From NCBI GenBank assembly GCA_016282855.1, contig JAEELT010000073.1, positions 1 through 55,951 on the forward strand: DNA of 55,951 nt, given 5' to 3'. The position numbers and the translations under genes are program-made. Position 1 is the stretch's first letter. Each line of letters starts with the position of its first letter. This document shows, piece by piece, positions 1 through 55,951 of this stretch. This DNA is from Clostridiaceae bacterium. GTDB lineage: Bacteria; Bacillota; Clostridia; Oscillospirales; Acutalibacteraceae. The notes below the pieces were generated by a model that worked only from the letters and a program-made list of their open reading frames with translations, did not search any database and was not told the origin of the DNA.

Positions 1-1
1 A

Positions 2-133
2 AGCTGCGCAGGATATATTCCTGCTCCTCTTACACAGGGCGGTAAAAATGTTCAGCTTGTCGGTGACTGCCTTGCAATCGGCAATCTGCGCTCCGTGGTG
101 TGGAGAGCTTATGAAGCTGCTATGAACATTTAA
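2..133 (+). CDS. C-terminal end of a probable FAD-dependent (old-yellow-enzyme type) oxidoreductase, partial
   Basis: An open frame enters from the left edge and ends with TAA at 131-133, leaving 43 residues. The tail contains VGDC followed by IGNLR and a helix VVWRAYEAAM. This resembles the last beta-strand/helix of the FAD/NAD-binding part of enoate-reductase or NADH:flavin oxidoreductase proteins, where a G-D pair contacts FAD near the C-terminus. Only this fragment is visible, so substrate and exact family are open; another pyridine-nucleotide-disulfide oxidoreductase fold protein is possible. It is followed by a hairpin terminator at 186-216 on the same strand, consistent with a gene end. 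Confidence 0.5.
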   Translation, partial: SCAGYIPAPLTQGGKNVQLVGDCLAIGNLRSVVWRAYEAAMNI

Positions 134-185
134 CCCCCTTTCGGAGCGTAAAAGGCAAAAAGTGAAAAGACAATTTATTATTTTT

Positions 186-216
186 GAACTGCGGGTTTTA
201 CACTCGCAGTTCTTTC
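186..216 (+). terminator. Rho-independent terminator of the upstream partial gene
   Basis: Perfect 8-bp stem GAACTGCG (186-193) with CGCAGTTC (205-212), 11-nt loop, followed by TTTCT. It sits 52 nt after the stop of the partial oxidoreductase gene. Confidence 0.65.
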
Positions 217-257
217 TGTAATTCAATCCTGTTCAAATAAGGAATGTTTTATAGTTG

Positions 258-325
258 TCTTTTCTCAACGCCTTTGCTTACTTGCAGTATTCCAATACTG
301 TCCTCGCTCGCAAAATGCGTTGTTT
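258..325. repeat. Imperfect palindromic intergenic element
   Basis: Nested inverted repeats share one centre. The inner pair is CAGTATT (285-291) and AATACTG (294-300) with a 2-nt loop. The next pair is TTTGC (273-277) with GCAAA (310-314). The outer pair is AACGC (267-271) with GCGTT (317-321). There is no open frame and no T-tract, so it does not look like a normal terminator. It resembles a REP-like dispersed palindrome, but only one copy was recognised in this window. Confidence 0.45.
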
Positions 326-392
326 TCATCCTTTTCCGCACTCGAAAGCTGTAGCGTAAAAGACAAAAAACGAAGAAATAAGTATTATTTTT

Positions 393-426
393 AAAGGACT
401 GCGAATCATATACTCGCAGTCCTTTT
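393..426. terminator. Bidirectional terminator downstream of rqcH
   Basis: A 12-bp stem AAAGGACTGCGA (393-404) pairs with TCGCAGTCCTTT (414-425). It has T residues on the plus side and an A/T-rich run (T-tract on minus) on the other, just 16 nt past the rqcH stop. It is a diverged copy of the 186-216 hairpin. Confidence 0.7.
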
Positions 427-441
427 GATGTTGCAATTTAT

Positions 442-2190
442 TTATTTTTCAATCAGTCTTTCGCAAAGCTCGCGGTCCGGCTTAACCCACATTGTGTTAT
501 AGGTGTGATAGATAACCATTCCTTTTTTACCGCCCTTGAGCTTCTTGAGTTCTCTTATTTCCGTATAGTCCACCGCGACAAGAGAAGAATCGCGCGCTGA
601 GCTGTTGCATGCGGCGATTGCAGCTGCCTGTCGGCAGGTGCGCTCCGGCAGTATGTCGCCGTTGCCGATAACTATCACATGAGAGCCGGGGAAGGACTGA
701 GTGTGAAACCAGGAGTCATCTTTTGCGGCGGTTTTGAATGAAAGCTCTTCATTCTGAACATTGTTTCTGCCTACAAGTATAGTGTAGCCGTCATCCGAGA
801 TATATCTGACAGGCGGCAGGGATTTCGGGTTCTTATCCTTTTTGCTCCTGCTTTTTTTCAGGTAACCTTCTTCGGAGAGCTCGGCTTTTATTGCTGCAAT
901 GTCCGTGTATCCGCGCGCCCTTTTAACAGAGTCAAGCACGCTTTCAAGATATTCGATTTCTATTTCACTTTCGCTTATAAGCCCGTCGAGCAGTTTCTCG
1001 GCATTTTTCAGCTTGTTGTATTCTTTGTAGTATTTCTGCGCGTTTGCTGCAGGGGAGAGCGCCGGGTCGGCGTCGATGCGTACTTTATTATAATCGTCAT
1101 AGTAGTTTTCAATGTCGTAAAAAAGAGACCCTTTTTCAAGAGAAAACTGGTTTGAAAGAATCAGTTCTGCGTAAATGCGCATCTTTTCCTTCTCTGCGCA
1201 TTTTTCTTTTTCTTCTTTTCTTGTTTCGTATTTTCTTCTGCTTCTCGCAATCATATTCACGAGCGATTTCTGAAGCTCTCTGTTTTGCTGACCCGTTCTT
1301 TCGGCGAGAGTTTTTTCGGCATAAAAGCTGTCAATCAGTTCCGAGTAAGAACCATATGTCTTTGATTCAACGCAGAAACCGTACTGCGTAATATCCGTAA
1401 ATGATAAATCAAAGGGTCTGCCGTCTTTTATCAGCATGGTCGGAGTGCCTCCGCGAACAAGCTTTTCACGCAGAGAATCAATTTGCTTTTCAAGCTTTGC
1501 AAAATGCGTGTCCGTCAGCTCGCCGAGAGTCAGGTCGTTGCCTGTTACGAGGCATGAGATTTCTCTTGAAATAAGCGGAGAGATGCCTTCAAGAGTTTTG
1601 AGCAGCGCGGAGGAAAGGGGTATGTCACCGAGCTTCTTTATTGCAGAAAATATATCTGCCGTACCTATTTCGAGTATATTCAGTTTATCCTGTGACGGCG
1701 GAAGAACATATCTGAAGCCCGGCTGAATCTGCCTGAGTTTTGCGGTGGTCAGATCGGATTTCTTGATTGCTTCAATTATTATCCCGTCGGAGTTTATAAC
1801 AGTGAAATTGCTGTGCTTTGCCATAATCTCAAGAGCAAGAGTGAAAGAAACAGGGTCGCCTATTTCATCTGTACCCCTGAGGTCGGCAAAAAGCACTCTG
1901 TCCAGCCCCTGCTGTCTGAGCCCGGTAAATACGCAGCCGGTGAGGTGCTTTCGTAGAAACATGCAGAGCATAGGCGGCGTGCCGGGGTTTTCGGGCGCGG
2001 ATGCAGTGAGGTTTATTCTCGGTATGCTCGAGGATGCGCTTATATAAAGCTTCTTTGCTCCTTCTCTTGACCTGAGATGAAACACAAGCTCGTCTCTCGC
2101 GGGCATATGTATTTTTTCAATTCTGCAGCCGATTACGCTGTTTTTGAGCTCTTCGGTAAGCAGATGCAGGGTATAACCGTCAAGCGGCAT
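442..2190 (-). CDS. rqcH: Ribosome quality-control factor RqcH (NFACT / Rqc2 family)
   Basis: 582 aa, close to the ~570 aa of B. subtilis RqcH. The family binds stalled 50S subunits carrying peptidyl-tRNA and directs C-terminal alanine tailing; it was formerly annotated as fibronectin-binding protein FbpA. The N-terminal NFACT-N domain begins MPLDGYTLHLL. The Asp-Arg pair needed for tailing is at D97-R98, matching the B. subtilis numbering. A charged coiled-coil segment spans roughly residues 290-430. The C-terminal NFACT-R domain contains DDSWFH (491-496) and PGSHVIV. The ATG overlaps the stop of nif3 by one base (TGATG), so translation is probably coupled in the trmK-nif3-rqcH operon. Confidence 0.95.
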   Translation of the reverse strand: MPLDGYTLHLLTEELKNSVIGCRIEKIHMPARDELVFHLRSREGAKKLYISASSSIPRINLTASAPENPGTPPMLCMFLRKHLTGCVFTGLRQQGLDRVLFADLRGTDEIGDPVSFTLALEIMAKHSNFTVINSDGIIIEAIKKSDLTTAKLRQIQPGFRYVLPPSQDKLNILEIGTADIFSAIKKLGDIPLSSALLKTLEGISPLISREISCLVTGNDLTLGELTDTHFAKLEKQIDSLREKLVRGGTPTMLIKDGRPFDLSFTDITQYGFCVESKTYGSYSELIDSFYAEKTLAERTGQQNRELQKSLVNMIARSRRKYETRKEEKEKCAEKEKMRIYAELILSNQFSLEKGSLFYDIENYYDDYNKVRIDADPALSPAANAQKYYKEYNKLKNAEKLLDGLISESEIEIEYLESVLDSVKRARGYTDIAAIKAELSEEGYLKKSRSKKDKNPKSLPPVRYISDDGYTILVGRNNVQNEELSFKTAAKDDSWFHTQSFPGSHVIVIGNGDILPERTCRQAAAIAACNSSARDSSLVAVDYTEIRELKKLKGGKKGMVIYHTYNTMWVKPDRELCERLIEK

Positions 2191-2948
2191 CAGATCGCCC
2201 CCGTATATTCAGTAGTCCGTGATTCGTTCAGCATAACGCATTCGGTGTCTGTGCGTTCCCGGCAAAGTTCCATAAGCTTTTTCACAGCAGGAGCTTCCGT
2301 TTCAAAATGTCCGGCGGCATAAAGAGCAATTCCCGCTCTTTTTGCGCCGAGAAACTCGTGGTGCTTGGCTTCACCTGTGACTAAGGCGTCGGCGCCGGCT
2401 TTCTTTGCGAGAGCGTAATATTCGCCGCCTGCTCCTGCGCAGACCGCAACCGTTTTCACGCTTGTGCCGCAGGTAGAGTAATTCACACTGCCTGCAAGGT
2501 TTTTCGCGATAATCTGAGCAAACTCTTTTTCCGTAACGGGAAGCTGAAGTACACCGATTTTGCAGATACTGTCCTCATCTGTATCGGCAGTTTTTAAATC
2601 TGACAGGCCGAGCTTTTCGGCAAGCACTGTGTTAACGCCCGGAGCTGCCTTGTCAAACGGAGTGTGTGAGCTTATGACCGCAATGCCGTATTTCACCGCA
2701 AGATAAACGGGGCTGTCCTGCGCAATACCGGAAACAGGGGTGAAAATAACCGGGTGATGGGTCACAATCGCGTCGCAGCCTTGCTTTTTTGCGTCTTCAA
2801 TCGTCTCGTTTGTCGCGTCAAGAGCAAAACCGATTTTTGTTATCTCAGTTTCCGGTGAACCGATAAGCAGACCGCTGTTGTCCCATTCGCATTGTGAAGC
2901 GAATGGCGCGATACCGTCGATAATCTTATATAATTCACTTATTTTCAT
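2190..2948 (-). CDS. Nif3-like dinuclear metal centre protein (GTP cyclohydrolase I type 2 family)
   Basis: 252 aa. Conserved metal-site motifs are present: WDNSGLLIG (22-30), THHPVIF with H64/H65, and a C-terminal HFETE. It is the short form without the central PII-like insert found in the ~370-aa B. subtilis YqfO. The family's physiological role is unsettled; the name GTP cyclohydrolase reflects activity reported for one homologue. It lies directly after trmK with a 14-nt overlap, the same pairing as yqfN-yqfO in B. subtilis. This supports orthology but not a function. Confidence 0.88.
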   Translation of the reverse strand: MKISELYKIIDGIAPFASQCEWDNSGLLIGSPETEITKIGFALDATNETIEDAKKQGCDAIVTHHPVIFTPVSGIAQDSPVYLAVKYGIAVISSHTPFDKAAPGVNTVLAEKLGLSDLKTADTDEDSICKIGVLQLPVTEKEFAQIIAKNLAGSVNYSTCGTSVKTVAVCAGAGGEYYALAKKAGADALVTGEAKHHEFLGAKRAGIALYAAGHFETEAPAVKKLMELCRERTDTECVMLNESRTTEYTGAI

Positions 2949-3621
2949 TTATTCTTTCCTCCGCGTCTTCTATGATTGCTTTCAGGTTTTGCGCGGCTTC
3001 GGGGTCGCCGTAATCTTTTTCTGCCTCATACCTTACTTTAAGATATTTCAGCGTTCTTGTCACGCAGTATTTTGATGCTTCGTCTTTATTTTGAGGCAGC
3101 GAGCCGAAATATATATATGACGGCGGATAATCTTTTGTCAGTCCTGTGTACTCTGCCGCCATCATATTATATACTCTGCCCTCGTCAAAAAGGGCAGTTT
3201 CCGTAATAATCTCAAAACCGTTTTCAATGAGAAATTCTCTCACATCGTTTGAATGTGACTGCGGCTGAATAATAAGGCGGTATTTGCCGTCTTTAAGCCA
3301 AGGCGCGCGTCCGAGCAGCTCGGCTATGAGCGAGCCTCCCATACCGCATAAAATAAAGTCATCCGCCTCATCGGGGTATATGCCTTCAAAGCCGTCTGAA
3401 AGCCGCAGTTCTGTCCTGTCTTCAATTCCGAACAGCTTTACGGTCTCTTCGGCATTAAGAAGAGGACCCTTGCTTACATCGCAGGCAAGGGCCGTTTTCG
3501 CAATATTGTTCTTAACAAGGTAAGCGGGCAGGTAGGCGTGATCCGTGCCTATATCGGCAACGCGTGACCCCGGCCTCACAAGCTCAGAAACCTTCTTAAG
3601 CCGCGGGCTCAGATCAGGCAT
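2935..3621 (-). CDS. trmK: tRNA (adenine22-N1)-methyltransferase TrmK
   Basis: 228 aa from [10 protein letters not shown]. The open frame extends further upstream (to 3777), but that part runs through the DUF1858 gene and has no family similarity. The class I SAM-binding motif [12 protein letters not shown] starts at residue 21 and CGMGGSLI is at 92-99; both are hallmarks of COG2384/TrmK. The family methylates N1 of A22 in tRNA-Ser and others. The start overlaps the preceding DUF1858 gene by 8 nt, with no strong RBS of its own, suggesting coupled translation. Confidence 0.9.
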
Positions 3622-3814
3622 TTGCGAGGAAAGAGTTGATTTTGCCGATAAGCTCGTCAGGGTCCACTCCGTGAACCATGCAGGCCTGCTCAACGCTTTC
3701 GCTTCTTGCCGAAGGGCAACCGAGGCAGTGCATACCCATCTCAAGGAAGAAGGGGGCAACCTCCATATTAGCGTCAAGAATTTCGCCTATTTTCATTTCT
3801 TTAGTAACTGTCAT
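3614..3814 (-). CDS. DUF1858 domain protein (CxxC redox-disulfide type)
   Basis: 66 aa, the usual length for the DUF1858 / hybrid-cluster-protein-associated disulfide family. It carries a single CLGC motif (C30, C33) in the context [10 protein letters not shown], plus C45. AGGAG lies 8-9 nt before the ATG. The function is unknown; the family is thought to be redox-active or metal-binding, often encoded near Fe-S or nitrogen-metabolism genes. Here it is the first gene of an operon with trmK, nif3 and rqcH, and its promoter contains a perfect palindrome. Confidence 0.85.
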
Positions 3815-3845
3815 CTTTTTATCTCCTTTTTTTATCGGTGTTTTT

Positions 3846-3874
3846 ATTATTGCATATAATTGTTAACAATTCAA
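3846..3874 (-). promoter_or_regulatory. Promoter of DUF1858-trmK-nif3-rqcH operon with palindromic operator
   Basis: On the minus strand, -35 TTGAAT (3869-3874) and -10 AATAAT (3846-3851) are 17 bp apart. A perfect 14-bp palindrome AATTGTTAACAATT (3858-3871) fills the spacer and overlaps the -35, the position expected of a repressor site. It resembles overlapping Rex-type half sites but lacks the usual spacing. Confidence 0.5.
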
Positions 3875-3962
3875 CATTTACGCAAAGTTTTCGGCTTCAT
3901 AACGCATAATAAGTTTTGCCGCACAGCCTGTTTTGCTCAATAAAAATCGGGCGCGGCGGCTC

Positions 3963-3991
3963 TTGAAAAGCACTCTTCTTTATTGTATAAT
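3963..3991 (+). promoter_or_regulatory. Promoter of the two-flavoprotein operon
   Basis: TTGAAA (3963-3968), 17-bp spacer, TATAAT (3986-3991). Initiation near 3998 would give a very short leader before GAGG (4000-4003) and the ATG at 4012, so the main RBS would sit at the extreme 5' end of the message. Confidence 0.7.
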
Positions 3992-4011
3992 CGGTTTGCG
4001 AGGTATCTGAT

Positions 4012-5226
4012 ATGAAAAAATATGATTTATGTATAGCCGGCGGCTGTGCTTCGGGGCTTGCCGCAGCGATAAATGCCGCCCGAATGCACCCGGGGATTAA
4101 AACAGCCGTGCTTGAAAAGCTGCCGAGAGTCGGCAAGAAGATTCTTGTGACCGGAAACGGCAGATGCAATCTGACAAATATGAACGCTTTTCCCGCCTGT
4201 TACAATAATCCGGGCTTTGTATCCCCCTGTCTTGAGAAGTATTCTCCCGAAAAGGTAATCGGCTTTTTCGGCTCTCTCGGTCTGCTTACTTATACTGACC
4301 CGGCGGGCAGGGTTTATCCGAGAAGCAATTCCGCCTCCGGTGTGCTTGATACTCTCAGGTTTTCATCTGAAAAATACGGCATAGATATTTTCACCGATAC
4401 GCCGGTTCTCTCAGCTCAGAGGAGGGGTGGGGAATTTATTGTTAACGGAGAATTTGCCTGCGATAAGCTGATAATTGCCGCCGGCGGCAAGGCTTCACCC
4501 TCGCAGGGCAGTGACGGCAGCGGTTATTCACTCGCAAAGTCTTTCGGTCACTCTGTTACTCAGCTTTATCCTTCGCTTGTTCCCGTAAATACAAAACCCG
4601 ACGAGGTCAGGGGCCTCAAGGGCGTCAGAGCGGGAAATGTGCGTTTGACATTTATCGCCGATGATTTTACCGCCTGCTCCGAAGGTGAACTTCTCTTTAC
4701 GGAAAACGGTATATCCGGAATATGCGCAATGGAGCTTGCGGCATTTGCGGAGACTGCGCTCAGGAAAAAAATACCTGCGTTTATTTCCGCTGATTTTCTT
4801 CCGGAGTTTTCTTATCCTGCGCTTGTTGACTATCTTGTTTCCGTTTCAAAAGATAAGTCAGGAGAGCCGATTGATACTTTTCTTATAGGCATTCTTCCAA
4901 AGCAGCTCGGCATTTCCGTTCTCAAGAGAGCTCAGGTTTACCTCGGCGGAGCGGCTGTTGAAGAAATCAGCGAAAGAATTGCTCAGGTGATTGCATCTGA
5001 GATTAAAGAATTCCGACTTACTGTTACCGGCACCAAGGGCTTTGAAAACGCTCAGGTCACAAAGGGCGGAGTCGATACCGCACAGATAAATCCCGCAACG
5101 CTCGGTTCGGAGCTTGTCAGCGGGTTATATTTCTGCGGCGAAATACTTGATGTTGACGGGCCATGCGGAGGGTTTAACCTTCAATGGGCGTTCGCTTCCG
5201 GCCTTCTTGCGGGTGAACTTATATGA
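4012..5226 (+). CDS. HI0933/BaiN-family NAD(P)/FAD-dependent oxidoreductase
   Basis: 404 aa. The N-terminal dinucleotide-binding motif is CIAGGCASGLAAAI (7-20), where the second glycine position differs slightly from GxGxxG. It is followed by the family signature GNGRCNLTN (48-56). The C-terminal signature includes GLYFCGEILDVDG and CGGFNLQWAFASG, which close the FAD site. Some homologues (BaiN) act on bile-acid intermediates, but most members, including YtfP/YhiN types, have no assigned substrate, so no pathway is proposed. It ends in an ATGA overlap with the next flavoprotein gene. Confidence 0.85.
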   Translation: MKKYDLCIAGGCASGLAAAINAARMHPGIKTAVLEKLPRVGKKILVTGNGRCNLTNMNAFPACYNNPGFVSPCLEKYSPEKVIGFFGSLGLLTYTDPAGRVYPRSNSASGVLDTLRFSSEKYGIDIFTDTPVLSAQRRGGEFIVNGEFACDKLIIAAGGKASPSQGSDGSGYSLAKSFGHSVTQLYPSLVPVNTKPDEVRGLKGVRAGNVRLTFIADDFTACSEGELLFTENGISGICAMELAAFAETALRKKIPAFISADFLPEFSYPALVDYLVSVSKDKSGEPIDTFLIGILPKQLGISVLKRAQVYLGGAAVEEISERIAQVIASEIKEFRLTVTGTKGFENAQVTKGGVDTAQINPATLGSELVSGLYFCGEILDVDGPCGGFNLQWAFASGLLAGELI

Positions 5227-6827
5227 TAAGAATCAACGAAATCAAATTACCGCTTGACAGTGACGAAAGCGAGCTTGTTGCCCTTGCCGCCGCGCGTCTG
5301 AGATGCTCCGCGCAGGATATCTCAAGCTTTGAAATACTGAAAAAAGCGGTTGACTCACGAAAAAAGGATAATGTCCATTTTGTTTATAACATTGCTGTTT
5401 CGCTCAACACGGATGAAAGCCGTGTGCTCAGGCGCTGCGGTACGGGCATTTCCTTATATGAACGCGCAGAATATGTTATGCCCGATATAAAGCGGACAAG
5501 CACTTTGCGCCCTGTTATTGCGGGCTTCGGTCCTGCCGGATTTTTTGCCGGGCTTATCCTCGCAAAGGCGGGGCTTCGTCCTCTCATAGTTGAGAGAGGA
5601 GCGGATGTTGACACGAGAGCGCTGGATGTGAAAAAATTCTGGCAGTGCCGTAAGCTCAACACTCAGAGCAATGTGCAGTTCGGAGAAGGAGGAGCGGGAA
5701 CTTTCTCGGACGGAAAGCTCACCACGGGTATTAAGGACCCTCTTTGCATGAAGGTGCTTGAGGAGCTTGTTGCCCACGGCGCGCCTGCTGAAATAATGTA
5801 TTCCTCCACCCCTCATATCGGCACTGACAGGCTTCCCGGTGTTGTCAAATCAATAAGGAAAGAGATTGAATCTCTCGGCGGAGAGGTGCTTTTTAACACT
5901 CAGCTCACCGATATTATAATAGCAAACGGCTCTGTACAGGGCGTAACAATCAGGCCTCAGGGTAAAAGCGAAACGGATATTGAAACCGACTCTCTTCTGC
6001 TGTGCATAGGTCACTCATCCAGAGACACTCTTGAAATGCTTTACCGCAAAGGATTCAATATGATTCCCAAGCCCTTTTCCGTCGGAGTGAGGATAGAGCA
6101 CCCGAGAGAATTGATAGATAAATCGCAGTACGGCTCTTTCGCAGGTCATCCTAAACTCGGCGCCGCCGTTTACAAAATGGCATGCCACCCGGAACACGGC
6201 AGGGGAGCATATACTTTCTGTATGTGCCCGGGAGGCACTGTTGTTGCTGCAGCGAGCGAAGAAGAAATGTGCGTTGTAAACGGTATGAGTGAATACGCGC
6301 GTGACGGAGAAAACTCAAACTCCGCAATCCTTGTCGGTATTAAGCCGGAGGATTTCGGCAGCACTCATCCGCTTGCGGGTATTGAGCTTCAGAGGGGCAT
6401 TGAGAGGACCGCGTTTGAAAAAGGAGGCTCCGATTACTCCTGCCCTGCTCAGACAGTAGGCGATTTTCTCTCCGGAGTGAAGTCGGCAAAGCTTTCATAT
6501 GTCAGACCTACCTGCCCCACCGGAGTTACTCCCGGGGATATGACTGAAATTCTGCCCCGCAAAGTAACGGATACCATGAGAGAAGCGCTTGTGAAAATGG
6601 ACCGTATGCTCAGCGGATTCGCTCTCCCCGACGCCGTGCTCACAGCTCCGGAATCACGCTCATCTTCTCCTGTCAGGATATTGCGAAACGATATCCTGCA
6701 GAGCAATATCAGGGGAGTATATCCCTGCGGTGAAGGCGCCGGCTACGCAGGAGGCATTGTTTCCGCCGCCGTTGACGGAATAAAATGCGCTCACGCAGTG
6801 TTGCTTGATGAAACGGATGAGTGGTAA
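5223..6827 (+). CDS. FAD-dependent dehydrogenase, COG2509 family
   Basis: 534 aa. An N-terminal ~90-residue domain precedes a Rossmann motif VIAGFGPAGFFAG (98-110) and the family signature FGEGGAGTFSDGKL (153-166). The C-terminus reads YPCGEGAGYAGGIVSAAVDG, typical of this large family of NAD(FAD)-utilising dehydrogenases without a defined substrate. It overlaps the preceding BaiN-type gene by 4 nt, so the two flavoproteins are co-translated; this pairing is common in Clostridia. No transmembrane segment or signal peptide is seen, so it is probably cytoplasmic. Confidence 0.85.
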   Translation: MIRINEIKLPLDSDESELVALAAARLRCSAQDISSFEILKKAVDSRKKDNVHFVYNIAVSLNTDESRVLRRCGTGISLYERAEYVMPDIKRTSTLRPVIAGFGPAGFFAGLILAKAGLRPLIVERGADVDTRALDVKKFWQCRKLNTQSNVQFGEGGAGTFSDGKLTTGIKDPLCMKVLEELVAHGAPAEIMYSSTPHIGTDRLPGVVKSIRKEIESLGGEVLFNTQLTDIIIANGSVQGVTIRPQGKSETDIETDSLLLCIGHSSRDTLEMLYRKGFNMIPKPFSVGVRIEHPRELIDKSQYGSFAGHPKLGAAVYKMACHPEHGRGAYTFCMCPGGTVVAAASEEEMCVVNGMSEYARDGENSNSAILVGIKPEDFGSTHPLAGIELQRGIERTAFEKGGSDYSCPAQTVGDFLSGVKSAKLSYVRPTCPTGVTPGDMTEILPRKVTDTMREALVKMDRMLSGFALPDAVLTAPESRSSSPVRILRNDILQSNIRGVYPCGEGAGYAGGIVSAAVDGIKCAHAVLLDETDEW

Positions 6828-6894
6828 TTCTTTATAAACAATTTTATCAATATATAGCAATTTTAACAAAATCTTTCACTTGTTGTGCGGAATG

Positions 6895-6923
6895 TTGATT
6901 TATTTTGTTGAGATTGCTATAAT
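6895..6923 (+). promoter_or_regulatory. Promoter of zinc-ribbon / Ig-like / GPH transporter operon
   Basis: TTGATT (6895-6900), 17-bp spacer, TATAAT (6918-6923). It is followed by GGAGG (6952-6956), 8 nt before the ATG at 6965. Confidence 0.75.
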
Positions 6924-6964
6924 TATTTTATAAAATTAATCCTTGAAGAACGGAGGTAATGTAA

Positions 6965-7906
6965 ATGGCGCATTGTCCTAAGTGCGGCAAACATCTCAAA
7001 ATTTACAATGTCAGCCAGTTTTGCCCCAAATGCGGCGTCAACCTCAGGTTTTATGAGTTCGAAAAAAACTTTTATCGAGAAGCGAAATATGCCGAGCTGT
7101 CAAATGCCGCTGTACATGTTAAAATCCGCAGGCTTAAGGCGTCTTTTATCGGTAACAAGCTCACCATACTGCGCCTTATAGCCGCTGTTTTTCCGCTTGC
7201 CGCTCTGCTTGTGCCGGCTGCGGTGTTCAACCTTTATCTTCCTTTTTTCAGTGAGAAGCTTGCTCTGAGCGGTCTTGGGCTTTACGGCGCATTTTCATCC
7301 GGCAGTCTTATGTACCTTACCGATATGCATTTTTCTTCTCCGGGCGGCGAAACCTATGATCTTTTCTTTAAGGCGCTCCTGTTTTACGCAGTAGCCGCCG
7401 TTCTCGCTGTTTTAATTCTTCTGCTGACCCTGCTGTGTTTCTTAAGCGTTAAGAATATGCAGAAAATCATTGCATCTGTCGCATTTGCGGGCGCAGTTTT
7501 CTCGCTCGTTTCCTTTTTTGTTCTCAATACTTTTATCGACAAATGGGATAAGTGCACTTTGGCCTCAGCCGAGGTGCTGCAGGCAGACCGGGGTTATGGT
7601 TTTCCGGTGCTTTTCGCGGCGTTTGCAGCAGTCTTTGCTGTTAACCTTCTGCTTTGGATAAAGGGCATTCCGGTTGAATACGCGCAGGGTATGGAAGAAC
7701 GCCTTGAGATTTACCGCAAGGTTAAAAAGGGAGAGCTTGACCTTGACTCGCTTCCCCAGCCGGTCGTTGAAACCGAAGAGACAAGGAAGATAGATGAGGA
7801 GATTGCCGCGGAAGAGGAAAACCTTGCCCGCCTTAAGGCGGAGCACAGGGCTCGCAATGAATCCGCTCCGGAAAACGGAACACAGGGAGGGGAGACAGAT
7901 GAGTAA
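6965..7906 (+). CDS. Zinc-ribbon domain multi-pass membrane protein
   Basis: 313 aa. The N-terminal zinc ribbon has CPKCG (4-8) and a second CPKCG (20-24). About four hydrophobic segments follow between residues 60 and 235, one pair separated by a ~50-residue loop. The C-terminus is a charged, probably coiled-coil tail (about 240-313, rich in E/K/R). The architecture, a cytoplasmic zinc ribbon followed by membrane spans, is common in Clostridia and not functionally characterised. It overlaps the next gene by 8 nt, whose product is a membrane-anchored protein with further CxxC pairs, so the two may form a complex. Confidence 0.7.
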   Translation: MAHCPKCGKHLKIYNVSQFCPKCGVNLRFYEFEKNFYREAKYAELSNAAVHVKIRRLKASFIGNKLTILRLIAAVFPLAALLVPAAVFNLYLPFFSEKLALSGLGLYGAFSSGSLMYLTDMHFSSPGGETYDLFFKALLFYAVAAVLAVLILLLTLLCFLSVKNMQKIIASVAFAGAVFSLVSFFVLNTFIDKWDKCTLASAEVLQADRGYGFPVLFAAFAAVFAVNLLLWIKGIPVEYAQGMEERLEIYRKVKKGELDLDSLPQPVVETEETRKIDEEIAAEEENLARLKAEHRARNESAPENGTQGGETDE

Positions 7907-9374
7907 AGCAAAAAAAGCTGACCGCAATGTGCTTATTTACAGGTCTGTTATCGCTGTCCTGATAGTGATTTTTATTGTGATTTTCGTTTACGGGCTTAAT
8001 AAAGTGCTTGCAATGGAAGGTACGCTTCCCCCGATAACGAATGAAGAGGGTTTAACCTCCGCTCCCGTTACGGCAGATGACGGCGTAAACTTCCTTAAAA
8101 GAGTTTATGCTCTTGCTCAGGAGAGCAAACCGAAGGCAACGCGTGAAGACACTTTCAGTGTTGACGGTGATTCAATAGACACCGGCGAAAATGAACGCCT
8201 CAAAAAAATGTTTGCGTTTGTATCAGGCGGCTTTGAAAAAAAGCTGGAGGATTCGTTTGAAGATATTGAAACTGATTTCGGAGAGAGTTTCCCCGATGGA
8301 ATTACTTTACCCGATTTCTCTCAGGCAGATGTAATCCCGCAGACTTATTATTTATGCGAAAACTGCGGCATGACAAGCGATGAAGCAAAAGACAAATGCG
8401 ATGAATGCGGCATCGAAACACCCTATACCGAAAGCTCTCGCAATATAAAGTGCAGATACATTTATTATTCCTGCAGAAGCTGCGGCGAAAGAAGCGATAT
8501 TCAGAAACCCGAGTGTGAGGTATGCGGCTGCGTTTATCCTTATAACGAGAAATACGCCGATGAATATGAAGTAACGCTGAAGCTTGACAGTGAATCCGTG
8601 CCTGAGTATTTCAGTCCCGTGGGCAAAGAGAGAATCAAAGAAATACTCGCCGACGAAATAAAAGACAGGTTTGAAATCAGAGATATAGACATAACATACA
8701 ACGATGTTCACGTGTACTATAAGGTGCGCAGAATGACGGATGAGCTGACATATCTTGAGCTTTTCAGAAATATGACCGTCACCGCTCAACTGGAGTTTGC
8801 CCCGCATTATAACACGGGTGAAACCTCAGTTACATTCAACATTACCGAAAAAAACAAGCAGAGTTTCACCTGGCCAGGTATTGAACTGAGCAGCCACGAA
8901 ATGTCCGTTGAGCCGAAAGCAACGGATAACCTGCTTGCAACGCTTACCTGCACTGACCCGACTGAGCCTGTCGTAACCTGGACTTCATCCGATGAAAGCG
9001 TACTTACCGTTGACGAAGAAGGCTATATCAAAGCCGGCAAAGAGGCGGGCTTCGCTACGGTTACCGCTTCATTTGAGTTTAACGGCAAGGAGTATTCCGA
9101 CAGCTGTAAGGTAAATGTAAGGTACTCAGTTGAGTCAATGAAGCTTAACAAACGCAAGGCAAATCTCAGCCCGGGCGACACTCTTACTCTTAAGGCGATG
9201 CCGCAGCCGTCAAAGGCGAGCGTCAAGACCGTTAAATGGTACTCGGAAGACCCGGAAATTGCCCGCGTAGATGAAAACGGCACTGTTACCGCTGTTTCCA
9301 AGGGCAAGACATCTGTTTACGCTCTGTCAGATGACGGGTACTATAAATCGTCCTGTGAGGTGAATGTGAAGTGA
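7899..9374 (+). CDS. Membrane-anchored extracellular protein with two CxxC-pair modules and two Big_2 Ig-like domains
   Basis: 491 aa starting at MSKAKKADRN; the open frame extends upstream, but GGGAGGGGAG (7885-7894) points to this ATG. One N-terminal transmembrane helix (about 11-32) should place the rest outside. Two four-cysteine clusters follow: C153/C156 with C167/C170, and C192/C195 with C206/C209 (plus C211), spaced like rubredoxin or zinc ribbons. Two bacterial Ig-like (Big_2) repeats occupy about 330-408 and 412-490, each with the family's W(T/Y)S-D---V-xxxG core. The role is unknown; surface attachment or sensing is a guess. GTGA overlap with the transporter gene that follows. Confidence 0.7.
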   Translation: MSKAKKADRNVLIYRSVIAVLIVIFIVIFVYGLNKVLAMEGTLPPITNEEGLTSAPVTADDGVNFLKRVYALAQESKPKATREDTFSVDGDSIDTGENERLKKMFAFVSGGFEKKLEDSFEDIETDFGESFPDGITLPDFSQADVIPQTYYLCENCGMTSDEAKDKCDECGIETPYTESSRNIKCRYIYYSCRSCGERSDIQKPECEVCGCVYPYNEKYADEYEVTLKLDSESVPEYFSPVGKERIKEILADEIKDRFEIRDIDITYNDVHVYYKVRRMTDELTYLELFRNMTVTAQLEFAPHYNTGETSVTFNITEKNKQSFTWPGIELSSHEMSVEPKATDNLLATLTCTDPTEPVVTWTSSDESVLTVDEEGYIKAGKEAGFATVTASFEFNGKEYSDSCKVNVRYSVESMKLNKRKANLSPGDTLTLKAMPQPSKASVKTVKWYSEDPEIARVDENGTVTAVSKGKTSVYALSDDGYYKSSCEVNVK

Positions 9375-10987
9375 GTGAAAACACAAACAGCGGCGCCGAA
9401 AAAAGGACACTGAGCGAAAATATATTCGGCGCGGAAGTTAATTCCGCCGCTAACCTCGGTAAAGAGCAGCTCGGAAAATACAGTAACCTCGCCGTAAAGA
9501 TGTTCCACACGGGTGTGCTTTCACCCAAGGAAATGCTGTTCCCGGCCCTCGGCCAGTTCGCCGCAAAGCTTGTCAAAGGCCTGGCGGCTTACAGAACGCT
9601 TTATTTTGTAAACGTTCTGAAAATCGATATGGCTTACGTCACGGTTATTCTCACTCTCATATCGATTTACGATATTCTGAATAATCCTCTTATGGGCGCG
9701 GTTTATGACCGCACAAGAACCAGATGGGGCAAGGCGAGACCTTACATAGTCTTTTCGGCATTCCCGTATTTCCTGTCAACCATCATACTTTACTCGGGCG
9801 CAACAGTACTCGGAGACCGAGCAGGCGATGACCCGCGCAAAATCATTTTTATCTTTGTAATGCTGTTTATTCAGGAAACATTTTCAACTATTTATTCAAT
9901 TCCCCGCGATAATCTTGTTACCCTCCAGACCGCCTGCCCGAAAGACAGAATCACCGTGGGTCTGCTTCAGAACTATATAGGTGAGGTAGGTTCACAGGCT
10001 ATTTACGCGATTTTCCTTCCCCTTATGGAGCTTAACAACAAGGGTTACATAAATGTTTCTCTGCCTCATATTTTCATGATTATGTCATCAATCACAGGCA
10101 TAATCGGCTGCGCGAGCAACATTGCAATGGCAGTCGGGTGCAAAGAAAGGATTCTCCTTCAGCCTAAACCCGCGCCGCTCACAAAGTCCATCTTCTACAT
10201 CCTTAAAAACAAATACGCGTTCAGAAACTTTATTGCCAATTTCGTTGTCAGCTGGTGGAGTGACGGTGGATATTCCTGGGATGTCGTCACACAGCAGGAG
10301 ATATTCGGCGGCTCTATCCCATCGTTTTTGGCTTATATGCCTTATAATATTTTTGACACTCTCAGTATCACGTTTATACCGAAGTTTCAGAAAATCTTTA
10401 AGGGCAACAACAGAAACGCCGTTATTGTCCTTCGCATGTGGGACCTTCTGACAAATGTCGCAATGTGTATTTTCGGCCTGCCGAATGTTCACCGCAGATG
10501 GCTTATGGTCGGTATCTATGCGCTGTTCCACGGTCTGAACGGTCTTAATAACGGCCCATCAAATGTCTTTGAGGCTGAACTCGGCAGAGAAATAAATGAC
10601 TATACCGAGTATGTCAGCGGCGAGAGACCGGACGGCACTTTCAACATTCTTACGGACCTTATTACCAAGATTACGTCTCCGCTTAACGCTTATCTGACCA
10701 TAAAGCTTTTCAAATGGTCCGGCTATGATTCAACGCTTGAGATTCTGCCGTGGGCGCAGGGGAGCAAGGTCGTTTATCAGAAAGTATTCTTCCTGTTTAT
10801 TGGTATTGGTGTGCTTCCGAGTATTATCAAGATGGTTCCCTATATTTTCTATGACCTTACCGGCGAAAAGAGAGAGAAAATGTATATCGCTCTCAATGAA
10901 AGACGTGCGCTTATGGCAAAAGAAGACGAAATCAACGCTGAACTCGAGGAGCTTGAGGAGGCAATCTCATCTTTTGAAGCGCAGTAA
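9371..10987 (+). CDS. GPH-family (glycoside-pentoside-hexuronide:cation) sugar symporter
   Basis: 538 aa with a GTG start overlapping the previous stop (GTGA); GAGG is 10 nt upstream. It has about twelve hydrophobic segments. The GPH/MelB signature is seen in the first cytoplasmic loop as MGAVYDRTRTRWGKARPY, and in the centre as YTEYVSGERPDGTF. The family imports oligosaccharides or glycosides with Na+ or H+. The N-terminal ~50 residues before the first helix and a glutamate-rich C-terminal tail extend beyond typical ~460-aa members. The convergent beta-galactosidase operon makes a galactoside a plausible substrate, by inference only. Confidence 0.82.
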   Translation: MSENTNSGAEKRTLSENIFGAEVNSAANLGKEQLGKYSNLAVKMFHTGVLSPKEMLFPALGQFAAKLVKGLAAYRTLYFVNVLKIDMAYVTVILTLISIYDILNNPLMGAVYDRTRTRWGKARPYIVFSAFPYFLSTIILYSGATVLGDRAGDDPRKIIFIFVMLFIQETFSTIYSIPRDNLVTLQTACPKDRITVGLLQNYIGEVGSQAIYAIFLPLMELNNKGYINVSLPHIFMIMSSITGIIGCASNIAMAVGCKERILLQPKPAPLTKSIFYILKNKYAFRNFIANFVVSWWSDGGYSWDVVTQQEIFGGSIPSFLAYMPYNIFDTLSITFIPKFQKIFKGNNRNAVIVLRMWDLLTNVAMCIFGLPNVHRRWLMVGIYALFHGLNGLNNGPSNVFEAELGREINDYTEYVSGERPDGTFNILTDLITKITSPLNAYLTIKLFKWSGYDSTLEILPWAQGSKVVYQKVFFLFIGIGVLPSIIKMVPYIFYDLTGEKREKMYIALNERRALMAKEDEINAELEELEEAISSFEAQ

Positions 10988-11004
10988 AAACAGCATATAA
11001 ATAA

Positions 11005-11040
11005 TAAGGGCGGCTGCAAATGACAGCCGCCCTTAAACTT
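11005..11040. terminator. Bidirectional terminator between convergent operons
   Basis: 12-bp stem TAAGGGCGGCTG (11005-11016) pairs with CAGCCGCCCTTA (11024-11035), with a 7-nt loop. It has A/T-rich flanks on both sides and lies between the ends of the GPH transporter gene (plus) and the lipoprotein gene (minus). Confidence 0.85.
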
Positions 11041-11045
11041 TGATT

Positions 11046-11558
11046 TTATACGAGATTGATTATGTAATATCTCATTACGCTTTCGCTTACTCCGTCGGAA
11101 ATGCTGATGCAGTAGGAGTAGGTAAGGTTCATATCCGCCCACACGGCAAGCATTATTTTTCCGTCGTTGCCTTTCATGGTTACCGAATAGTCACCGACTT
11201 TTTTAACATTCGCTCTTGTGTAAACGTTGTAGTCTTCGCTTATATCTCCTGACTGAAAGCCCTTACGCAGGAAGCCTCCGTCAAAATTCACCTGTACGAT
11301 TGCGCCGCTCACAACGCCGTATCCCGTTGGGGTTATTCCTTTGGGGATTGTAATGGATTCAATCCCCGCCGCTTCGCAGGCTTCCTCGAGCGAAGCTTTT
11401 TCGGTTACGGGCGAAGTCGGTATTGAAACCGGCTCGGGAGCGGAGGTACTCTCGGTTGCTTCCGGCTGATCTTTTTCTCTGCCTGAGCAGGAGGTGAGAA
11501 ATGAGGCCGCGCCTATTATCAAGGCAAGTGAAATAAGCAGTGCCGTTATTCTTTTCAT
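11046..11558 (-). CDS. Small lipoprotein of unknown function
   Basis: 170 aa. The N-terminal lipoprotein signal peptide is MKRITALL... with lipobox LTSC (C24 would be lipidated). A Ser/Thr/Pro/Glu-rich linker (about 25-55) precedes a ~115-residue domain that I do not recognise, rich in beta-type segments such as GAIVQVNF and YSVTMKGNDGKIMLAVW. It begins 15 nt after the beta-galactosidase stop with GGAG before its ATG, so it belongs to the murC-lacZ transcript, which ends at the shared terminator 11005-11040. A role in galactoside binding is possible but unsupported. Confidence 0.75.
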   Translation of the reverse strand: MKRITALLISLALIIGAASFLTSCSGREKDQPEATESTSAPEPVSIPTSPVTEKASLEEACEAAGIESITIPKGITPTGYGVVSGAIVQVNFDGGFLRKGFQSGDISEDYNVYTRANVKKVGDYSVTMKGNDGKIMLAVWADMNLTYSYCISISDGVSESVMRYYIINLV

Positions 11559-11573
11559 GTTTTTCTCCGTTTC

Positions 11574-14573
11574 TTATACAGGTATTATCGTAAACTCAAA
11601 TCCGAGACCGTTGCTACCGTTGATTATGAATTTGTCAAGCACATCGGGTCCGCAGGATGCGGTGCCCGCGCCTCTCTCAAATCCGCTGATATTTACGGCT
11701 ATGGTGTTTTCATCACGAAGGTCCTCTATGTGACCGGCCTCGTCAAGAAGTTTCTGGCTGAATCTCCTGGCGTTGAAAGCAAGATATTTGCCTTTGTAAG
11801 CAAATACAAGACCCTTGCCGTCGTCATCGGTTACCTTTACATATCTTACCTCGCACCTGTTGCCGCTTTCCTGAGGCCTTATATAAGGCTCATACATTTC
11901 GTCAACATCGGTCTGATATACACCCGCTATGCTTTGAGCATAGTAATCGGGAAGGTTTTCATTGGGCCCGAGGCCGTAATACTCAATATTTTCAAACTCT
12001 GCCGGCATTTCAAGACTGAGCGCGAATCTCGCCATATCAGCAGCCGCGCGTTTTTTCGCGAGAGGTTTGAACTCGGTTTTGACATCGATTATACCGCCGG
12101 CCTTGATTGTGTAATTAACCTTAACTTCAGCTATCGCTCCTTTTACCTTCGGGCTTACAAGCGAATATACAACCGCAGCTTTAACTCCCGCGGATGTCTT
12201 TCGGCAGCTGAAGCCCTTGAGCTTGCACGCGTAATCATTGTAGCCGGCATCATTCCATGAGTTTCTCACTGCGCAGTCATTATCGGTATATGCTCTGTAA
12301 ATGTTGGGCAGGAAACCTCTTCCGATTGCGGGAGCCTGATTGATAAGCTCTTTGCCCGCGTATTTGAACGAATTTATCTGGCCGCAGTCTTTGCAGAGCT
12401 TTACAACCGCTTTGCCTGATTTGACTGTGATGAATTTCTCATCTTCGCTTGTCGCAAGCTTGGCTTTTGACGCGGGAAGCTCATAAACGAATTTCTTTTT
12501 GAAGCAGATTTGCTCAAAAGCGATTTCGTTGACTCCGTCATAGTAATAGAGATTCAGGTGGAAGTCGCAGTTTTCGGCGGGAACTTTTATATCCATCGGG
12601 TAGCTCGCGGTCTGCTCAGGCTCAATGTCTGCCTTGAATTCATCAGCGGCTATGAGAATATTGCCGTTTTTGACAAGCTCCCATACAACGGTTATATATT
12701 TGGTGTTTCTGAATCTGTTGGTGTTTGTGAGTTTAAGTGCCTTGTTTGAGAATTCGGCGCGGATGGGACGGTAAACGTTTTTCATTTCTTTTGCGCCTGT
12801 GTGAAGGCGTCTGTCAGGGTAAACAAGGCCGTCAACACAGAAGCAGCCGTCATGGCGCCATTCGCCGTGGTCGCCGCCGTAGGTGAATTTATACTTACCT
12901 CTGGGGTGATATACCGAGTGATCCGCCCATTCCCAGATACAGCCGCCCATAAGGTTTTCGTATTTGTAAAGTATCTGCCAGTATTCTTCAAGTGCGCCGG
13001 GACCCTCGCCCATGGCGTGAGCATATTCGCAAAGGAAGAAGGGCTTGGGAGTATATTTTTTGCCTCTTGTGTGTTTGCCGCATTTCTCTACATTTGCATG
13101 ATTTGTGTACATCTCTGAAACAACATCGTATGAATGACGCTCAGAATGAATCACGCTCTCATAGTGAACGGGTATCTCGGGATTCTCCTTGTGCAGATAC
13201 TCATAGCAAACATCCTCGCATTGATAGCCGCCGGCCTCATTGCCCAGCGACCACATTGTGACACTCGCCCTGCTTCTGTCACGCAGATACATTCTCTTTA
13301 CTCTGTCAAGAAAGCGGGGAGCCCACTTAATGTTTTTGCTGATGAGGTGGAAATCTTCGTGGGGCGGGCATCCGCAGCCGTGAGTTTCAATATCCGCTTC
13401 GTCAACCGCGTAGAGACCGAGAATATCACACAGGATAAGGAACTGCGGGTCGGGAGGATAGTGAGAGGTTCTGACCGCGTTCACATTAAGGCTCTTCATG
13501 AGCTTGAGATCCTTCTCAATATCATCATATGTCATCACATATCCTGTCTTGTAGTTTGTATCGTGATGATTTACGCCTTTGAACTTGATAAGCTTGCCGT
13601 TGAAATAGAACTTATCCTTTTTAATCTGAACGGTTTTAAAGCCTATGAAATTTCTGATTGCCATTATTTCCGCACCCTTTTTGACGAGCGTGAAATAAGC
13701 GGTATAGAGTTTGGGAACCTCGGCGTTCCAGCTTTTGACATCGAGAGAGGTGAAGCTGATAATTCCGTCGGCTGCGTCGGCGCTTGCACTTGCCTTGAGC
13801 TTTTTGCCGTCATAGATTTCGGCTTTGACCTCATAGCCCTTGAGCTCACCCTTGATGTCAAATTTCACATCAAGATCCCAGCCTTTTTTTGCGGGCTTAG
13901 TTTTGTAATAAACATCGTTTACATAAGTCTTGGGCATTTCGTAGAGAAGCACATCTCTGAATATTCCGGCTTCCCTGAACATATCCTGGCACTCAAGGAA
14001 AGTGCCGGTTGACCATTTATGGATAAGTACGAAGAGCTCATTAGCGCCTTTCTTGATGAAGGGGGTAATGTCAAACTCCGCGGTGTTGTGCGAGCCTTCA
14101 CTGTAGCCGACATAATTGCCGTTAACATATACATCAAGGCAGGGTGCCGCGCCGAGGAATGAGAGTATGAAAGTCTTGTTCTTTGACGCTATGTCAAACA
14201 TCTTTCTGTAAATGGCGGCAGGCTGCTCTCTGGGAATGTGGGGGGGAGTGTCGTCAAAAGGATACCAGCAGTTGAGATAAGCGGGGCTGTCATATCCGGT
14301 TCTCTGCCAGGTGCAGGGAACATTTATTTTGTCAAATTCTGTTTTGACCGTGTCGATTATTTCAGGCATCTCTTTGCAGGAGGGATAATCTCTGCAATCC
14401 CATTCACCTGAAAGAAGCCTGACAATGTCAGATGATTTGCGTTCTTTTTTGAACGGAACAGCCGAAAGAGCTTCCTTGCTTGAGTAGGGAATCATATAAG
14501 CTCTGCCTTCGAGCTTATTGATTTCATAGGTTCTGAAGTCGTGAAAATTCTTTTGGTTTAAGGCGTATTTCAT
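11574..14573 (-). CDS. lacZ: Glycoside hydrolase family 2 beta-galactosidase (LacZ type)
   Basis: 999 aa from MKYALNQKNF. The longer frame start (14582) lies only one base from GGAGG (14584-14588), whereas the chosen ATG is 10 nt away and forms an ATGA overlap with murC. The order is sugar-binding, Ig-like, TIM-barrel and C-terminal small-chain domains, as in E. coli LacZ. Counting from the chosen start, the acid/base glutamate is E446 (WSLGNEAGG) and the nucleophile E516 (LCEYAHAMGEG). The usual NG after HAMG is EG here. There is no signal peptide, so it is cytoplasmic and would hydrolyse imported beta-galactosides. Its position behind murC is unusual. Confidence 0.93.
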   Translation of the reverse strand: MKYALNQKNFHDFRTYEINKLEGRAYMIPYSSKEALSAVPFKKERKSSDIVRLLSGEWDCRDYPSCKEMPEIIDTVKTEFDKINVPCTWQRTGYDSPAYLNCWYPFDDTPPHIPREQPAAIYRKMFDIASKNKTFILSFLGAAPCLDVYVNGNYVGYSEGSHNTAEFDITPFIKKGANELFVLIHKWSTGTFLECQDMFREAGIFRDVLLYEMPKTYVNDVYYKTKPAKKGWDLDVKFDIKGELKGYEVKAEIYDGKKLKASASADAADGIISFTSLDVKSWNAEVPKLYTAYFTLVKKGAEIMAIRNFIGFKTVQIKKDKFYFNGKLIKFKGVNHHDTNYKTGYVMTYDDIEKDLKLMKSLNVNAVRTSHYPPDPQFLILCDILGLYAVDEADIETHGCGCPPHEDFHLISKNIKWAPRFLDRVKRMYLRDRSRASVTMWSLGNEAGGYQCEDVCYEYLHKENPEIPVHYESVIHSERHSYDVVSEMYTNHANVEKCGKHTRGKKYTPKPFFLCEYAHAMGEGPGALEEYWQILYKYENLMGGCIWEWADHSVYHPRGKYKFTYGGDHGEWRHDGCFCVDGLVYPDRRLHTGAKEMKNVYRPIRAEFSNKALKLTNTNRFRNTKYITVVWELVKNGNILIAADEFKADIEPEQTASYPMDIKVPAENCDFHLNLYYYDGVNEIAFEQICFKKKFVYELPASKAKLATSEDEKFITVKSGKAVVKLCKDCGQINSFKYAGKELINQAPAIGRGFLPNIYRAYTDNDCAVRNSWNDAGYNDYACKLKGFSCRKTSAGVKAAVVYSLVSPKVKGAIAEVKVNYTIKAGGIIDVKTEFKPLAKKRAAADMARFALSLEMPAEFENIEYYGLGPNENLPDYYAQSIAGVYQTDVDEMYEPYIRPQESGNRCEVRYVKVTDDDGKGLVFAYKGKYLAFNARRFSQKLLDEAGHIEDLRDENTIAVNISGFERGAGTASCGPDVLDKFIINGSNGLGFEFTIIPV

Positions 14574-15961
14574 TTGTCGCATCCCTCCAGGATTTTTATC
14601 ATTATTTTTGCAGCTTTGTATATATCACCGCAGCCGAGAGTGATAATACAGTCTCCCTCTTTTGCGTGAGTTACGGCATAGTCCGCCACTTCCTCAAAAG
14701 TGTTGTACCAGACGGAGCCGGGCACTTTTGCGCTTAAATCGGCGGAGTAAATGTTGTAAGTGTTGACCTCGCGCGAGCCCATTATTTCGGTGAGTATGCA
14801 TTGATCCGGTATGGAGAGCACCCTCGCGAAGTCATCCAGAAGCATTGCCGTCCTGGAGTAGGTAAACGGCTGAAAGACGGCATAGACTTTATTGAACCCC
14901 ATTTTCATCGCTGTCCTGAGGGTAACCTCAAGCTCAAGCGGATGATGGGCGTAATCATCGATTATCGTGATTCCGTTTATTTCGGCAAGCTTTTCAAAAC
15001 GCCTTCCCGCGCCTCTGAAATCTGCGATTCCTTTCACACAGTCTTCAAAACGAACTCCGCTGTACATTGTGCTTGCAATTACAGCGAGGGCATTATGAAC
15101 ATTATGCCTGCCGGGCACACTCAGTGAAACTCTTCCGAGCGTCTGACCGCTGACGCACAGGTCAAAAGAATAATACTCGTGACTGCCTTCAATGTTGAGC
15201 GCTCTGTAATCGCAACGCTCGCCCGTGCCGAATGTGATTATGTCCTTATCGGTGCTGCTTAATACATCTTTAAGCGCGTCGAAAGTGTTTTCGTCGTCTC
15301 CGTTATAAATAATCGCCTTGGTGGCCATTGAGGCGAATTTGGCAAAAGAACGCTTGAGATTATCAAAGGTTTTGAAATAGTCAAGGTGATCCTCATCCAC
15401 ATTGAGCACCACGGCTATATCGGGCGTAAGATCAAGGAAGGTATCCACAAACTCACAGCTCTCGCAAACCATATGTTCGCTGTTACCCACTATGCCGTTT
15501 GAGCCGGTAAGGGGAAGCTTGCCGCCTATAACGGCAGTCGGGTCAAAGCCCGCCTCTATGAGTATCTGGGTTGCCATTGAGCAGCTCGTGGTTTTGCCGT
15601 GGGTGCCGCTTATGCAGATTGCGTTGGGGTATATTCTTGTGATTGCTCCGAGCAGCTTGCTTCTCTCAAAAGTCGGTATTCCGCTTTGCTTTGCCGCTAC
15701 AAGCTCGGGGTTGTCGGGAAGGAGAGCGGCGGTATAAACAATCATCTCGGCACCCTCGATATTTTCCGCCTTCTGACCGAGCACAACCGGTATGCCCAGC
15801 GACCTTATCCTTTTGAGCGTGTCGGTTTCGTTGTTATCCGAACCTGAGAGAATGTAGCCCTCCTTGTGGAGTATTTCCGCAAGCGGGCACATGCCCGAGC
15901 CGCCGATGCCTATAAAGTGAACTCTTTTGACTTCCTTGAGAAGTCTGTCTATTTCAAACAT
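14570..15961 (-). CDS. murC: UDP-N-acetylmuramate--L-alanine ligase MurC
   Basis: 463 aa, normal length. It adds L-Ala to UDP-MurNAc in the cytoplasm, the first peptide step of peptidoglycan synthesis. The N-terminal Rossmann motif is HFIGIGGSGMCPLAEIL (15-31), the ATP-binding P-loop is GTHGKTT (119-125), the metal-site region reads NVDEDHLDYF, and the C-terminal ligase domain contains DDYAHHP. GAGG lies 8 nt before the ATG. It is the first gene of an operon with lacZ and the lipoprotein, diverging from nusB; mur genes are more often linked to division or cell-wall genes. Confidence 0.96.
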   Translation of the reverse strand: MFEIDRLLKEVKRVHFIGIGGSGMCPLAEILHKEGYILSGSDNNETDTLKRIRSLGIPVVLGQKAENIEGAEMIVYTAALLPDNPELVAAKQSGIPTFERSKLLGAITRIYPNAICISGTHGKTTSCSMATQILIEAGFDPTAVIGGKLPLTGSNGIVGNSEHMVCESCEFVDTFLDLTPDIAVVLNVDEDHLDYFKTFDNLKRSFAKFASMATKAIIYNGDDENTFDALKDVLSSTDKDIITFGTGERCDYRALNIEGSHEYYSFDLCVSGQTLGRVSLSVPGRHNVHNALAVIASTMYSGVRFEDCVKGIADFRGAGRRFEKLAEINGITIIDDYAHHPLELEVTLRTAMKMGFNKVYAVFQPFTYSRTAMLLDDFARVLSIPDQCILTEIMGSREVNTYNIYSADLSAKVPGSVWYNTFEEVADYAVTHAKEGDCIITLGCGDIYKAAKIMIKILEGCDK

Positions 15962-15994
15962 AAAACATCCTCACATAGTGTTTAATCATCGGTT

Positions 15995-16023
15995 ATTATA
16001 CTATATATTGTATAAAAAAGAAA
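15995..16023 (-). promoter_or_regulatory. Probable murC operon promoter
   Basis: On the minus strand a consensus -10 TATAAT (15995-16000) is preceded at 17 bp by a weak -35, TTTCTT (16018-16023). Confidence 0.45.
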
Positions 16024-16069
16024 GAGGTTTTATTATAATTATGTAAAATTTTTAGGAACAGTATGACAT

Positions 16070-16113
16070 AAAAATGCATAAAATTGTGAATATTCTGTGT
16101 TTTATGCATTTTT
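16070..16113. repeat. AT-rich inverted repeat between murC and nusB
   Basis: Perfect 14-bp arms AAAAATGCATAAAA (16070-16083) and TTTTATGCATTTTT (16100-16113) with a 16-nt loop. It lies between two divergent promoters, where a terminator is not expected, so a protein-binding site or supercoiling-sensitive cruciform is more likely. Confidence 0.6.
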
Positions 16114-16116
16114 CGG

Positions 16117-16145
16117 TTGTTTTTATTTATATATAATGATATAAT
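16117..16145 (+). promoter_or_regulatory. Promoter of the nusB-recN operon
   Basis: TTGTTT (16117-16122), 17-bp spacer, TATAAT (16140-16145). A second TATAAT-like box overlaps at 16132-16137. GGGAGG (16173-16178) lies 7 nt before the nusB ATG. Confidence 0.7.
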
Positions 16146-16185
16146 GCAACCGTAATAATTATCCCTGACGGCGGGAGGTAATGAT

Positions 16186-16587
16186 ATGACCAGATCACAG
16201 GAGCGCGAGCAGGCTTTTATTCTGCTGTTTGAAAAATCTTTCAATATCGAGACGGATGCTTCTCACATTGCCGAAATGGCATACGAATCCGAAGTGATTG
16301 AGAAATCTGATTTCTCCGAGACGCTCTTTTTCAAAGCCTGCGAAAAGCTTGAAGAGATTGACGGAATAATTTCAAAATATGCCAGGGGCAGGAGCTTTGC
16401 GAGAATAAGCAGAGTTTCTCTTGCCGTGCTCCGTCTTGCGCTTGCAGAGATAAAATATTTTGATGAAGTGCCTGTCAGCGTTTCAATAAACGAAGCTGTG
16501 GAGCTTTGCAAAAAATATGCTTCAGAAGAAGAATATTCATTTGTAAACGGTATACTCGGCAACGCCGTAAGAAGCGGTGAGCTATGA
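16186..16587 (+). CDS. nusB: Transcription antitermination factor NusB
   Basis: 133 aa, an all-helical protein of the usual NusB size. It starts MTRSQEREQAF and has the conserved C-terminal segment containing VPVSVSINEAVELCKKYA and FVNGILG. NusB binds NusE (S10) and boxA RNA in rRNA antitermination. It is the first gene of a long operon whose gene order matches the Bacillus/Clostridium nusB-xse-ispA-dxs cluster. The ATG at 16181, five bases upstream, is out of frame. Its end overlaps the next gene by 4 nt. Confidence 0.93.
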   Translation: MTRSQEREQAFILLFEKSFNIETDASHIAEMAYESEVIEKSDFSETLFFKACEKLEEIDGIISKYARGRSFARISRVSLAVLRLALAEIKYFDEVPVSVSINEAVELCKKYASEEEYSFVNGILGNAVRSGEL

Positions 16588-17525
16588 TATCTCTGGGAAT
16601 AGATACCAGCAACTATACAACTTCGTGCGCTCTGTATGACAGCAAATCCGGAATAATATCGCAGAGAAAAAAGCTGCTGCCCGTAAAGCCCGGTGAAAAA
16701 GGCATAAGACAGAGCGATGCTGTTTTTCATCATACAGCTCAGCTTTATCCTCTTATTGAAGATCTGCTTTCCGAAACCGCTCTTCGCCCGGAAGCTGTCG
16801 GGTTTTCCGATAAGCCCAGGGATGCCGACGGTTCATACATGCCTTGTTTTACCGTCGGGGTTAACTCAGCTCGTTGCATTGCCGCGTCACTCGGTGTGCC
16901 CGCATTCGGCTTTTCGCATCAGGCCGGTCATATTATGGCCGCTCTTTATTCCGCCGGCAGAACAGATCTTGCAGACAGGGAGTTTATTGCTTTTCACTTT
17001 TCGGGAGGCACCACGGAAGCTCTTTTTGTCACCCCCGGGAATGAAAGAATATTTTGCTGCAAAATAATCGGCAGAACTCTTGATATCAACTGCGGTCAGG
17101 TTATTGACAGAGCCGGGGTTATGCTCGGCCTTGATTTCCCGTGCGGCAGGGAGATTGAAAAGCTCGCCCTTTGCTCAGATAAATCTTTTTCACCGAAAGT
17201 TTGTGTAAAAGACGGAAACTGCTGCCTTTCCGGAGTGGAAAACCTGTGCTCCGATATGCTTGACTCAGGTGAAAGCAGGGAGGATATCGCCGCATTCTGC
17301 CTTGCTTATGTCGGCAAAACAATTGAGAAAATGGCACAGAGCGCAAAGGAAAGATACGGAAACCTGCCTATGATATTTGCGGGCGGAGTATCATCAGACT
17401 CGATTATAAGAAAGAATATTACGGAAAAATTCGGTGCCTGCTTTGCTCAGCCCGATTACTCGTGCGACAACGCCGCGGGGACTGCTCTGCTGGCGTACAA
17501 AAGAGGTAAACTCTATGTCGGATAA
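16584..17525 (+). CDS. TsaD/Kae1-family paralogue (ASKHA fold), function uncertain
   Basis: 313 aa, shorter than the ~335-aa housekeeping TsaD. It has an N-terminal ATPase-like motif LGIDTSNYTTSCAL (4-17). The metal-binding HxxxH motif is HQAGH (112-116), followed by FSGGTTEAL (139-147) and a C-terminal FAGGVSSDSIIRK. The segment equivalent to DDAAGEAFDK in true TsaD reads DINCGQVIDR, and the N-terminus is diverged, so this may be a second Kae1-like protein rather than the t6A synthase. It is embedded between nusB (4-nt overlap) and xseA (11-nt overlap), so strictly co-expressed with housekeeping genes. Confidence 0.75.
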   Translation: MISLGIDTSNYTTSCALYDSKSGIISQRKKLLPVKPGEKGIRQSDAVFHHTAQLYPLIEDLLSETALRPEAVGFSDKPRDADGSYMPCFTVGVNSARCIAASLGVPAFGFSHQAGHIMAALYSAGRTDLADREFIAFHFSGGTTEALFVTPGNERIFCCKIIGRTLDINCGQVIDRAGVMLGLDFPCGREIEKLALCSDKSFSPKVCVKDGNCCLSGVENLCSDMLDSGESREDIAAFCLAYVGKTIEKMAQSAKERYGNLPMIFAGGVSSDSIIRKNITEKFGACFAQPDYSCDNAAGTALLAYKRGKLYVG

Positions 17526-18723
17526 TGTTGTGCTGACCGTCACCGCTCTCAACAGGTATGTAAAGTCTCTCCTTGATTCCGATGTGAATCTGCAGACCGT
17601 ATATGTTAAGGGAGAGATTTCAAATTTCAAGGCGGGCGGAGCCGGCGGTCATTTTTATATGACAATAAAAGATGAAAATTCCAGAATAAGGGCTGCTATG
17701 TTCAGAAGCGCCAACAGCAGGCTGAAGTTTATGCCCGAGAATGACATGAGCGTTATCATAAGAGGCAGGGTAAGTCTGTACGAGCAGGGCGGAGAGTATC
17801 AGCTCATAATTGACGATATGCAGCCTGACGGCGCAGGAGCGCTTGCCGCCGCTTTTGAACAGCTCAAAAAAAAGCTCGCTGCTGAAGGAGTTTTTGATGA
17901 AGCTCATAAGAAGCCGATACCCGCTTTCCCCGAAAGAGTCGGTGTTGTCACTTCCGGAACGGGAGCGGCTGTCAGAGATATAATAAATGTTATTTCAAGG
18001 CGTTATCCGGTTGCGGAAATAATTGTCTGCCCCGTTTCGGTTCAGGGCGAAAATGCCAAAGCGGAGATTTCTTCGGCAATAAACCTTTTCAACGAAAAAA
18101 AAGCGGCCGATGTGATTATCGTAGGCAGGGGAGGCGGCTCGGTTGAGGATCTGTGGGCATTCAACGAAGAGCTTGTCGCAAGAGCTGTTTACGCGAGTGA
18201 GATTCCTGTTATTTCTGCAGTGGGTCACGAAACCGATTTTACCATCTGCGATTTCGCGGCCGATCTGAGAGCCCCTACTCCTTCTGCCGCCGCTGAGCTT
18301 GCCGTGCCGGACAGCGCTGAGCTGACCGACTCAATAAATGCCCTTCAGAGAGCGATGTACGCATACTCCGAAAGAAGAATTGCTCAGGAGCGCTCGAAGC
18401 TCGGTTGTATTTCAAGCTTAATAGAAAAAAACAATCCCAAAGTGGTTATAGAAAGCTATTTCCTCAGAATCGATTATATATACGACAGTCTGAAAAACGC
18501 TGCCGGGCTTTGCCTGGAGAGAAACAGAAGCAAACTCAATGAAACCGTCCTTAGGCTTGACGCCTGCAGCCCTCTTAAAATTATGTCAAAAGGATATGCG
18601 GTAGCAGTTAAAGGCAGCCGCATAGTGAAAAGTGTGACCGACACCGAGCCGGGCGATGAGATTGATCTTAAGCTCGCTGACGGCACTGCGAGATGTGAGG
18701 TAAAAGAAGTATGGAAAAAATAA
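17515..18723 (+). CDS. xseA: Exodeoxyribonuclease VII large subunit
   Basis: 402 aa from MSDNVVLTVTALNRYV. The longer frame overlaps the previous gene heavily, while GAGG is 7-8 nt before this ATG. An N-terminal OB-fold (about 5-100, including VKGEISNFK and GHFYMTIKD) is followed by the catalytic core with VGVVTSGTGAAVRDI, GRGGGSVEDLWAFNEE and AVGHETDFT. Together with XseB it degrades single-stranded DNA from both ends. The xseB gene overlaps its end by 13 nt, which supports fixed subunit coupling. Confidence 0.96.
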   Translation: MSDNVVLTVTALNRYVKSLLDSDVNLQTVYVKGEISNFKAGGAGGHFYMTIKDENSRIRAAMFRSANSRLKFMPENDMSVIIRGRVSLYEQGGEYQLIIDDMQPDGAGALAAAFEQLKKKLAAEGVFDEAHKKPIPAFPERVGVVTSGTGAAVRDIINVISRRYPVAEIIVCPVSVQGENAKAEISSAINLFNEKKAADVIIVGRGGGSVEDLWAFNEELVARAVYASEIPVISAVGHETDFTICDFAADLRAPTPSAAAELAVPDSAELTDSINALQRAMYAYSERRIAQERSKLGCISSLIEKNNPKVVIESYFLRIDYIYDSLKNAAGLCLERNRSKLNETVLRLDACSPLKIMSKGYAVAVKGSRIVKSVTDTEPGDEIDLKLADGTARCEVKEVWKK

Positions 18724-18905
18724 ATTATGAAAAATCAATTGCGCGCCTTGAGGAAATAACCGCGGCGCTTGAAAAAGGAGAAATATCTCTTGATGAAATG
18801 ATTAAGCTTTATGCCGAAGGCACAAAGCTTGCTTCCGCCTGCACAAAATCACTCAATGAGGCGCAGGCCAAAATAACAACTCTTTCCGGAGAGGAAGCAA
18901 AATGA
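18711..18905 (+). CDS. xseB: Exodeoxyribonuclease VII small subunit
   Basis: 64 aa, typical size. The XseB signature is YEKSIARLEEITAALEKGEISLDEMIKLYAEG, quoted here only by its ends: it begins at residue 5 with YEKSIARLEEI and ends near residue 36 with LYAEG. The start lies 13 nt inside xseA and the end overlaps ispA by 4 nt. It forms a helical hairpin that assembles in several copies on XseA. Confidence 0.95.
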   Translation: MEKINYEKSIARLEEITAALEKGEISLDEMIKLYAEGTKLASACTKSLNEAQAKITTLSGEEAK

Positions 18906-19801
18906 TCGATTTCAAAACAAAGCAGCAGGAATATATAGACTTATTCAATTCGTTTACCGAAAAGGAATTAAGCAGGCTTGCCTCTATGTCTCCCCGGTCA
19001 TCCGGCTCGGAGTTTATGACGCAGGCGATGTCATATTCTCTTATCGATTCGGGCAAAAGAATCAGGCCTGTTCTCTGCCTTGAGTTCTGCCGTGCCTGCG
19101 GCGGAGATATTCACAAAGCCCTTCACTTTGCTTTGGCAGCAGAGATGATACATACATATTCGCTCATTCATGACGATCTTCCGTGTATGGACGATGACGA
19201 TTATCGCAGGGGAAGGCTCTCAAGCCACAAGAAATTCGGCTATGCCAACGCTCTGCTTGCGGGGGACTCGCTTCTCACTCTCGCTTTTGAAGAAATGACC
19301 TTTGCCGATGTTGAAAGCGGCAAAACAGTCGAAGCGGTCAATGTTCTTTCGGGGGCCGCCGGTTTCAGAGGTATGGTCGCGGGTCAGGTTATGGATCTTG
19401 AAAACGAAAACTCTGCAGCTGATATTGACTGCGTCAGATTCACGGATGAGCTTAAAACCGGTGAGATGATAAGGGCATCGGCTATGCTGGGCTGCATAGC
19501 TGCCGGAGCTGACGCCGTAAAAAGGAAAGCCTGCGAGGATTATTGCGGAAATATCGGGCTCGCCTTTCAGATAGTTGATGATATACTTGATGTTACAGGT
19601 GATTTTGCCCTGCTGGGCAAAGCAGTCGGCAGCGATGACAAAAGCAATAAATCAACTTATGTTTCTCTGCTCGGTGTTGAGGGGGCAAAGAAATATGCCG
19701 ATGTGCTTACGGCTTCGGCTCTTGAAGCTCTCGTGGTTTTCGGCGAAGAGGGAGATTTTCTCAGACAACTTGCGGTAAATCTTTCCGACAGGAAGAAATG
19801 A
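18902..19801 (+). CDS. ispA: Polyprenyl (farnesyl/geranylgeranyl) diphosphate synthase
   Basis: 299 aa. It condenses isopentenyl diphosphate with allylic diphosphates to make farnesyl-type chains for undecaprenyl and quinone precursors. The first aspartate-rich motif is DDLPCMDDDDYRRG (91-104) and the second DDILD (226-230); GKRIRP (51-56) binds the diphosphate. ATGA overlap with xseB; dxs follows after 3 nt, so two isoprenoid steps are adjacent as in other Firmicutes. Confidence 0.94.
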   Translation: MIDFKTKQQEYIDLFNSFTEKELSRLASMSPRSSGSEFMTQAMSYSLIDSGKRIRPVLCLEFCRACGGDIHKALHFALAAEMIHTYSLIHDDLPCMDDDDYRRGRLSSHKKFGYANALLAGDSLLTLAFEEMTFADVESGKTVEAVNVLSGAAGFRGMVAGQVMDLENENSAADIDCVRFTDELKTGEMIRASAMLGCIAAGADAVKRKACEDYCGNIGLAFQIVDDILDVTGDFALLGKAVGSDDKSNKSTYVSLLGVEGAKKYADVLTASALEALVVFGEEGDFLRQLAVNLSDRKK

Positions 19802-19804
19802 TTT

Positions 19805-21670
19805 ATGGATTATCCTTTACTTGAAAAAATACATTCTCCTCAGGATGTCAGGAATATGGACAGCGGCGAGCTCGGAGCCCTTTGCGCGGAAATCAGAAAC
19901 AAGATGATTGAAACCGTTTCAAAAAACGGCGGGCATCTTGCTTCCAATCTCGGCACGGTTGAGCTTACCGTGGCTCTTCACAGAGTGTTCAATGCGCCTG
20001 AGGATAAGATTATCTGGGACGTCAGCCATCAGGCATATGCGCATAAACTCCTTACCGGCAGGTTTGACTCTTTTGATACCCTGCGCACTGAGGGAGGCAT
20101 ATCCGGCTTTACTCGCCCCGATGAAAGTGAATATGATTTTTCTTATGAGGGCCATGCGGGTACCTCTGTTTCGAGAGCTGCCGGCATTGCTGCTTCCAAT
20201 AAAATCAAGGGCAGCAAGTGTTTTGCTGTTGCAGTGATAGGGGACGGTTCTTTCGGAAACGGTCTTGTTTATGAAGCGATGAACGCTGCCGGCAACAGCG
20301 GCGGGCGCCTGATTGTGATTCTCAATGACAATGAGATGTCTATTAACCGCAATGTGGGCGCTATGGCAAAGTACCTTGCCGCCGTAAGAGCAAAGCCCGA
20401 GTATTACAGATTCAAAGCAGGCACCGAAAAAGCACTCAACCGTATTCCGCTTATCGGCATTCATCTCTCAAACGGCTTGTTCAAAATCAAAACATTTCTG
20501 AAAAACATTATATACAGGAGCTCATTCTTTGAGGACCTGGGCTTCAGATATATCGGGCCTATAGACGGTCACGATATACCCACGCTTTGCGAAGCGATGA
20601 GCTCTGCCAGGATGATTGCGAGACCTGTTTTGATACATGTGAATACGATTAAGGGAAAAGGCTTTGATTTTGCCGAAAATTCCCCGGAAAACTATCACGG
20701 CGTTTCGGAGTTTGACGTAAATACAGGCAAATCTGAGTCTTCATCCGAAAGCTATTCTTCTTATTTCGGCAGAGTCCTGTGTGATTTTGCTTCAAAGGAT
20801 TCGAGAATTTGCGCAGTAACCGCTGCCATGACAAAGGGTACCGGGCTTGACAGATTCTTTGAGGAATATCCCGCACGCTCTTTTGATGAGGGAATTGCAG
20901 AGGGCCACGCCGTGGTATTCTGCTCCGGCCTTTCCATTGCCGGGCAAATACCGGTTTTTGCCGTTTATTCAACCTTTCTCCAGAGAGCGGCCGATCAGCT
21001 TATTCACGACGGCGCGTTGCAGAGAAAAAAGATGATTTTAGCTGTTGACAGAGCAGGTTTTGTGGGAGAGGACGGAGAAACCCATCAGGGTCTTTTCGAT
21101 GTCGCCGTAATGCAGTCTCTGCCAAACACCGTTGTTTATTCACCGGCAAGCTACCGTGATTTAAGCAAAGCCCTTTATAATGCACTTTACAGGGATGAGT
21201 ATCTTGTGGCAATAAGGTACCCCAGAGGCTCAATGCCGGAGGGCGGCGATGAGCTTACAAACGGTGAGGACTTTGAAATATACGGCGATGAAGGAGCCCC
21301 CTTTGCTCTTGTAACTTACGGCAGGCTTTTCTTTGAGGCGGTAAATGCCGTAAAAACACTTTCCGATAAGGGTATAAACACAAAAATAATCAAGCTTAAC
21401 AGGATTATACCGCTGCCCGAAGAATCCGTTTTGTGCGCGCTCGGAAGCTCTCACGTATTCTTTTTCGAAGAGGGCATGAAAAACGGCGGGGTCGGCGAGG
21501 CATATTCTGAAGCCCTGCTTGAAAATGATTTCAGCGGTAAATATACGCACACCGGCATTAACAGAGAGTTTGTTTCTCACGCGGGCGTCTCTTCTCTTAT
21601 GAAGAAATACTCACTGGACTGTGAAGGTATGGTGCGGATTATCGAAAACGAGGCTTACAATGAAAGATAA
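19805..21670 (+). CDS. dxs: 1-deoxy-D-xylulose-5-phosphate synthase
   Basis: 621 aa, full length. Thiamine-diphosphate enzyme condensing pyruvate and glyceraldehyde-3-phosphate, the first step of the MEP pathway. The TPP/Mg motif runs from GDGSFGNG through VILNDNEMS. EGHAGTSVSRAAG supplies the active-site histidine region, and the transketolase-type glutamate region is DEGIAEGHAV. The pyrimidine-binding and C-terminal transketolase domains are present. It overlaps tlyA by 11 nt. Confidence 0.97.
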   Translation: MDYPLLEKIHSPQDVRNMDSGELGALCAEIRNKMIETVSKNGGHLASNLGTVELTVALHRVFNAPEDKIIWDVSHQAYAHKLLTGRFDSFDTLRTEGGISGFTRPDESEYDFSYEGHAGTSVSRAAGIAASNKIKGSKCFAVAVIGDGSFGNGLVYEAMNAAGNSGGRLIVILNDNEMSINRNVGAMAKYLAAVRAKPEYYRFKAGTEKALNRIPLIGIHLSNGLFKIKTFLKNIIYRSSFFEDLGFRYIGPIDGHDIPTLCEAMSSARMIARPVLIHVNTIKGKGFDFAENSPENYHGVSEFDVNTGKSESSSESYSSYFGRVLCDFASKDSRICAVTAAMTKGTGLDRFFEEYPARSFDEGIAEGHAVVFCSGLSIAGQIPVFAVYSTFLQRAADQLIHDGALQRKKMILAVDRAGFVGEDGETHQGLFDVAVMQSLPNTVVYSPASYRDLSKALYNALYRDEYLVAIRYPRGSMPEGGDELTNGEDFEIYGDEGAPFALVTYGRLFFEAVNAVKTLSDKGINTKIIKLNRIIPLPEESVLCALGSSHVFFFEEGMKNGGVGEAYSEALLENDFSGKYTHTGINREFVSHAGVSSLMKKYSLDCEGMVRIIENEAYNER

Positions 21671-22466
21671 GACCAGACTTGATGTTGCGGTTTTTGAAAG
21701 AGGACTTGCTCCTACAAGAGAAAAGGCAAAAGCCCTTATTATGGCCGGCAGCGTCTATCTTAACGGCTCAAAAGCGCTTAAAGGCGGCGCCAATGTGACA
21801 AGTGAAGATAAGATAGAGGTCAGAGGTGCTGTCAACCCCTATGTGAGCAGGGGAGGGCTGAAGCTTGAAAAAGCCATGAAATCTTTCGGCTTGAAGCTTG
21901 ACGGCTGTGTGTGTATGGATATAGGCGCCTCAACCGGAGGATTTACGGATTGTATGCTGCAAAACGGCGCCGTAAAGGTTTATTCTATTGATGTAGGTTA
22001 CGGTCAGCTTGCCTGGAAACTCCGTACAGATGAGCGTGTTGTCAATCTCGAGCGTACAAATTTCCGCTACGTCACACGGGAACAGGTCCCCGATGAAATT
22101 GATTTTGCGAGCGTGGACGTATCTTTTATTTCGCTCAAAAAGATTCTGCCTGTAATGAGAGAGCTTCTCAGAAACGAGGGAGAGGCTGTCTGCCTTATAA
22201 AACCGCAGTTTGAAGCGGGCAGGGAAAATATCGGCAAAAAGGGCGTTGTAAGAGACCGGAAAGTACATTCGGATGTGATTGAGGATATTTCATTATTTGC
22301 GCTTTCTTCGGGGTTTGACCTTATTGACATAGATTTTTCGCCCATAAAAGGCCCGGAAGGTAATATTGAATATCTTATGTATCTCAGGAAGAGCGATGCG
22401 CCGCAGAAGCTTTGTAATAAAGATGCGCAAACTCTTGCCCTGTTATCGCACAATACTCTCGACTGA
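21660..22466 (+). CDS. tlyA: TlyA-family rRNA 2'-O-methyltransferase
   Basis: 268 aa from MKDKTRLDVAVFERGL; the longer in-frame start lies within dxs and lacks family similarity. An N-terminal S4 RNA-binding domain (about 1-62) is joined to an FtsJ/RrmJ-type methyltransferase with YVSRGGLKLEKA, the SAM motif MDIGASTGGFTDCML, and ASVDVSFISLKKILP. Homologues methylate 16S C1409 and/or 23S C1920; some are also called hemolysin A. Its position between dxs and nadK/argR matches yqxC in Bacillus. Confidence 0.93.
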   Translation: MKDKTRLDVAVFERGLAPTREKAKALIMAGSVYLNGSKALKGGANVTSEDKIEVRGAVNPYVSRGGLKLEKAMKSFGLKLDGCVCMDIGASTGGFTDCMLQNGAVKVYSIDVGYGQLAWKLRTDERVVNLERTNFRYVTREQVPDEIDFASVDVSFISLKKILPVMRELLRNEGEAVCLIKPQFEAGRENIGKKGVVRDRKVHSDVIEDISLFALSSGFDLIDIDFSPIKGPEGNIEYLMYLRKSDAPQKLCNKDAQTLALLSHNTLD

Positions 22467-22478
22467 GGAAGTGAAAAT

Positions 22479-23327
22479 ATGCGTATAGCGATTATGCCTA
22501 ATATGACCAGAGCCGAATCGGAAAGAGTTACGGGTGAAATCTGCTCAAATCTCGATTCACTCGGAATTGAATACTCGCTGCCGGCTGAGCTTGAATCTGT
22601 TTTCTCACACAGCAATGCCGAATTTACCGATGCGGAAACATCCGTAGGCAAGTCTGACATTGTGCTTGCGGTAGGCGGCGACGGCTCAATAATACACGCC
22701 GCGAGATTCGCGGTAAAACACGGCAAACCCATTCTCGGCGTTAACGCCGGCCGGCTTGCGTTTATGGCAGGGCTTGAGAGTGATGAGCTTGCTCTTCTTT
22801 CAAAGCTTGTGCAGGGCGATTACACGCTTGACAGGCGTATGCTGCTGAAGACCTGCGTTGTGAGGGGCGATGAAACGCTCGCCGTTGACTTTGCGCTGAA
22901 CGAATGTTTCATTACGAGCAGCGAAAGGCAGAGAATGTCCGCAATAGATGTTGCCCTTAACGGCAATGTGTTTACGGATTATCTTTGTGACGGCCTTATC
23001 CTTGCTACTCCCACCGGGTCAACAGCTTATTCGCTTTCAGCGGGCGGGCCTGTAGTCAACCCTGAGCTTGAGAGCATAATATTTACGCCTGTCTGCCCGC
23101 ATTCACTAACGGGAAGACCTGTTATTTTCAGAAACAGCGATGTTATTTCCGTAAAGTCAAAAGACGGCGAAACGCTTCTTTACTCCAATGACGGTGCGGC
23201 CACCCTGCCTATAGAGCCCGACTGCAGGATAGACATATCCTCCTCGGAGCTTACCGCCAACTTTATAAGAATCAAATCGGATAATTTTATGGATATACTT
23301 TATAAGAAACTTGCACAGCGCAGATGA
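22479..23327 (+). CDS. nadK: NAD kinase
   Basis: 282 aa. Phosphorylates NAD to NADP. The GGDGS motif is at 66-70 in VGGDGSIIHAAR. LNECFITS carries the conserved N-E pair, and the second nucleotide loop is DGLILATPTGSTAYSLSAGGP (motif begins after LC). GAGG lies upstream of the ATG with a 12-nt gap from tlyA. The C-terminus continues to 14 nt before argR. Confidence 0.95.
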   Translation: MRIAIMPNMTRAESERVTGEICSNLDSLGIEYSLPAELESVFSHSNAEFTDAETSVGKSDIVLAVGGDGSIIHAARFAVKHGKPILGVNAGRLAFMAGLESDELALLSKLVQGDYTLDRRMLLKTCVVRGDETLAVDFALNECFITSSERQRMSAIDVALNGNVFTDYLCDGLILATPTGSTAYSLSAGGPVVNPELESIIFTPVCPHSLTGRPVIFRNSDVISVKSKDGETLLYSNDGAATLPIEPDCRIDISSSELTANFIRIKSDNFMDILYKKLAQRR

Positions 23328-23340
23328 AAGGAAGATAATA

Positions 23341-23790
23341 ATGAATAAAGGCAGACAGGAAGCAATACTGAGAATAATTTCAAATGACTGTGTCACAACT
23401 CAGACTGAGCTTCTCGAGCGGCTCAATGCGGAGGGCTTCAAAACCACACAGGCAACCGTTTCCCGTGATATAAAAGCTCTTCGTCTTATAAAAAAGCCCG
23501 ATGAGCTCGGCAGGTCGCGCTATGTTGCCGACAGGGCCGACAAGGATGAAATCTTCAGCAAGTATAACAGCGTTTTCGGTCACAGCGTTATTTCAATTGA
23601 TTACGCCTGCAACATAGTCTGCGTAAAGTGTTATAACGGTATGGCTAATGCCGCCTGCGCCACTCTTGACGCTATGGAGCTTGAGGATTCCGTCGGAACA
23701 ATAGCAGGTGATGATACTATTTTTGTGCTCTGCCGCAGCGAGGAGAGTGCGATAAATCTGAAAAAGATTCTTGAAGAAGCTACAGTATAA
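23341..23790 (+). CDS. argR: Arginine repressor ArgR/AhrC
   Basis: 149 aa from MNKGRQEAILRI. The longer frame start overlaps nadK, and AAGGAAG precedes this ATG. The N-terminal winged helix includes KTTQATVSRDIKALRLIK. The C-terminal oligomerisation and arginine-binding domain includes GTIAGDDTIFVLCRS, with the conserved double aspartate. As in Bacillus, argR lies directly before recN. No ARG box was identified in the window, so its targets lie elsewhere. Confidence 0.94.
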   Translation: MNKGRQEAILRIISNDCVTTQTELLERLNAEGFKTTQATVSRDIKALRLIKKPDELGRSRYVADRADKDEIFSKYNSVFGHSVISIDYACNIVCVKCYNGMANAACATLDAMELEDSVGTIAGDDTIFVLCRSEESAINLKKILEEATV

Positions 23791-23805
23791 AAGAGGGCTT
23801 AAGCT

Positions 23806-25476
23806 ATGCTGCAAAGCTTAAAAATCGAAAATATAGCGGTTATTGAAAATGCCTGCCCTGAGTTTCGTGAAGGACTCAATGTTCTTACGGGAGAAACGGG
23901 AGCGGGCAAGTCAATCGTAATTGATTCCATAAACGCCGTGCTTGGGGAGAGAACATCCAAGGACCTTATCAGGACCGGTTGTGACAGTGCGTCAGTCTGC
24001 GCCGTTTTCACCGATGTAAACGGCAGCGCAAAAGCCGTGATGGAAAAATACGGCATTGAACAGACAGAAGACGGCACACTCACCGTAACACGGTCTATAA
24101 GTCAGAGCGGTAAAAACACCTGCAGGGTAAACGGATGGCTGGTTACTGTTTCTCAGCTCAGGGAAATCGGCTCTTACCTTGTGAATATTCACGGTCAGCA
24201 CGACAGTCAGGCGCTTCTTTCTCCCGAGAAGCATTGCTCTTTTATCGATTCGCTTGCGTGCAATGAAAAGCTCAGAGAAGAGTATAAAGACGCATTTCAC
24301 AAGCTGATAAAAGTCAAAAAAGAGCTTGATACGCTATATGATTCAAGGGATGAAAACGCTTCGAGAGCGGATTACCTCGATTTTGTGATAAATGAAATCA
24401 ACGAGGCCGGAATTACTCCGGGCGAGTCCGAAGAGCTGAGCAAGGAAAAGCTGCTTATTCAGAACAGCGCTTTTGTTAAGAAAAACCTTGAAAAGGTTTA
24501 TGCCGCGCTTTCGGGTGACGGCGGTATTTCGGAAGCGCTCAGTCAGTGCGCCGAAATGATGGAAAAAGCATCTGAGTTTTATACCGGCGCCTGTGATACG
24601 GCAAAAGCCCTGAAGGGGCTTTCCATTGAGCTTGCCGAGCGTACGGGAGAGGTCAGAGGTCTGTCCGAAGGCTTCGGCTATTCACCGTCGCGCCTCTCCG
24701 AAATAGATGACAGGCTCGATGTTATTTATCGCCTGTCAATGAAATACGGCAAAACTGAAGAAGATATTCTTGAAACTCTTGAAAAATCCGTCAGGGAAAG
24801 GGAGCTGATAGGCACCTCCGATGAAAGAATAACGCAGCTTGAGAAAGAGCTTTATGACTGTTCAGATAAGGTGAAAAAGCTTTCGGAAAGGCTGACCGGC
24901 ACACCCACAAAAGCGGCGCGGGAGTTTGAGAAGAAAGTATCGGCTGAGCTTACCTTCCTCGATATGCCGTATATAAAATTTGTTGTTTCGCTTATTCCCG
25001 GCTCCCTTACCTCAAAAGGTGCTGAGACTGCAGAGTTCCTTATAAGCTCCAATCCGGGTCAGGAGCCGAAGCCTATTTCAAAGATAGCTTCGGGCGGTGA
25101 ACTGTCGAGAATTATGCTTGCAATAAAGAATGTTCTGTCAGATAAGGACCCCGTGGACACTTTGATTTTTGACGAGATTGACGCCGGAGTTTCCGGCTCT
25201 GCCGCCGAAAAAATTGGTCTCAAGCTTGACAGCGTATCAAGAGGCAGGCAGGTTATATGCGTGACTCATCTTTCCCGCATTGCCGCTCAGGCGGATTTCC
25301 ACATAAAGATAGAGAAAACAATTTCCGACAGCGGCACATTTACAAATATTATTCCGCTCGACGATCAGGGCAGAGCGGAAGAAATAGCAAGAATCAACGC
25401 CGGAAGCGCGGTTACCGGACTGCAGCTTGAGGGCGCCAGAGAAATTCTTGAAAAAGCTAAGGAGACTAAGAAATGA
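23806..25476 (+). CDS. recN: DNA repair protein RecN
   Basis: 556 aa, SMC-like ATPase in double-strand-break repair. The Walker A motif GETGAGKS is at 29-36. A long coiled-coil region spans about 155-365. The ABC signature is ASGGELSRIMLAIK, and the Walker B with following D-loop LIFDEIDAGVSG lies near the C-terminus, then VTHLSRIAA. It overlaps the next gene by 4 nt, so the operon continues beyond the conserved Firmicutes block. Confidence 0.96.
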   Translation: MLQSLKIENIAVIENACPEFREGLNVLTGETGAGKSIVIDSINAVLGERTSKDLIRTGCDSASVCAVFTDVNGSAKAVMEKYGIEQTEDGTLTVTRSISQSGKNTCRVNGWLVTVSQLREIGSYLVNIHGQHDSQALLSPEKHCSFIDSLACNEKLREEYKDAFHKLIKVKKELDTLYDSRDENASRADYLDFVINEINEAGITPGESEELSKEKLLIQNSAFVKKNLEKVYAALSGDGGISEALSQCAEMMEKASEFYTGACDTAKALKGLSIELAERTGEVRGLSEGFGYSPSRLSEIDDRLDVIYRLSMKYGKTEEDILETLEKSVRERELIGTSDERITQLEKELYDCSDKVKKLSERLTGTPTKAAREFEKKVSAELTFLDMPYIKFVVSLIPGSLTSKGAETAEFLISSNPGQEPKPISKIASGGELSRIMLAIKNVLSDKDPVDTLIFDEIDAGVSGSAAEKIGLKLDSVSRGRQVICVTHLSRIAAQADFHIKIEKTISDSGTFTNIIPLDDQGRAEEIARINAGSAVTGLQLEGAREILEKAKETKK

Positions 25477-26249
25477 AAATAGGAGTTTGCGTCGGCACAG
25501 AGATTGATAGAGTGAAAATCGCCCTTAAGTACGGTTACGATTACGGCGAGAGCCACTGCCAGAACATTGCGAAAATGAGCTTTGAAGAGCTTGAAGCTTT
25601 TAAAAACGCCGGCTTACCTATTCTTGCCGCAAACTGTTTCATAGGCATGAGAGTAGTCGGAGCACAGAGGGATATACCCGCAATAAAAGAATACCTTGAA
25701 ACGCTGTTTGAGAAAGGCACTTATCTTGGGATTGAATGCTTTGTTTTCGGCTCATCCGGCGCGAGGAATATTCCTGAGGGCGGCTCTTATGAAGAAACAT
25801 TTGAGCAGATAGCTTATTTTCTCAAAGAGCTTGTCGCACCGCTTGCTGAAAAACATAAAATACGGGTAGCCGTAGAACCTCTTCGCAAAGCGGAATCCAA
25901 TATTATCAACACCGTGCCCGAAGCACTCAGGCTCGCCCGCGCAGTTGACTGCCCGTATATCGGCGTGCTGGGCGACGTCAAACACATGTGTGAAGAAAAC
26001 GATCCGTTTGATGCACTGCCTTCATACAGAGGAATGCTTATTCACGCTCACACATCAAACCCCTATCCCGATCCTTCACTCGGCAAAAAGCGTACTTATC
26101 CCAAACCCGGAGACAGCTTCAATCAGGACGATTTCATTCTGCCTATGATTGAGGCGGGTGTTGAAATGTGCTCAATAGAAGCCGATGTGATAGATTTTGA
26201 TTCGGACTGCGCCGGTTCAATCAAGGTGCTTTCCAAATACAGAGGATAA
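25473..26249 (+). CDS. Sugar phosphate isomerase/epimerase-like TIM-barrel protein
   Basis: 258 aa of the AP-endonuclease-2 / xylose-isomerase-like TIM-barrel superfamily. The metal-ligand strands are visible as VAVEPLRK (Glu), GVLGDVKHM (Asp/His), LIHAHTSNP (His) and CSIEADV (Glu). Members interconvert keto-sugars or inositol intermediates; the substrate here is unknown. It starts on the ATGA overlapping recN and ends one base before the sialidase-like gene, so these two carbohydrate-type genes form an appendix to the nusB-recN operon. Confidence 0.8.
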   Translation: MKIGVCVGTEIDRVKIALKYGYDYGESHCQNIAKMSFEELEAFKNAGLPILAANCFIGMRVVGAQRDIPAIKEYLETLFEKGTYLGIECFVFGSSGARNIPEGGSYEETFEQIAYFLKELVAPLAEKHKIRVAVEPLRKAESNIINTVPEALRLARAVDCPYIGVLGDVKHMCEENDPFDALPSYRGMLIHAHTSNPYPDPSLGKKRTYPKPGDSFNQDDFILPMIEAGVEMCSIEADVIDFDSDCAGSIKVLSKYRG

Positions 26250-26250
26250 T

Positions 26251-27513
26251 ATGAATAAAGATTATTTCTTAAACGGTGCGGGGGATTATTCTATTCCCCG
26301 TATTGCTCTTGATAAAGAGCCCGAAAACTGCCCGGAAGAGCTGAAATATCTGTTTGAGCACAGTGTGGTTGACGATGCTCTTGATTATCTGGGGCATCCG
26401 GATTCCGTGCTGCTCAGAAACGGCAATATTCTGACGGTTTACCCTTCCGGTCACGGCAAGGGGGCTATCCGCTCTGCAATAAGCTGTGACTCAGGGCTGA
26501 CCTACACCGAAAAAATAGAGAATATGCCCTCTTCCTGGAGCGGATCAAGAGAAACACCTACGGTTTACCGCCTTGAGTTTTGTGACGGCAGTGAAAGGCT
26601 TCTGCTTGTATGCGGCAACCCTGATTGGAATGACGGACTCGGTTCGGTCGGGGGGTTCAACTGCTCTGTTTCCGATGATGAAGGAAAAAACTGGAGCGAG
26701 TTTGAACTGTTTTACGGTAAAAAAGACGGCTGTGATTATAATACGATAGTTGCCCTTGCTTCACTTACGCGTCTTAAGGAAAACGGTAAATTCGCCGACA
26801 AATGGATGGGGCTGTTTCACGATAACAATTTTGTGAATTACAAGACGATTCTTACATTTGAAGACGGCAGAATGAAATGGTCGCGGCCTGAGCCGTATCT
26901 TTCGGAATACCGCGATATCGAGAAAGAGGCTGATATCTGCGAGGTGGAATGTATACGCTCCGGTTGCGGAGCCGGCAACGAGCTGTGCCTTATAACCCGA
27001 TGCAACACAAAGAAATATAATTCTCTGCTTTTCTTTTCTTCGGATGAGGGCGAAAGCTGGTCGGCACCGAGGATAGCGCCGAGCGCTCTTAACGGAGAAA
27101 GGCACAAGGCGGATTATCTGCCGGACGGCAGGCTGTTTATTGATTTCCGCTCGATTGAGCGTGATTATGATAAGCTTATGAAATATGACCCCGGCTGCGG
27201 CAGAAACTGGTTCAGCGAAGGCTGGGTGGCCTGGGTCGGCACCTATGAAGACTTAAAATCAGGCAGAGAGGGGCAGTACCGTCTGAAGCTCGCTCATACT
27301 TATATTGAAGGGCAGACCGTTCCCGAAGTAAAAGCCGACGCTGATACCGGATACTGCGGCAATGTTGTGCTGCCTGACGGCACGCTTGTCTGCGCCACAT
27401 ACGGTAAATTCGGCGAGAGAAACGCCGACGGCTCGCTTAAAACTTATGTTGTTTCAAAGCGGATAAAAATGGGTGATGTGGATAAGCTTTATGATTACCT
27501 GAAAAATGCTTAA
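26251..27513 (+). CDS. Cytoplasmic sialidase-like beta-propeller protein (BNR/Asp-box)
   Basis: 420 aa from MNKDYFLNGA; the longer frame overlaps the TIM-barrel gene, and AGAGGA precedes this ATG. Asp-box repeats S-x-D-x-G-x-x-W are clear at SDDEGKNW and SSDEGESW, with a weaker one at SCDSGLTY. This indicates a six-bladed sialidase-type propeller. There is no signal peptide or anchor, so it acts inside the cell or is not a classic secreted sialidase. With the adjacent epimerase-like protein it may process an unusual sugar or glycoside. The catalytic residues cannot be assigned with confidence. Confidence 0.72.
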   Translation: MNKDYFLNGAGDYSIPRIALDKEPENCPEELKYLFEHSVVDDALDYLGHPDSVLLRNGNILTVYPSGHGKGAIRSAISCDSGLTYTEKIENMPSSWSGSRETPTVYRLEFCDGSERLLLVCGNPDWNDGLGSVGGFNCSVSDDEGKNWSEFELFYGKKDGCDYNTIVALASLTRLKENGKFADKWMGLFHDNNFVNYKTILTFEDGRMKWSRPEPYLSEYRDIEKEADICEVECIRSGCGAGNELCLITRCNTKKYNSLLFFSSDEGESWSAPRIAPSALNGERHKADYLPDGRLFIDFRSIERDYDKLMKYDPGCGRNWFSEGWVAWVGTYEDLKSGREGQYRLKLAHTYIEGQTVPEVKADADTGYCGNVVLPDGTLVCATYGKFGERNADGSLKTYVVSKRIKMGDVDKLYDYLKNA

Positions 27514-27515
27514 TT

Positions 27516-27549
27516 AAAATTCCGGTGAACATTTGTTCATCGGGATTTT
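27516..27549. terminator. Bidirectional terminator ending the nusB operon
   Basis: 15-bp stem with two G-T wobbles: AAAATTCCGGTGAAC (27516-27530) and GTTCATCGGGATTTT (27535-27549), loop ATTT. It lies three bases after the last stop on the plus strand and 16 bases before the end of the convergent phosphoesterase gene. Confidence 0.85.
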
Positions 27550-27564
27550 ACTGCCTGTAATTAT

Positions 27565-28650
27565 TTATCTGTATTTAATTGATTTGCTGTTTTTATTCCC
27601 TGTGTTATCCGTAAAAGTGATTTTTACGGAGTCGTTTTTTAATACCAGTCCCGCGCCTGCAAAACGGTTGCCTTTATCAACCTCAGAGGCAACTATTATT
27701 TTACAGGGCTGACCGTAGTCATCATAACTGCCGCCCGGCTCATATATACCGAATTTATGAGTGTGCCCGCAGAGCATAAGGTCCGGCTTGACACTTTCTC
27801 TGAGCAGTTTTGCCCACTCTCTGTATATTTCTTCCTCAATGTCAAACGGAGGCTCGTATCTGTGCGTGAAGGGGGCGTGTACTATGACAAGCTTTATAAG
27901 TCCGCTTTCTTCGTTATATTCGCTTCCGGAATTGTTAATCAGGCTTTTCAGGTATTCTGTTTCCTCAAGACGGAATGTGTGGCAGGCAACCGTGCAACCG
28001 TATTCCGGATTTGAGTCTCTCTTATCCTCTCCGCAGTCGAGGCAAAGGCCCCATATTTTTCCAAGACGGAACGAGTAGTAGGTCCTGCCGTTTTTTGCGG
28101 GGGCGTACTGGGCGAATTTTTCGGCGCATTTTCCGCGTAAATCGTGATTGCCCCTGGCGAAAACAACCGGTATGCTGCCGTGAGTCAATTCGGCGCAGAT
28201 GTCAAATATCGTGTTGAAGTTTTCAACTTTGCCGCTGTCTTCGGGCACATCGCCGTTAAGAATAAGAAAGTCGAATTTTCCGAAAGCGCGCGCAGCTTCA
28301 ACCGGCCTCTGAATGTCGTTGTGAGAGTCCGCAATATGATAGCAGACAGGATCTTTTTCGGGTACGGGTCTGAATTCATAGGGGTAATATCTGTCTTTCT
28401 TGGTTTTTGTGAAATAAGGCAGTCTCTTTATTATAGGCTTCTCAATAACTGTGTAGCTCTTTTCTTTGTTGAGAAGCTCCTGAGGCACTTCTATATTATG
28501 CGTTCTTGATGCTGAGCGCAGAATGCCGTTTGAATGGTCAACAAAAATCTTATCGCCGACTTTTATGCTGATGAAAGACTGCGATTTTGAGGTGGCAATA
28601 ATCTGATAGTTTTTGCCTACAGCGAATACTGCCGGGTCAGTTCTGAGCAT
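27565..28650 (-). CDS. Calcineurin-like metallophosphoesterase
   Basis: 361 aa. All five metal-site blocks are present in order: ADSHND, NGDVPED, RGNHDLRG, VIVHAPF and CGHTHKFG. An N-terminal ~95-residue beta-rich extension resembles the Ig/fibronectin-like front domain of purple acid phosphatase-type proteins, but I cannot name it. There is no signal peptide, so it is likely cytoplasmic. It is the last gene of the MBOAT-DHHW-phosphoesterase operon, 13 nt after the DHHW gene. Substrate is unknown. Confidence 0.85.
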   Translation of the reverse strand: MLRTDPAVFAVGKNYQIIATSKSQSFISIKVGDKIFVDHSNGILRSASRTHNIEVPQELLNKEKSYTVIEKPIIKRLPYFTKTKKDRYYPYEFRPVPEKDPVCYHIADSHNDIQRPVEAARAFGKFDFLILNGDVPEDSGKVENFNTIFDICAELTHGSIPVVFARGNHDLRGKCAEKFAQYAPAKNGRTYYSFRLGKIWGLCLDCGEDKRDSNPEYGCTVACHTFRLEETEYLKSLINNSGSEYNEESGLIKLVIVHAPFTHRYEPPFDIEEEIYREWAKLLRESVKPDLMLCGHTHKFGIYEPGGSYDDYGQPCKIIVASEVDKGNRFAGAGLVLKNDSVKITFTDNTGNKNSKSIKYR

Positions 28651-28663
28651 TTGAAAATCCTCC

Positions 28664-29812
28664 TCAGTTGAGCGTTATGTCTCTGCTTGTCGCGATACCG
28701 TCAACCCCGTAAACGAGCATTACCTCGTCAAAACTCTCACTGTCAATCAAATTTTTGATATTACCGGTGTAATATCTCTGGTCAATCATTGTTATCTCTC
28801 CGTATTGCTCGGCAAGAAAGGGCGCAAGGCAGTGGGCAAAGGAGTCTTTTATCAGCAGCAGCTTTTTGCTGTTAATACCGGATCTTATATCAACTCTTGT
28901 ATGATTGCCGTCAAGGAATACGGTGTATTTATCTTCTTCATCAAGGCGGGGAGTGAAAAACATTGAACTGCTTTCGGTGGTTTTCTTTCCCTCTGCGATT
29001 GTTACTTTTACCTTTGAGTCAATCTGGCTGTTTACAAAAAGCGATATATCATCCGGCTTGGTAAGAGTGTAGCAGGAGGTTGAGTAAGATGTGCCGTAAA
29101 AGCCCGGGTATGATGTAACATCATAATCCGCAAGTGAAGGTGCCGCAAAGCCTTTAAGGCGGCAGAATTCTCTGTATGCCGCATAAGCGCCGTTGCTTGT
29201 CCAGTGGTGGTCTGTTCTGTAATAATAGGCTCTGTTTTCCATACCGGAAAACGGCTGTGTTAAATTAACAAACAGAGCGTTGTCAATACCGGAGAATTCT
29301 TTGTTCAGTTGTTCAATGTATTCAAAATCGTGATATTGAAGCGAGTTTTTAGGCAGATAGTTTTTAAGCAGAGCACCCTTTTCGGGCACCGCAATAAGTG
29401 TAACAGGCAGACTGCTTTCACGCGCGAAATCTGTTATTTCCTTAAGATTTTTATCAAAACGATTGTTTGAGTCAAAAGGTTTTTCAATCAGCCAGCCGTT
29501 TTTGCCCAGATAAACACCGTTGCTGCCGTTATTGCCTTTTATCAGTTCAAAATAAGAGTTTACCGAAACAAAGAAGGTGCGCAGCGGGGTCTGGTCGGCA
29601 AGAAACTTCTCAAAATCTTCTGAGAATTTGCCGCTTTTTATGTTTTTGACGCTGACTTCGGGAAAACCGGACAGATATCTTTTTTCGGCCGGCGAGTAAT
29701 CTGACTTTGGCAGAAAGATATAAAGAATGCATCCGGCAATGATAAACGCCAGAAACAGAGCCGTAATGACCGCGGATTTTATATTCTTTTTTTGTTTGTT
29801 GTCGTTTTTCAT
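28664..29812 (-). CDS. DHHW-motif (AlgX/AlgJ-like SGNH-fold) membrane-anchored protein
   Basis: 382 aa. A signal anchor lies at about 13-33, with the rest predicted outside. The family hallmark DHHW is at 201-204 in the context YYRTDHHWTSNGAY; this pair of histidine/aspartate residues aligns with the catalytic region of AlgJ/AlgX-type polysaccharide O-acetyltransferases. A second conserved segment LLIKDSFAHCLAPFL provides the Ser-His end block. It is encoded 2 nt from the MBOAT gene, the standard partner, so the pair probably transfers acyl (acetyl) groups to a cell-surface glycan. Confidence 0.85.
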   Translation of the reverse strand: MKNDNKQKKNIKSAVITALFLAFIIAGCILYIFLPKSDYSPAEKRYLSGFPEVSVKNIKSGKFSEDFEKFLADQTPLRTFFVSVNSYFELIKGNNGSNGVYLGKNGWLIEKPFDSNNRFDKNLKEITDFARESSLPVTLIAVPEKGALLKNYLPKNSLQYHDFEYIEQLNKEFSGIDNALFVNLTQPFSGMENRAYYYRTDHHWTSNGAYAAYREFCRLKGFAAPSLADYDVTSYPGFYGTSYSTSCYTLTKPDDISLFVNSQIDSKVKVTIAEGKKTTESSSMFFTPRLDEEDKYTVFLDGNHTRVDIRSGINSKKLLLIKDSFAHCLAPFLAEQYGEITMIDQRYYTGNIKNLIDSESFDEVMLVYGVDGIATSRDITLN

Positions 29813-29814
29813 AA

Positions 29815-31206
29815 TCAGAATTTAAAATAAAGAAACGGGTTGTATTCAGCGCTTACCAGGCTTGCTGTGCAGAGTATGATAACTGCTGCCGCGGCGGCAA
29901 TCTCAAGCGGAGCGAAATACTTTTTATCTTTCAGCCTGTCATAAAGGCTTCTGATAAGCGGGGTGGAAGCAATAATACCTGCTATGGTCAGCGGCAGATA
30001 GTTTGCTATTGTGTTGAGCACCTCGGGTGAGCTCTTTCCGCCCGAGAAGAGCGACACGGTAAAGCTGCCGAGAGCCGCGAAACCTCCGACATCATCTGAG
30101 AAATAGAAGAGCATCCATCCGAGAATAATGAAAATCAGAGCGTAAATGTGACGGAATACCTTCGGCAGTTTTTCCAGCGCTTTCAGCAGGAAGAGTTTTT
30201 CAATTACCAGTATTATTCCGAAATAGAGACCCCAGAGCAGGAAATTCCAGCTCGCGCCGTGCCAAAGACCGGTAAGCATCCAGACTATAAGCAGGTTTAT
30301 TACCGTGCGTGTTTTTCCTTTTCTGTTTCCGCCCAGGGGAATATAAACATATTCCCTGAACCAGGTGCCCAGAGATATATGCCAGCGCCGCCAGAATTCC
30401 ATGACGCTTTCAGATATATACGGATAATTAAAGTTTATCAGGAATTCAAAGCCCAGCATATTGCCAAGGCCTCTTGCCATATCGCTGTAACCGCTGAAAT
30501 CAAAATAGATCTGCAGCGAAAATGCGAGCAGCCCCATAAATGAGCCGAGCGAGCCCGGCTGAGACGCCTCACGCAGCGAATCCCACATCAGCCCCATCGG
30601 GTTTGCCAGGAGAACTTTTTTGCCGAGACCAAGCAGAAACAGGCGCACTCCTTTTGCAAAAAGGTCAATGTTTTCATGCCTGTCTTTAAGTTGTGATGCG
30701 ACATCTCTGTATTTAACGATAGGGCCGGCTATCAGCTGAGGAAACAGCGAAACATAGGTGCCGAAATCAATTATGCTGTGCTGTGCCCGCGTGTCTTCCC
30801 GGTAAACATCAATCGTATATGACATTATCTGGAATGTGTAGAATGAAATGCCTATGGGCAGAGGAACTATTATCGCGGGAATATGAGCGAAAGGAAGAAT
30901 TATATTAAGATTATCGGTAATAAATCCGGCGTATTTGAAGAAGGCAAGCAGACCTAAATCAATTACAACCGAAATAATAAGAACTGTCTTTTTCTTTGAA
31001 GGATTCTTTTCAATCAGCAGCCCTGCAAAATAGTTTACGGCTATTGAAAAAAACATAAGGGAAACGAGCACCGGCTCGCCCCAGCCGTAAAAAAAGAGGT
31101 CGGCAATCAGTAAAAAGATGTTTCTGTACTTTTTGGGCAATATATAGTAAACGGTAAGCACAACCGGAAGGAAAACAAACATAAACATCAGGCTGGAAAA
31201 TACCAT
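29815..31206 (-). CDS. MBOAT-family O-acyltransferase (AlgI/DltB-like)
   Basis: 463 aa with about eleven membrane segments. The MBOAT signature FWRRWHISLGTWFREYVYIPLGG spans residues 271-293 (it starts F-W-R-R-W-H and ends P-L-G-G). The catalytic histidine is H316 in LTGLWHGASWNF. It carries acyl groups across the membrane for glycan modification, with the DHHW protein as extracellular partner. The first gene of its operon; AGGAGG precedes the ATG. The acceptor polymer is not indicated by nearby genes. Confidence 0.9.
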   Translation of the reverse strand: MVFSSLMFMFVFLPVVLTVYYILPKKYRNIFLLIADLFFYGWGEPVLVSLMFFSIAVNYFAGLLIEKNPSKKKTVLIISVVIDLGLLAFFKYAGFITDNLNIILPFAHIPAIIVPLPIGISFYTFQIMSYTIDVYREDTRAQHSIIDFGTYVSLFPQLIAGPIVKYRDVASQLKDRHENIDLFAKGVRLFLLGLGKKVLLANPMGLMWDSLREASQPGSLGSFMGLLAFSLQIYFDFSGYSDMARGLGNMLGFEFLINFNYPYISESVMEFWRRWHISLGTWFREYVYIPLGGNRKGKTRTVINLLIVWMLTGLWHGASWNFLLWGLYFGIILVIEKLFLLKALEKLPKVFRHIYALIFIILGWMLFYFSDDVGGFAALGSFTVSLFSGGKSSPEVLNTIANYLPLTIAGIIASTPLIRSLYDRLKDKKYFAPLEIAAAAAVIILCTASLVSAEYNPFLYFKF

Positions 31207-31243
31207 AGGCTTACCTCCTTTGATTTAATTTTATACAGTTAAA

Positions 31244-31272
31244 ATTATAACAGTAATGTTATCGGCGGTCAA
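31244..31272 (-). promoter_or_regulatory. Promoter of the MBOAT operon
   Basis: Minus strand: -35 TTGACC (31267-31272), 17-bp spacer, -10 TATAAT (31244-31249). Confidence 0.8.
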
Positions 31273-31372
31273 TCAAAAAAAGGTATAAATAAATAATAAA
31301 TGTTTATTACAGGTTCAGCGTTTATGTGTCTGTTTTCCGAATCGTTTGTCATCTTTTTTAACTGAAAAGCGA

Positions 31373-31407
31373 CAAAAAAAGAAGTACGGGTTTTATGCCC
31401 GTACTTC
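31373..31407 (-). terminator. Terminator of the GGGtGRT operon
   Basis: Minus strand 10-bp stem (arms 31398-31407 and 31381-31390, sequence GAAGTACGGG/CCCGTACTTC) followed by a seven-T run (31374-31380), 15 nt after the stop. Confidence 0.9.
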
Positions 31408-31421
31408 CGTAAAAAGCTTAA

Positions 31422-32420
31422 TTATTTCATTGCCTCTTCAACCGCAACCGCGCAAGCAACGGTTGCGCCGACCATGGGATTGTTACCCATACCGATGAGC
31501 CCCATCATCTCAACATGAGCGGGAACAGAGGATGAACCTGCGAACTGAGCGTCGGAGTGCATTCTGCCCATTGTGTCTGTCATACCGTAGCTGGACGGAC
31601 CGGCTGCCATGTTATCGGGATGAAGGGTACGGCCTGTGCCGCCGCCTGAAGCAACTGAGAAATAGCTTACGCCGTTTTCAACACACCATTTTTTGTAAGT
31701 GCCTGCAACGGGATGCTGGAATCTTGTGGGGTTGGTGGAGTTGCCGGTGATGGAAACGCCGACATTCTCAAGCTTCATAATTGCAACGCCCTCGGGTACG
31801 TTATCCGCGCCGTAGCATCTGACTTTTGCCCTGTCACCGTCTGAATAAGGAGTTTCGGAGATAATCTTAACTTCTTCGGTATAGGGATCAAACTCGGTCT
31901 TTACATAGGTGAAGCCGTTGATTCTTGAAATAATCATTGCGGCATCTTTGCCGAGACCGTTGAGTATAACTTTAAGGGGCTTGACTCTTACTTTGTTGGC
32001 GTTGAGAGCGATTTTGATTGCGCCCTCAGCGGCTGCAAAGGATTCGTGACCAGCAAGGAAGCAGAAGCACTCTGTCTCCTCGGAAAGGAGCATTTTGCCG
32101 AGGTTGCCGTGGCCGAGACCTACTTTGCGGTTTTCGGCAACTGAGCCGGGGATGCAGAAGCTCTGAAGGCCAACACCGATTTTTGCGGCGGCGTCGGCGG
32201 CTTTGGTGCATCCGCTCTTGATAGCGATGGCGCAGCCTACGGTGTATGCCCAAACAGCGTTTTCAAAGCAGATGGGCTGAGTTTCTCTTACGATTTTGTC
32301 GCAATCCACACCCTTTGCAAGAGTGATTTCTTTGCATTCTTCGATTGAAGAAATGCCGTATTCGGCGAGAACGGAATTGATTTTGTCAATTCTTCTCTCA
32401 TAGCTTTCAAATAATGCCAT
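31422..32420 (-). CDS. GGGtGRT family protein (function unknown)
   Basis: 332 aa. It contains the motif that names the family, SGGGTGRT at 258-265, followed by LHPDNMAAGPSSYG. It is rich in glycine and has ten cysteines (40, 51, 63, 71, 89, 118, 120, 202, 246, 323), several near conserved-looking motifs such as CFCFLAGHES. There is no signal peptide. The family is uncharacterised and, to my knowledge, found mainly in anaerobes next to a NifU-like scaffold. Here it follows such a gene by 23 nt with its own GAGGAGG. Link to Fe-S chemistry is inference from context and cysteine content. Confidence 0.88.
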   Translation of the reverse strand: MALFESYERRIDKINSVLAEYGISSIEECKEITLAKGVDCDKIVRETQPICFENAVWAYTVGCAIAIKSGCTKAADAAAKIGVGLQSFCIPGSVAENRKVGLGHGNLGKMLLSEETECFCFLAGHESFAAAEGAIKIALNANKVRVKPLKVILNGLGKDAAMIISRINGFTYVKTEFDPYTEEVKIISETPYSDGDRAKVRCYGADNVPEGVAIMKLENVGVSITGNSTNPTRFQHPVAGTYKKWCVENGVSYFSVASGGGTGRTLHPDNMAAGPSSYGMTDTMGRMHSDAQFAGSSSVPAHVEMMGLIGMGNNPMVGATVACAVAVEEAMK

Positions 32421-32443
32421 AATTCTTTTCCTCCTCTTACAAA

Positions 32444-33139
32444 TTATTCCTTACGCGGATCGATGTATTTTGCGGCATCGGCAAATCTGCCGTAGGAGCC
32501 GATTGCTTTGTTGTAGGCTGTGGTCGGGTCGTCGCCTTTTTTAATAAAGTCGGTCATCTTGCCGAGAGAAACAAACTCGTAGCCGATAACCTGGTCATCA
32601 GCGTCAAGGGCAAGTCTTGTAACATAGCCCTCAGCCATTTCAAGGTAACGAACACCCTTTACTTTGGTGCCGTACATTGTGCCGACCTGTGAACGAAGAC
32701 CTTTGCCGAGGTCTTCAAGACCGGCGCCTACCGAAAGACCGTCGTCCGAGAATGCGGATTGGGATCTGCCGTAAACTATCTGAAGGAAAAGCTCGCGCAT
32801 GGCGGTGTTGATAGCGTCGCACACAAGGTCTGTGTTGAGCGCCTCAAGAATGGTTTTGCCGGGAAGAATCTCGGCAGCCATAGCTGCGGAATGAGTCATA
32901 CCAGAGCAGCCGATGGTTTCAACAAGAGCTTCTTCGATAATTCCGTCTTTGACGTTGAGTGAAAGCTTGCAGGCGCCCTGCTGAGGAGCGCACCAGCCCA
33001 CGCCGTGAGTGAAGCCGGATATGTCCTTTATTTCGTATGCCTTGACCCATTTGCCCTCCTCGGGTATGGGTGCGGGACCGTGGTGGGGGCCCTTTGCTAC
33101 GCAGCACATATTCTGCACTTCGCCGGTGTAATTGATCAT
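32444..33139 (-). CDS. NifU/IscU-like iron-sulfur cluster assembly scaffold protein
   Basis: 231 aa, longer than the ~125-aa IscU. The core scaffold segment includes LVETIGCSGMTHSAAMAAEIL (C78), equivalent to the first ligand cysteine region of IscU/NifU-N. Other candidate ligands are C12/C13 near the N-terminus, C50 and C57. A C-terminal extension of about 80 residues (KGVRYLEMAEGYVTRL onward) is not part of standard IscU. AGGAG lies 8 nt before the ATG. Co-transcribed with the GGGtGRT gene; no cysteine desulfurase is present nearby, so it may serve a dedicated target instead of general Fe-S assembly. Confidence 0.82.
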   Translation of the reverse strand: MINYTGEVQNMCCVAKGPHHGPAPIPEEGKWVKAYEIKDISGFTHGVGWCAPQQGACKLSLNVKDGIIEEALVETIGCSGMTHSAAMAAEILPGKTILEALNTDLVCDAINTAMRELFLQIVYGRSQSAFSDDGLSVGAGLEDLGKGLRSQVGTMYGTKVKGVRYLEMAEGYVTRLALDADDQVIGYEFVSLGKMTDFIKKGDDPTTAYNKAIGSYGRFADAAKYIDPRKE

Positions 33140-33180
33140 ATGAATTTCTCCTTTCGTCGGATGTAAAATAACCGTGTAAT

Positions 33181-33209
33181 ATTTTAAACTAAATCGGTTG
33201 CGTTATCAA
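33181..33209 (-). promoter_or_regulatory. Promoter of NifU-like/GGGtGRT operon
   Basis: Minus strand: -35 TTGATA (33204-33209), 17-bp spacer, -10 TAAAAT (33181-33186). It separates this pair from the glycosyltransferase gene that ends at 33215. Confidence 0.7.
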
Positions 33210-33214
33210 GTGGT

Positions 33215-34000
33215 TTATTGCTTTTTTTCAAAAAACTCTTTGTACAGCGCCGTATCTTTTTTTAGTAGCCTTTCTTTTTTCATAAATCTTATGTGAAGCG
33301 CCATAGGAAGATAGGCGAGAGTATTTATAAAGGAATTGCCCGATTTACCGTCTTTTCTGGCGTAGCAGTTGACGGGAAACTCTTTGAACGTATATCCCAA
33401 TACCTTTTTGAGTCTCAGGGGCTTGAGCATCAGCTCAAGCAGAATAGTGTAGCCGGTGCTTTCGTAGTTAATTGACTGATATAACTCAGTCGGAACAATC
33501 TGAACCGGATTTGTAAGGTCGGTGAGTCTGCTCCCGAATAAAACCCTGAGAAAAACCTGTGCAAGTGAATTGAGCTTTTTTCTTATGGGATTATATCCGT
33601 AAAAAGTGCAACCCTTCAGGCGGCGTGAAGTGGTGGCAATAACATTGCTGTCTTCTTTTACGCATTTTATCAGATCCGGGATTACATCGAGGTTTTCGGC
33701 AAGATCTGCGGCCACAACCATACAGTGAGTGCCGCTGCATCTGTCAATCGCTTCCTGAATTGCGGCAGATAATCCGGGGCGGGACTGCCCGAATATGATT
33801 ATCGGTACCTCTGTTTGAGCGGCGGCAAGTTCATCAAGCGCTTTTCGGCTTTCGCTGCTTATGTCAGGGGAGTAAGCAATTATTATCTCTTTAAGATCGT
33901 GTCTGTCAACCAGTGAGAGAATTGAATATACGGTTTCTTTAAGGGAGTGAGTTTCAGTGACAGCTCCGGTCATTATTGACAGGTTTTCAAATTCAGTCAT
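33215..34000 (-). CDS. GT2-like glycosyltransferase
   Basis: 261 aa. It has a GT-A style N-terminal fold with SIMTGAVTETHSLKETVYSIL, a nucleotide-sugar region SRPGLSAAIQEAID, and an acidic site MVVAADLAEN where a DxD motif is expected (only A-D-L-A-E is seen). The remainder, including FGSRLTDLTNPVQIV and EFPVNCYARKDGKSG, resembles dolichol-phosphate-mannose synthase or ArnC-type enzymes, but no C-terminal transmembrane helix is seen. AAGGAAG is 10 nt before the ATG. It lies 73 nt after the radical SAM gene, with which it is probably co-transcribed. Confidence 0.72.
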   Translation of the reverse strand: MTEFENLSIMTGAVTETHSLKETVYSILSLVDRHDLKEIIIAYSPDISSESRKALDELAAAQTEVPIIIFGQSRPGLSAAIQEAIDRCSGTHCMVVAADLAENLDVIPDLIKCVKEDSNVIATTSRRLKGCTFYGYNPIRKKLNSLAQVFLRVLFGSRLTDLTNPVQIVPTELYQSINYESTGYTILLELMLKPLRLKKVLGYTFKEFPVNCYARKDGKSGNSFINTLAYLPMALHIRFMKKERLLKKDTALYKEFFEKKQ

Positions 34001-34073
34001 TTTAAGTATGCTTCCTTAATGAAATGGTGAGGCTTGAACAATAAAGAATTCGAAGCAACCTCTCGTTTTTTGC

Positions 34074-35990
34074 TTAATCAACTTTTATTGTTTCTCTGGG
34101 ATTTGTCAGCAGTGTTGCGCTGCGTCTTTTGCCGTACCATATTATTTCGCGGGCATATACATCCCAGGTGTCTATTTCTTTTTCAACGTCAATTGACAGC
34201 ACTGTTCTTTTCTTTTCAAGAGGTTTGTAGGTCTTGTCGTAGATGTTGTTGAAGTAATCGTAAAAGTTGTATTTGCTTTCAATTTCTATATGCCTTTGCC
34301 CGGGCAGACGGATAATGCTGCTCTGGTAATTTATCAGCTCCGGCAGAATTACATCATCTATTCCGAGCAAGGAAACAAAGCCGGTGATTTCTTTTTTGAA
34401 ATCTTCAAAGTGATAAACGCATTCAAGAAAGATTCCTTCTTCAAAATACCAGCCTACATCGCTGAAGATTTTGTTCCGGTAGCACCAATCTGTATGCTCG
34501 GTATCTTCGATTTTTGCTTTAACCTTGCTCATCAGATTAAACAAAAACCCTTCTCCCGAGCCAATTATATAGTCGAGAATCTTATTGTAAAAATCGTAAT
34601 AGGACATCTGAAGCTCAAATCTGCAATATAAAGCAAAACACCGCAGAAGTCCGATATGATGAAAGCACTGTGTAAATGCCGCAAACAGATTTGCTTTTAC
34701 CCAGTCGGCTCTGCTCATATCCTTTGTTTCGGTAATAATATCGTAGTATTCCTGAATACCGTTGAAATCGGCAAGGTAATGGCTCTCATGCATCGGCATT
34801 CTTGTCCAGTGAATGCCGTATTTTTCTTTGTAGTCAGGCTGAGCCAGGGGCGAATTGCAGTAAACCTGGCAGGTGTAAATTGACATTGAGTTGTGCTGCC
34901 CGGCTTCAAGCAGGTTGCATAAACCGCGGCAGAAAGACTCGTATGTTTCTCCGGGCAGGCCGAGAATAAGCTCCGTGTAAGTCGGTATGCCTGCCTCGGT
35001 GTATCTGGCGTTAAGGCGTGAAAAATAATCAAGATCGAGGTTCCTTCTGCCTATGTTTTCGAGCACCTGAGGCGACATGGACTGATATGCGAGGGTGATT
35101 CCTTTATCAACCTTGTTTTTATTAAGATAACAGCCTATTTCAAATACTCTGTCATCGCTGTTTTTTGCGTAATTCGGCTTGAATATCTGCGGATAGCCGG
35201 TGCTTTTGTTGCGCTCCACAATATAACGTGCAATTTCAATATCCCTGTCATTTATGCCGAAATTTGCGTCTGCGCAATAGCAGTAGGGTACTTTATGATC
35301 CGATATCCAGTCAATCTCCGCAAGTACCTTTTCCATAGGAAAAAACCTGATTTTTTCCGTGAAACACCAGTCGCAGAATGCGCAGGTGTACGGACAGCCT
35401 CTGTTAGTTTCAAGAGCGCACTGGAAAGGTGTGTTAGGGTATTCTTCAAACATTTTGTCGAATACTCCCGAAAGATAAGGAGACGGCAGTTCGTTAAGGG
35501 AAAATAAACTGTTGCCGCGAGGCAGCATAACGCATTCTCCGTTTTTTCGCATTGAAATGTCTGTCATTTCCGAAAAATCATTTTTAAGAAGAGCTTTCAG
35601 AAGATTGACAAAAACAAATTCACCTTCGCCGTGAATAAGGAAATCGATGTAAGGCTCTTTTTCCAGCAAAGAAGCGTCATAAGGAATATTATGTCCGCCG
35701 AAGACTATGTGGCACTCCGGGTATTTCTCCTTGATTGCTTTCGCGAGGGCTTTATTGTATTCCATATTCCAGATATAGCAGGAAAAGCCCACAAGAAAAG
35801 GATCTTTGATATCATCAAGGGATTCCGCCAGCTTTTTTCGCATGTGCAGTATATCGCAGAAATTGTAACTGCCGGTGAGCTCCTTTACAGACTGCGCGTA
35901 CGCTTTTATGCACCCGGCAGCATAAGGGAGGTATGCCATTTTTTCAGAATATGTTACGCTGATTTGCGCGAAATACACATTCTTTTTCAT
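34074..35990 (-). CDS. B12-binding-domain radical SAM protein
   Basis: 638 aa from MKKNVYFAQI; the frame opens 24 nt earlier, but AGGAGG (35999-36004) is 8 nt before this ATG. The N-terminal ~160 residues form a cobalamin-binding-like domain (SYNFCDILHM, GFSCYIWNMEYNKALA, VFGGHNIPYD) without a clear DxHxxG. The radical SAM cluster is C199-x3-C203-x2-C206 in NRGCPYTCAFCDWC; ELILGLPGETYESF is the typical later motif. The C-terminal ~200 residues are unassigned. Substrate unknown; such enzymes often do methylations or C-C rearrangements. It follows the two membrane protein genes by 39 nt. Confidence 0.85.
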   Translation of the reverse strand: MKKNVYFAQISVTYSEKMAYLPYAAGCIKAYAQSVKELTGSYNFCDILHMRKKLAESLDDIKDPFLVGFSCYIWNMEYNKALAKAIKEKYPECHIVFGGHNIPYDASLLEKEPYIDFLIHGEGEFVFVNLLKALLKNDFSEMTDISMRKNGECVMLPRGNSLFSLNELPSPYLSGVFDKMFEEYPNTPFQCALETNRGCPYTCAFCDWCFTEKIRFFPMEKVLAEIDWISDHKVPYCYCADANFGINDRDIEIARYIVERNKSTGYPQIFKPNYAKNSDDRVFEIGCYLNKNKVDKGITLAYQSMSPQVLENIGRRNLDLDYFSRLNARYTEAGIPTYTELILGLPGETYESFCRGLCNLLEAGQHNSMSIYTCQVYCNSPLAQPDYKEKYGIHWTRMPMHESHYLADFNGIQEYYDIITETKDMSRADWVKANLFAAFTQCFHHIGLLRCFALYCRFELQMSYYDFYNKILDYIIGSGEGFLFNLMSKVKAKIEDTEHTDWCYRNKIFSDVGWYFEEGIFLECVYHFEDFKKEITGFVSLLGIDDVILPELINYQSSIIRLPGQRHIEIESKYNFYDYFNNIYDKTYKPLEKKRTVLSIDVEKEIDTWDVYAREIIWYGKRRSATLLTNPRETIKVD

Positions 35991-36029
35991 TAGCAGTACC
36001 TCCTTTCTTCGCATATCAAAACTGCCTGA

Positions 36030-36737
36030 TTATTTTGCTTTTTCCGCTTTTTTCTTTGCCCTCATAGCTTTGAAATCATCGAGCCAGAGATCTTTATAAA
36101 TGATGAAAGCCGCAATAAGAGAGGCAATAATGGTTACAAACATAAGCACGCCCACGCCTGTAGCGGGGGAGATGAAAAGCACGAGAACGCCGCAAATAAC
36201 GGGTGTTATGCCGAGCTTCCAGTGCTTTGCAAAGTAGCTTGCGCCAAGTGCTCCGAAAAGTGCGGGAAGCACATTGTTGAACGCAGCCTGGAATGTCGGG
36301 TTGTTGCTTGCCGAATCAAACACCATAGCAAAAGCAAGCACGCCCACAGCAATAACTACGGTTGTAGTTAGTGAGGAAACAGCGATTGAAATAGTGCTGA
36401 TAACTTCGCCCTCTTCGGTGTTTGGATGTACCTTGGCGTTTTCCATTGCGTTGAGGCCGCAGGGGAGCTTGAGGTTTGAAATGTTGCCTGTCACAAACGA
36501 GAGATATGTGCCGCCCGCGCCGAGCATGGGAACATAAGTCACAACCTCAATAATACCGGTTACCCAGTAGAGCGGAGCGAGGGTAGCGATAACCTTGCCC
36601 ATTATTCCGAGGCTCGGCCAGGTGCTCAGCAAAATGCTTGACGCTACAGGCACCATGAGCATCATAAGAAGCGCGGAGTAATTCCAGACGGCGCCCCATA
36701 CATGAACTTTGTCAAAATAGTTTTTGCTTTTGCTCAT
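36030..36737 (-). CDS. Membrane protein, partner of DUF5058 protein
   Basis: 235 aa with about six membrane segments and a basic C-terminal tail (KAMRAKKKAEKAK). Conserved-looking features include YVPMLGAGGTYLSFVTGNISNLKLP in the second-third helix region and LPALFGALGASYFAKHWKLG. It overlaps the upstream DUF5058 gene by 4 nt, so the two probably make one heteromeric membrane complex, likely a transporter or channel. No substrate can be deduced. I do not recognise a characterised family. Confidence 0.65.
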   Translation of the reverse strand: MSKSKNYFDKVHVWGAVWNYSALLMMLMVPVASSILLSTWPSLGIMGKVIATLAPLYWVTGIIEVVTYVPMLGAGGTYLSFVTGNISNLKLPCGLNAMENAKVHPNTEEGEVISTISIAVSSLTTTVVIAVGVLAFAMVFDSASNNPTFQAAFNNVLPALFGALGASYFAKHWKLGITPVICGVLVLFISPATGVGVLMFVTIIASLIAAFIIYKDLWLDDFKAMRAKKKAEKAK

Positions 36738-37597
36738 TTCAGTACACCTCCTATTTCATACCAGGTGAATCCCGCGAGATCCTGAGGCAGTATCTTTGAG
36801 AAGAGAACAGCGCAGCCCATTGCGGCAAACATCGCAAGAGGCATGGCAAATGATTCGAATTTTTCAAGCGCTTTTATCTTTTTGCACAGAAGCATAAGTA
36901 TGAGCATAATAACTATTGCGAATACAAGAGTAAGAATTGAAAGCAGGCCGGCAGATTCTTTTATGACACTCTGCATGATTTTTTCGCCTGCTTCATTAAG
37001 AGCGGGGTTACCGGCTGCGTCAAGCACCGGCTCTTTGACCACGGTGCAGCCGTTGATTGCTCTTGCTATGAAAGCGGATATTATTCCTATAAAAGCTGCT
37101 GCGGCAAGAATATCGCCGAGCTTCTTTGTTTTTTCGTTTTTGCTTACCGCGCCGCCGATTTTGTTCTGCAGCTTTTTGCAGACTATCGGCAGGAAGGTGA
37201 GCGGAAATACCGAGCCTATTGTCATAGCCCAGATTACGGTTGAAAACTGCTTCATATCATCAATTTCCATGCTCAGGGAGCCCCCGAGGTTATTAAGCGC
37301 GGTTTCCGCGGCAACCGTTTCATAGGCAAGGTTTCCTATTACGGTCAGGCGAATCCACGGCAGTATAACTCCGAGTGCTTTGGCAAGCACAAAAACCGTG
37401 ACGAGTATTGAAATCGCGGGAGCAATTGAGAACAGAATACTTGAGGTGATTGTGTTAATCATGGTTTCTTTTTTTATGCCGAGCTCTTTACCGTGTTTCC
37501 AGGATTTTACGATAAAAAAGAGAGACTGGGCAAATATGAAAGCTATAACCCCAAACGCAATCAGATACATTCCTAAGCTTTCTTTGAAATCGGTCAA
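36734..37597 (-). CDS. DUF5058-like multi-pass membrane protein
   Basis: 287 aa with a TTG start 7 nt after GGAGGAGG; no ATG with comparable spacing is available. About seven hydrophobic segments. The N-terminal pattern (KSWKHGKELGI... then FSIAPAISILVTVFVLAKALG and PWIRLTVIGNLAYETVAAETA) matches my memory of DUF5058 proteins, which are uncharacterised permease-like proteins. A polar loop (VVKEPVLDAAGNPALNEAGEK) sits between late helices. It is the first gene of the operon that continues through the second membrane protein, radical SAM enzyme and glycosyltransferase. Confidence 0.65.
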   Translation of the reverse strand: MTDFKESLGMYLIAFGVIAFIFAQSLFFIVKSWKHGKELGIKKETMINTITSSILFSIAPAISILVTVFVLAKALGVILPWIRLTVIGNLAYETVAAETALNNLGGSLSMEIDDMKQFSTVIWAMTIGSVFPLTFLPIVCKKLQNKIGGAVSKNEKTKKLGDILAAAAFIGIISAFIARAINGCTVVKEPVLDAAGNPALNEAGEKIMQSVIKESAGLLSILTLVFAIVIMLILMLLCKKIKALEKFESFAMPLAMFAAMGCAVLFSKILPQDLAGFTWYEIGGVLK

Positions 37598-37633
37598 TGC
37601 AATTCCTCCTCCATATAGTTTTGCATAAAAATT

Positions 37634-37663
37634 ATTTTAGCATATTATTAAATCTTTTGTCAA
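37634..37663 (-). promoter_or_regulatory. Promoter of DUF5058-radical SAM-glycosyltransferase operon
   Basis: Minus strand: consensus -35 TTGACA (37658-37663), 18-bp spacer, -10 TAAAAT (37634-37639). Confidence 0.75.
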
Positions 37664-37673
37664 TTAAGGAGAG

Positions 37674-38204
37674 TCAATCGACATAATAAACTCTGCCGTT
37701 TCTGCGCTGCGGCGGTGTGGGGATGTCGCATGCTGCATAACCGATTGCGCAGTGACCGATGCCTTCCCAATCTCCTTCAATGCCCATATCCGCAAGAAGC
37801 TTTTTGTATTGAGGCATCTCAAACTCTTCTTTTGCTCTGTGAATCCATATGCTCCCGAGGCCGAGGGAGTGAGCAGCAAGCATAAGATTGCCCATTACAA
37901 GCGAACCGTCATATATACCGGTGAAGTGATTTTTGTTTGCGAGCACTATGAGAATAACCGGAGCTCCGTAAAACGGGTCAAAGCTTTCATCCTGCCAGCC
38001 GCCGATTTTGCGGTTGTCAGCCGAAAACCGATCACGAAGTTCTTTGTTTTTTACGGCGATAATTATTGTTTCCTGTTTTCCCTTACCGTTTGGGGCGTAC
38101 AGCCCGGCTTCAATGATAGAGTCAATGTCTTTGCTTTCAGGCATTTCGGGCTTGAATTTCCGTATGCTTCTGCGTTCTTTCAGCGCTTTGAGAACTTCGT
38201 TCAT
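37674..38204 (-). CDS. Nitroreductase-family FMN protein
   Basis: 176 aa. The N-terminal family motif is ERRSIRKFKPE (11-21), and the FMN phosphate region APNGKGKQE is at 37-45. The hydrophobic dimer segment GSLVMGNLMLAAHSLGLGSIWIHRAKE and the C-terminal IGHCAIGYAA complete the fold. Members reduce nitro compounds, flavins or quinones with NAD(P)H. It has its own promoter and AAGGAG, and is monocistronic between the purine operon terminator and the DUF5058 operon. Confidence 0.9.
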   Translation of the reverse strand: MNEVLKALKERRSIRKFKPEMPESKDIDSIIEAGLYAPNGKGKQETIIIAVKNKELRDRFSADNRKIGGWQDESFDPFYGAPVILIVLANKNHFTGIYDGSLVMGNLMLAAHSLGLGSIWIHRAKEEFEMPQYKKLLADMGIEGDWEGIGHCAIGYAACDIPTPPQRRNGRVYYVD

Positions 38205-38237
38205 TTTTTTATCTCCTTGGTTGTTTGTTTGCCGATA

Positions 38238-38266
38238 ATTATATCACTTTATAATAAAAAGTGCAA
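38238..38266 (-). promoter_or_regulatory. Promoter of the nitroreductase gene
   Basis: Minus strand: -35 TTGCAC (38261-38266), 17-bp spacer, -10 TATAAT (38238-38243). It begins just downstream of the purine-operon hairpin. Confidence 0.75.
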
Positions 38267-38271
38267 TAAGC

Positions 38272-38305
38272 GAACACCTGCCGACGGCAACTTCGGCAGG
38301 TGTTC
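38272..38305 (-). terminator. Terminator hairpin of the purine operon
   Basis: 13-bp perfect stem GAACACCTGCCGA/TCGGCAGGTGTTC (arms 38293-38305 and 38272-38284), 8-nt loop, 45 nt after the fhs stop. The T-run is not immediate (first TTTTT about 11 nt on), so efficiency is uncertain. Confidence 0.7.
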
Positions 38306-38349
38306 ATGTATCTTAACAGGGGGAAGGGAAAAAGGTCTGAATCAGTATA

Positions 38350-40029
38350 TCAGAAGAGTCCGCTGATTTTTCCGTTTTCATCAACGTCAATCTTCTCTGC
38401 CGCGGGCACCTTGGGCAGTCCGGGCATTGTCATAATATCGCCGGTAAGAACTACAACGAAACCTGCGCCTGCAGAAACCTTGACATTCTTGACCGTAACC
38501 GTGAAATCTTCGGGAGCGCCGAGCTTTGTGGGGTCATCGGAGAAACTGTACTGAGTTTTCGCGATACATACGGGCATTTTGTCGCAGCCGAGAGCTGTGA
38601 GCTGTTCAATCTGTTTCTTTGCGCCGGGCATAATCGTTATGCCGCTGCCGCCGTAAACTTTTTTGACAACCGCTTCAATCTTTTCTTCGATTGAAGTGCC
38701 TTCAAGCTCATAGGAGAAGGTGAAATCGCCCTTTTCTTCTTCACACAGGCGTACAACCTCTTTTGCAAGCTCTTCGCCGCCTTTGCCGCCTTCGGCCCAT
38801 ACGGTTGAAAGCACCGTGTTTACACCGAGTTCACGGCATTTGGCGATAATAAAATCTATTTCCGCGTCTGTGTCGGTGGGGAATCTGTTTACCGCCACTA
38901 CGCAAGGAAGTTTGTAAACATTCTTGATGTTGGAAACGTGTCTGAGAAGGTTGGGTATGCCCTTTTCGAGAGCGGCGATATCTTCAGTCGCAAGCTGTTT
39001 CTTGTCGAGACCGCCGTGCATCTTGAGAGCTCTTACGGTGGCAACCACAACGACAGCGTCCGGAGTAAGGCCTGCCATACGGCACTTTATATCGAGGAAT
39101 TTCTCAGCGCCGAGGTCGGCACCGAACCCTGCCTCTGTTACTGTGTAGTCGCCCATTTTAAGAGCAAGCTTTGTAGCCATAACGGAGTTACAGCCGTGAG
39201 CAATGTTTGCAAAGGGTCCGCCGTGTACAAACGCGGGGGTTCCTTCAAGAGTCTGAACAAGGTTGGGCTTGAGCGCGTCCTTGAGCAGAGCTGTCATTGC
39301 GCCTACCGCCTTGAGGTCGCCGGCGGTAACGGGCTTATCATCATATGTATAGCCTACGATTATTCTTGAAAGACGCTCTTTAAGGTCAGTAATTGAGGAG
39401 GCAAGGCAGAATACAGCCATTATTTCGCTCGCAACCGTAATATCAAAGCCGTCCTCTCTCGGAGTGCCGTTGGCTTTACCGCCGAGTCCGTCCGCAATGA
39501 ATCTGAGCTGTCTGTCGTTCATATCAACACAGCGCTTCCAGGTGATTCTGCGAACATCTATTCCGAGACTGTTGCCCTGCTGAATGTGATTGTCAAGCAT
39601 TGCCGCAAGAAGGTTGTTGGCGGCACCGATTGCGTGAAAGTCGCCGGTGAAATGCAGGTTAATATCTTCCATCGGTACAACCTGAGCGTATCCGCCGCCG
39701 GCGGCTCCGCCCTTTACTCCGAAAACGGGACCGAGGGATGGCTCTCTGAGAGCTACGGTAACATCCTTGCCTATGCGTCTGAGGCCGTCGGCAAGACCGA
39801 TTGTGGTGGTGGTTTTTCCTTCGCCTGCGGGAGTGGGAGTAATAGCGGTAACGAGAATTAGCTTGCCGTCCTTCTTATCGGTTTCCCTGATAAGTGCCGG
39901 GTCGATTTTTGCCTTGTAATTGCCGTATTGCTCTATGTACTTTTCGTCAACATGAGCCGTTTTGGCAATTTCGGTTATATGCTTCATTTTACATGCCTGG
40001 GCGATTTCAATGTCGGATAAATAAGCCAT
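38350..40029 (-). CDS. fhs: Formate--tetrahydrofolate ligase
   Basis: 559 aa, full length. It makes 10-formyl-THF from formate, THF and ATP. The P-loop region [20 protein letters not shown] is followed by [23 protein letters not shown], both family hallmarks. It is the last gene of the purine operon, 14 nt after purL, with AGGAG before the ATG. The 10-formyl-THF it makes feeds the PurN and AICAR formyltransferase steps encoded upstream in the same transcript, which also carries a formate-channel-type gene. Confidence 0.97.
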
Positions 40030-40043
40030 TTCAATGCACTCCT

Positions 40044-43000
40044 TTATTTGAAATATTTAACTGCTGCCTTAAACATTCCTATGTCAAAATTGCCGGGAAC
40101 ATTTTTATAAAGTCCGCTGCCTGTGCGTTCACTGTGACCCATCTTGCCGAAGACTCTGCCGTCCGGCGAGGTAATACCTTCAACCGCATATACGGAGTTG
40201 TTGGGGTTGAAATGAACATCATAGGTGGCGTTCCCTTCAAGGTCAACATACTGGGTGGCAATCTGACCGTTGGCGGCAAGCTCTTTCACAAGAGCTTCAT
40301 CTGCTAGGAATCTGCCTTCGCCGTGAGAAATAGGAACTGTGTAAATGTCGCCGGGCTCAGTCAGGGCAAGCCAGGGAGATTTGTTTGATGCAATTCTCGT
40401 GCGTACAAGCTTGCTCTGGTGCCTTGCGATTGTGTTGAATGTAAGTGTGGGGCATTTTTCATCGGTATCGATTATTTTTCCGTAAGGAACGAGACCGAGT
40501 TTAATAAGCGCCTGAAAGCCGTTGCAGATACCGCACATAAGACCGTCTCTGTTGTCAAGAAGGTCTGTAACGGCGTCCTTTATAAGACCGTTGCGGAAGA
40601 AGGCGGTAATGAATTTACCGCTGCCGTCCGGCTCGTCGCCTCCGGAAAATCCTCCGGGAATGAATATTATCTGCGCTTGTTTTGTCGCTTTTGCGAAACG
40701 GTCAATGCTTTCTTTAATACCGTCGGCAGTGAGGTTTCTGATAACAATTATTTCAGGGTCAGCTCCCGAGTCTCTCATTGCTTTTGCGGTGTCAAATTCG
40801 CAGTTTGTGCCGGGAAATGCAGGAATTATAACTTTGGGTGAAGCCGCTTTAATAGCAGGAGAGGGGTAGGAGGATGCTTTGTAAGTGAAATTCTCAATAG
40901 GAGAGTCCTTTGCGGGAATGTTACAGGAGTAAACGCTCTCAAGCTTGTCTTCGTATATTCCGAACAGCTCAGCTTCCGAAACGGATTCGCCTGCAAATGT
41001 AATTTCTTTTCTGTCGGTAACTTTTCCGATTATTGTGCCGTCGGCGCAGGGCTCTGTAACTTCAAGGATAAATGAGCCGTAAGAATAGCCGAAAATATCA
41101 TTTACTGTAAGCTTATCCGAGAAATCAAACCCGAAGCCGTTGCCCATGCACATTTTCATTACGGCTTCAGCGATACCGCCTATACAGGGAGTGTAGCAGG
41201 AAACCGCTTTGCCGCTTCTGAGAAGGGCTGTGACTTTCCTGTAATTCTCGATAAGCGATGAGGTTACGGGAAGCCCGTTTTCATCTTTTTCGGGGGATAT
41301 TAGTATTACATCGTTGCCGGATTTCTTGAATTCGGGTGAAACGACAGACGAAACCTTATCTGTGGTAACCGCGAAAGAAACGAGGGTCGGGGGAACATCA
41401 AGGTTTTCAAATGAGCCGCTCATTGAATCCTTGCCGCCGATTGACGCTATGCCGAGGTCTTCCTGCGCTCTGAAGGCACCGAGCAGCGCCGCAAGGGGTT
41501 TGCCCCAGCGCTTTCCGTCTTTGCCCGGATGCTCAAAGTATTCCTGGAATGTGAGGTAAACATCTTTAAGCTCGGCTCCGGTTGCAATAAGCTTTGAAAC
41601 CGATTCGATAACTGCAAGATAAGCGCCGTGATAAGGGCTTTTTTCTGTGATGAAGGGGTTGTAACCCCAGGACATGAATGAGCAGTCATCGGTGTGCTTT
41701 TTCTCAACGGAAATCTTCTGCACCATTGCCTGAATGGGCGTCAGCTGATATTTTCCTCCGAAGGGCATAAGCACGGTGCCTGCTCCTATGGTTGAGTCAA
41801 ATCTTTCTGAAAGCCCTCTCTTTGAGCAGATATTAAGATCACCGGCGATTTCTTTGAGATTATCGGCAAAGGAGCCGCTTACTGTCTTTTCAACCGGCTG
41901 AGAGGGGGCGGGTGTAATGTCTATATGCTTGTCCGCTCCGTTTGAGTTAAGAAATTCACGGCTGATGTCAACTATTTTTTTGCCGTTCCAGTTCATAGTC
42001 AGCCTGGGCTCGGCTTTTACAACCGCTACCGGGCAGGCCTGAAGATTTTCGGCTTCGGCAAGCTTAAGGAAAGCATCAACATTTTCCTTCTCAACCACAA
42101 CGGCCATTCTTTCCTGCGATTCGCTTATCGCGAGCTCCGTGCCGTCAAGTCCGTCGTATTTCTTCGGCACGGCATTAAGGTCAATTTCAAGACCGTCTGC
42201 AAGCTCTCCTATTGCTACGGACACACCGCCTGCGCCGAAATCGTTGCAGCGCTTTATCATTCGGCAGGCGTCGCCGTTTCTGAACAGACGCTGAAGCTTG
42301 CGCTCCTCGGGAGCGTTACCTTTCTGAACTTCGGCACCGCAGGTCTCTACCGAGTGAGCGGTGTGGGATTTGGAGGAGCCGGTTGCTCCGCCGATTCCGT
42401 CACGGCCGGTGGAACCGCCGAGAAGGATTACTACATCTCCCGGTGCGGGAACTTCTCTGCGTACGTTTTCCGCCGGAGCCGCGGCAATAACCGCGCCTAT
42501 CTCCATTCTTTTTGCTTCATAACCCGGGTGATAGATTTCATCAACTATACCCGTTGCAAGGCCGATCTGATTGCCGTATGAAGAATACCCGGCGGCAGCC
42601 CCTGTGACAATGCTTCTCTGCGAAAGCTTGCCGGGAATTGTTTCGCTCACAGGCTTGAGAGGATCCGACGCGCCGGTAACTCTCATGGCGCCGTAAACAT
42701 AGCTTCTGCCCGAAAGCGGGTCTCTGATTGCTCCGCCTATGCAGGTGGCGGCACCGCCGAAGGGCTCAATCTCTGTGGGATGGTTGTGCGTTTCATTTTT
42801 GAAGAGGAGAAGCCAGGGCTCAGTTACTCCGTCTACATCGACGTCAATTTTAACGGTACAGGCGTTTATTTCCTCGCTCTCGTCAAGCTTTTTCAGCAGG
42901 CCTTTTGCCTTGAGATGCCTTGCCGCTATTGTGGCAAGATCCATAAGACATACAGGCTTTGTTCTGCCGAGCTCTTTTCTTACGCCGATGTATTCATCCC

Positions 43001-43733
43001 AGGTTTTCTGAAGCAGTTTGTCTTCAAATCTGACGGAGTCAATTACCGTAAGGAATGTAGTGTGCCTGCAATGGTCGGACCAGTAGGTGTCTATCATCCT
43101 GATTTCGGTGATTGTCGGGTCTCTGCCTTCTTTCTTGAAATAATTCCGGCAGAATTCAATGTCGTCCGCATCCATCGCAAGACCGTAAGAGCTTACGAAT
43201 TCTTCAAGCCCCTGTCTGTCAAGTGAAGTAAAGCCGTCAAGAGTTGCAACGCTTTCGGGTATTTCATAGTTTACCCTGAGAGTTTCGGGCTTCTCCAGAG
43301 CCGCTTCTCTTGATTCAACGGGGTTTATAACATACTTTTTAATTTTGTTTACATCTTCGGCGCTGATATCGCCGTAGAGTTTGTAAACTTTTGCCGAGCG
43401 GATAATGGGCCTGTCACCCTGTGAAATAATCTGAATACACTGTGCGGCTGAATCCGCTCTCTGATCAAACTGACCCGGCAGGTACTCAACGGCAAATGTT
43501 ACACTGCCGTCATCATCCAATTCCGAGGTTGCTGTGTCAAGCTGTGGCTCCGAAAAGACAGTCTTCACGGCGTAATCAAAGAGTTCTGGGGTGATATTTT
43601 CCGCGTCATATCTGTTAAACAGACGGATGTCTTTGAGATTATCTATACCGAGCAGGGTAACTGCATCGCCGAGCAGGGCTTTTGCTTCATTGGCAAGGCC
43701 TGCTTTCTTTTCAACAAATATTCTGTATACCAT
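40044..43733 (-). CDS. purL: Phosphoribosylformylglycinamidine synthase, single-chain
   Basis: 1229 aa, combining PurS-like, synthetase and glutaminase parts, so no separate purS or purQ is needed. The synthetase domain includes [36 protein letters not shown] and FNDFGAGG-type repeats ([21 protein letters not shown]). The C-terminal class I glutaminase domain has [16 protein letters not shown], the nucleophile elbow [16 protein letters not shown], and a late His region KMGHSER. It converts FGAR to FGAM with glutamine and ATP. Four bases separate it from purD. Confidence 0.97.
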
Positions 43734-43737
43734 AGCC

Positions 43738-45003
43738 TTATCTCCCTGCCTTCAGCGCTCTTGCGCCTATATCTTTGCGGTAAAACGCGTTGCCGAAGGA
43801 AATGCGCTTGACAAGCTCATAAGCTCCCTCAACGGCGCCTTCAAGCGTGGGCGCTGTTTTTACGGCTCCGAGCACTCTGCCGCCTGATGTGACAAGCTTT
43901 CCGTCTTTAACGGCTGCTCCTGCAACATAAACATTATCCGCCGTTTCATCCGGTATGGTTATTTCATATCCTTTTTCATAAGATACCGGATATCCCTGTG
44001 AAGCCATAATCACACAGCAGGCGCTGTCATCTGAAAACTTAACCTCAGTATCGGCAAGGGTGCCGTTTGTGGTGGCTTGCATTATCTCAAACAAGTCGCT
44101 TTCAAGAAGCGGCAGAACAACCTGAGTTTCGGGGTCGCCGAACCGGCAGTTATATTCAATTACCTTAGGACCGTCGGGGGTAATCATAAGGCCGAAATAA
44201 AGGCAGCCCTTGAAGGTCCTTCCCTCGGCGTTCATCGCGTTGACGGTCGGTATAAAGATTTTTTCCATACACTCGCGGGCAATTTCGGGAGTGTAGTAGG
44301 GGTTGGGCGCAACCGTACCCATACCGCCGGTGTTAAGGCCGGTATCTCCGTCCCCGGCTCTTTTATGATCCATGGAAGAAATCATGGGCTTAACGGTTTT
44401 GCCGTCTGTAAATGAGAGCACGGAAACCTCAGGACCTGTCAGGAATTCCTCAATTACTATGTTTTCTCCGCTCTTGCCGAAGGCTTTGTCTTTCATCATT
44501 GATATAACGGCTTTTTTTGCGTCTTCGCGTGTTTCGGCAATTATAACGCCTTTTCCGAGAGCAAGGCCGTCTGCCTTGATAACAGTGGGAATCGGTGCGG
44601 TCTCAAGGTAAGAAAGAGCGGCGTCCATATCGGTGAATACTTCATATTCTGCTGTCGGAATGCCGTATTTTTTCATAAGGTTCTTTGAAAAGACCTTGCT
44701 GCCCTCGATTATTGCCGCTTTTGCCTGAGGACCGAAGCAGGGGATTCCTTCCGCGTTGAGAGCGTCAACGCACCCTAAAACAAGAGGGTCGTCGGGAGCT
44801 ACTACCGCATAATCGATTTTTTCGGCTTTGGCAAACTCCTTAATCTTTTCAATTTCCGTTGCGCCGATAGGGACGCATGTCGCGTCTCTCGCGATTCCTC
44901 CGTTTCCGGGAAGAGCGAATATTTCGGTAATTTCTTTGTTCTCTTTAAGTTTTTTGATGATGGCGTGTTCTCTTCCGCCACCGCCAATTACCATTATTTT
45001 CAT
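43738..45003 (-). CDS. purD: Phosphoribosylamine--glycine ligase
   Basis: 421 aa. An ATP-grasp enzyme forming GAR from phosphoribosylamine, glycine and ATP. N-terminal MKIMVIGGGGREHAI; ATP-grasp core from VIKADGLALGKGVIIA; the catalytic region VIEYNCRFGDPETQVVLPLL near residue 285. It is placed between AICAR formyltransferase and purL in the operon; AGAGG is 6-7 nt before the ATG. Confidence 0.97.
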   Translation of the reverse strand: MKIMVIGGGGREHAIIKKLKENKEITEIFALPGNGGIARDATCVPIGATEIEKIKEFAKAEKIDYAVVAPDDPLVLGCVDALNAEGIPCFGPQAKAAIIEGSKVFSKNLMKKYGIPTAEYEVFTDMDAALSYLETAPIPTVIKADGLALGKGVIIAETREDAKKAVISMMKDKAFGKSGENIVIEEFLTGPEVSVLSFTDGKTVKPMISSMDHKRAGDGDTGLNTGGMGTVAPNPYYTPEIARECMEKIFIPTVNAMNAEGRTFKGCLYFGLMITPDGPKVIEYNCRFGDPETQVVLPLLESDLFEIMQATTNGTLADTEVKFSDDSACCVIMASQGYPVSYEKGYEITIPDETADNVYVAGAAVKDGKLVTSGGRVLGAVKTAPTLEGAVEGAYELVKRISFGNAFYRKDIGARALKAGR

Positions 45004-45018
45004 AGATACCTCTGTATA

Positions 45019-46203
45019 TCAGTGATGGAAAAGTCTCATGCCTGTGAATGCCATTGCCATACCGTATTTGTCGCAGCAGTCAATAACTGCGTCATCGCGG
45101 ATTGAGCCGCCGGGCTCTGCAATATATTTAACACCGCTTCTGTATGCTCTTTCAATGTTATCGCTGAAGGGGAAGAATGCGTCTGAACCGAGAGCAACAT
45201 CGTTCTTTGTGGCAAGATACGCCTTGGCTTCCTCATCTGTAAGGGGCTCGGGCTGAGTGGTGAAATACTTCTGCCAGATTCCGTCCGCGCAGACGTCTTC
45301 CTCATTCTTGTTGATGTAGCCGTCTATTACATTGTCTCTGTCGGGGCGTCCGATATCGGGCTTGAAGGGAAGGTTCAGGACTTTCTCATGCTGGCGAAGG
45401 AACCAGGTGTCTGCTTTTGAACCTGCAAGACGGGTGCAGTGAATCCTGGACTGCTGACCGGCTCCTACGCCGATTGCCTGGCCGTCCACCGCGTAGCAGA
45501 CAGAGTTGGACTGAGTATATTTGAGAGTGATGAGAGATATAATAAGGTCACGCACAGCGCTGTCGGGCAGGTTTTTATTGGCTGTGACAATGTTTGAAAG
45601 AAGGTCTTTGTCAATTCTGAAATTGTTTCTGCCCTGCTCAAATGTGATGCCGAATACCTGCTTGTGCTCTACGGGGTCCGGAACATAGTCGGGATCTATC
45701 TCAACAACATTGTAATTGCCTTTTCTCTTTGATTTGAGTATTTCAAGTGCTTCAGGCTCATAGCCGGGAGCTATTATGCCGTCGGAAACTTCTCTTTTAA
45801 TCATTTTGGCTGTTGTAACATCGCAAACGTCCGAGAGGGCAACCCAATCGCCGAATGAGCACATACGGTCAGTGCCTCTTGCTCTTGCGTAAGCGCAGGC
45901 GAGAGGAGAATCGTCAAGGCCTTCGATATCATCAACGAAGCAGGCCTTCTTGAGGGTGTCCGAAAGGGGAATGCCGACTGCGGCAGATGTGGGGCTGACA
46001 TGCTTGAATGATGTAACTGCCGGAAGTCCGAGAGCTTCCTTGAGCTCCTTGACAAGCTGCCAGGAGTTGAAAGCGTCAAGGAAGTTTATGTATCCGGGTC
46101 TGCCGGAGAGTATTTTGATGGGGAGGTCATCGCCGTTTGCCATAAAGATTTTTGAAGGCTTCTGATTGGGGTTGCAGCCGTATTTAAGTTCAAATTCTTT
46201 CAT
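45019..46203 (-). CDS. Stand-alone AICAR formyltransferase (PurH transformylase domain)
   Basis: 394 aa. It corresponds to the C-terminal AICAR transformylase part of bifunctional PurH; the IMP cyclohydrolase (MGS-like) domain is absent. The active-site Lys-His pair is in TSFKHVSPTSAAVG, with further motifs RHGxN replaced by KYGCNPNQKPSK at the N-terminus and LGSDAFFPFSDNIERA near the end. It uses 10-formyl-THF to convert AICAR (ZMP) to FAICAR. The missing cyclohydrolase is supplied by the PurO-like domain encoded immediately upstream. This enzyme consumes the ligand sensed by the operon's ZTP riboswitch. Confidence 0.93.
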   Translation of the reverse strand: MKEFELKYGCNPNQKPSKIFMANGDDLPIKILSGRPGYINFLDAFNSWQLVKELKEALGLPAVTSFKHVSPTSAAVGIPLSDTLKKACFVDDIEGLDDSPLACAYARARGTDRMCSFGDWVALSDVCDVTTAKMIKREVSDGIIAPGYEPEALEILKSKRKGNYNVVEIDPDYVPDPVEHKQVFGITFEQGRNNFRIDKDLLSNIVTANKNLPDSAVRDLIISLITLKYTQSNSVCYAVDGQAIGVGAGQQSRIHCTRLAGSKADTWFLRQHEKVLNLPFKPDIGRPDRDNVIDGYINKNEEDVCADGIWQKYFTTQPEPLTDEEAKAYLATKNDVALGSDAFFPFSDNIERAYRSGVKYIAEPGGSIRDDAVIDCCDKYGMAMAFTGMRLFHH

Positions 46204-46215
46204 TTTATTATCTCC

Positions 46216-47571
46216 TTAATTGTATTTATTGACGAGTCTGTTTTCTGCCTTGCCTGTTTCTATATCAATGTAGCGAACATAGAGAGAAATCTTGTTGTCC
46301 TCATTGAGCGCGCCCCATAATTTATCGGTAAACTCATCGATATCATCGGGTATTTCCACTCTTTCGGGTTCTCCCTGGAAGGTGGGAATCGGATTGCCGT
46401 CACAGACATAGGTGTGAACAAAATGTCCGAGACCTGAAAGAGGAGCGTATGAGAAGGTGTATCTGTTGCAGGCGGAGCCGTCAGCGTCCGCGCTCTTGAG
46501 AATGCTCATTTCATAGGTGAAATCGCCGTCAAGGTTGAGAATCGCGCTGATTCTCGGGGTGTAATTCGGCTTGTCGGGCTCAAAATCTCTTGTTGCAAGA
46601 GCGCCGGAGAATGTGCCGCCGGCTTTGATGCCTTCATAAATGGTGTCGGTCTGGTCACCGTTGGTCACAATCAGCTTTTTGCAGAGCGAACGGACAGCGG
46701 CGTAAATAATCAGACTCGGGTCTTCAACCTTTGATGCGTCATAAGGTTCTGTGAATACTTCACCGTTTTTCTCGGTGAATATTCTGTTTCTGCTGTTTGA
46801 GCTTCTGCCCATAATGAAGTAGGCGGCTACGGCCTTCTTGCCGTCCTTTGATTTGCCGGCTACAATTCCTCTGCCTACATAGGAATTATCTTTGATGAGC
46901 TCGGCTATGTCGTTGATTTTGTAAATGTCCATTTTCCTTGCCTCCACACTATTATTTTGTTTATTGCCGATTATTTTGCTGCACACTTTTTCTATGGACT
47001 CGGGCAGTATTTGCCATTCCGCCTGTTCCATAACTCTTTTCTGAAGCGTTTCGGGAGTGTCGCCGTCCTGAATATATACGGCTTTCTGCATGATTATTTC
47101 GCCGCCGTCCGGTATTTCATTCACGAAGTGTACCGTGGCGCCCGTAACCTTCACTCCTTTTGCGAGCGCCGCTTCGTGGACTCTGAGCCCGTAAAAGCCT
47201 TCTCCGCAGAAGGATGGGATAAGCGAGGGGTGTACGTTTATGATTTTGCGATCGTAATGCCCGGTGAATTTTTCGCTGAGTATTACCATAAAACCTGCAA
47301 GCACGATTAAGTCGGTGCCGTTTGCGTCTATGGTTTCAATAAGCTTTTGCTCGAACTCATCAGCCGAGGCAAAATCTTTTTTCAGAATTACTTCCGTTCT
47401 AACGCCGGCGTTTGCGGCTCTTGTAAGAGCATAGGCATCGCTTTTGTTTGATATAACCAGCGAAACCTCTCCGCTTTTTATTATTCCGCTTTTCTGAGCT
47501 TCAAGTATCGCCTGAAGATTTGTGCCGCCGCCGGAAACAAGAACGGTGATTTTTGCTTTTTTATCTGCCAT
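46216..47571 (-). CDS. purN: PurN::PurO fusion: GAR formyltransferase joined to archaeal-type IMP cyclohydrolase
   Basis: 451 aa in one uninterrupted frame. Residues 1-200 are PurN: VLVSGGGTNLQAILEA, the catalytic N112/H114 in INVHPSLIPSF, and D155 in NEIPDGGE. A short linker (IGNKQNNSVEARK, 201-213) leads to residues 214-451, which start MDIYKINDI and contain GRGIVAGKSKDGKKAVAAYFIMGRSSNSRNR, typical of PurO-like IMP cyclohydrolase (quoted by its ends: begins GRGIVAG, ends SSNSRNR). Together these give two non-adjacent purine steps. GGAGG (46941-46945) sits 8 nt before the internal ATG at 46932, so a free PurO-like product is also likely. Confidence 0.88.
   Translation of the reverse strand: MADKKAKITVLVSGGGTNLQAILEAQKSGIIKSGEVSLVISNKSDAYALTRAANAGVRTEVILKKDFASADEFEQKLIETIDANGTDLIVLAGFMVILSEKFTGHYDRKIINVHPSLIPSFCGEGFYGLRVHEAALAKGVKVTGATVHFVNEIPDGGEIIMQKAVYIQDGDTPETLQKRVMEQAEWQILPESIEKVCSKIIGNKQNNSVEARKMDIYKINDIAELIKDNSYVGRGIVAGKSKDGKKAVAAYFIMGRSSNSRNRIFTEKNGEVFTEPYDASKVEDPSLIIYAAVRSLCKKLIVTNGDQTDTIYEGIKAGGTFSGALATRDFEPDKPNYTPRISAILNLDGDFTYEMSILKSADADGSACNRYTFSYAPLSGLGHFVHTYVCDGNPIPTFQGEPERVEIPDDIDEFTDKLWGALNEDNKISLYVRYIDIETGKAENRLVNKYN
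46930..46945 (-). promoter_or_regulatory. Internal ribosome-binding site and start for a free PurO-like IMP cyclohydrolase
   Basis: Within the purN::purO frame, GGAGG (46941-46945) lies 8 nt before ATG (46930-46932), which begins MDIYKIND, the natural N-terminus of the cyclohydrolase domain (238 aa to 46216). The linker coding sequence around it looks like former intergenic DNA. Confidence 0.7.
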
Positions 47572-47574
47572 TTT

Positions 47575-48189
47575 TTATTCCTCTTTTTTCTTCTCTTTCA
47601 TACAGAGCGTCATTGCGCAAAGAAGGATTGCGCCTATTGAGTTGCCGAGCACCACTGTCATAAGGAAAGCGAAAGCCCTCAGAGAAACTATGCCGGACGC
47701 CGCAAAGTAAAATATATCCGCAATGGAATGCTCAAAACCGCTCAGTATGAATACGGGAATACAAAACATAATGGCAACGGGTGTTTTATGATCTCTGAAT
47801 ATGCTTACGGCGAGATACATAAGCACACCGCAAAGGCATCCTCTGATAAGAGTCTGTAAAAACTCCTGCCCCAGCTTCGCGTTGCAGATTGTGAGGGCTG
47901 TTTCCTTGATGCCGGGCACGGCATAGGCAACCGCGTAGCCGAGAGCAACAGTGCCTATAGTGTTGCCGAGCAGGCCGAGCAGAAGCACGGAGAATTCTTC
48001 CTTACCGTGCTTTTCGGGAAGATAGCCTACCTTGCCGGTAAACAGCGAATAGCCCTTATAGCAGATACAGAGAAGCGCTACGGTGAAAAATGAGGCTCCC
48101 ACATACTTATTGTCGCAGGCAAGAAAAACGGAGCCGCCTATTGAAATCAGTATGCCTGCGCTGATACCGTTTATAATTTTTTTCAGCAT
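47575..48189 (-). CDS. Short formate/nitrite transporter (FNT) family channel
   Basis: 204 aa, well short of ~280-aa FocA, but with the core FNT elements: N-terminal [20 protein letters not shown] (50-57), [25 protein letters not shown], and the signature [12 protein letters not shown] (151-162) containing the conserved pore histidine H154. About six membrane helices. It overlaps purM by 7 nt inside the purine operon. Placement with fhs and two formyltransferases strongly suggests formate movement for 10-formyl-THF synthesis; nitrite or other monovalent anions cannot be excluded from sequence alone. Confidence 0.85.
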
Positions 48190-49226
48190 ATCGTTATCTT
48201 TTCCTCTGATTTGATTATTTCGCCGATGATATATGCGTCTTCACCGTTTGCCTTGAGTATTTCAATGGCCTTGCCTGAGTCTTCGGGTGAAACGACAATG
48301 CTCATCCCGACTCCCATGTTGTAGGTGTTGAACATATCTCTTTCGCTTATGCCGCCCGTTTTTGCAAGCAGATCGAAAATCGGCAGAATTCTTACTGAGC
48401 TTTTGTCGATTTTTGCTCCGAGACCGTCAGGGATGCTTCTGGGAATGTTTTCATAAAAACCGCCGCCGGTTATGTGCGAAATACCTTTCACTCTTATCTG
48501 CTCAAGCAGCGCAAGCACCGGTTTCACATAAATCTTAGTGGGAGTGAGCAATGTTTCTCCGATGCTTTTTCCGCCGAGCTCGGGGCAGGGGGATTTAATA
48601 TCGGAGTTTTCAACATCAAAGACCTTTCTTACAAGTGAGAAGCCGTTTGAGTGGACTCCGCTTGAGGGAAGGGCAATGATGATGTCGCCCGCATTCATTT
48701 CTTTATTATTTATAATTTTTTCCTTATCAACCACTCCGGTGCAGTAACCGGCGAGGTCGTATTCGTCCTCGGGGTAGAAGCCCGGCATTTCCGCGGTTTC
48801 ACCGCCTATCAGAGCGGCTCCGCTCTGCACGCAGCCGTCACAAACGCCTTTGACTATGTCGGCAATTTTTTCGGGGAAGTTTTTGCCGCAGGCGATGTAA
48901 TCGAGGAAAAACAGAGGCTTTGCTCCGCAGCAGATTATGTCATTTACGCACATTGCCACACAGTCTATTCCGACCGTGTCGTGCTTATCAAGAAGAAAAG
49001 CTATTTTGAGTTTGGTTCCGACACCGTCTGTGCCGCTTACGAGCACGGGCTTTGTTATTCCGGTAAGGTCAAGCTCAAACAGTCCTCCGAAGCCGCCTAC
49101 ATCGGAATATACTCCAGAAGTTACGGTCTTTGCGATATGCTGCTTCATGAGCTCAACCGCTTTGTAACCTGCGGTTATGTCAACTCCCGCGGCAGCGTAG
49201 CTGTCGGACCTTGAATTTGTGTTCAT
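48183..49226 (-). CDS. purM: Phosphoribosylformylglycinamidine cyclo-ligase
   Basis: 347 aa. Converts FGAM to AIR with ATP. Conserved stretches: [19 protein letters not shown] at the N-terminus, [54 protein letters not shown] and [16 protein letters not shown] precedes the ATG, three bases after purF ends. The overlap with the FNT gene implies coupled translation. Confidence 0.97.
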
Positions 49227-49229
49227 ATA

Positions 49230-50651
49230 TTATTCCTTTCCGCTCCAGCAGTATGTGCAAAGCTCGTCTTCATCTATGCCTATTGCTTCGATTATTCCGC
49301 TGAGAGTCTGAAAATCCAGTGAGTCAAAATTCAGTTTTTTACAGATTGTGCTGCGCAGGTTCTTTCCTCTTTCGGTGCTGCCGTCAGCATATTCGTCAAG
49401 ATAATTGAAACCTTCCTCACCCTCAAGCTCCATTATGGTCTGCCTTGATATAAGTTCCATATCGCTGGTGGCGCGTGAGAAGTTGAGGTATTTGCAGCCG
49501 TACATAATCGGGGGACAGGCTGAGCGCATATGAACCGATTTTGCTCCGTTTGAGTAAAGGAAATCAACTGTTTCGCGCAGCTGAGTACCTCTGACTATTG
49601 AATCGTCAACAAACAGCAAATCTTTATCTTTTATAAGATCCACAACAGGCAGAAGCTTCATCTTTGCCACTCTGTTGCGTTCGCTCTGATTCTGGGGCAT
49701 AAAGCTTCTCAGCCAGGTTTGCGTGTATTTGATAAACGGCCTGCCGAAGGGGGTTTCGCTGTTGCTGGCATAGCCGATTGCGTGAGCCGTACCGGAATCG
49801 GGAACTCCCGCCACATAATCAAGGTGACAGTCTATTCCTTTCTCTTTGTCGTTCCTTGACATTATTGCTCCGTTACGCATACGCATAACCTCAACATTGA
49901 CGCCTTCATAAGTGGCGGTCGGATAGCCGTAGTAGGACCAGAGGAAAGCGCATACTCTCTTTTTCTTGCCGGGGGGCGAGAGCTGAGTGATGCCGTCCGC
50001 CGTGATTTCAACAATCTCTCCGGGGCCGAGTTCGCCGCAGAATGAGTAACCGACTTTTTGAAACACAAAGGATTCAAATGATACGCAGTAGCCGTCTTCT
50101 CTCTTTCCCGTAACTATGGGAAGACGACCGACCTTGTCGCGCGCGGCGATAATGCTGCCTCTTTCGGTAAGTATGAGTATGGACGCGGTGCCTTCTATAT
50201 TATCCTGCGCGAATTTAATACCCTCGGTAAAGCTGTCTTTCTGGTTGATGAGAGCGGCAACCAGCTCTGAGCAGTTGGTGCGCCCGCTCGTCATGGCGTT
50301 GAAATTTGCTCCGTTCTCAATACACAGATTGATAAGGGCATCGCTGTTGTTTATCACGCCTATGGTGCTTATGGCATAAGTGCCGAGACGGGATTTTATA
50401 AGCAGAGGCTGAGGGTCTGTGTCACTGATGCAGCCGATTGAGGCAAAGCCTTTCATTTCTTCAAAGACTTTGTCAAACTTTGTGCGGAATGGCGTTTTGT
50501 CAATGCTGTGAATCTGCCTCTGAAGACCTCTTCTCGGGTCGTATGCGGCCATGCCGCCGCTTTTTGTGCCGAGATGTGAGTGATAGTCGGTTCCGAAGAA
50601 AACGTCACCTATGGCGTCATCTCTGTTTACCGCTCCGAAAAATCCTCCCAT
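49230..50651 (-). CDS. purF: Amidophosphoribosyltransferase homologue lacking the nucleophile cysteine
   Basis: 473 aa. The phosphoribosyltransferase half is intact, with PRPP loop VDDSIVRG (348-355). Four cysteines match the Fe-S ligand pattern of B. subtilis PurF: C234, C386, C465 and C468 (CTYC). The glutaminase half is degenerate: the protein begins MGGFFGAV where active enzymes begin (M)CGVFGI, so the N-terminal Cys nucleophile is Gly, and the HRGQD-type motif reads HLGTKSGG (26-33). An in-frame stop just upstream excludes a longer start with Cys. It may use ammonia or a partner glutaminase. I believe similar proteins occur in other Clostridia but could not check. Confidence 0.88.
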   Translation of the reverse strand: MGGFFGAVNRDDAIGDVFFGTDYHSHLGTKSGGMAAYDPRRGLQRQIHSIDKTPFRTKFDKVFEEMKGFASIGCISDTDPQPLLIKSRLGTYAISTIGVINNSDALINLCIENGANFNAMTSGRTNCSELVAALINQKDSFTEGIKFAQDNIEGTASILILTERGSIIAARDKVGRLPIVTGKREDGYCVSFESFVFQKVGYSFCGELGPGEIVEITADGITQLSPPGKKKRVCAFLWSYYGYPTATYEGVNVEVMRMRNGAIMSRNDKEKGIDCHLDYVAGVPDSGTAHAIGYASNSETPFGRPFIKYTQTWLRSFMPQNQSERNRVAKMKLLPVVDLIKDKDLLFVDDSIVRGTQLRETVDFLYSNGAKSVHMRSACPPIMYGCKYLNFSRATSDMELISRQTIMELEGEEGFNYLDEYADGSTERGKNLRSTICKKLNFDSLDFQTLSGIIEAIGIDEDELCTYCWSGKE

Positions 50652-50670
50652 ATATAATCAATCTCCTTAA

Positions 50671-51378
50671 TTATCCGAAAACACGGTGCATCATCTCGTT
50701 GTATGCGCCTTCCACGCCGCCCATATCACGGCGGAACCTGTCTTTGTCAAGCTTTTCGTTGGTCTGAGCGTCCCAGAATCTGCAGGTGTCCGGCGAAATT
50801 TCGTCTGCGAGTACTATTGTGCCGTCAGCTGTTTTGCCGAACTCAAGCTTGAAGTCAACAAGTTTCACATTCAGTTTAAGGAAATAAGCTTTCAGAATTT
50901 CATTGATTTTGAATGCCATGGATTTGATCTGCTCAATTTCTTCCTTGGTTGCGAGCTTGAGAGCTATAGCGTGGTAGGAGTTCATAAGCGGATCATGCAG
51001 GTCATCGTTCTTGTAAGAGAATTCGATTGTGGGCTCGTCAAAAACAATGCCCTCCTCAACGCCGAATCTCTTGGCGAATGAGCCTGCTGAAATGTTGCGG
51101 ATGATAACCTCAAGGGGAACAATGGATACTTTCTTTACTACTGTTTCCCTGTCGTTGAGCTCCTCAACATAGTGGGTGGGTATGCCTTCCTTTTCAAGAA
51201 TCTGCATTAGGAAGTTGGACATGCGGTTGTTTACCACGCCCTTGCCTGCGATGGTGCCTCTTTTGGTGCCGTCAAAAGCGGTAGCATCGTCTTTGTAGGA
51301 TACGATAACATAGTTATCATCCTCGGTTGCGAATACTTTTTTTGCCTTTCCTTCGTAGAGTTGTTTTGCCTTTTCCAT
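50671..51378 (-). CDS. purC: Phosphoribosylaminoimidazole-succinocarboxamide (SAICAR) synthetase
   Basis: 235 aa. Joins CAIR and aspartate using ATP. It starts KAKQLYEGKAKKVFATEDDN, then SYKDDATAFDGTKRG, VPLEVIIRNISAGSFAKR and the late LADEISPDTCRFWD motif, all standard for PurC. AGGAGG is 6 nt before the ATG. Second gene of the operon, with 35 nt after purE. Confidence 0.97.
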   Translation of the reverse strand: MEKAKQLYEGKAKKVFATEDDNYVIVSYKDDATAFDGTKRGTIAGKGVVNNRMSNFLMQILEKEGIPTHYVEELNDRETVVKKVSIVPLEVIIRNISAGSFAKRFGVEEGIVFDEPTIEFSYKNDDLHDPLMNSYHAIALKLATKEEIEQIKSMAFKINEILKAYFLKLNVKLVDFKLEFGKTADGTIVLADEISPDTCRFWDAQTNEKLDKDRFRRDMGGVEGAYNEMMHRVFG

Positions 51379-51413
51379 ATTTTTACCTCCTGTCGGGTTT
51401 ATTGAAGATTTTA

Positions 51414-51908
51414 TCAGCCGCCGAACTGTGCGGATATTTTTTCATCCTTTGCAAGTACCGCTTCGGCATCTGCCCTGCGCTTTGCGTCAAGCTTTGAAGC
51501 GAGGTCGCTGTCTTCCACGGCGATAATCTGAGCGCAAAGTAAAGCGGCGTTGACCCCTCCGTTGACTGCAACCGTTGCCACAGGTATGCCCGATGGCATC
51601 ATTACAGTAGAGAGCAAAGCATCAACGCCGTCCAAAACCGATGATTTGCATGGTATTCCCACTACCGGGAGTGTTGTGTTTGCCGCTATCGCGCCTGCAA
51701 GGTGAGCAGCCATGCCTGCAGCGGCTATAATCGCACCGAAACCTTTTTCGCGTGCGCTCAGCGCGAATTCACGGGCTTGTTCCGGAGTCCTGTGCGCTGA
51801 GTAAACGTGCACCTCGTACGGTATCCCCAGTGAATCGAGTGTGTCCGTCGCTTTCTGTATGACGGGAAGGTCACTGTCGCTCCCCATCACAATTCCGACT
51901 TTTTTCAT
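51414..51908 (-). CDS. purE: N5-carboxyaminoimidazole ribonucleotide mutase PurE
   Basis: 164 aa starting [15 protein letters not shown]. Earlier in-frame ATGs exist at 51950 (inside the riboswitch terminator) and 51914 (one base from GGAGG); the chosen one is 7 nt from GGAGG (51916-51920). Substrate-binding motifs: [15 protein letters not shown], and [22 protein letters not shown]. The AAHL motif points to the class I type that normally works with PurK, but no purK is in this operon. First gene after the ZTP riboswitch. Confidence 0.95.
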
Positions 51909-51930
51909 TGACATGCCTCCTTGAAAATGT

Positions 51931-51968
51931 AAAAGAGCGCATTTGCTCACATAAAAAGCAAAGCGCCC
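51931..51968 (-). terminator. Riboswitch-controlled intrinsic terminator in the purE leader
   Basis: Minus strand: GGGCGCTTTGCT (51968-51957) pairs with AGCAAATGCGCTC (51947-51935), one bulged base, followed by TTTT (51934-51931) and a T-rich tract. The 5' arm starts in the GGGC of the riboswitch's conserved CTGGGC, so ligand-bound aptamer folding and terminator formation are mutually exclusive. Confidence 0.85.
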
Positions 51969-52031
51969 AGACGGTCGGCTGAATTATATACTGTTTCACT
52001 GTGGTGCTCCACAATTATCCGTCAGAAACAG
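51965..52031 (-). ncRNA. ZTP (pfl) riboswitch controlling the purine operon
   Basis: Minus-strand leader of purE. P1 is CTGTTTC (52031-52025) with GAAACAG (51997-51991). Inside it lie the conserved strand CTGACGG and the P2 hairpin TGTGG/CCACA with loop AGCA (52013-52000). The 3' conserved block GCCGACCGTCTGGGC (51979-51965) forms the family pseudoknot: GACGG (52023-52019) pairs with CCGTC (51974-51970). Compared with the common GGCG/CGCC version, this is a compensated G-C to A-U change. The class binds ZMP/ZTP (phosphorylated AICAR) and turns genes on; here it would prevent the terminator at 51931-51968. Confidence 0.85.
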
Positions 52032-52065
52032 CATACCTCTGAATTTTCAACTAACTACTATATGT

Positions 52066-52094
52066 AGTATATCATCAGTGCTTTTTTAAGTCAA
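52066..52094 (-). promoter_or_regulatory. Promoter of the purine operon
   Basis: Minus strand: -35 TTGACT (52089-52094), 17-bp spacer, -10 TATACT (52066-52071), about 35 nt before the riboswitch P1. The inverted repeat ACTAC-ATATA-GTAGT (52054-52068) overlaps the -10 and start region and could be an operator. Confidence 0.85.
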
Positions 52095-52329
52095 GAACAA
52101 CAATTTATATGATAATAAAAATCGCAATTTACACAATAAACCGCACATAAATATAAATATATTTGACAAATAGTACAGTGATGAATTTTCCGGGTTTTTT
52201 CTGAAGTGAAATTCCGGCAAATCCGAATTGCGAAAAAGGCTTTCCGCAGAGAACGGTATGTGTTGCGCAGTGCGGACCCGGAGATAACAACATCAAAATC
52301 CGCAGGTTTATTTTATAAGTTTTTACAAC
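52095..52329. other. Intergenic stretch with no recognised feature
   Basis: Between the divergent purE promoter and the GPH transporter promoter. No gene, hairpin with T-tract or conserved RNA motif was recognised. A TTGACA at 52163-52168 lacks a matching -10. Confidence 0.6.
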
Positions 52330-52358
52330 TTGACATATTCGCATAAATATCGTAATAT
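52330..52358 (+). promoter_or_regulatory. Promoter of the second GPH transporter gene
   Basis: TTGACA (52330-52335), 17-bp spacer, TAATAT (52353-52358). AGGAG (52401-52405) is 7 nt before the ATG at 52413. Confidence 0.75.
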
Positions 52359-52412
52359 ATTTCAGTATGATTTTTTTATAAAATGACAAATTTATTTCTG
52401 AGGAGTGGTCAC

Positions 52413-53987
52413 ATGGGAAATTCAACCCGTAACCCAAACGCAAAAACTTATACACGCGGTGAGCTGACAGGTTACCTTATCGGTCTCGGCGGACAGAACA
52501 TTATTTATAATATCATAAGCAGCGGTCTTATGTATTATTTCCAGAGTGTTATTTTCCTGCCGGCAATGGCTTACAGTATGATAGTTGCCATAGCCCGTGT
52601 GTGGGATGCCGTCAATGACCCGATGATGGGCACCATTGTTGACAAGACTCACACAAAATGGGGCAAGTGCAAACCTTACCTGCTCTTTGTTCCCGTAATT
52701 ATCTGCATATGCACTATTCTGCCTTTTATCAACAGGCAGTATTCAACCGCTCTTCCCATGTGGGAAAAAATATTGGTAGTCGGCTGGGCCGGCCTCTCAT
52801 ATATCCTCTGGGGTATGAGCTACACCGCGGGTGACATTCCCATCTGGGGCGTCACTTCTCTTATGACAGAGGATGCCAAGGACCGCGCCAAGGCTCTCGC
52901 CCTCGCAAGAATAGTAGCCAATGTCGGCGTTATCGGCATGGCCGTTCAGTTCCTTGCTCCTTCATTCAAAGGAATGTTTATTGACAAGGGTCACAATGAC
53001 GCGACTGCTCTGCAGTATTCTATGATCCTTCTCGCGGTTATTGTTACTTTGTTTGCCACAATTCTTTTCCAGGTTGCCGGCTTCGCCGTAAAAGAAAAGG
53101 TTAAGCAGCCTTCCGAAAAGAAACCTTCAATCAAGGAAAACTTCAGGACTATGTGGCAGTGCAAGCCCTTCCGTCAGCTCCTTGTTTCAGGTGTTCTCAG
53201 AAGCCCGATTCAGCTTCTTTCCACAGTTGCTCTTACCCTTGTTATGTATTTCTTCTTTGATAACGATCCCGGAAGAGCGCTTTCAACTGCGGACGGACTC
53301 AATATTCAGCTTATTTTAAAGGTCCTTATTATAGGTCTCGGTATTTTCGGCGGTATGATAGTCGCTTCTGCGTTTACTCCTTCTCTTGCAAGAAAATTCG
53401 AGAAGAAATCGCTTTATAATTTCTACTCAATCATAGGCGCTGTTCCTTTCGGCCTTATATTTGTGTTTTATCTTATTGCCGGCGCTAAAATCAGGGATGA
53501 ATTCATCTGGGCGGTTATTATGGGTATCACCTTCTTTGCCGCTTCCTGGGCAATGGGCGGCCTTAATGTGCTTCAGTCCATTATGATTGCCGACTGCGTC
53601 GACTATGAGGAGTATCACAACAACAACCGTCCCGACGGTATATTCTTCTCAGGTCAGAGCTTTATCACCAAGCTCGGCGCGGGTATTTCAACAGTAATCT
53701 CCGGCGTTATATTCTCAATCGTTCACTGGAGCTCTGATGTTATCGCCAATACAAACGCTGCACTTGCGCAGGGCGGAGCTACTTTCGCGGTAGACTATGA
53801 GAAGTTTGCGGCCACGATGTTCTTCATCGTTGCTATTCCTCCGATGATAGGTCTTCTTCTCTCCGCAATCCCGACTTCAAAGTACGCGCTTCCCAACGCT
53901 GAGCATAAGAGAATTCTCGATGCTCTTGTAGCAAAGCGTCACAACGACGAAGTCGCGCAGGATTCTCAGGAAGAAACAGCAGAGTAA
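52413..53987 (+). CDS. GPH-family sugar:cation symporter
   Basis: 524 aa from MGNSTRNPNA; the frame opens 30 nt earlier, but AGGAG placement supports this ATG. About twelve membrane helices. The GPH signature is DPMMGTIVDKTHTKWGKCKPYLLF (begins DPMMG at about residue 70, ends KPYLLF), with the second motif DYEEYHNNNRPDGIFFSGQSF in the later half. It is distinct from the transporter at 9371. Monocistronic, with its own promoter and strong terminator; no hydrolase gene adjoins it, so its substrate is unknown. Confidence 0.85.
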   Translation: MGNSTRNPNAKTYTRGELTGYLIGLGGQNIIYNIISSGLMYYFQSVIFLPAMAYSMIVAIARVWDAVNDPMMGTIVDKTHTKWGKCKPYLLFVPVIICICTILPFINRQYSTALPMWEKILVVGWAGLSYILWGMSYTAGDIPIWGVTSLMTEDAKDRAKALALARIVANVGVIGMAVQFLAPSFKGMFIDKGHNDATALQYSMILLAVIVTLFATILFQVAGFAVKEKVKQPSEKKPSIKENFRTMWQCKPFRQLLVSGVLRSPIQLLSTVALTLVMYFFFDNDPGRALSTADGLNIQLILKVLIIGLGIFGGMIVASAFTPSLARKFEKKSLYNFYSIIGAVPFGLIFVFYLIAGAKIRDEFIWAVIMGITFFAASWAMGGLNVLQSIMIADCVDYEEYHNNNRPDGIFFSGQSFITKLGAGISTVISGVIFSIVHWSSDVIANTNAALAQGGATFAVDYEKFAATMFFIVAIPPMIGLLLSAIPTSKYALPNAEHKRILDALVAKRHNDEVAQDSQEETAE

Positions 53988-54002
53988 TCCAAACAAATAA
54001 TC

Positions 54003-54037
54003 AGCCGTACCCTTTTTACGGGGTACGGCTTTTTTTA
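54003..54037 (+). terminator. Terminator of the GPH transporter gene
   Basis: 10-bp perfect stem AGCCGTACCC (54003-54012) with GGGTACGGCT (54021-54030), 8-nt loop, followed by a run of eight T (54030-54037). Confidence 0.93.
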
Positions 54038-54077
54038 TCTTAAGGAGTTTTTAAGGAAAACTTAATGCCCTGCCCGA

Positions 54078-54106
54078 TTGAATCTTAATGTGACGGCAAA
54101 TATAAT
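54078..54106 (+). promoter_or_regulatory. Promoter of the PEP-synthase-like gene
   Basis: TTGAAT (54078-54083), 17-bp spacer, TATAAT (54101-54106). GAGGTG (54153-54158) precedes the ATG at 54165. Confidence 0.75.
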
Positions 54107-54164
54107 TTACCCGTGAGCGAAAGGCGGGAAACCTGCTGAAAAACTTAAAAAAGAGGTGTTGATT

Positions 54165-55951
54165 ATGTCACTCGGAAGCAAGGCAATCAATCTTAAAAAA
54201 ATGAAAGAAAACGGCCTGCCGGTACCTGAATTTGAAACCTTCTCATATGAAGAGCTTATTCCGGATACGGCGCAAATAAACGCTGCGATTGCGGAAAGTT
54301 ACGGCAAAAGCGTAAAGATTCGCAGCGCTATGCTCAGACAGGCTGTAAAAAGAAGCATAAATGTAAGCAGGCTGATATCAATTCCCGGCGAATTATTCTC
54401 GGTCCGTTCCTCCTGCGGCCTTGAGGATTCTGCGGAAAACAGCTTTGCCGGTCAGTTTGATACTTATCTTAATGTTTCGCGAGGGGATATCTGCAGAAGA
54501 ATTACGGACTGCGTCTGCTCCCTTTTCAATGAAAATGTAATCGCTTATATGAAAGAAAAGAATCTGGAGCTCTATCACCTTAAAATGAATGTAATAGTTC
54601 AGCGTATGGTGAATTCAGATATTTCAGGCATAGTTTTTACCGCAAATCCTCAGGGAATACTTAATGAAAGTGTGATAGTAGCGGGCAGGGGGCTCGGTGA
54701 AAATGTAGTGTCTGACAGAATTGACACTACTTCTTACTATTACTCTCTGACCGATGAGGTGTATTATTATGAAGGCAGAGAGAATCTGCTCAGCGACAGT
54801 ATGGTAAAGCATATTATTTCAGCTTCGCGCAGTATTACAGATCTTTTCGGAAAATATATGGATATAGAATACGCGATTGAAGACGGCAGACTGTATATCC
54901 TGCAGGCAAGACCCATCACCACACTGCCGGACAAAGAGCCGGTAGTGTTTGACAACAGCAATATCGTTGAGAGCTATCCCGGCCTGAGCCTTCCCCTTAC
55001 GGTCTCTTTTGTTGATATGGTTTACTACGGGGTTTTCGCAGACGCGGCAAGAAGGCTGCTCAAAAACAAAAAAGCGTTTGCGGGTGTACGGGATGTTCTG
55101 AGCAATACGGTCGGAAACGCAAACGGAAGGCTCTATTATAATATCAATAACTGGTATTCCATTATCAGCTGTCTTCCGATGGGTAAAAAAATAATATCAG
55201 TCTGGCAGGAGCTTATCGGTGTTAAAAATAAGGAGACAGGCAAAAACAGCATAAGAATCTCTCCGCTTGTCAAACTGTCTGTTTATTTCAACGCTGTATA
55301 TGAGCTTATACGCGTGCCGAAAAATATGAAAAAGCTCGATGAAAAGTTCATTTCGATTAAGAAATATGTATATAAAAGGTTTGAAGAGGAGTTATCCGCC
55401 GCTGAAATAATTGAACTTTATGATAAAATCAGGAAAGAGCTTCTTTCCTGCTGGGGCGTAACCCTTCTCAATGATGCTTATGCTTTTATCTTTACGGGTC
55501 TTCTTAAAAGCAGACTTAAAAGGAAATATAAGAATTCCGATGAGATGGCTAACTCATATATTTCCGGCATATCCGATATAGAGAGTATGAAGCCGGTAAG
55601 GGAAATGATTAAAATCGCTCTGAGCAAGAGAAACATGACTTCCGATGAGTACAGAAAAAGCGCTTCTGATTATATTGATGTTTACGGTGACAGAGCACTG
55701 GAGGAACTTAAGCTTGAAACTGAAACATTCCGCACAAACCCCGAAATGTTTGACCGTAAAACAGATGAGTTTGCGCTTGACAGGGAGAATCTTTCACGCC
55801 TGCTTAATGAGAACCCCTCAAATGTCGGCACAGCGGACAAATCGGATTATATTACGGCTTTTCTGAGCAAAAGATGTATGCGCGGCATAAGCAACAGAGA
55901 GGTTCAGCGCCTAAACCGAAGCAGAATTTTCGGCATGGTAAGGGAAGCAAT
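54165..55951 (+). CDS. PEP synthase / rifampicin phosphotransferase-like protein, partial
   Basis: 595 codons read open to the right edge with no stop. The N-terminal PEP/pyruvate-binding (ATP-grasp) domain has GSKAINLKKM at the start, VRSSCGLEDSAENSFAGQFDT, IVQRMVNSDISGIVFTANP, AGRGLGENVVSDR and ILQARPITTLP. After it comes a long helical region (about 270-590) like the rifampicin-binding domain of Rph proteins. The phosphohistidine domain that would decide between PEP synthase, Rph or another dikinase lies beyond the window. A housekeeping PEP synthase would not normally have this middle region, so an Rph-like ligand phosphotransferase is favoured. Confidence 0.8.
   Translation, partial: MSLGSKAINLKKMKENGLPVPEFETFSYEELIPDTAQINAAIAESYGKSVKIRSAMLRQAVKRSINVSRLISIPGELFSVRSSCGLEDSAENSFAGQFDTYLNVSRGDICRRITDCVCSLFNENVIAYMKEKNLELYHLKMNVIVQRMVNSDISGIVFTANPQGILNESVIVAGRGLGENVVSDRIDTTSYYYSLTDEVYYYEGRENLLSDSMVKHIISASRSITDLFGKYMDIEYAIEDGRLYILQARPITTLPDKEPVVFDNSNIVESYPGLSLPLTVSFVDMVYYGVFADAARRLLKNKKAFAGVRDVLSNTVGNANGRLYYNINNWYSIISCLPMGKKIISVWQELIGVKNKETGKNSIRISPLVKLSVYFNAVYELIRVPKNMKKLDEKFISIKKYVYKRFEEELSAAEIIELYDKIRKELLSCWGVTLLNDAYAFIFTGLLKSRLKRKYKNSDEMANSYISGISDIESMKPVREMIKIALSKRNMTSDEYRKSASDYIDVYGDRALEELKLETETFRTNPEMFDRKTDEFALDRENLSRLLNENPSNVGTADKSDYITAFLSKRCMRGISNREVQRLNRSRIFGMVREA

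Follow-up and report, generated by a model that had tools for sequence, protein, structure and literature searches.

In a group of uncultured gut Clostridia, an RNA switch for one-carbon shortage appears to turn on a formate channel together with purine biosynthetic genes, apparently replacing internal formate synthesis. The window studied here (the whole stretch of 55,951 nucleotides) carries an operon that is best, and quite probably correctly, explained as a ZTP-riboswitch purine operon whose regulon covers formate supply, import having replaced pyruvate formate-lyase (PFL). PFL is the usual formate maker and a classic ZTP riboswitch target.

The leader of this operon contains a ZMP/ZTP aptamer that scores 50.9 bits with the Rfam covariance model RF01750 (gathering score 39, E 2.1e-5), the sole Rfam match at or above the gathering threshold in the whole window. 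The match spans model positions 1-86 with few deletions, and P1/P2 and P3 with the J1/2-P3 loop pseudoknot are present; inspection of the sequence reveals complementary pseudoknot arms, GACGG and CCGTC. The original prediction of a ZTP-type aptamer on the minus strand thus withstood the covariance check, with limits shifted slightly outwards (Table 1) from the 51960-52035 first given. The overlapping terminator that it also claimed consists of a hairpin (51968-51935) and a U-run (51934-51931), and folds with -17.9 kcal/mol (z -4.3), a value that 0 of 200 shuffles equal. The GGGC of helix P3 in the aptamer also serves in the 5' arm of this terminator, which predicts an expression platform of terminator versus P3; the same overlap occurs in 48/48 leaders folded starting from the GGGC of P3. 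In riboswitches of the ZMP/ZTP class, the ligand stabilises the pseudoknot, P3 is freed from the terminator and the polymerase reads on. Judged from its sequence, the leader at 52039-51931 would likewise bind ZMP/ZTP with raised readthrough. A promoter-like site, as claimed, is correctly placed upstream of the aptamer; it is weak alone and may be due to chance.

Table 1. Features of the operon and its leader in the window.
Feature	Position	Strand	Basis
Promoter-like hexamers TTGACT-17 nt-TATACT, extended -10	52066..52094	-	consensus scan
ZMP/ZTP riboswitch aptamer	51958..52039	-	RF01750 covariance model
Intrinsic terminator, 5' arm overlapping aptamer P3	51931..51968	-	folding
purE	51414..51908	-	PF00731, TIGR01162 (ORF scanned as 51414-51911)
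purC	50671..51378	-	PF01259, TIGR00081
purF, amidophosphoribosyltransferase-like	49230..50651	-	TIGR01134, GATase_7
purM	48183..49226	-	TIGR00878
Short formate/nitrite-family (FNT) channel, 204 aa	47575..48189	-	PF01226
purN in frame with PurO-like IMP cyclohydrolase	46216..47571	-	TIGR00639; PF07826
purH, short, AICAR formyltransferase only (PRK07106)	45019..46203	-	NF005492
purD	43738..45003	-	TIGR00877
purL, long form with amidotransferase domain	40044..43733	-	TIGR01857 1838.9 bits; GATase_5
fhs, formate--tetrahydrofolate ligase	38350..40029	-	NF010030 930.9 bits; PF01268
13-bp hairpin 3' of fhs, without immediate U-run	38272..38305	-	sequence

Behind the aptamer lie ten co-directional, close-packed ORFs, purE-purC-purF-purM-FNT-purN/purO-purH-purD-purL-fhs, separated by 35 nt at most, and the 3' end of purM runs 7 nt into the start of the FNT gene. 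Gene names were assigned from Pfam and NCBIfam profile matches, which bear out the predicted presence of fhs, both formyl-transfer enzymes and the PurO-like cyclohydrolase. The description as a ten-gene unit holds for the ORFs and falls short for the functions, of which there are eleven, since purN and the PurO-like cyclohydrolase (beginning at residue 214) share one frame. The purH product scores 695.7 bits against NF005492 (cut-off 415), and purF reaches 166.7 bits with TIGR01134, under the equivalog cut-off of 350. By eye, purE most likely starts at the ATG at 51908, after GGAGG. The hairpin 3' of fhs is the probable end of the unit, from which purB and purK are absent. The targets here, as expected of a ZTP regulon for one-carbon supply, fall in purine and formyl-folate metabolism.

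The predicted FNT-family channel is confirmed by PF01226 (92.2 bits, cut-off 34.6), the match beginning at profile position 20. It is a short form that reaches neither the fnt nor the FocA cut-off of NCBIfam, with 53.8 bits against the 290.1 of the FocA equivalog TIGR04060, and the only FNT found in the window's MAG (86% complete). The fold is that of FNT channels, TM2 and TM5 both being broken. LciA, a bicarbonate channel of the family, is its top structural match in a tie, and HSC entries are also among the matches. Some FNTs, HSC for example, favour hydrosulfide. T51, H154 and N183 are invariant in 35/35 chosen FNTs and K105 is nearly so; T51 and H154 align with LFTG and SGFEHS of HSC. The N-terminal PflB-docking helix is missing, residue 1 of the FNT model aligning to FocA residue 31. 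In E. coli FocA, this helix docks PflB, and T91 and H209 are required for uptake (PMC11841067). The short channel retains this Thr/His pore pair, and its substrate would be formate, moving inward.

The channel is no stray in a purine operon. When FNT neighbourhoods were compared across the loci of the 80 closest relatives retrieved, a survey that the original prediction had proposed, the FNT gene adjoined purine genes in 65 (purM, purN or purO in 62, guaB only in 3), with none of these in 15, and fhs was found in several of the architectures. With a four-sequence ZTP model built in this analysis, the aptamer was found in 44 of 49 purM/purN-linked operons whose head lies in the stretch, one of them weak. 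Rfam RF01750, run separately, matched in 37 of 42 genomes with a linked FNT (36 above cut-off); six loci (L082, L093, L114, L122, L130 and L031) contain no ZTP at the Rfam gathering threshold. By eye, the L093 leader is aptamer-like with an insert. ZTP-linked FNTs occur in four architectures: ZTP-purECFM-FNT-purN...fhs (the window, L030 and others); ZTP-guaB-FNT-purO-purB-purH-fhs (L029/L182); ZTP-FNT-purO-purH-fhs (L100, and L084, where the locus is incomplete); and ZTP-FNT alone (L090, ZTP 63.4 bits), in a genome where another ZTP (63.6 bits) precedes a purine operon lacking an FNT. In the wider family, only 3 ZTP sites out of the 52 examined have an FNT behind them. Two candidates were set aside: L038, whose FNT, like an MFS-like gene, is located upstream of the ZTP instead of following it, and G378 (from the class draw), where a ZTP and a full-length FNT stand 10 kb apart on one contig, because the ZTP there leads glyA and opposite-strand ORFs intervene. 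Purine context requires 8 label changes on the FNT tree; one origin with several exits, or several entries, are both possible.

These arrangements bear on whether the channel and fhs might be expressed mainly from internal promoters, leaving the leader without control. Promoter-like sites do lie inside the unit (28 against 18.6 expected over 36000-53500, both strands, consensus scan), but this account is very unlikely given the tight gaps and the purM/FNT overlap, the ZTP immediately before the FNT in L090, L100 and L084, and terminator-like sites that are no more frequent than by chance (20 against 22.7 expected).

The distribution of PFL sets these genomes apart from their relatives. TIGR01255 identifies PFL in 0/42 genomes with a ZTP- or purine-linked FNT (best 188 bits against 994), and PFL was not found in the window's genome; among the 74 family genomes in which nothing matches the window FNT, 50 carry it (Fisher 9.8e-15, with no correction for kinship or sampling, and weakened by kinship among the genomes). 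Of the 51 ZTP loci in the family other than the window, 18 have PFL behind the ZTP, and an FNT occurs in 0/18 genomes with ZTP-PFL versus 15/26 other ZTP-bearing genomes (p 4.6e-5). The same-genus genome G015 has a PFL of 1116 bits and neither an FNT match nor a ZTP match. PF02901 alone pointed to PFL in up to 18 of the 42 genomes, six above 670 bits; since all 42 fall far under the PFL-specific TIGR01255 cut-off, these matches were taken for other glycyl-radical enzymes. The molybdopterin dehydrogenase domain PF00384 was found in 0/42 genomes (control positive in 11/14). An independent-pairs test on the PurM tree yielded too few supported contrasts. A lack of FolD, which would have rendered formate obligatory, was considered likely enough to check but was not borne out: FolD is present in 41 of the 42 genomes, so that the serine route to 10-formyl-THF remains and formate may not be the only route.

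The channel could instead be related to bicarbonate or CO2, feeding PurE carboxylation rather than carrying formate. PurE working without PurK takes up CO2, and both the tied LciA match and the absence of purK from the operon fit this idea, against which the fold does not speak. We nevertheless hold it to be highly improbable: away from purE, the FNT accompanies purO-purH-fhs or guaB (L029, L100) or stands alone under a ZTP (L090), and the mutual exclusivity of FNT and PFL concerns formate, not CO2. Somewhat less remote, although still improbable, is a channel that rides in the operon as a passenger and exports an acid, be it formate via reverse Fhs, another weak acid or hydrosulfide. HSC favours hydrosulfide, and FolD, which nearly all these genomes encode, could with a reversed Fhs conceivably release formate. 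FNTs can be bidirectional (PMC11841067). Export of formate, however, would be wasteful under a switch turned on by 10-formyl-THF shortage, a passenger would not be expected in as many as four ZTP architectures or by itself behind a ZTP, the uptake Thr/His pair is invariant in the 35 chosen FNTs, and no PFL was found in the 42 genomes. The ZTP-FNT linkage, in genomes where neither PFL nor molybdopterin dehydrogenase was found, is best read as a switch that commands formate supply, imported here where relatives make it.

Under this import reading, a shortage of 10-formyl-THF would stall AICAR formyltransferase and raise ZMP/ZTP, which would stabilise the aptamer pseudoknot, keep P3 from pairing into the terminator and allow readthrough. 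The transcript would then supply more of the short FNT channel to bring formate in, more Fhs to convert it to 10-formyl-THF, and more PurN and PurH to consume the product; PurH would also clear the ZMP signal and close the loop. This loop of low formyl-folate, ZMP, formate uptake and activation, and AICAR formyltransferase is what the original prediction proposed, and it passed the comparative tests applied here: the covariance match, the four ZTP-FNT architectures including FNT alone, PFL found in none of the 42 genomes against ZTP-PFL in 18 relatives, and the FNT fold with its Thr/His pair. The channel would stand where relatives have PFL in their ZTP regulon, the cell depending on outside formate, probably from neighbours. 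We give an even chance to the broader proposal that dozens of gut and rumen Clostridia lost PFL and substituted a helix-trimmed FNT in the ZTP regulon, tying their purines to neighbours' formate, so that the switch in effect reports community formate supply.

A formate transport step under the ZTP alarmone would offer these uncultured species, in which no PFL was found, a nutritional link that can be tested, namely formate for purines, and would point to the probable substrate and direction of a group of short FNT channels. Formate would also be a simple culture supplement for isolating such Clostridia.

In the open-licence literature searched, we found no report that links a ZTP riboswitch to a transporter or channel for formate. 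The known ZTP regulon shares with this operon the aptamer, the overlapping terminator and the purine and formyl-folate targets, and the available descriptions list PFL among its targets and no FNT; here the formate-supplying gene is a membrane channel, and no PFL was found. The ZMP riboswitch of Thermosinus carboxydivorans is a transcriptional ON switch whose P3 nucleotides pair into the terminator, as here; conformations and binding were measured for it, whereas our switch is read from sequence and folding (PMC7337938). Compared with E. coli FocA (PMC11841067), our FNT has no PflB-docking N-terminus, lies below the equivalog cut-off and belongs to a genome in which no PFL was found. The nearest nutritional parallel is Streptococcus thermophilus, which supplies formate to Lactobacillus bulgaricus for Fhs-dependent purine synthesis (PMC12996222). 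External formate there leads to purines via formyltetrahydrofolate synthetase, as proposed here, although the bacteria are different and the available part of that source describes no riboswitch-controlled channel (PMC12996222). A formate transport step under the ZTP alarmone appears to be an addition to the known regulon, to which PFL and the purine and formyl-folate enzymes already belong.

The window's leader matches the Rfam ZMP/ZTP riboswitch model (hereafter ZTP) over the model's full length, and the terminator behind it folds with an energy of -17.9 kcal/mol, outscoring 200 of 200 shuffled sequences. The GGGC closing aptamer helix P3 also forms part of the 5' arm of the terminator hairpin. 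The original prediction of an aptamer with an overlapping terminator is thereby confirmed. According to PMC7337938, this layout is that of transcriptional ON switches in the ZMP/ZTP class, where ZMP-stabilised pseudoknots block the terminator.

Coordinates of the window's leader elements and neighbouring features
Feature	Position	Strand	Remarks
ZMP/ZTP aptamer	52039-51958	minus	Rfam model, 50.9 bits vs gathering 39
Terminator hairpin	51968-51935	minus	13 bp and one bulge; behind aptamer
UUUU	51934-51931	minus	after terminator hairpin
purN-purO frame	46216-47571		single open frame
Nitroreductase-like gene	37674-38265		behind operon; weak NCBIfam match
Two neighbouring ORFs	36030-37597		235 and 287 aa; putative membrane proteins

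Ten ORFs follow the leader with no intergenic gap exceeding 35 nt, and Pfam and NCBIfam name them, in order, purE, purC, purF, purM, FNT (a short formate/nitrite-family channel), purN-purO, purH, purD, purL, and fhs. The ten-gene purine unit with both FNT and fhs, also proposed originally, thus stands. The purH gene encodes AICAR formyltransferase alone, and a hairpin lies downstream of fhs. The fused purN and purO are separate genes in six of six relatives checked; the old purO start, with its GGAGG and ATG, persists after an in-frame linker, so the fusion may be recent and purO still startable. The nitroreductase-like gene carries its own promoter-like TTGCAC-17-TATAAT, recognised by eye, which suggests a separate unit.

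Relatives of the window FNT were collected by a genome-contig scan, and the best 80 of at least 562 loci were analysed; ranked by likeness to the window, they represent its lineage, not Clostridia at large. A gene was scored as adjoining if it lay on the same strand as FNT, with distance limits of 400 bp on the upstream side and 700 bp on the downstream side. Among these best 80 loci, FNT adjoins purM, purN, or purO in 62 (56 of them in the order purM-FNT-purN), guaB only in three, and none of these genes in 15. Nearly all named loci come from MAGs, judged by their titles, and the window's own genome is 85.6% complete. Over the whole set of loci some genomes are counted twice: L102 and L107 are records of one isolate with identical FNT, and L124 and L028 likewise share an identical FNT. 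In three Parasporobacterium loci (L060, L069, L095), guaB directly follows FNT and no ZTP match is found.

A model built from four aptamers detects ZTP leaders in 47 of 85 FNT loci searched, one of them weak and all on the FNT strand. Counting the weak one, 44 of the 49 purM/purN-linked operons whose head lies in the stretch carry a leader; 11 further such operons have their head outside it. In each of the 48 leaders that were folded (the window and these 47), P3 is drawn into a hairpin that a T-rich stretch follows, with the P3 GGGC (GGGU in one) paired at four bases in 46 and at three in two. The Rfam model was run on five family genomes and on those holding 37 of the 80 loci, picked for purine or ZTP linkage before pyruvate formate-lyase (PFL) was looked at, and matches in 37 of these 42 genomes, 36 above cut-off. 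Upstream of purE at 6165 in locus L093, a leader appears ZTP-like by eye, with a long insert before P3, and is matched by neither model. Three purine-FNT operons (L082, L114, L122) show no aptamer before purE by model or by eye; the switch has possibly been lost there.

ZTP-linked FNT occurs in four architectures, the window's included. The others are ZTP-guaB-FNT-purO-purB-purH-fhs (L029/L182; guaB and purB named by NCBIfam), ZTP-FNT-purO-purH-fhs (L100, and L084, alike but cut short), and ZTP-FNT (L090; ZTP 63.4 bits), with a terminator-like hairpin, by eye, directly behind FNT. None of the window's purine genes lies near the L090 FNT (20.6 kb), and a second ZTP in that genome (63.6 bits) leads purE-purC-purF-purM-purN-purO-purH-purD-purL-fhs without FNT. 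ZTP thus still precedes FNT outside the operon, which is not what passenger status predicts; judged by sequence, FNT appears to remain under ZTP control there. The linkage itself is a habit of one lineage: of 52 family ZTP sites inspected, some of them on stretches that break off early, three lead to FNT; 21 of the 26 FNTs in the family sit elsewhere; and ZTP and FNT are linked in only one of the 19 genomes having both in a class draw of 245 (assemblies as they stand).

An even draw of 100 genomes from the window's family yields a match to the window FNT in 26 (a single-protein query, which may miss full-length FNTs), ZTP in 44, and PFL above cut-off in 53, with three more counted as split genes (G042, G044, G061). 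Of the 52 family ZTP sites other than the window's, 51 were fetched, the weak G076:C58 being omitted. A purine operon follows 27 of them and PFL follows 18 (pflA first in three), and the remainder lead fhs (two), guaB-fhs, purO-purH, a FolT-family gene, and the FNT unit of genome G003. At L156 (G095:C8 76786-76863), the first large ORF behind ZTP encodes the S component of an ECF transporter of the folate family (65.9 bits with TIGR04518, cut-off 60).

FNT is present in 0 of 18 ZTP-PFL genomes versus 15 of 26 other ZTP-bearing genomes (p 4.6e-5, kinship ignored). Conversely, PFL is present in 6 of 26 FNT genomes of the family draw versus 50 of 74 others (p 1.6e-4, kinship ignored) and in none of its six purine-linked FNT genomes. 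Neither PFL (highest score 188 bits, cut-off 994) nor a molybdopterin oxidoreductase domain was found in any of the 42 genomes whose FNT is linked to ZTP or purine genes; for PFL, 0/42 versus 50/74 gives p 9.8e-15, with the two sets sampled differently and kinship ignored. G015, from the window's genus, is the mirror image: PFL is present, neither FNT nor ZTP is matched, and the purine operon lacks FNT and fhs (18.5 kb seen). Among the 65 rows of a PurM tree, 48 have FNT alone, 11 PFL alone, five neither, and one both. These labels change 9-10 times, and since only 2-3 contrasts fall on well-supported branches, a sign test is powerless. The 21 family genomes of L032-L052, in which FNT lies away from the purine genes looked for, may import formate too, because family FNT genomes are PFL-poor.

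We propose that when 10-formyl-THF falls, the ZTP regulon would raise formate entry via FNT together with formate activation (Fhs) and use (PurN, PurH), and that PurH would remove the signal. Because FolD occurs in 41 of the 42 genomes, 10-formyl-THF can come from serine as well as formate, and formate may therefore not be essential. Neither the riboswitch nor the enzymes nor the FNT fold is new; in the open-licence literature we found no description of a formate channel as a ZTP target or of its exclusion with PFL. PMC2864571 already accounts for the place of PFL in the ZTP regulon by its supplying Fhs with formate, and the data fit FNT filling that slot by import. A parallel is found in yogurt bacteria where, as PMC12996222 describes, a neighbour's formate feeds purine synthesis through Fhs.
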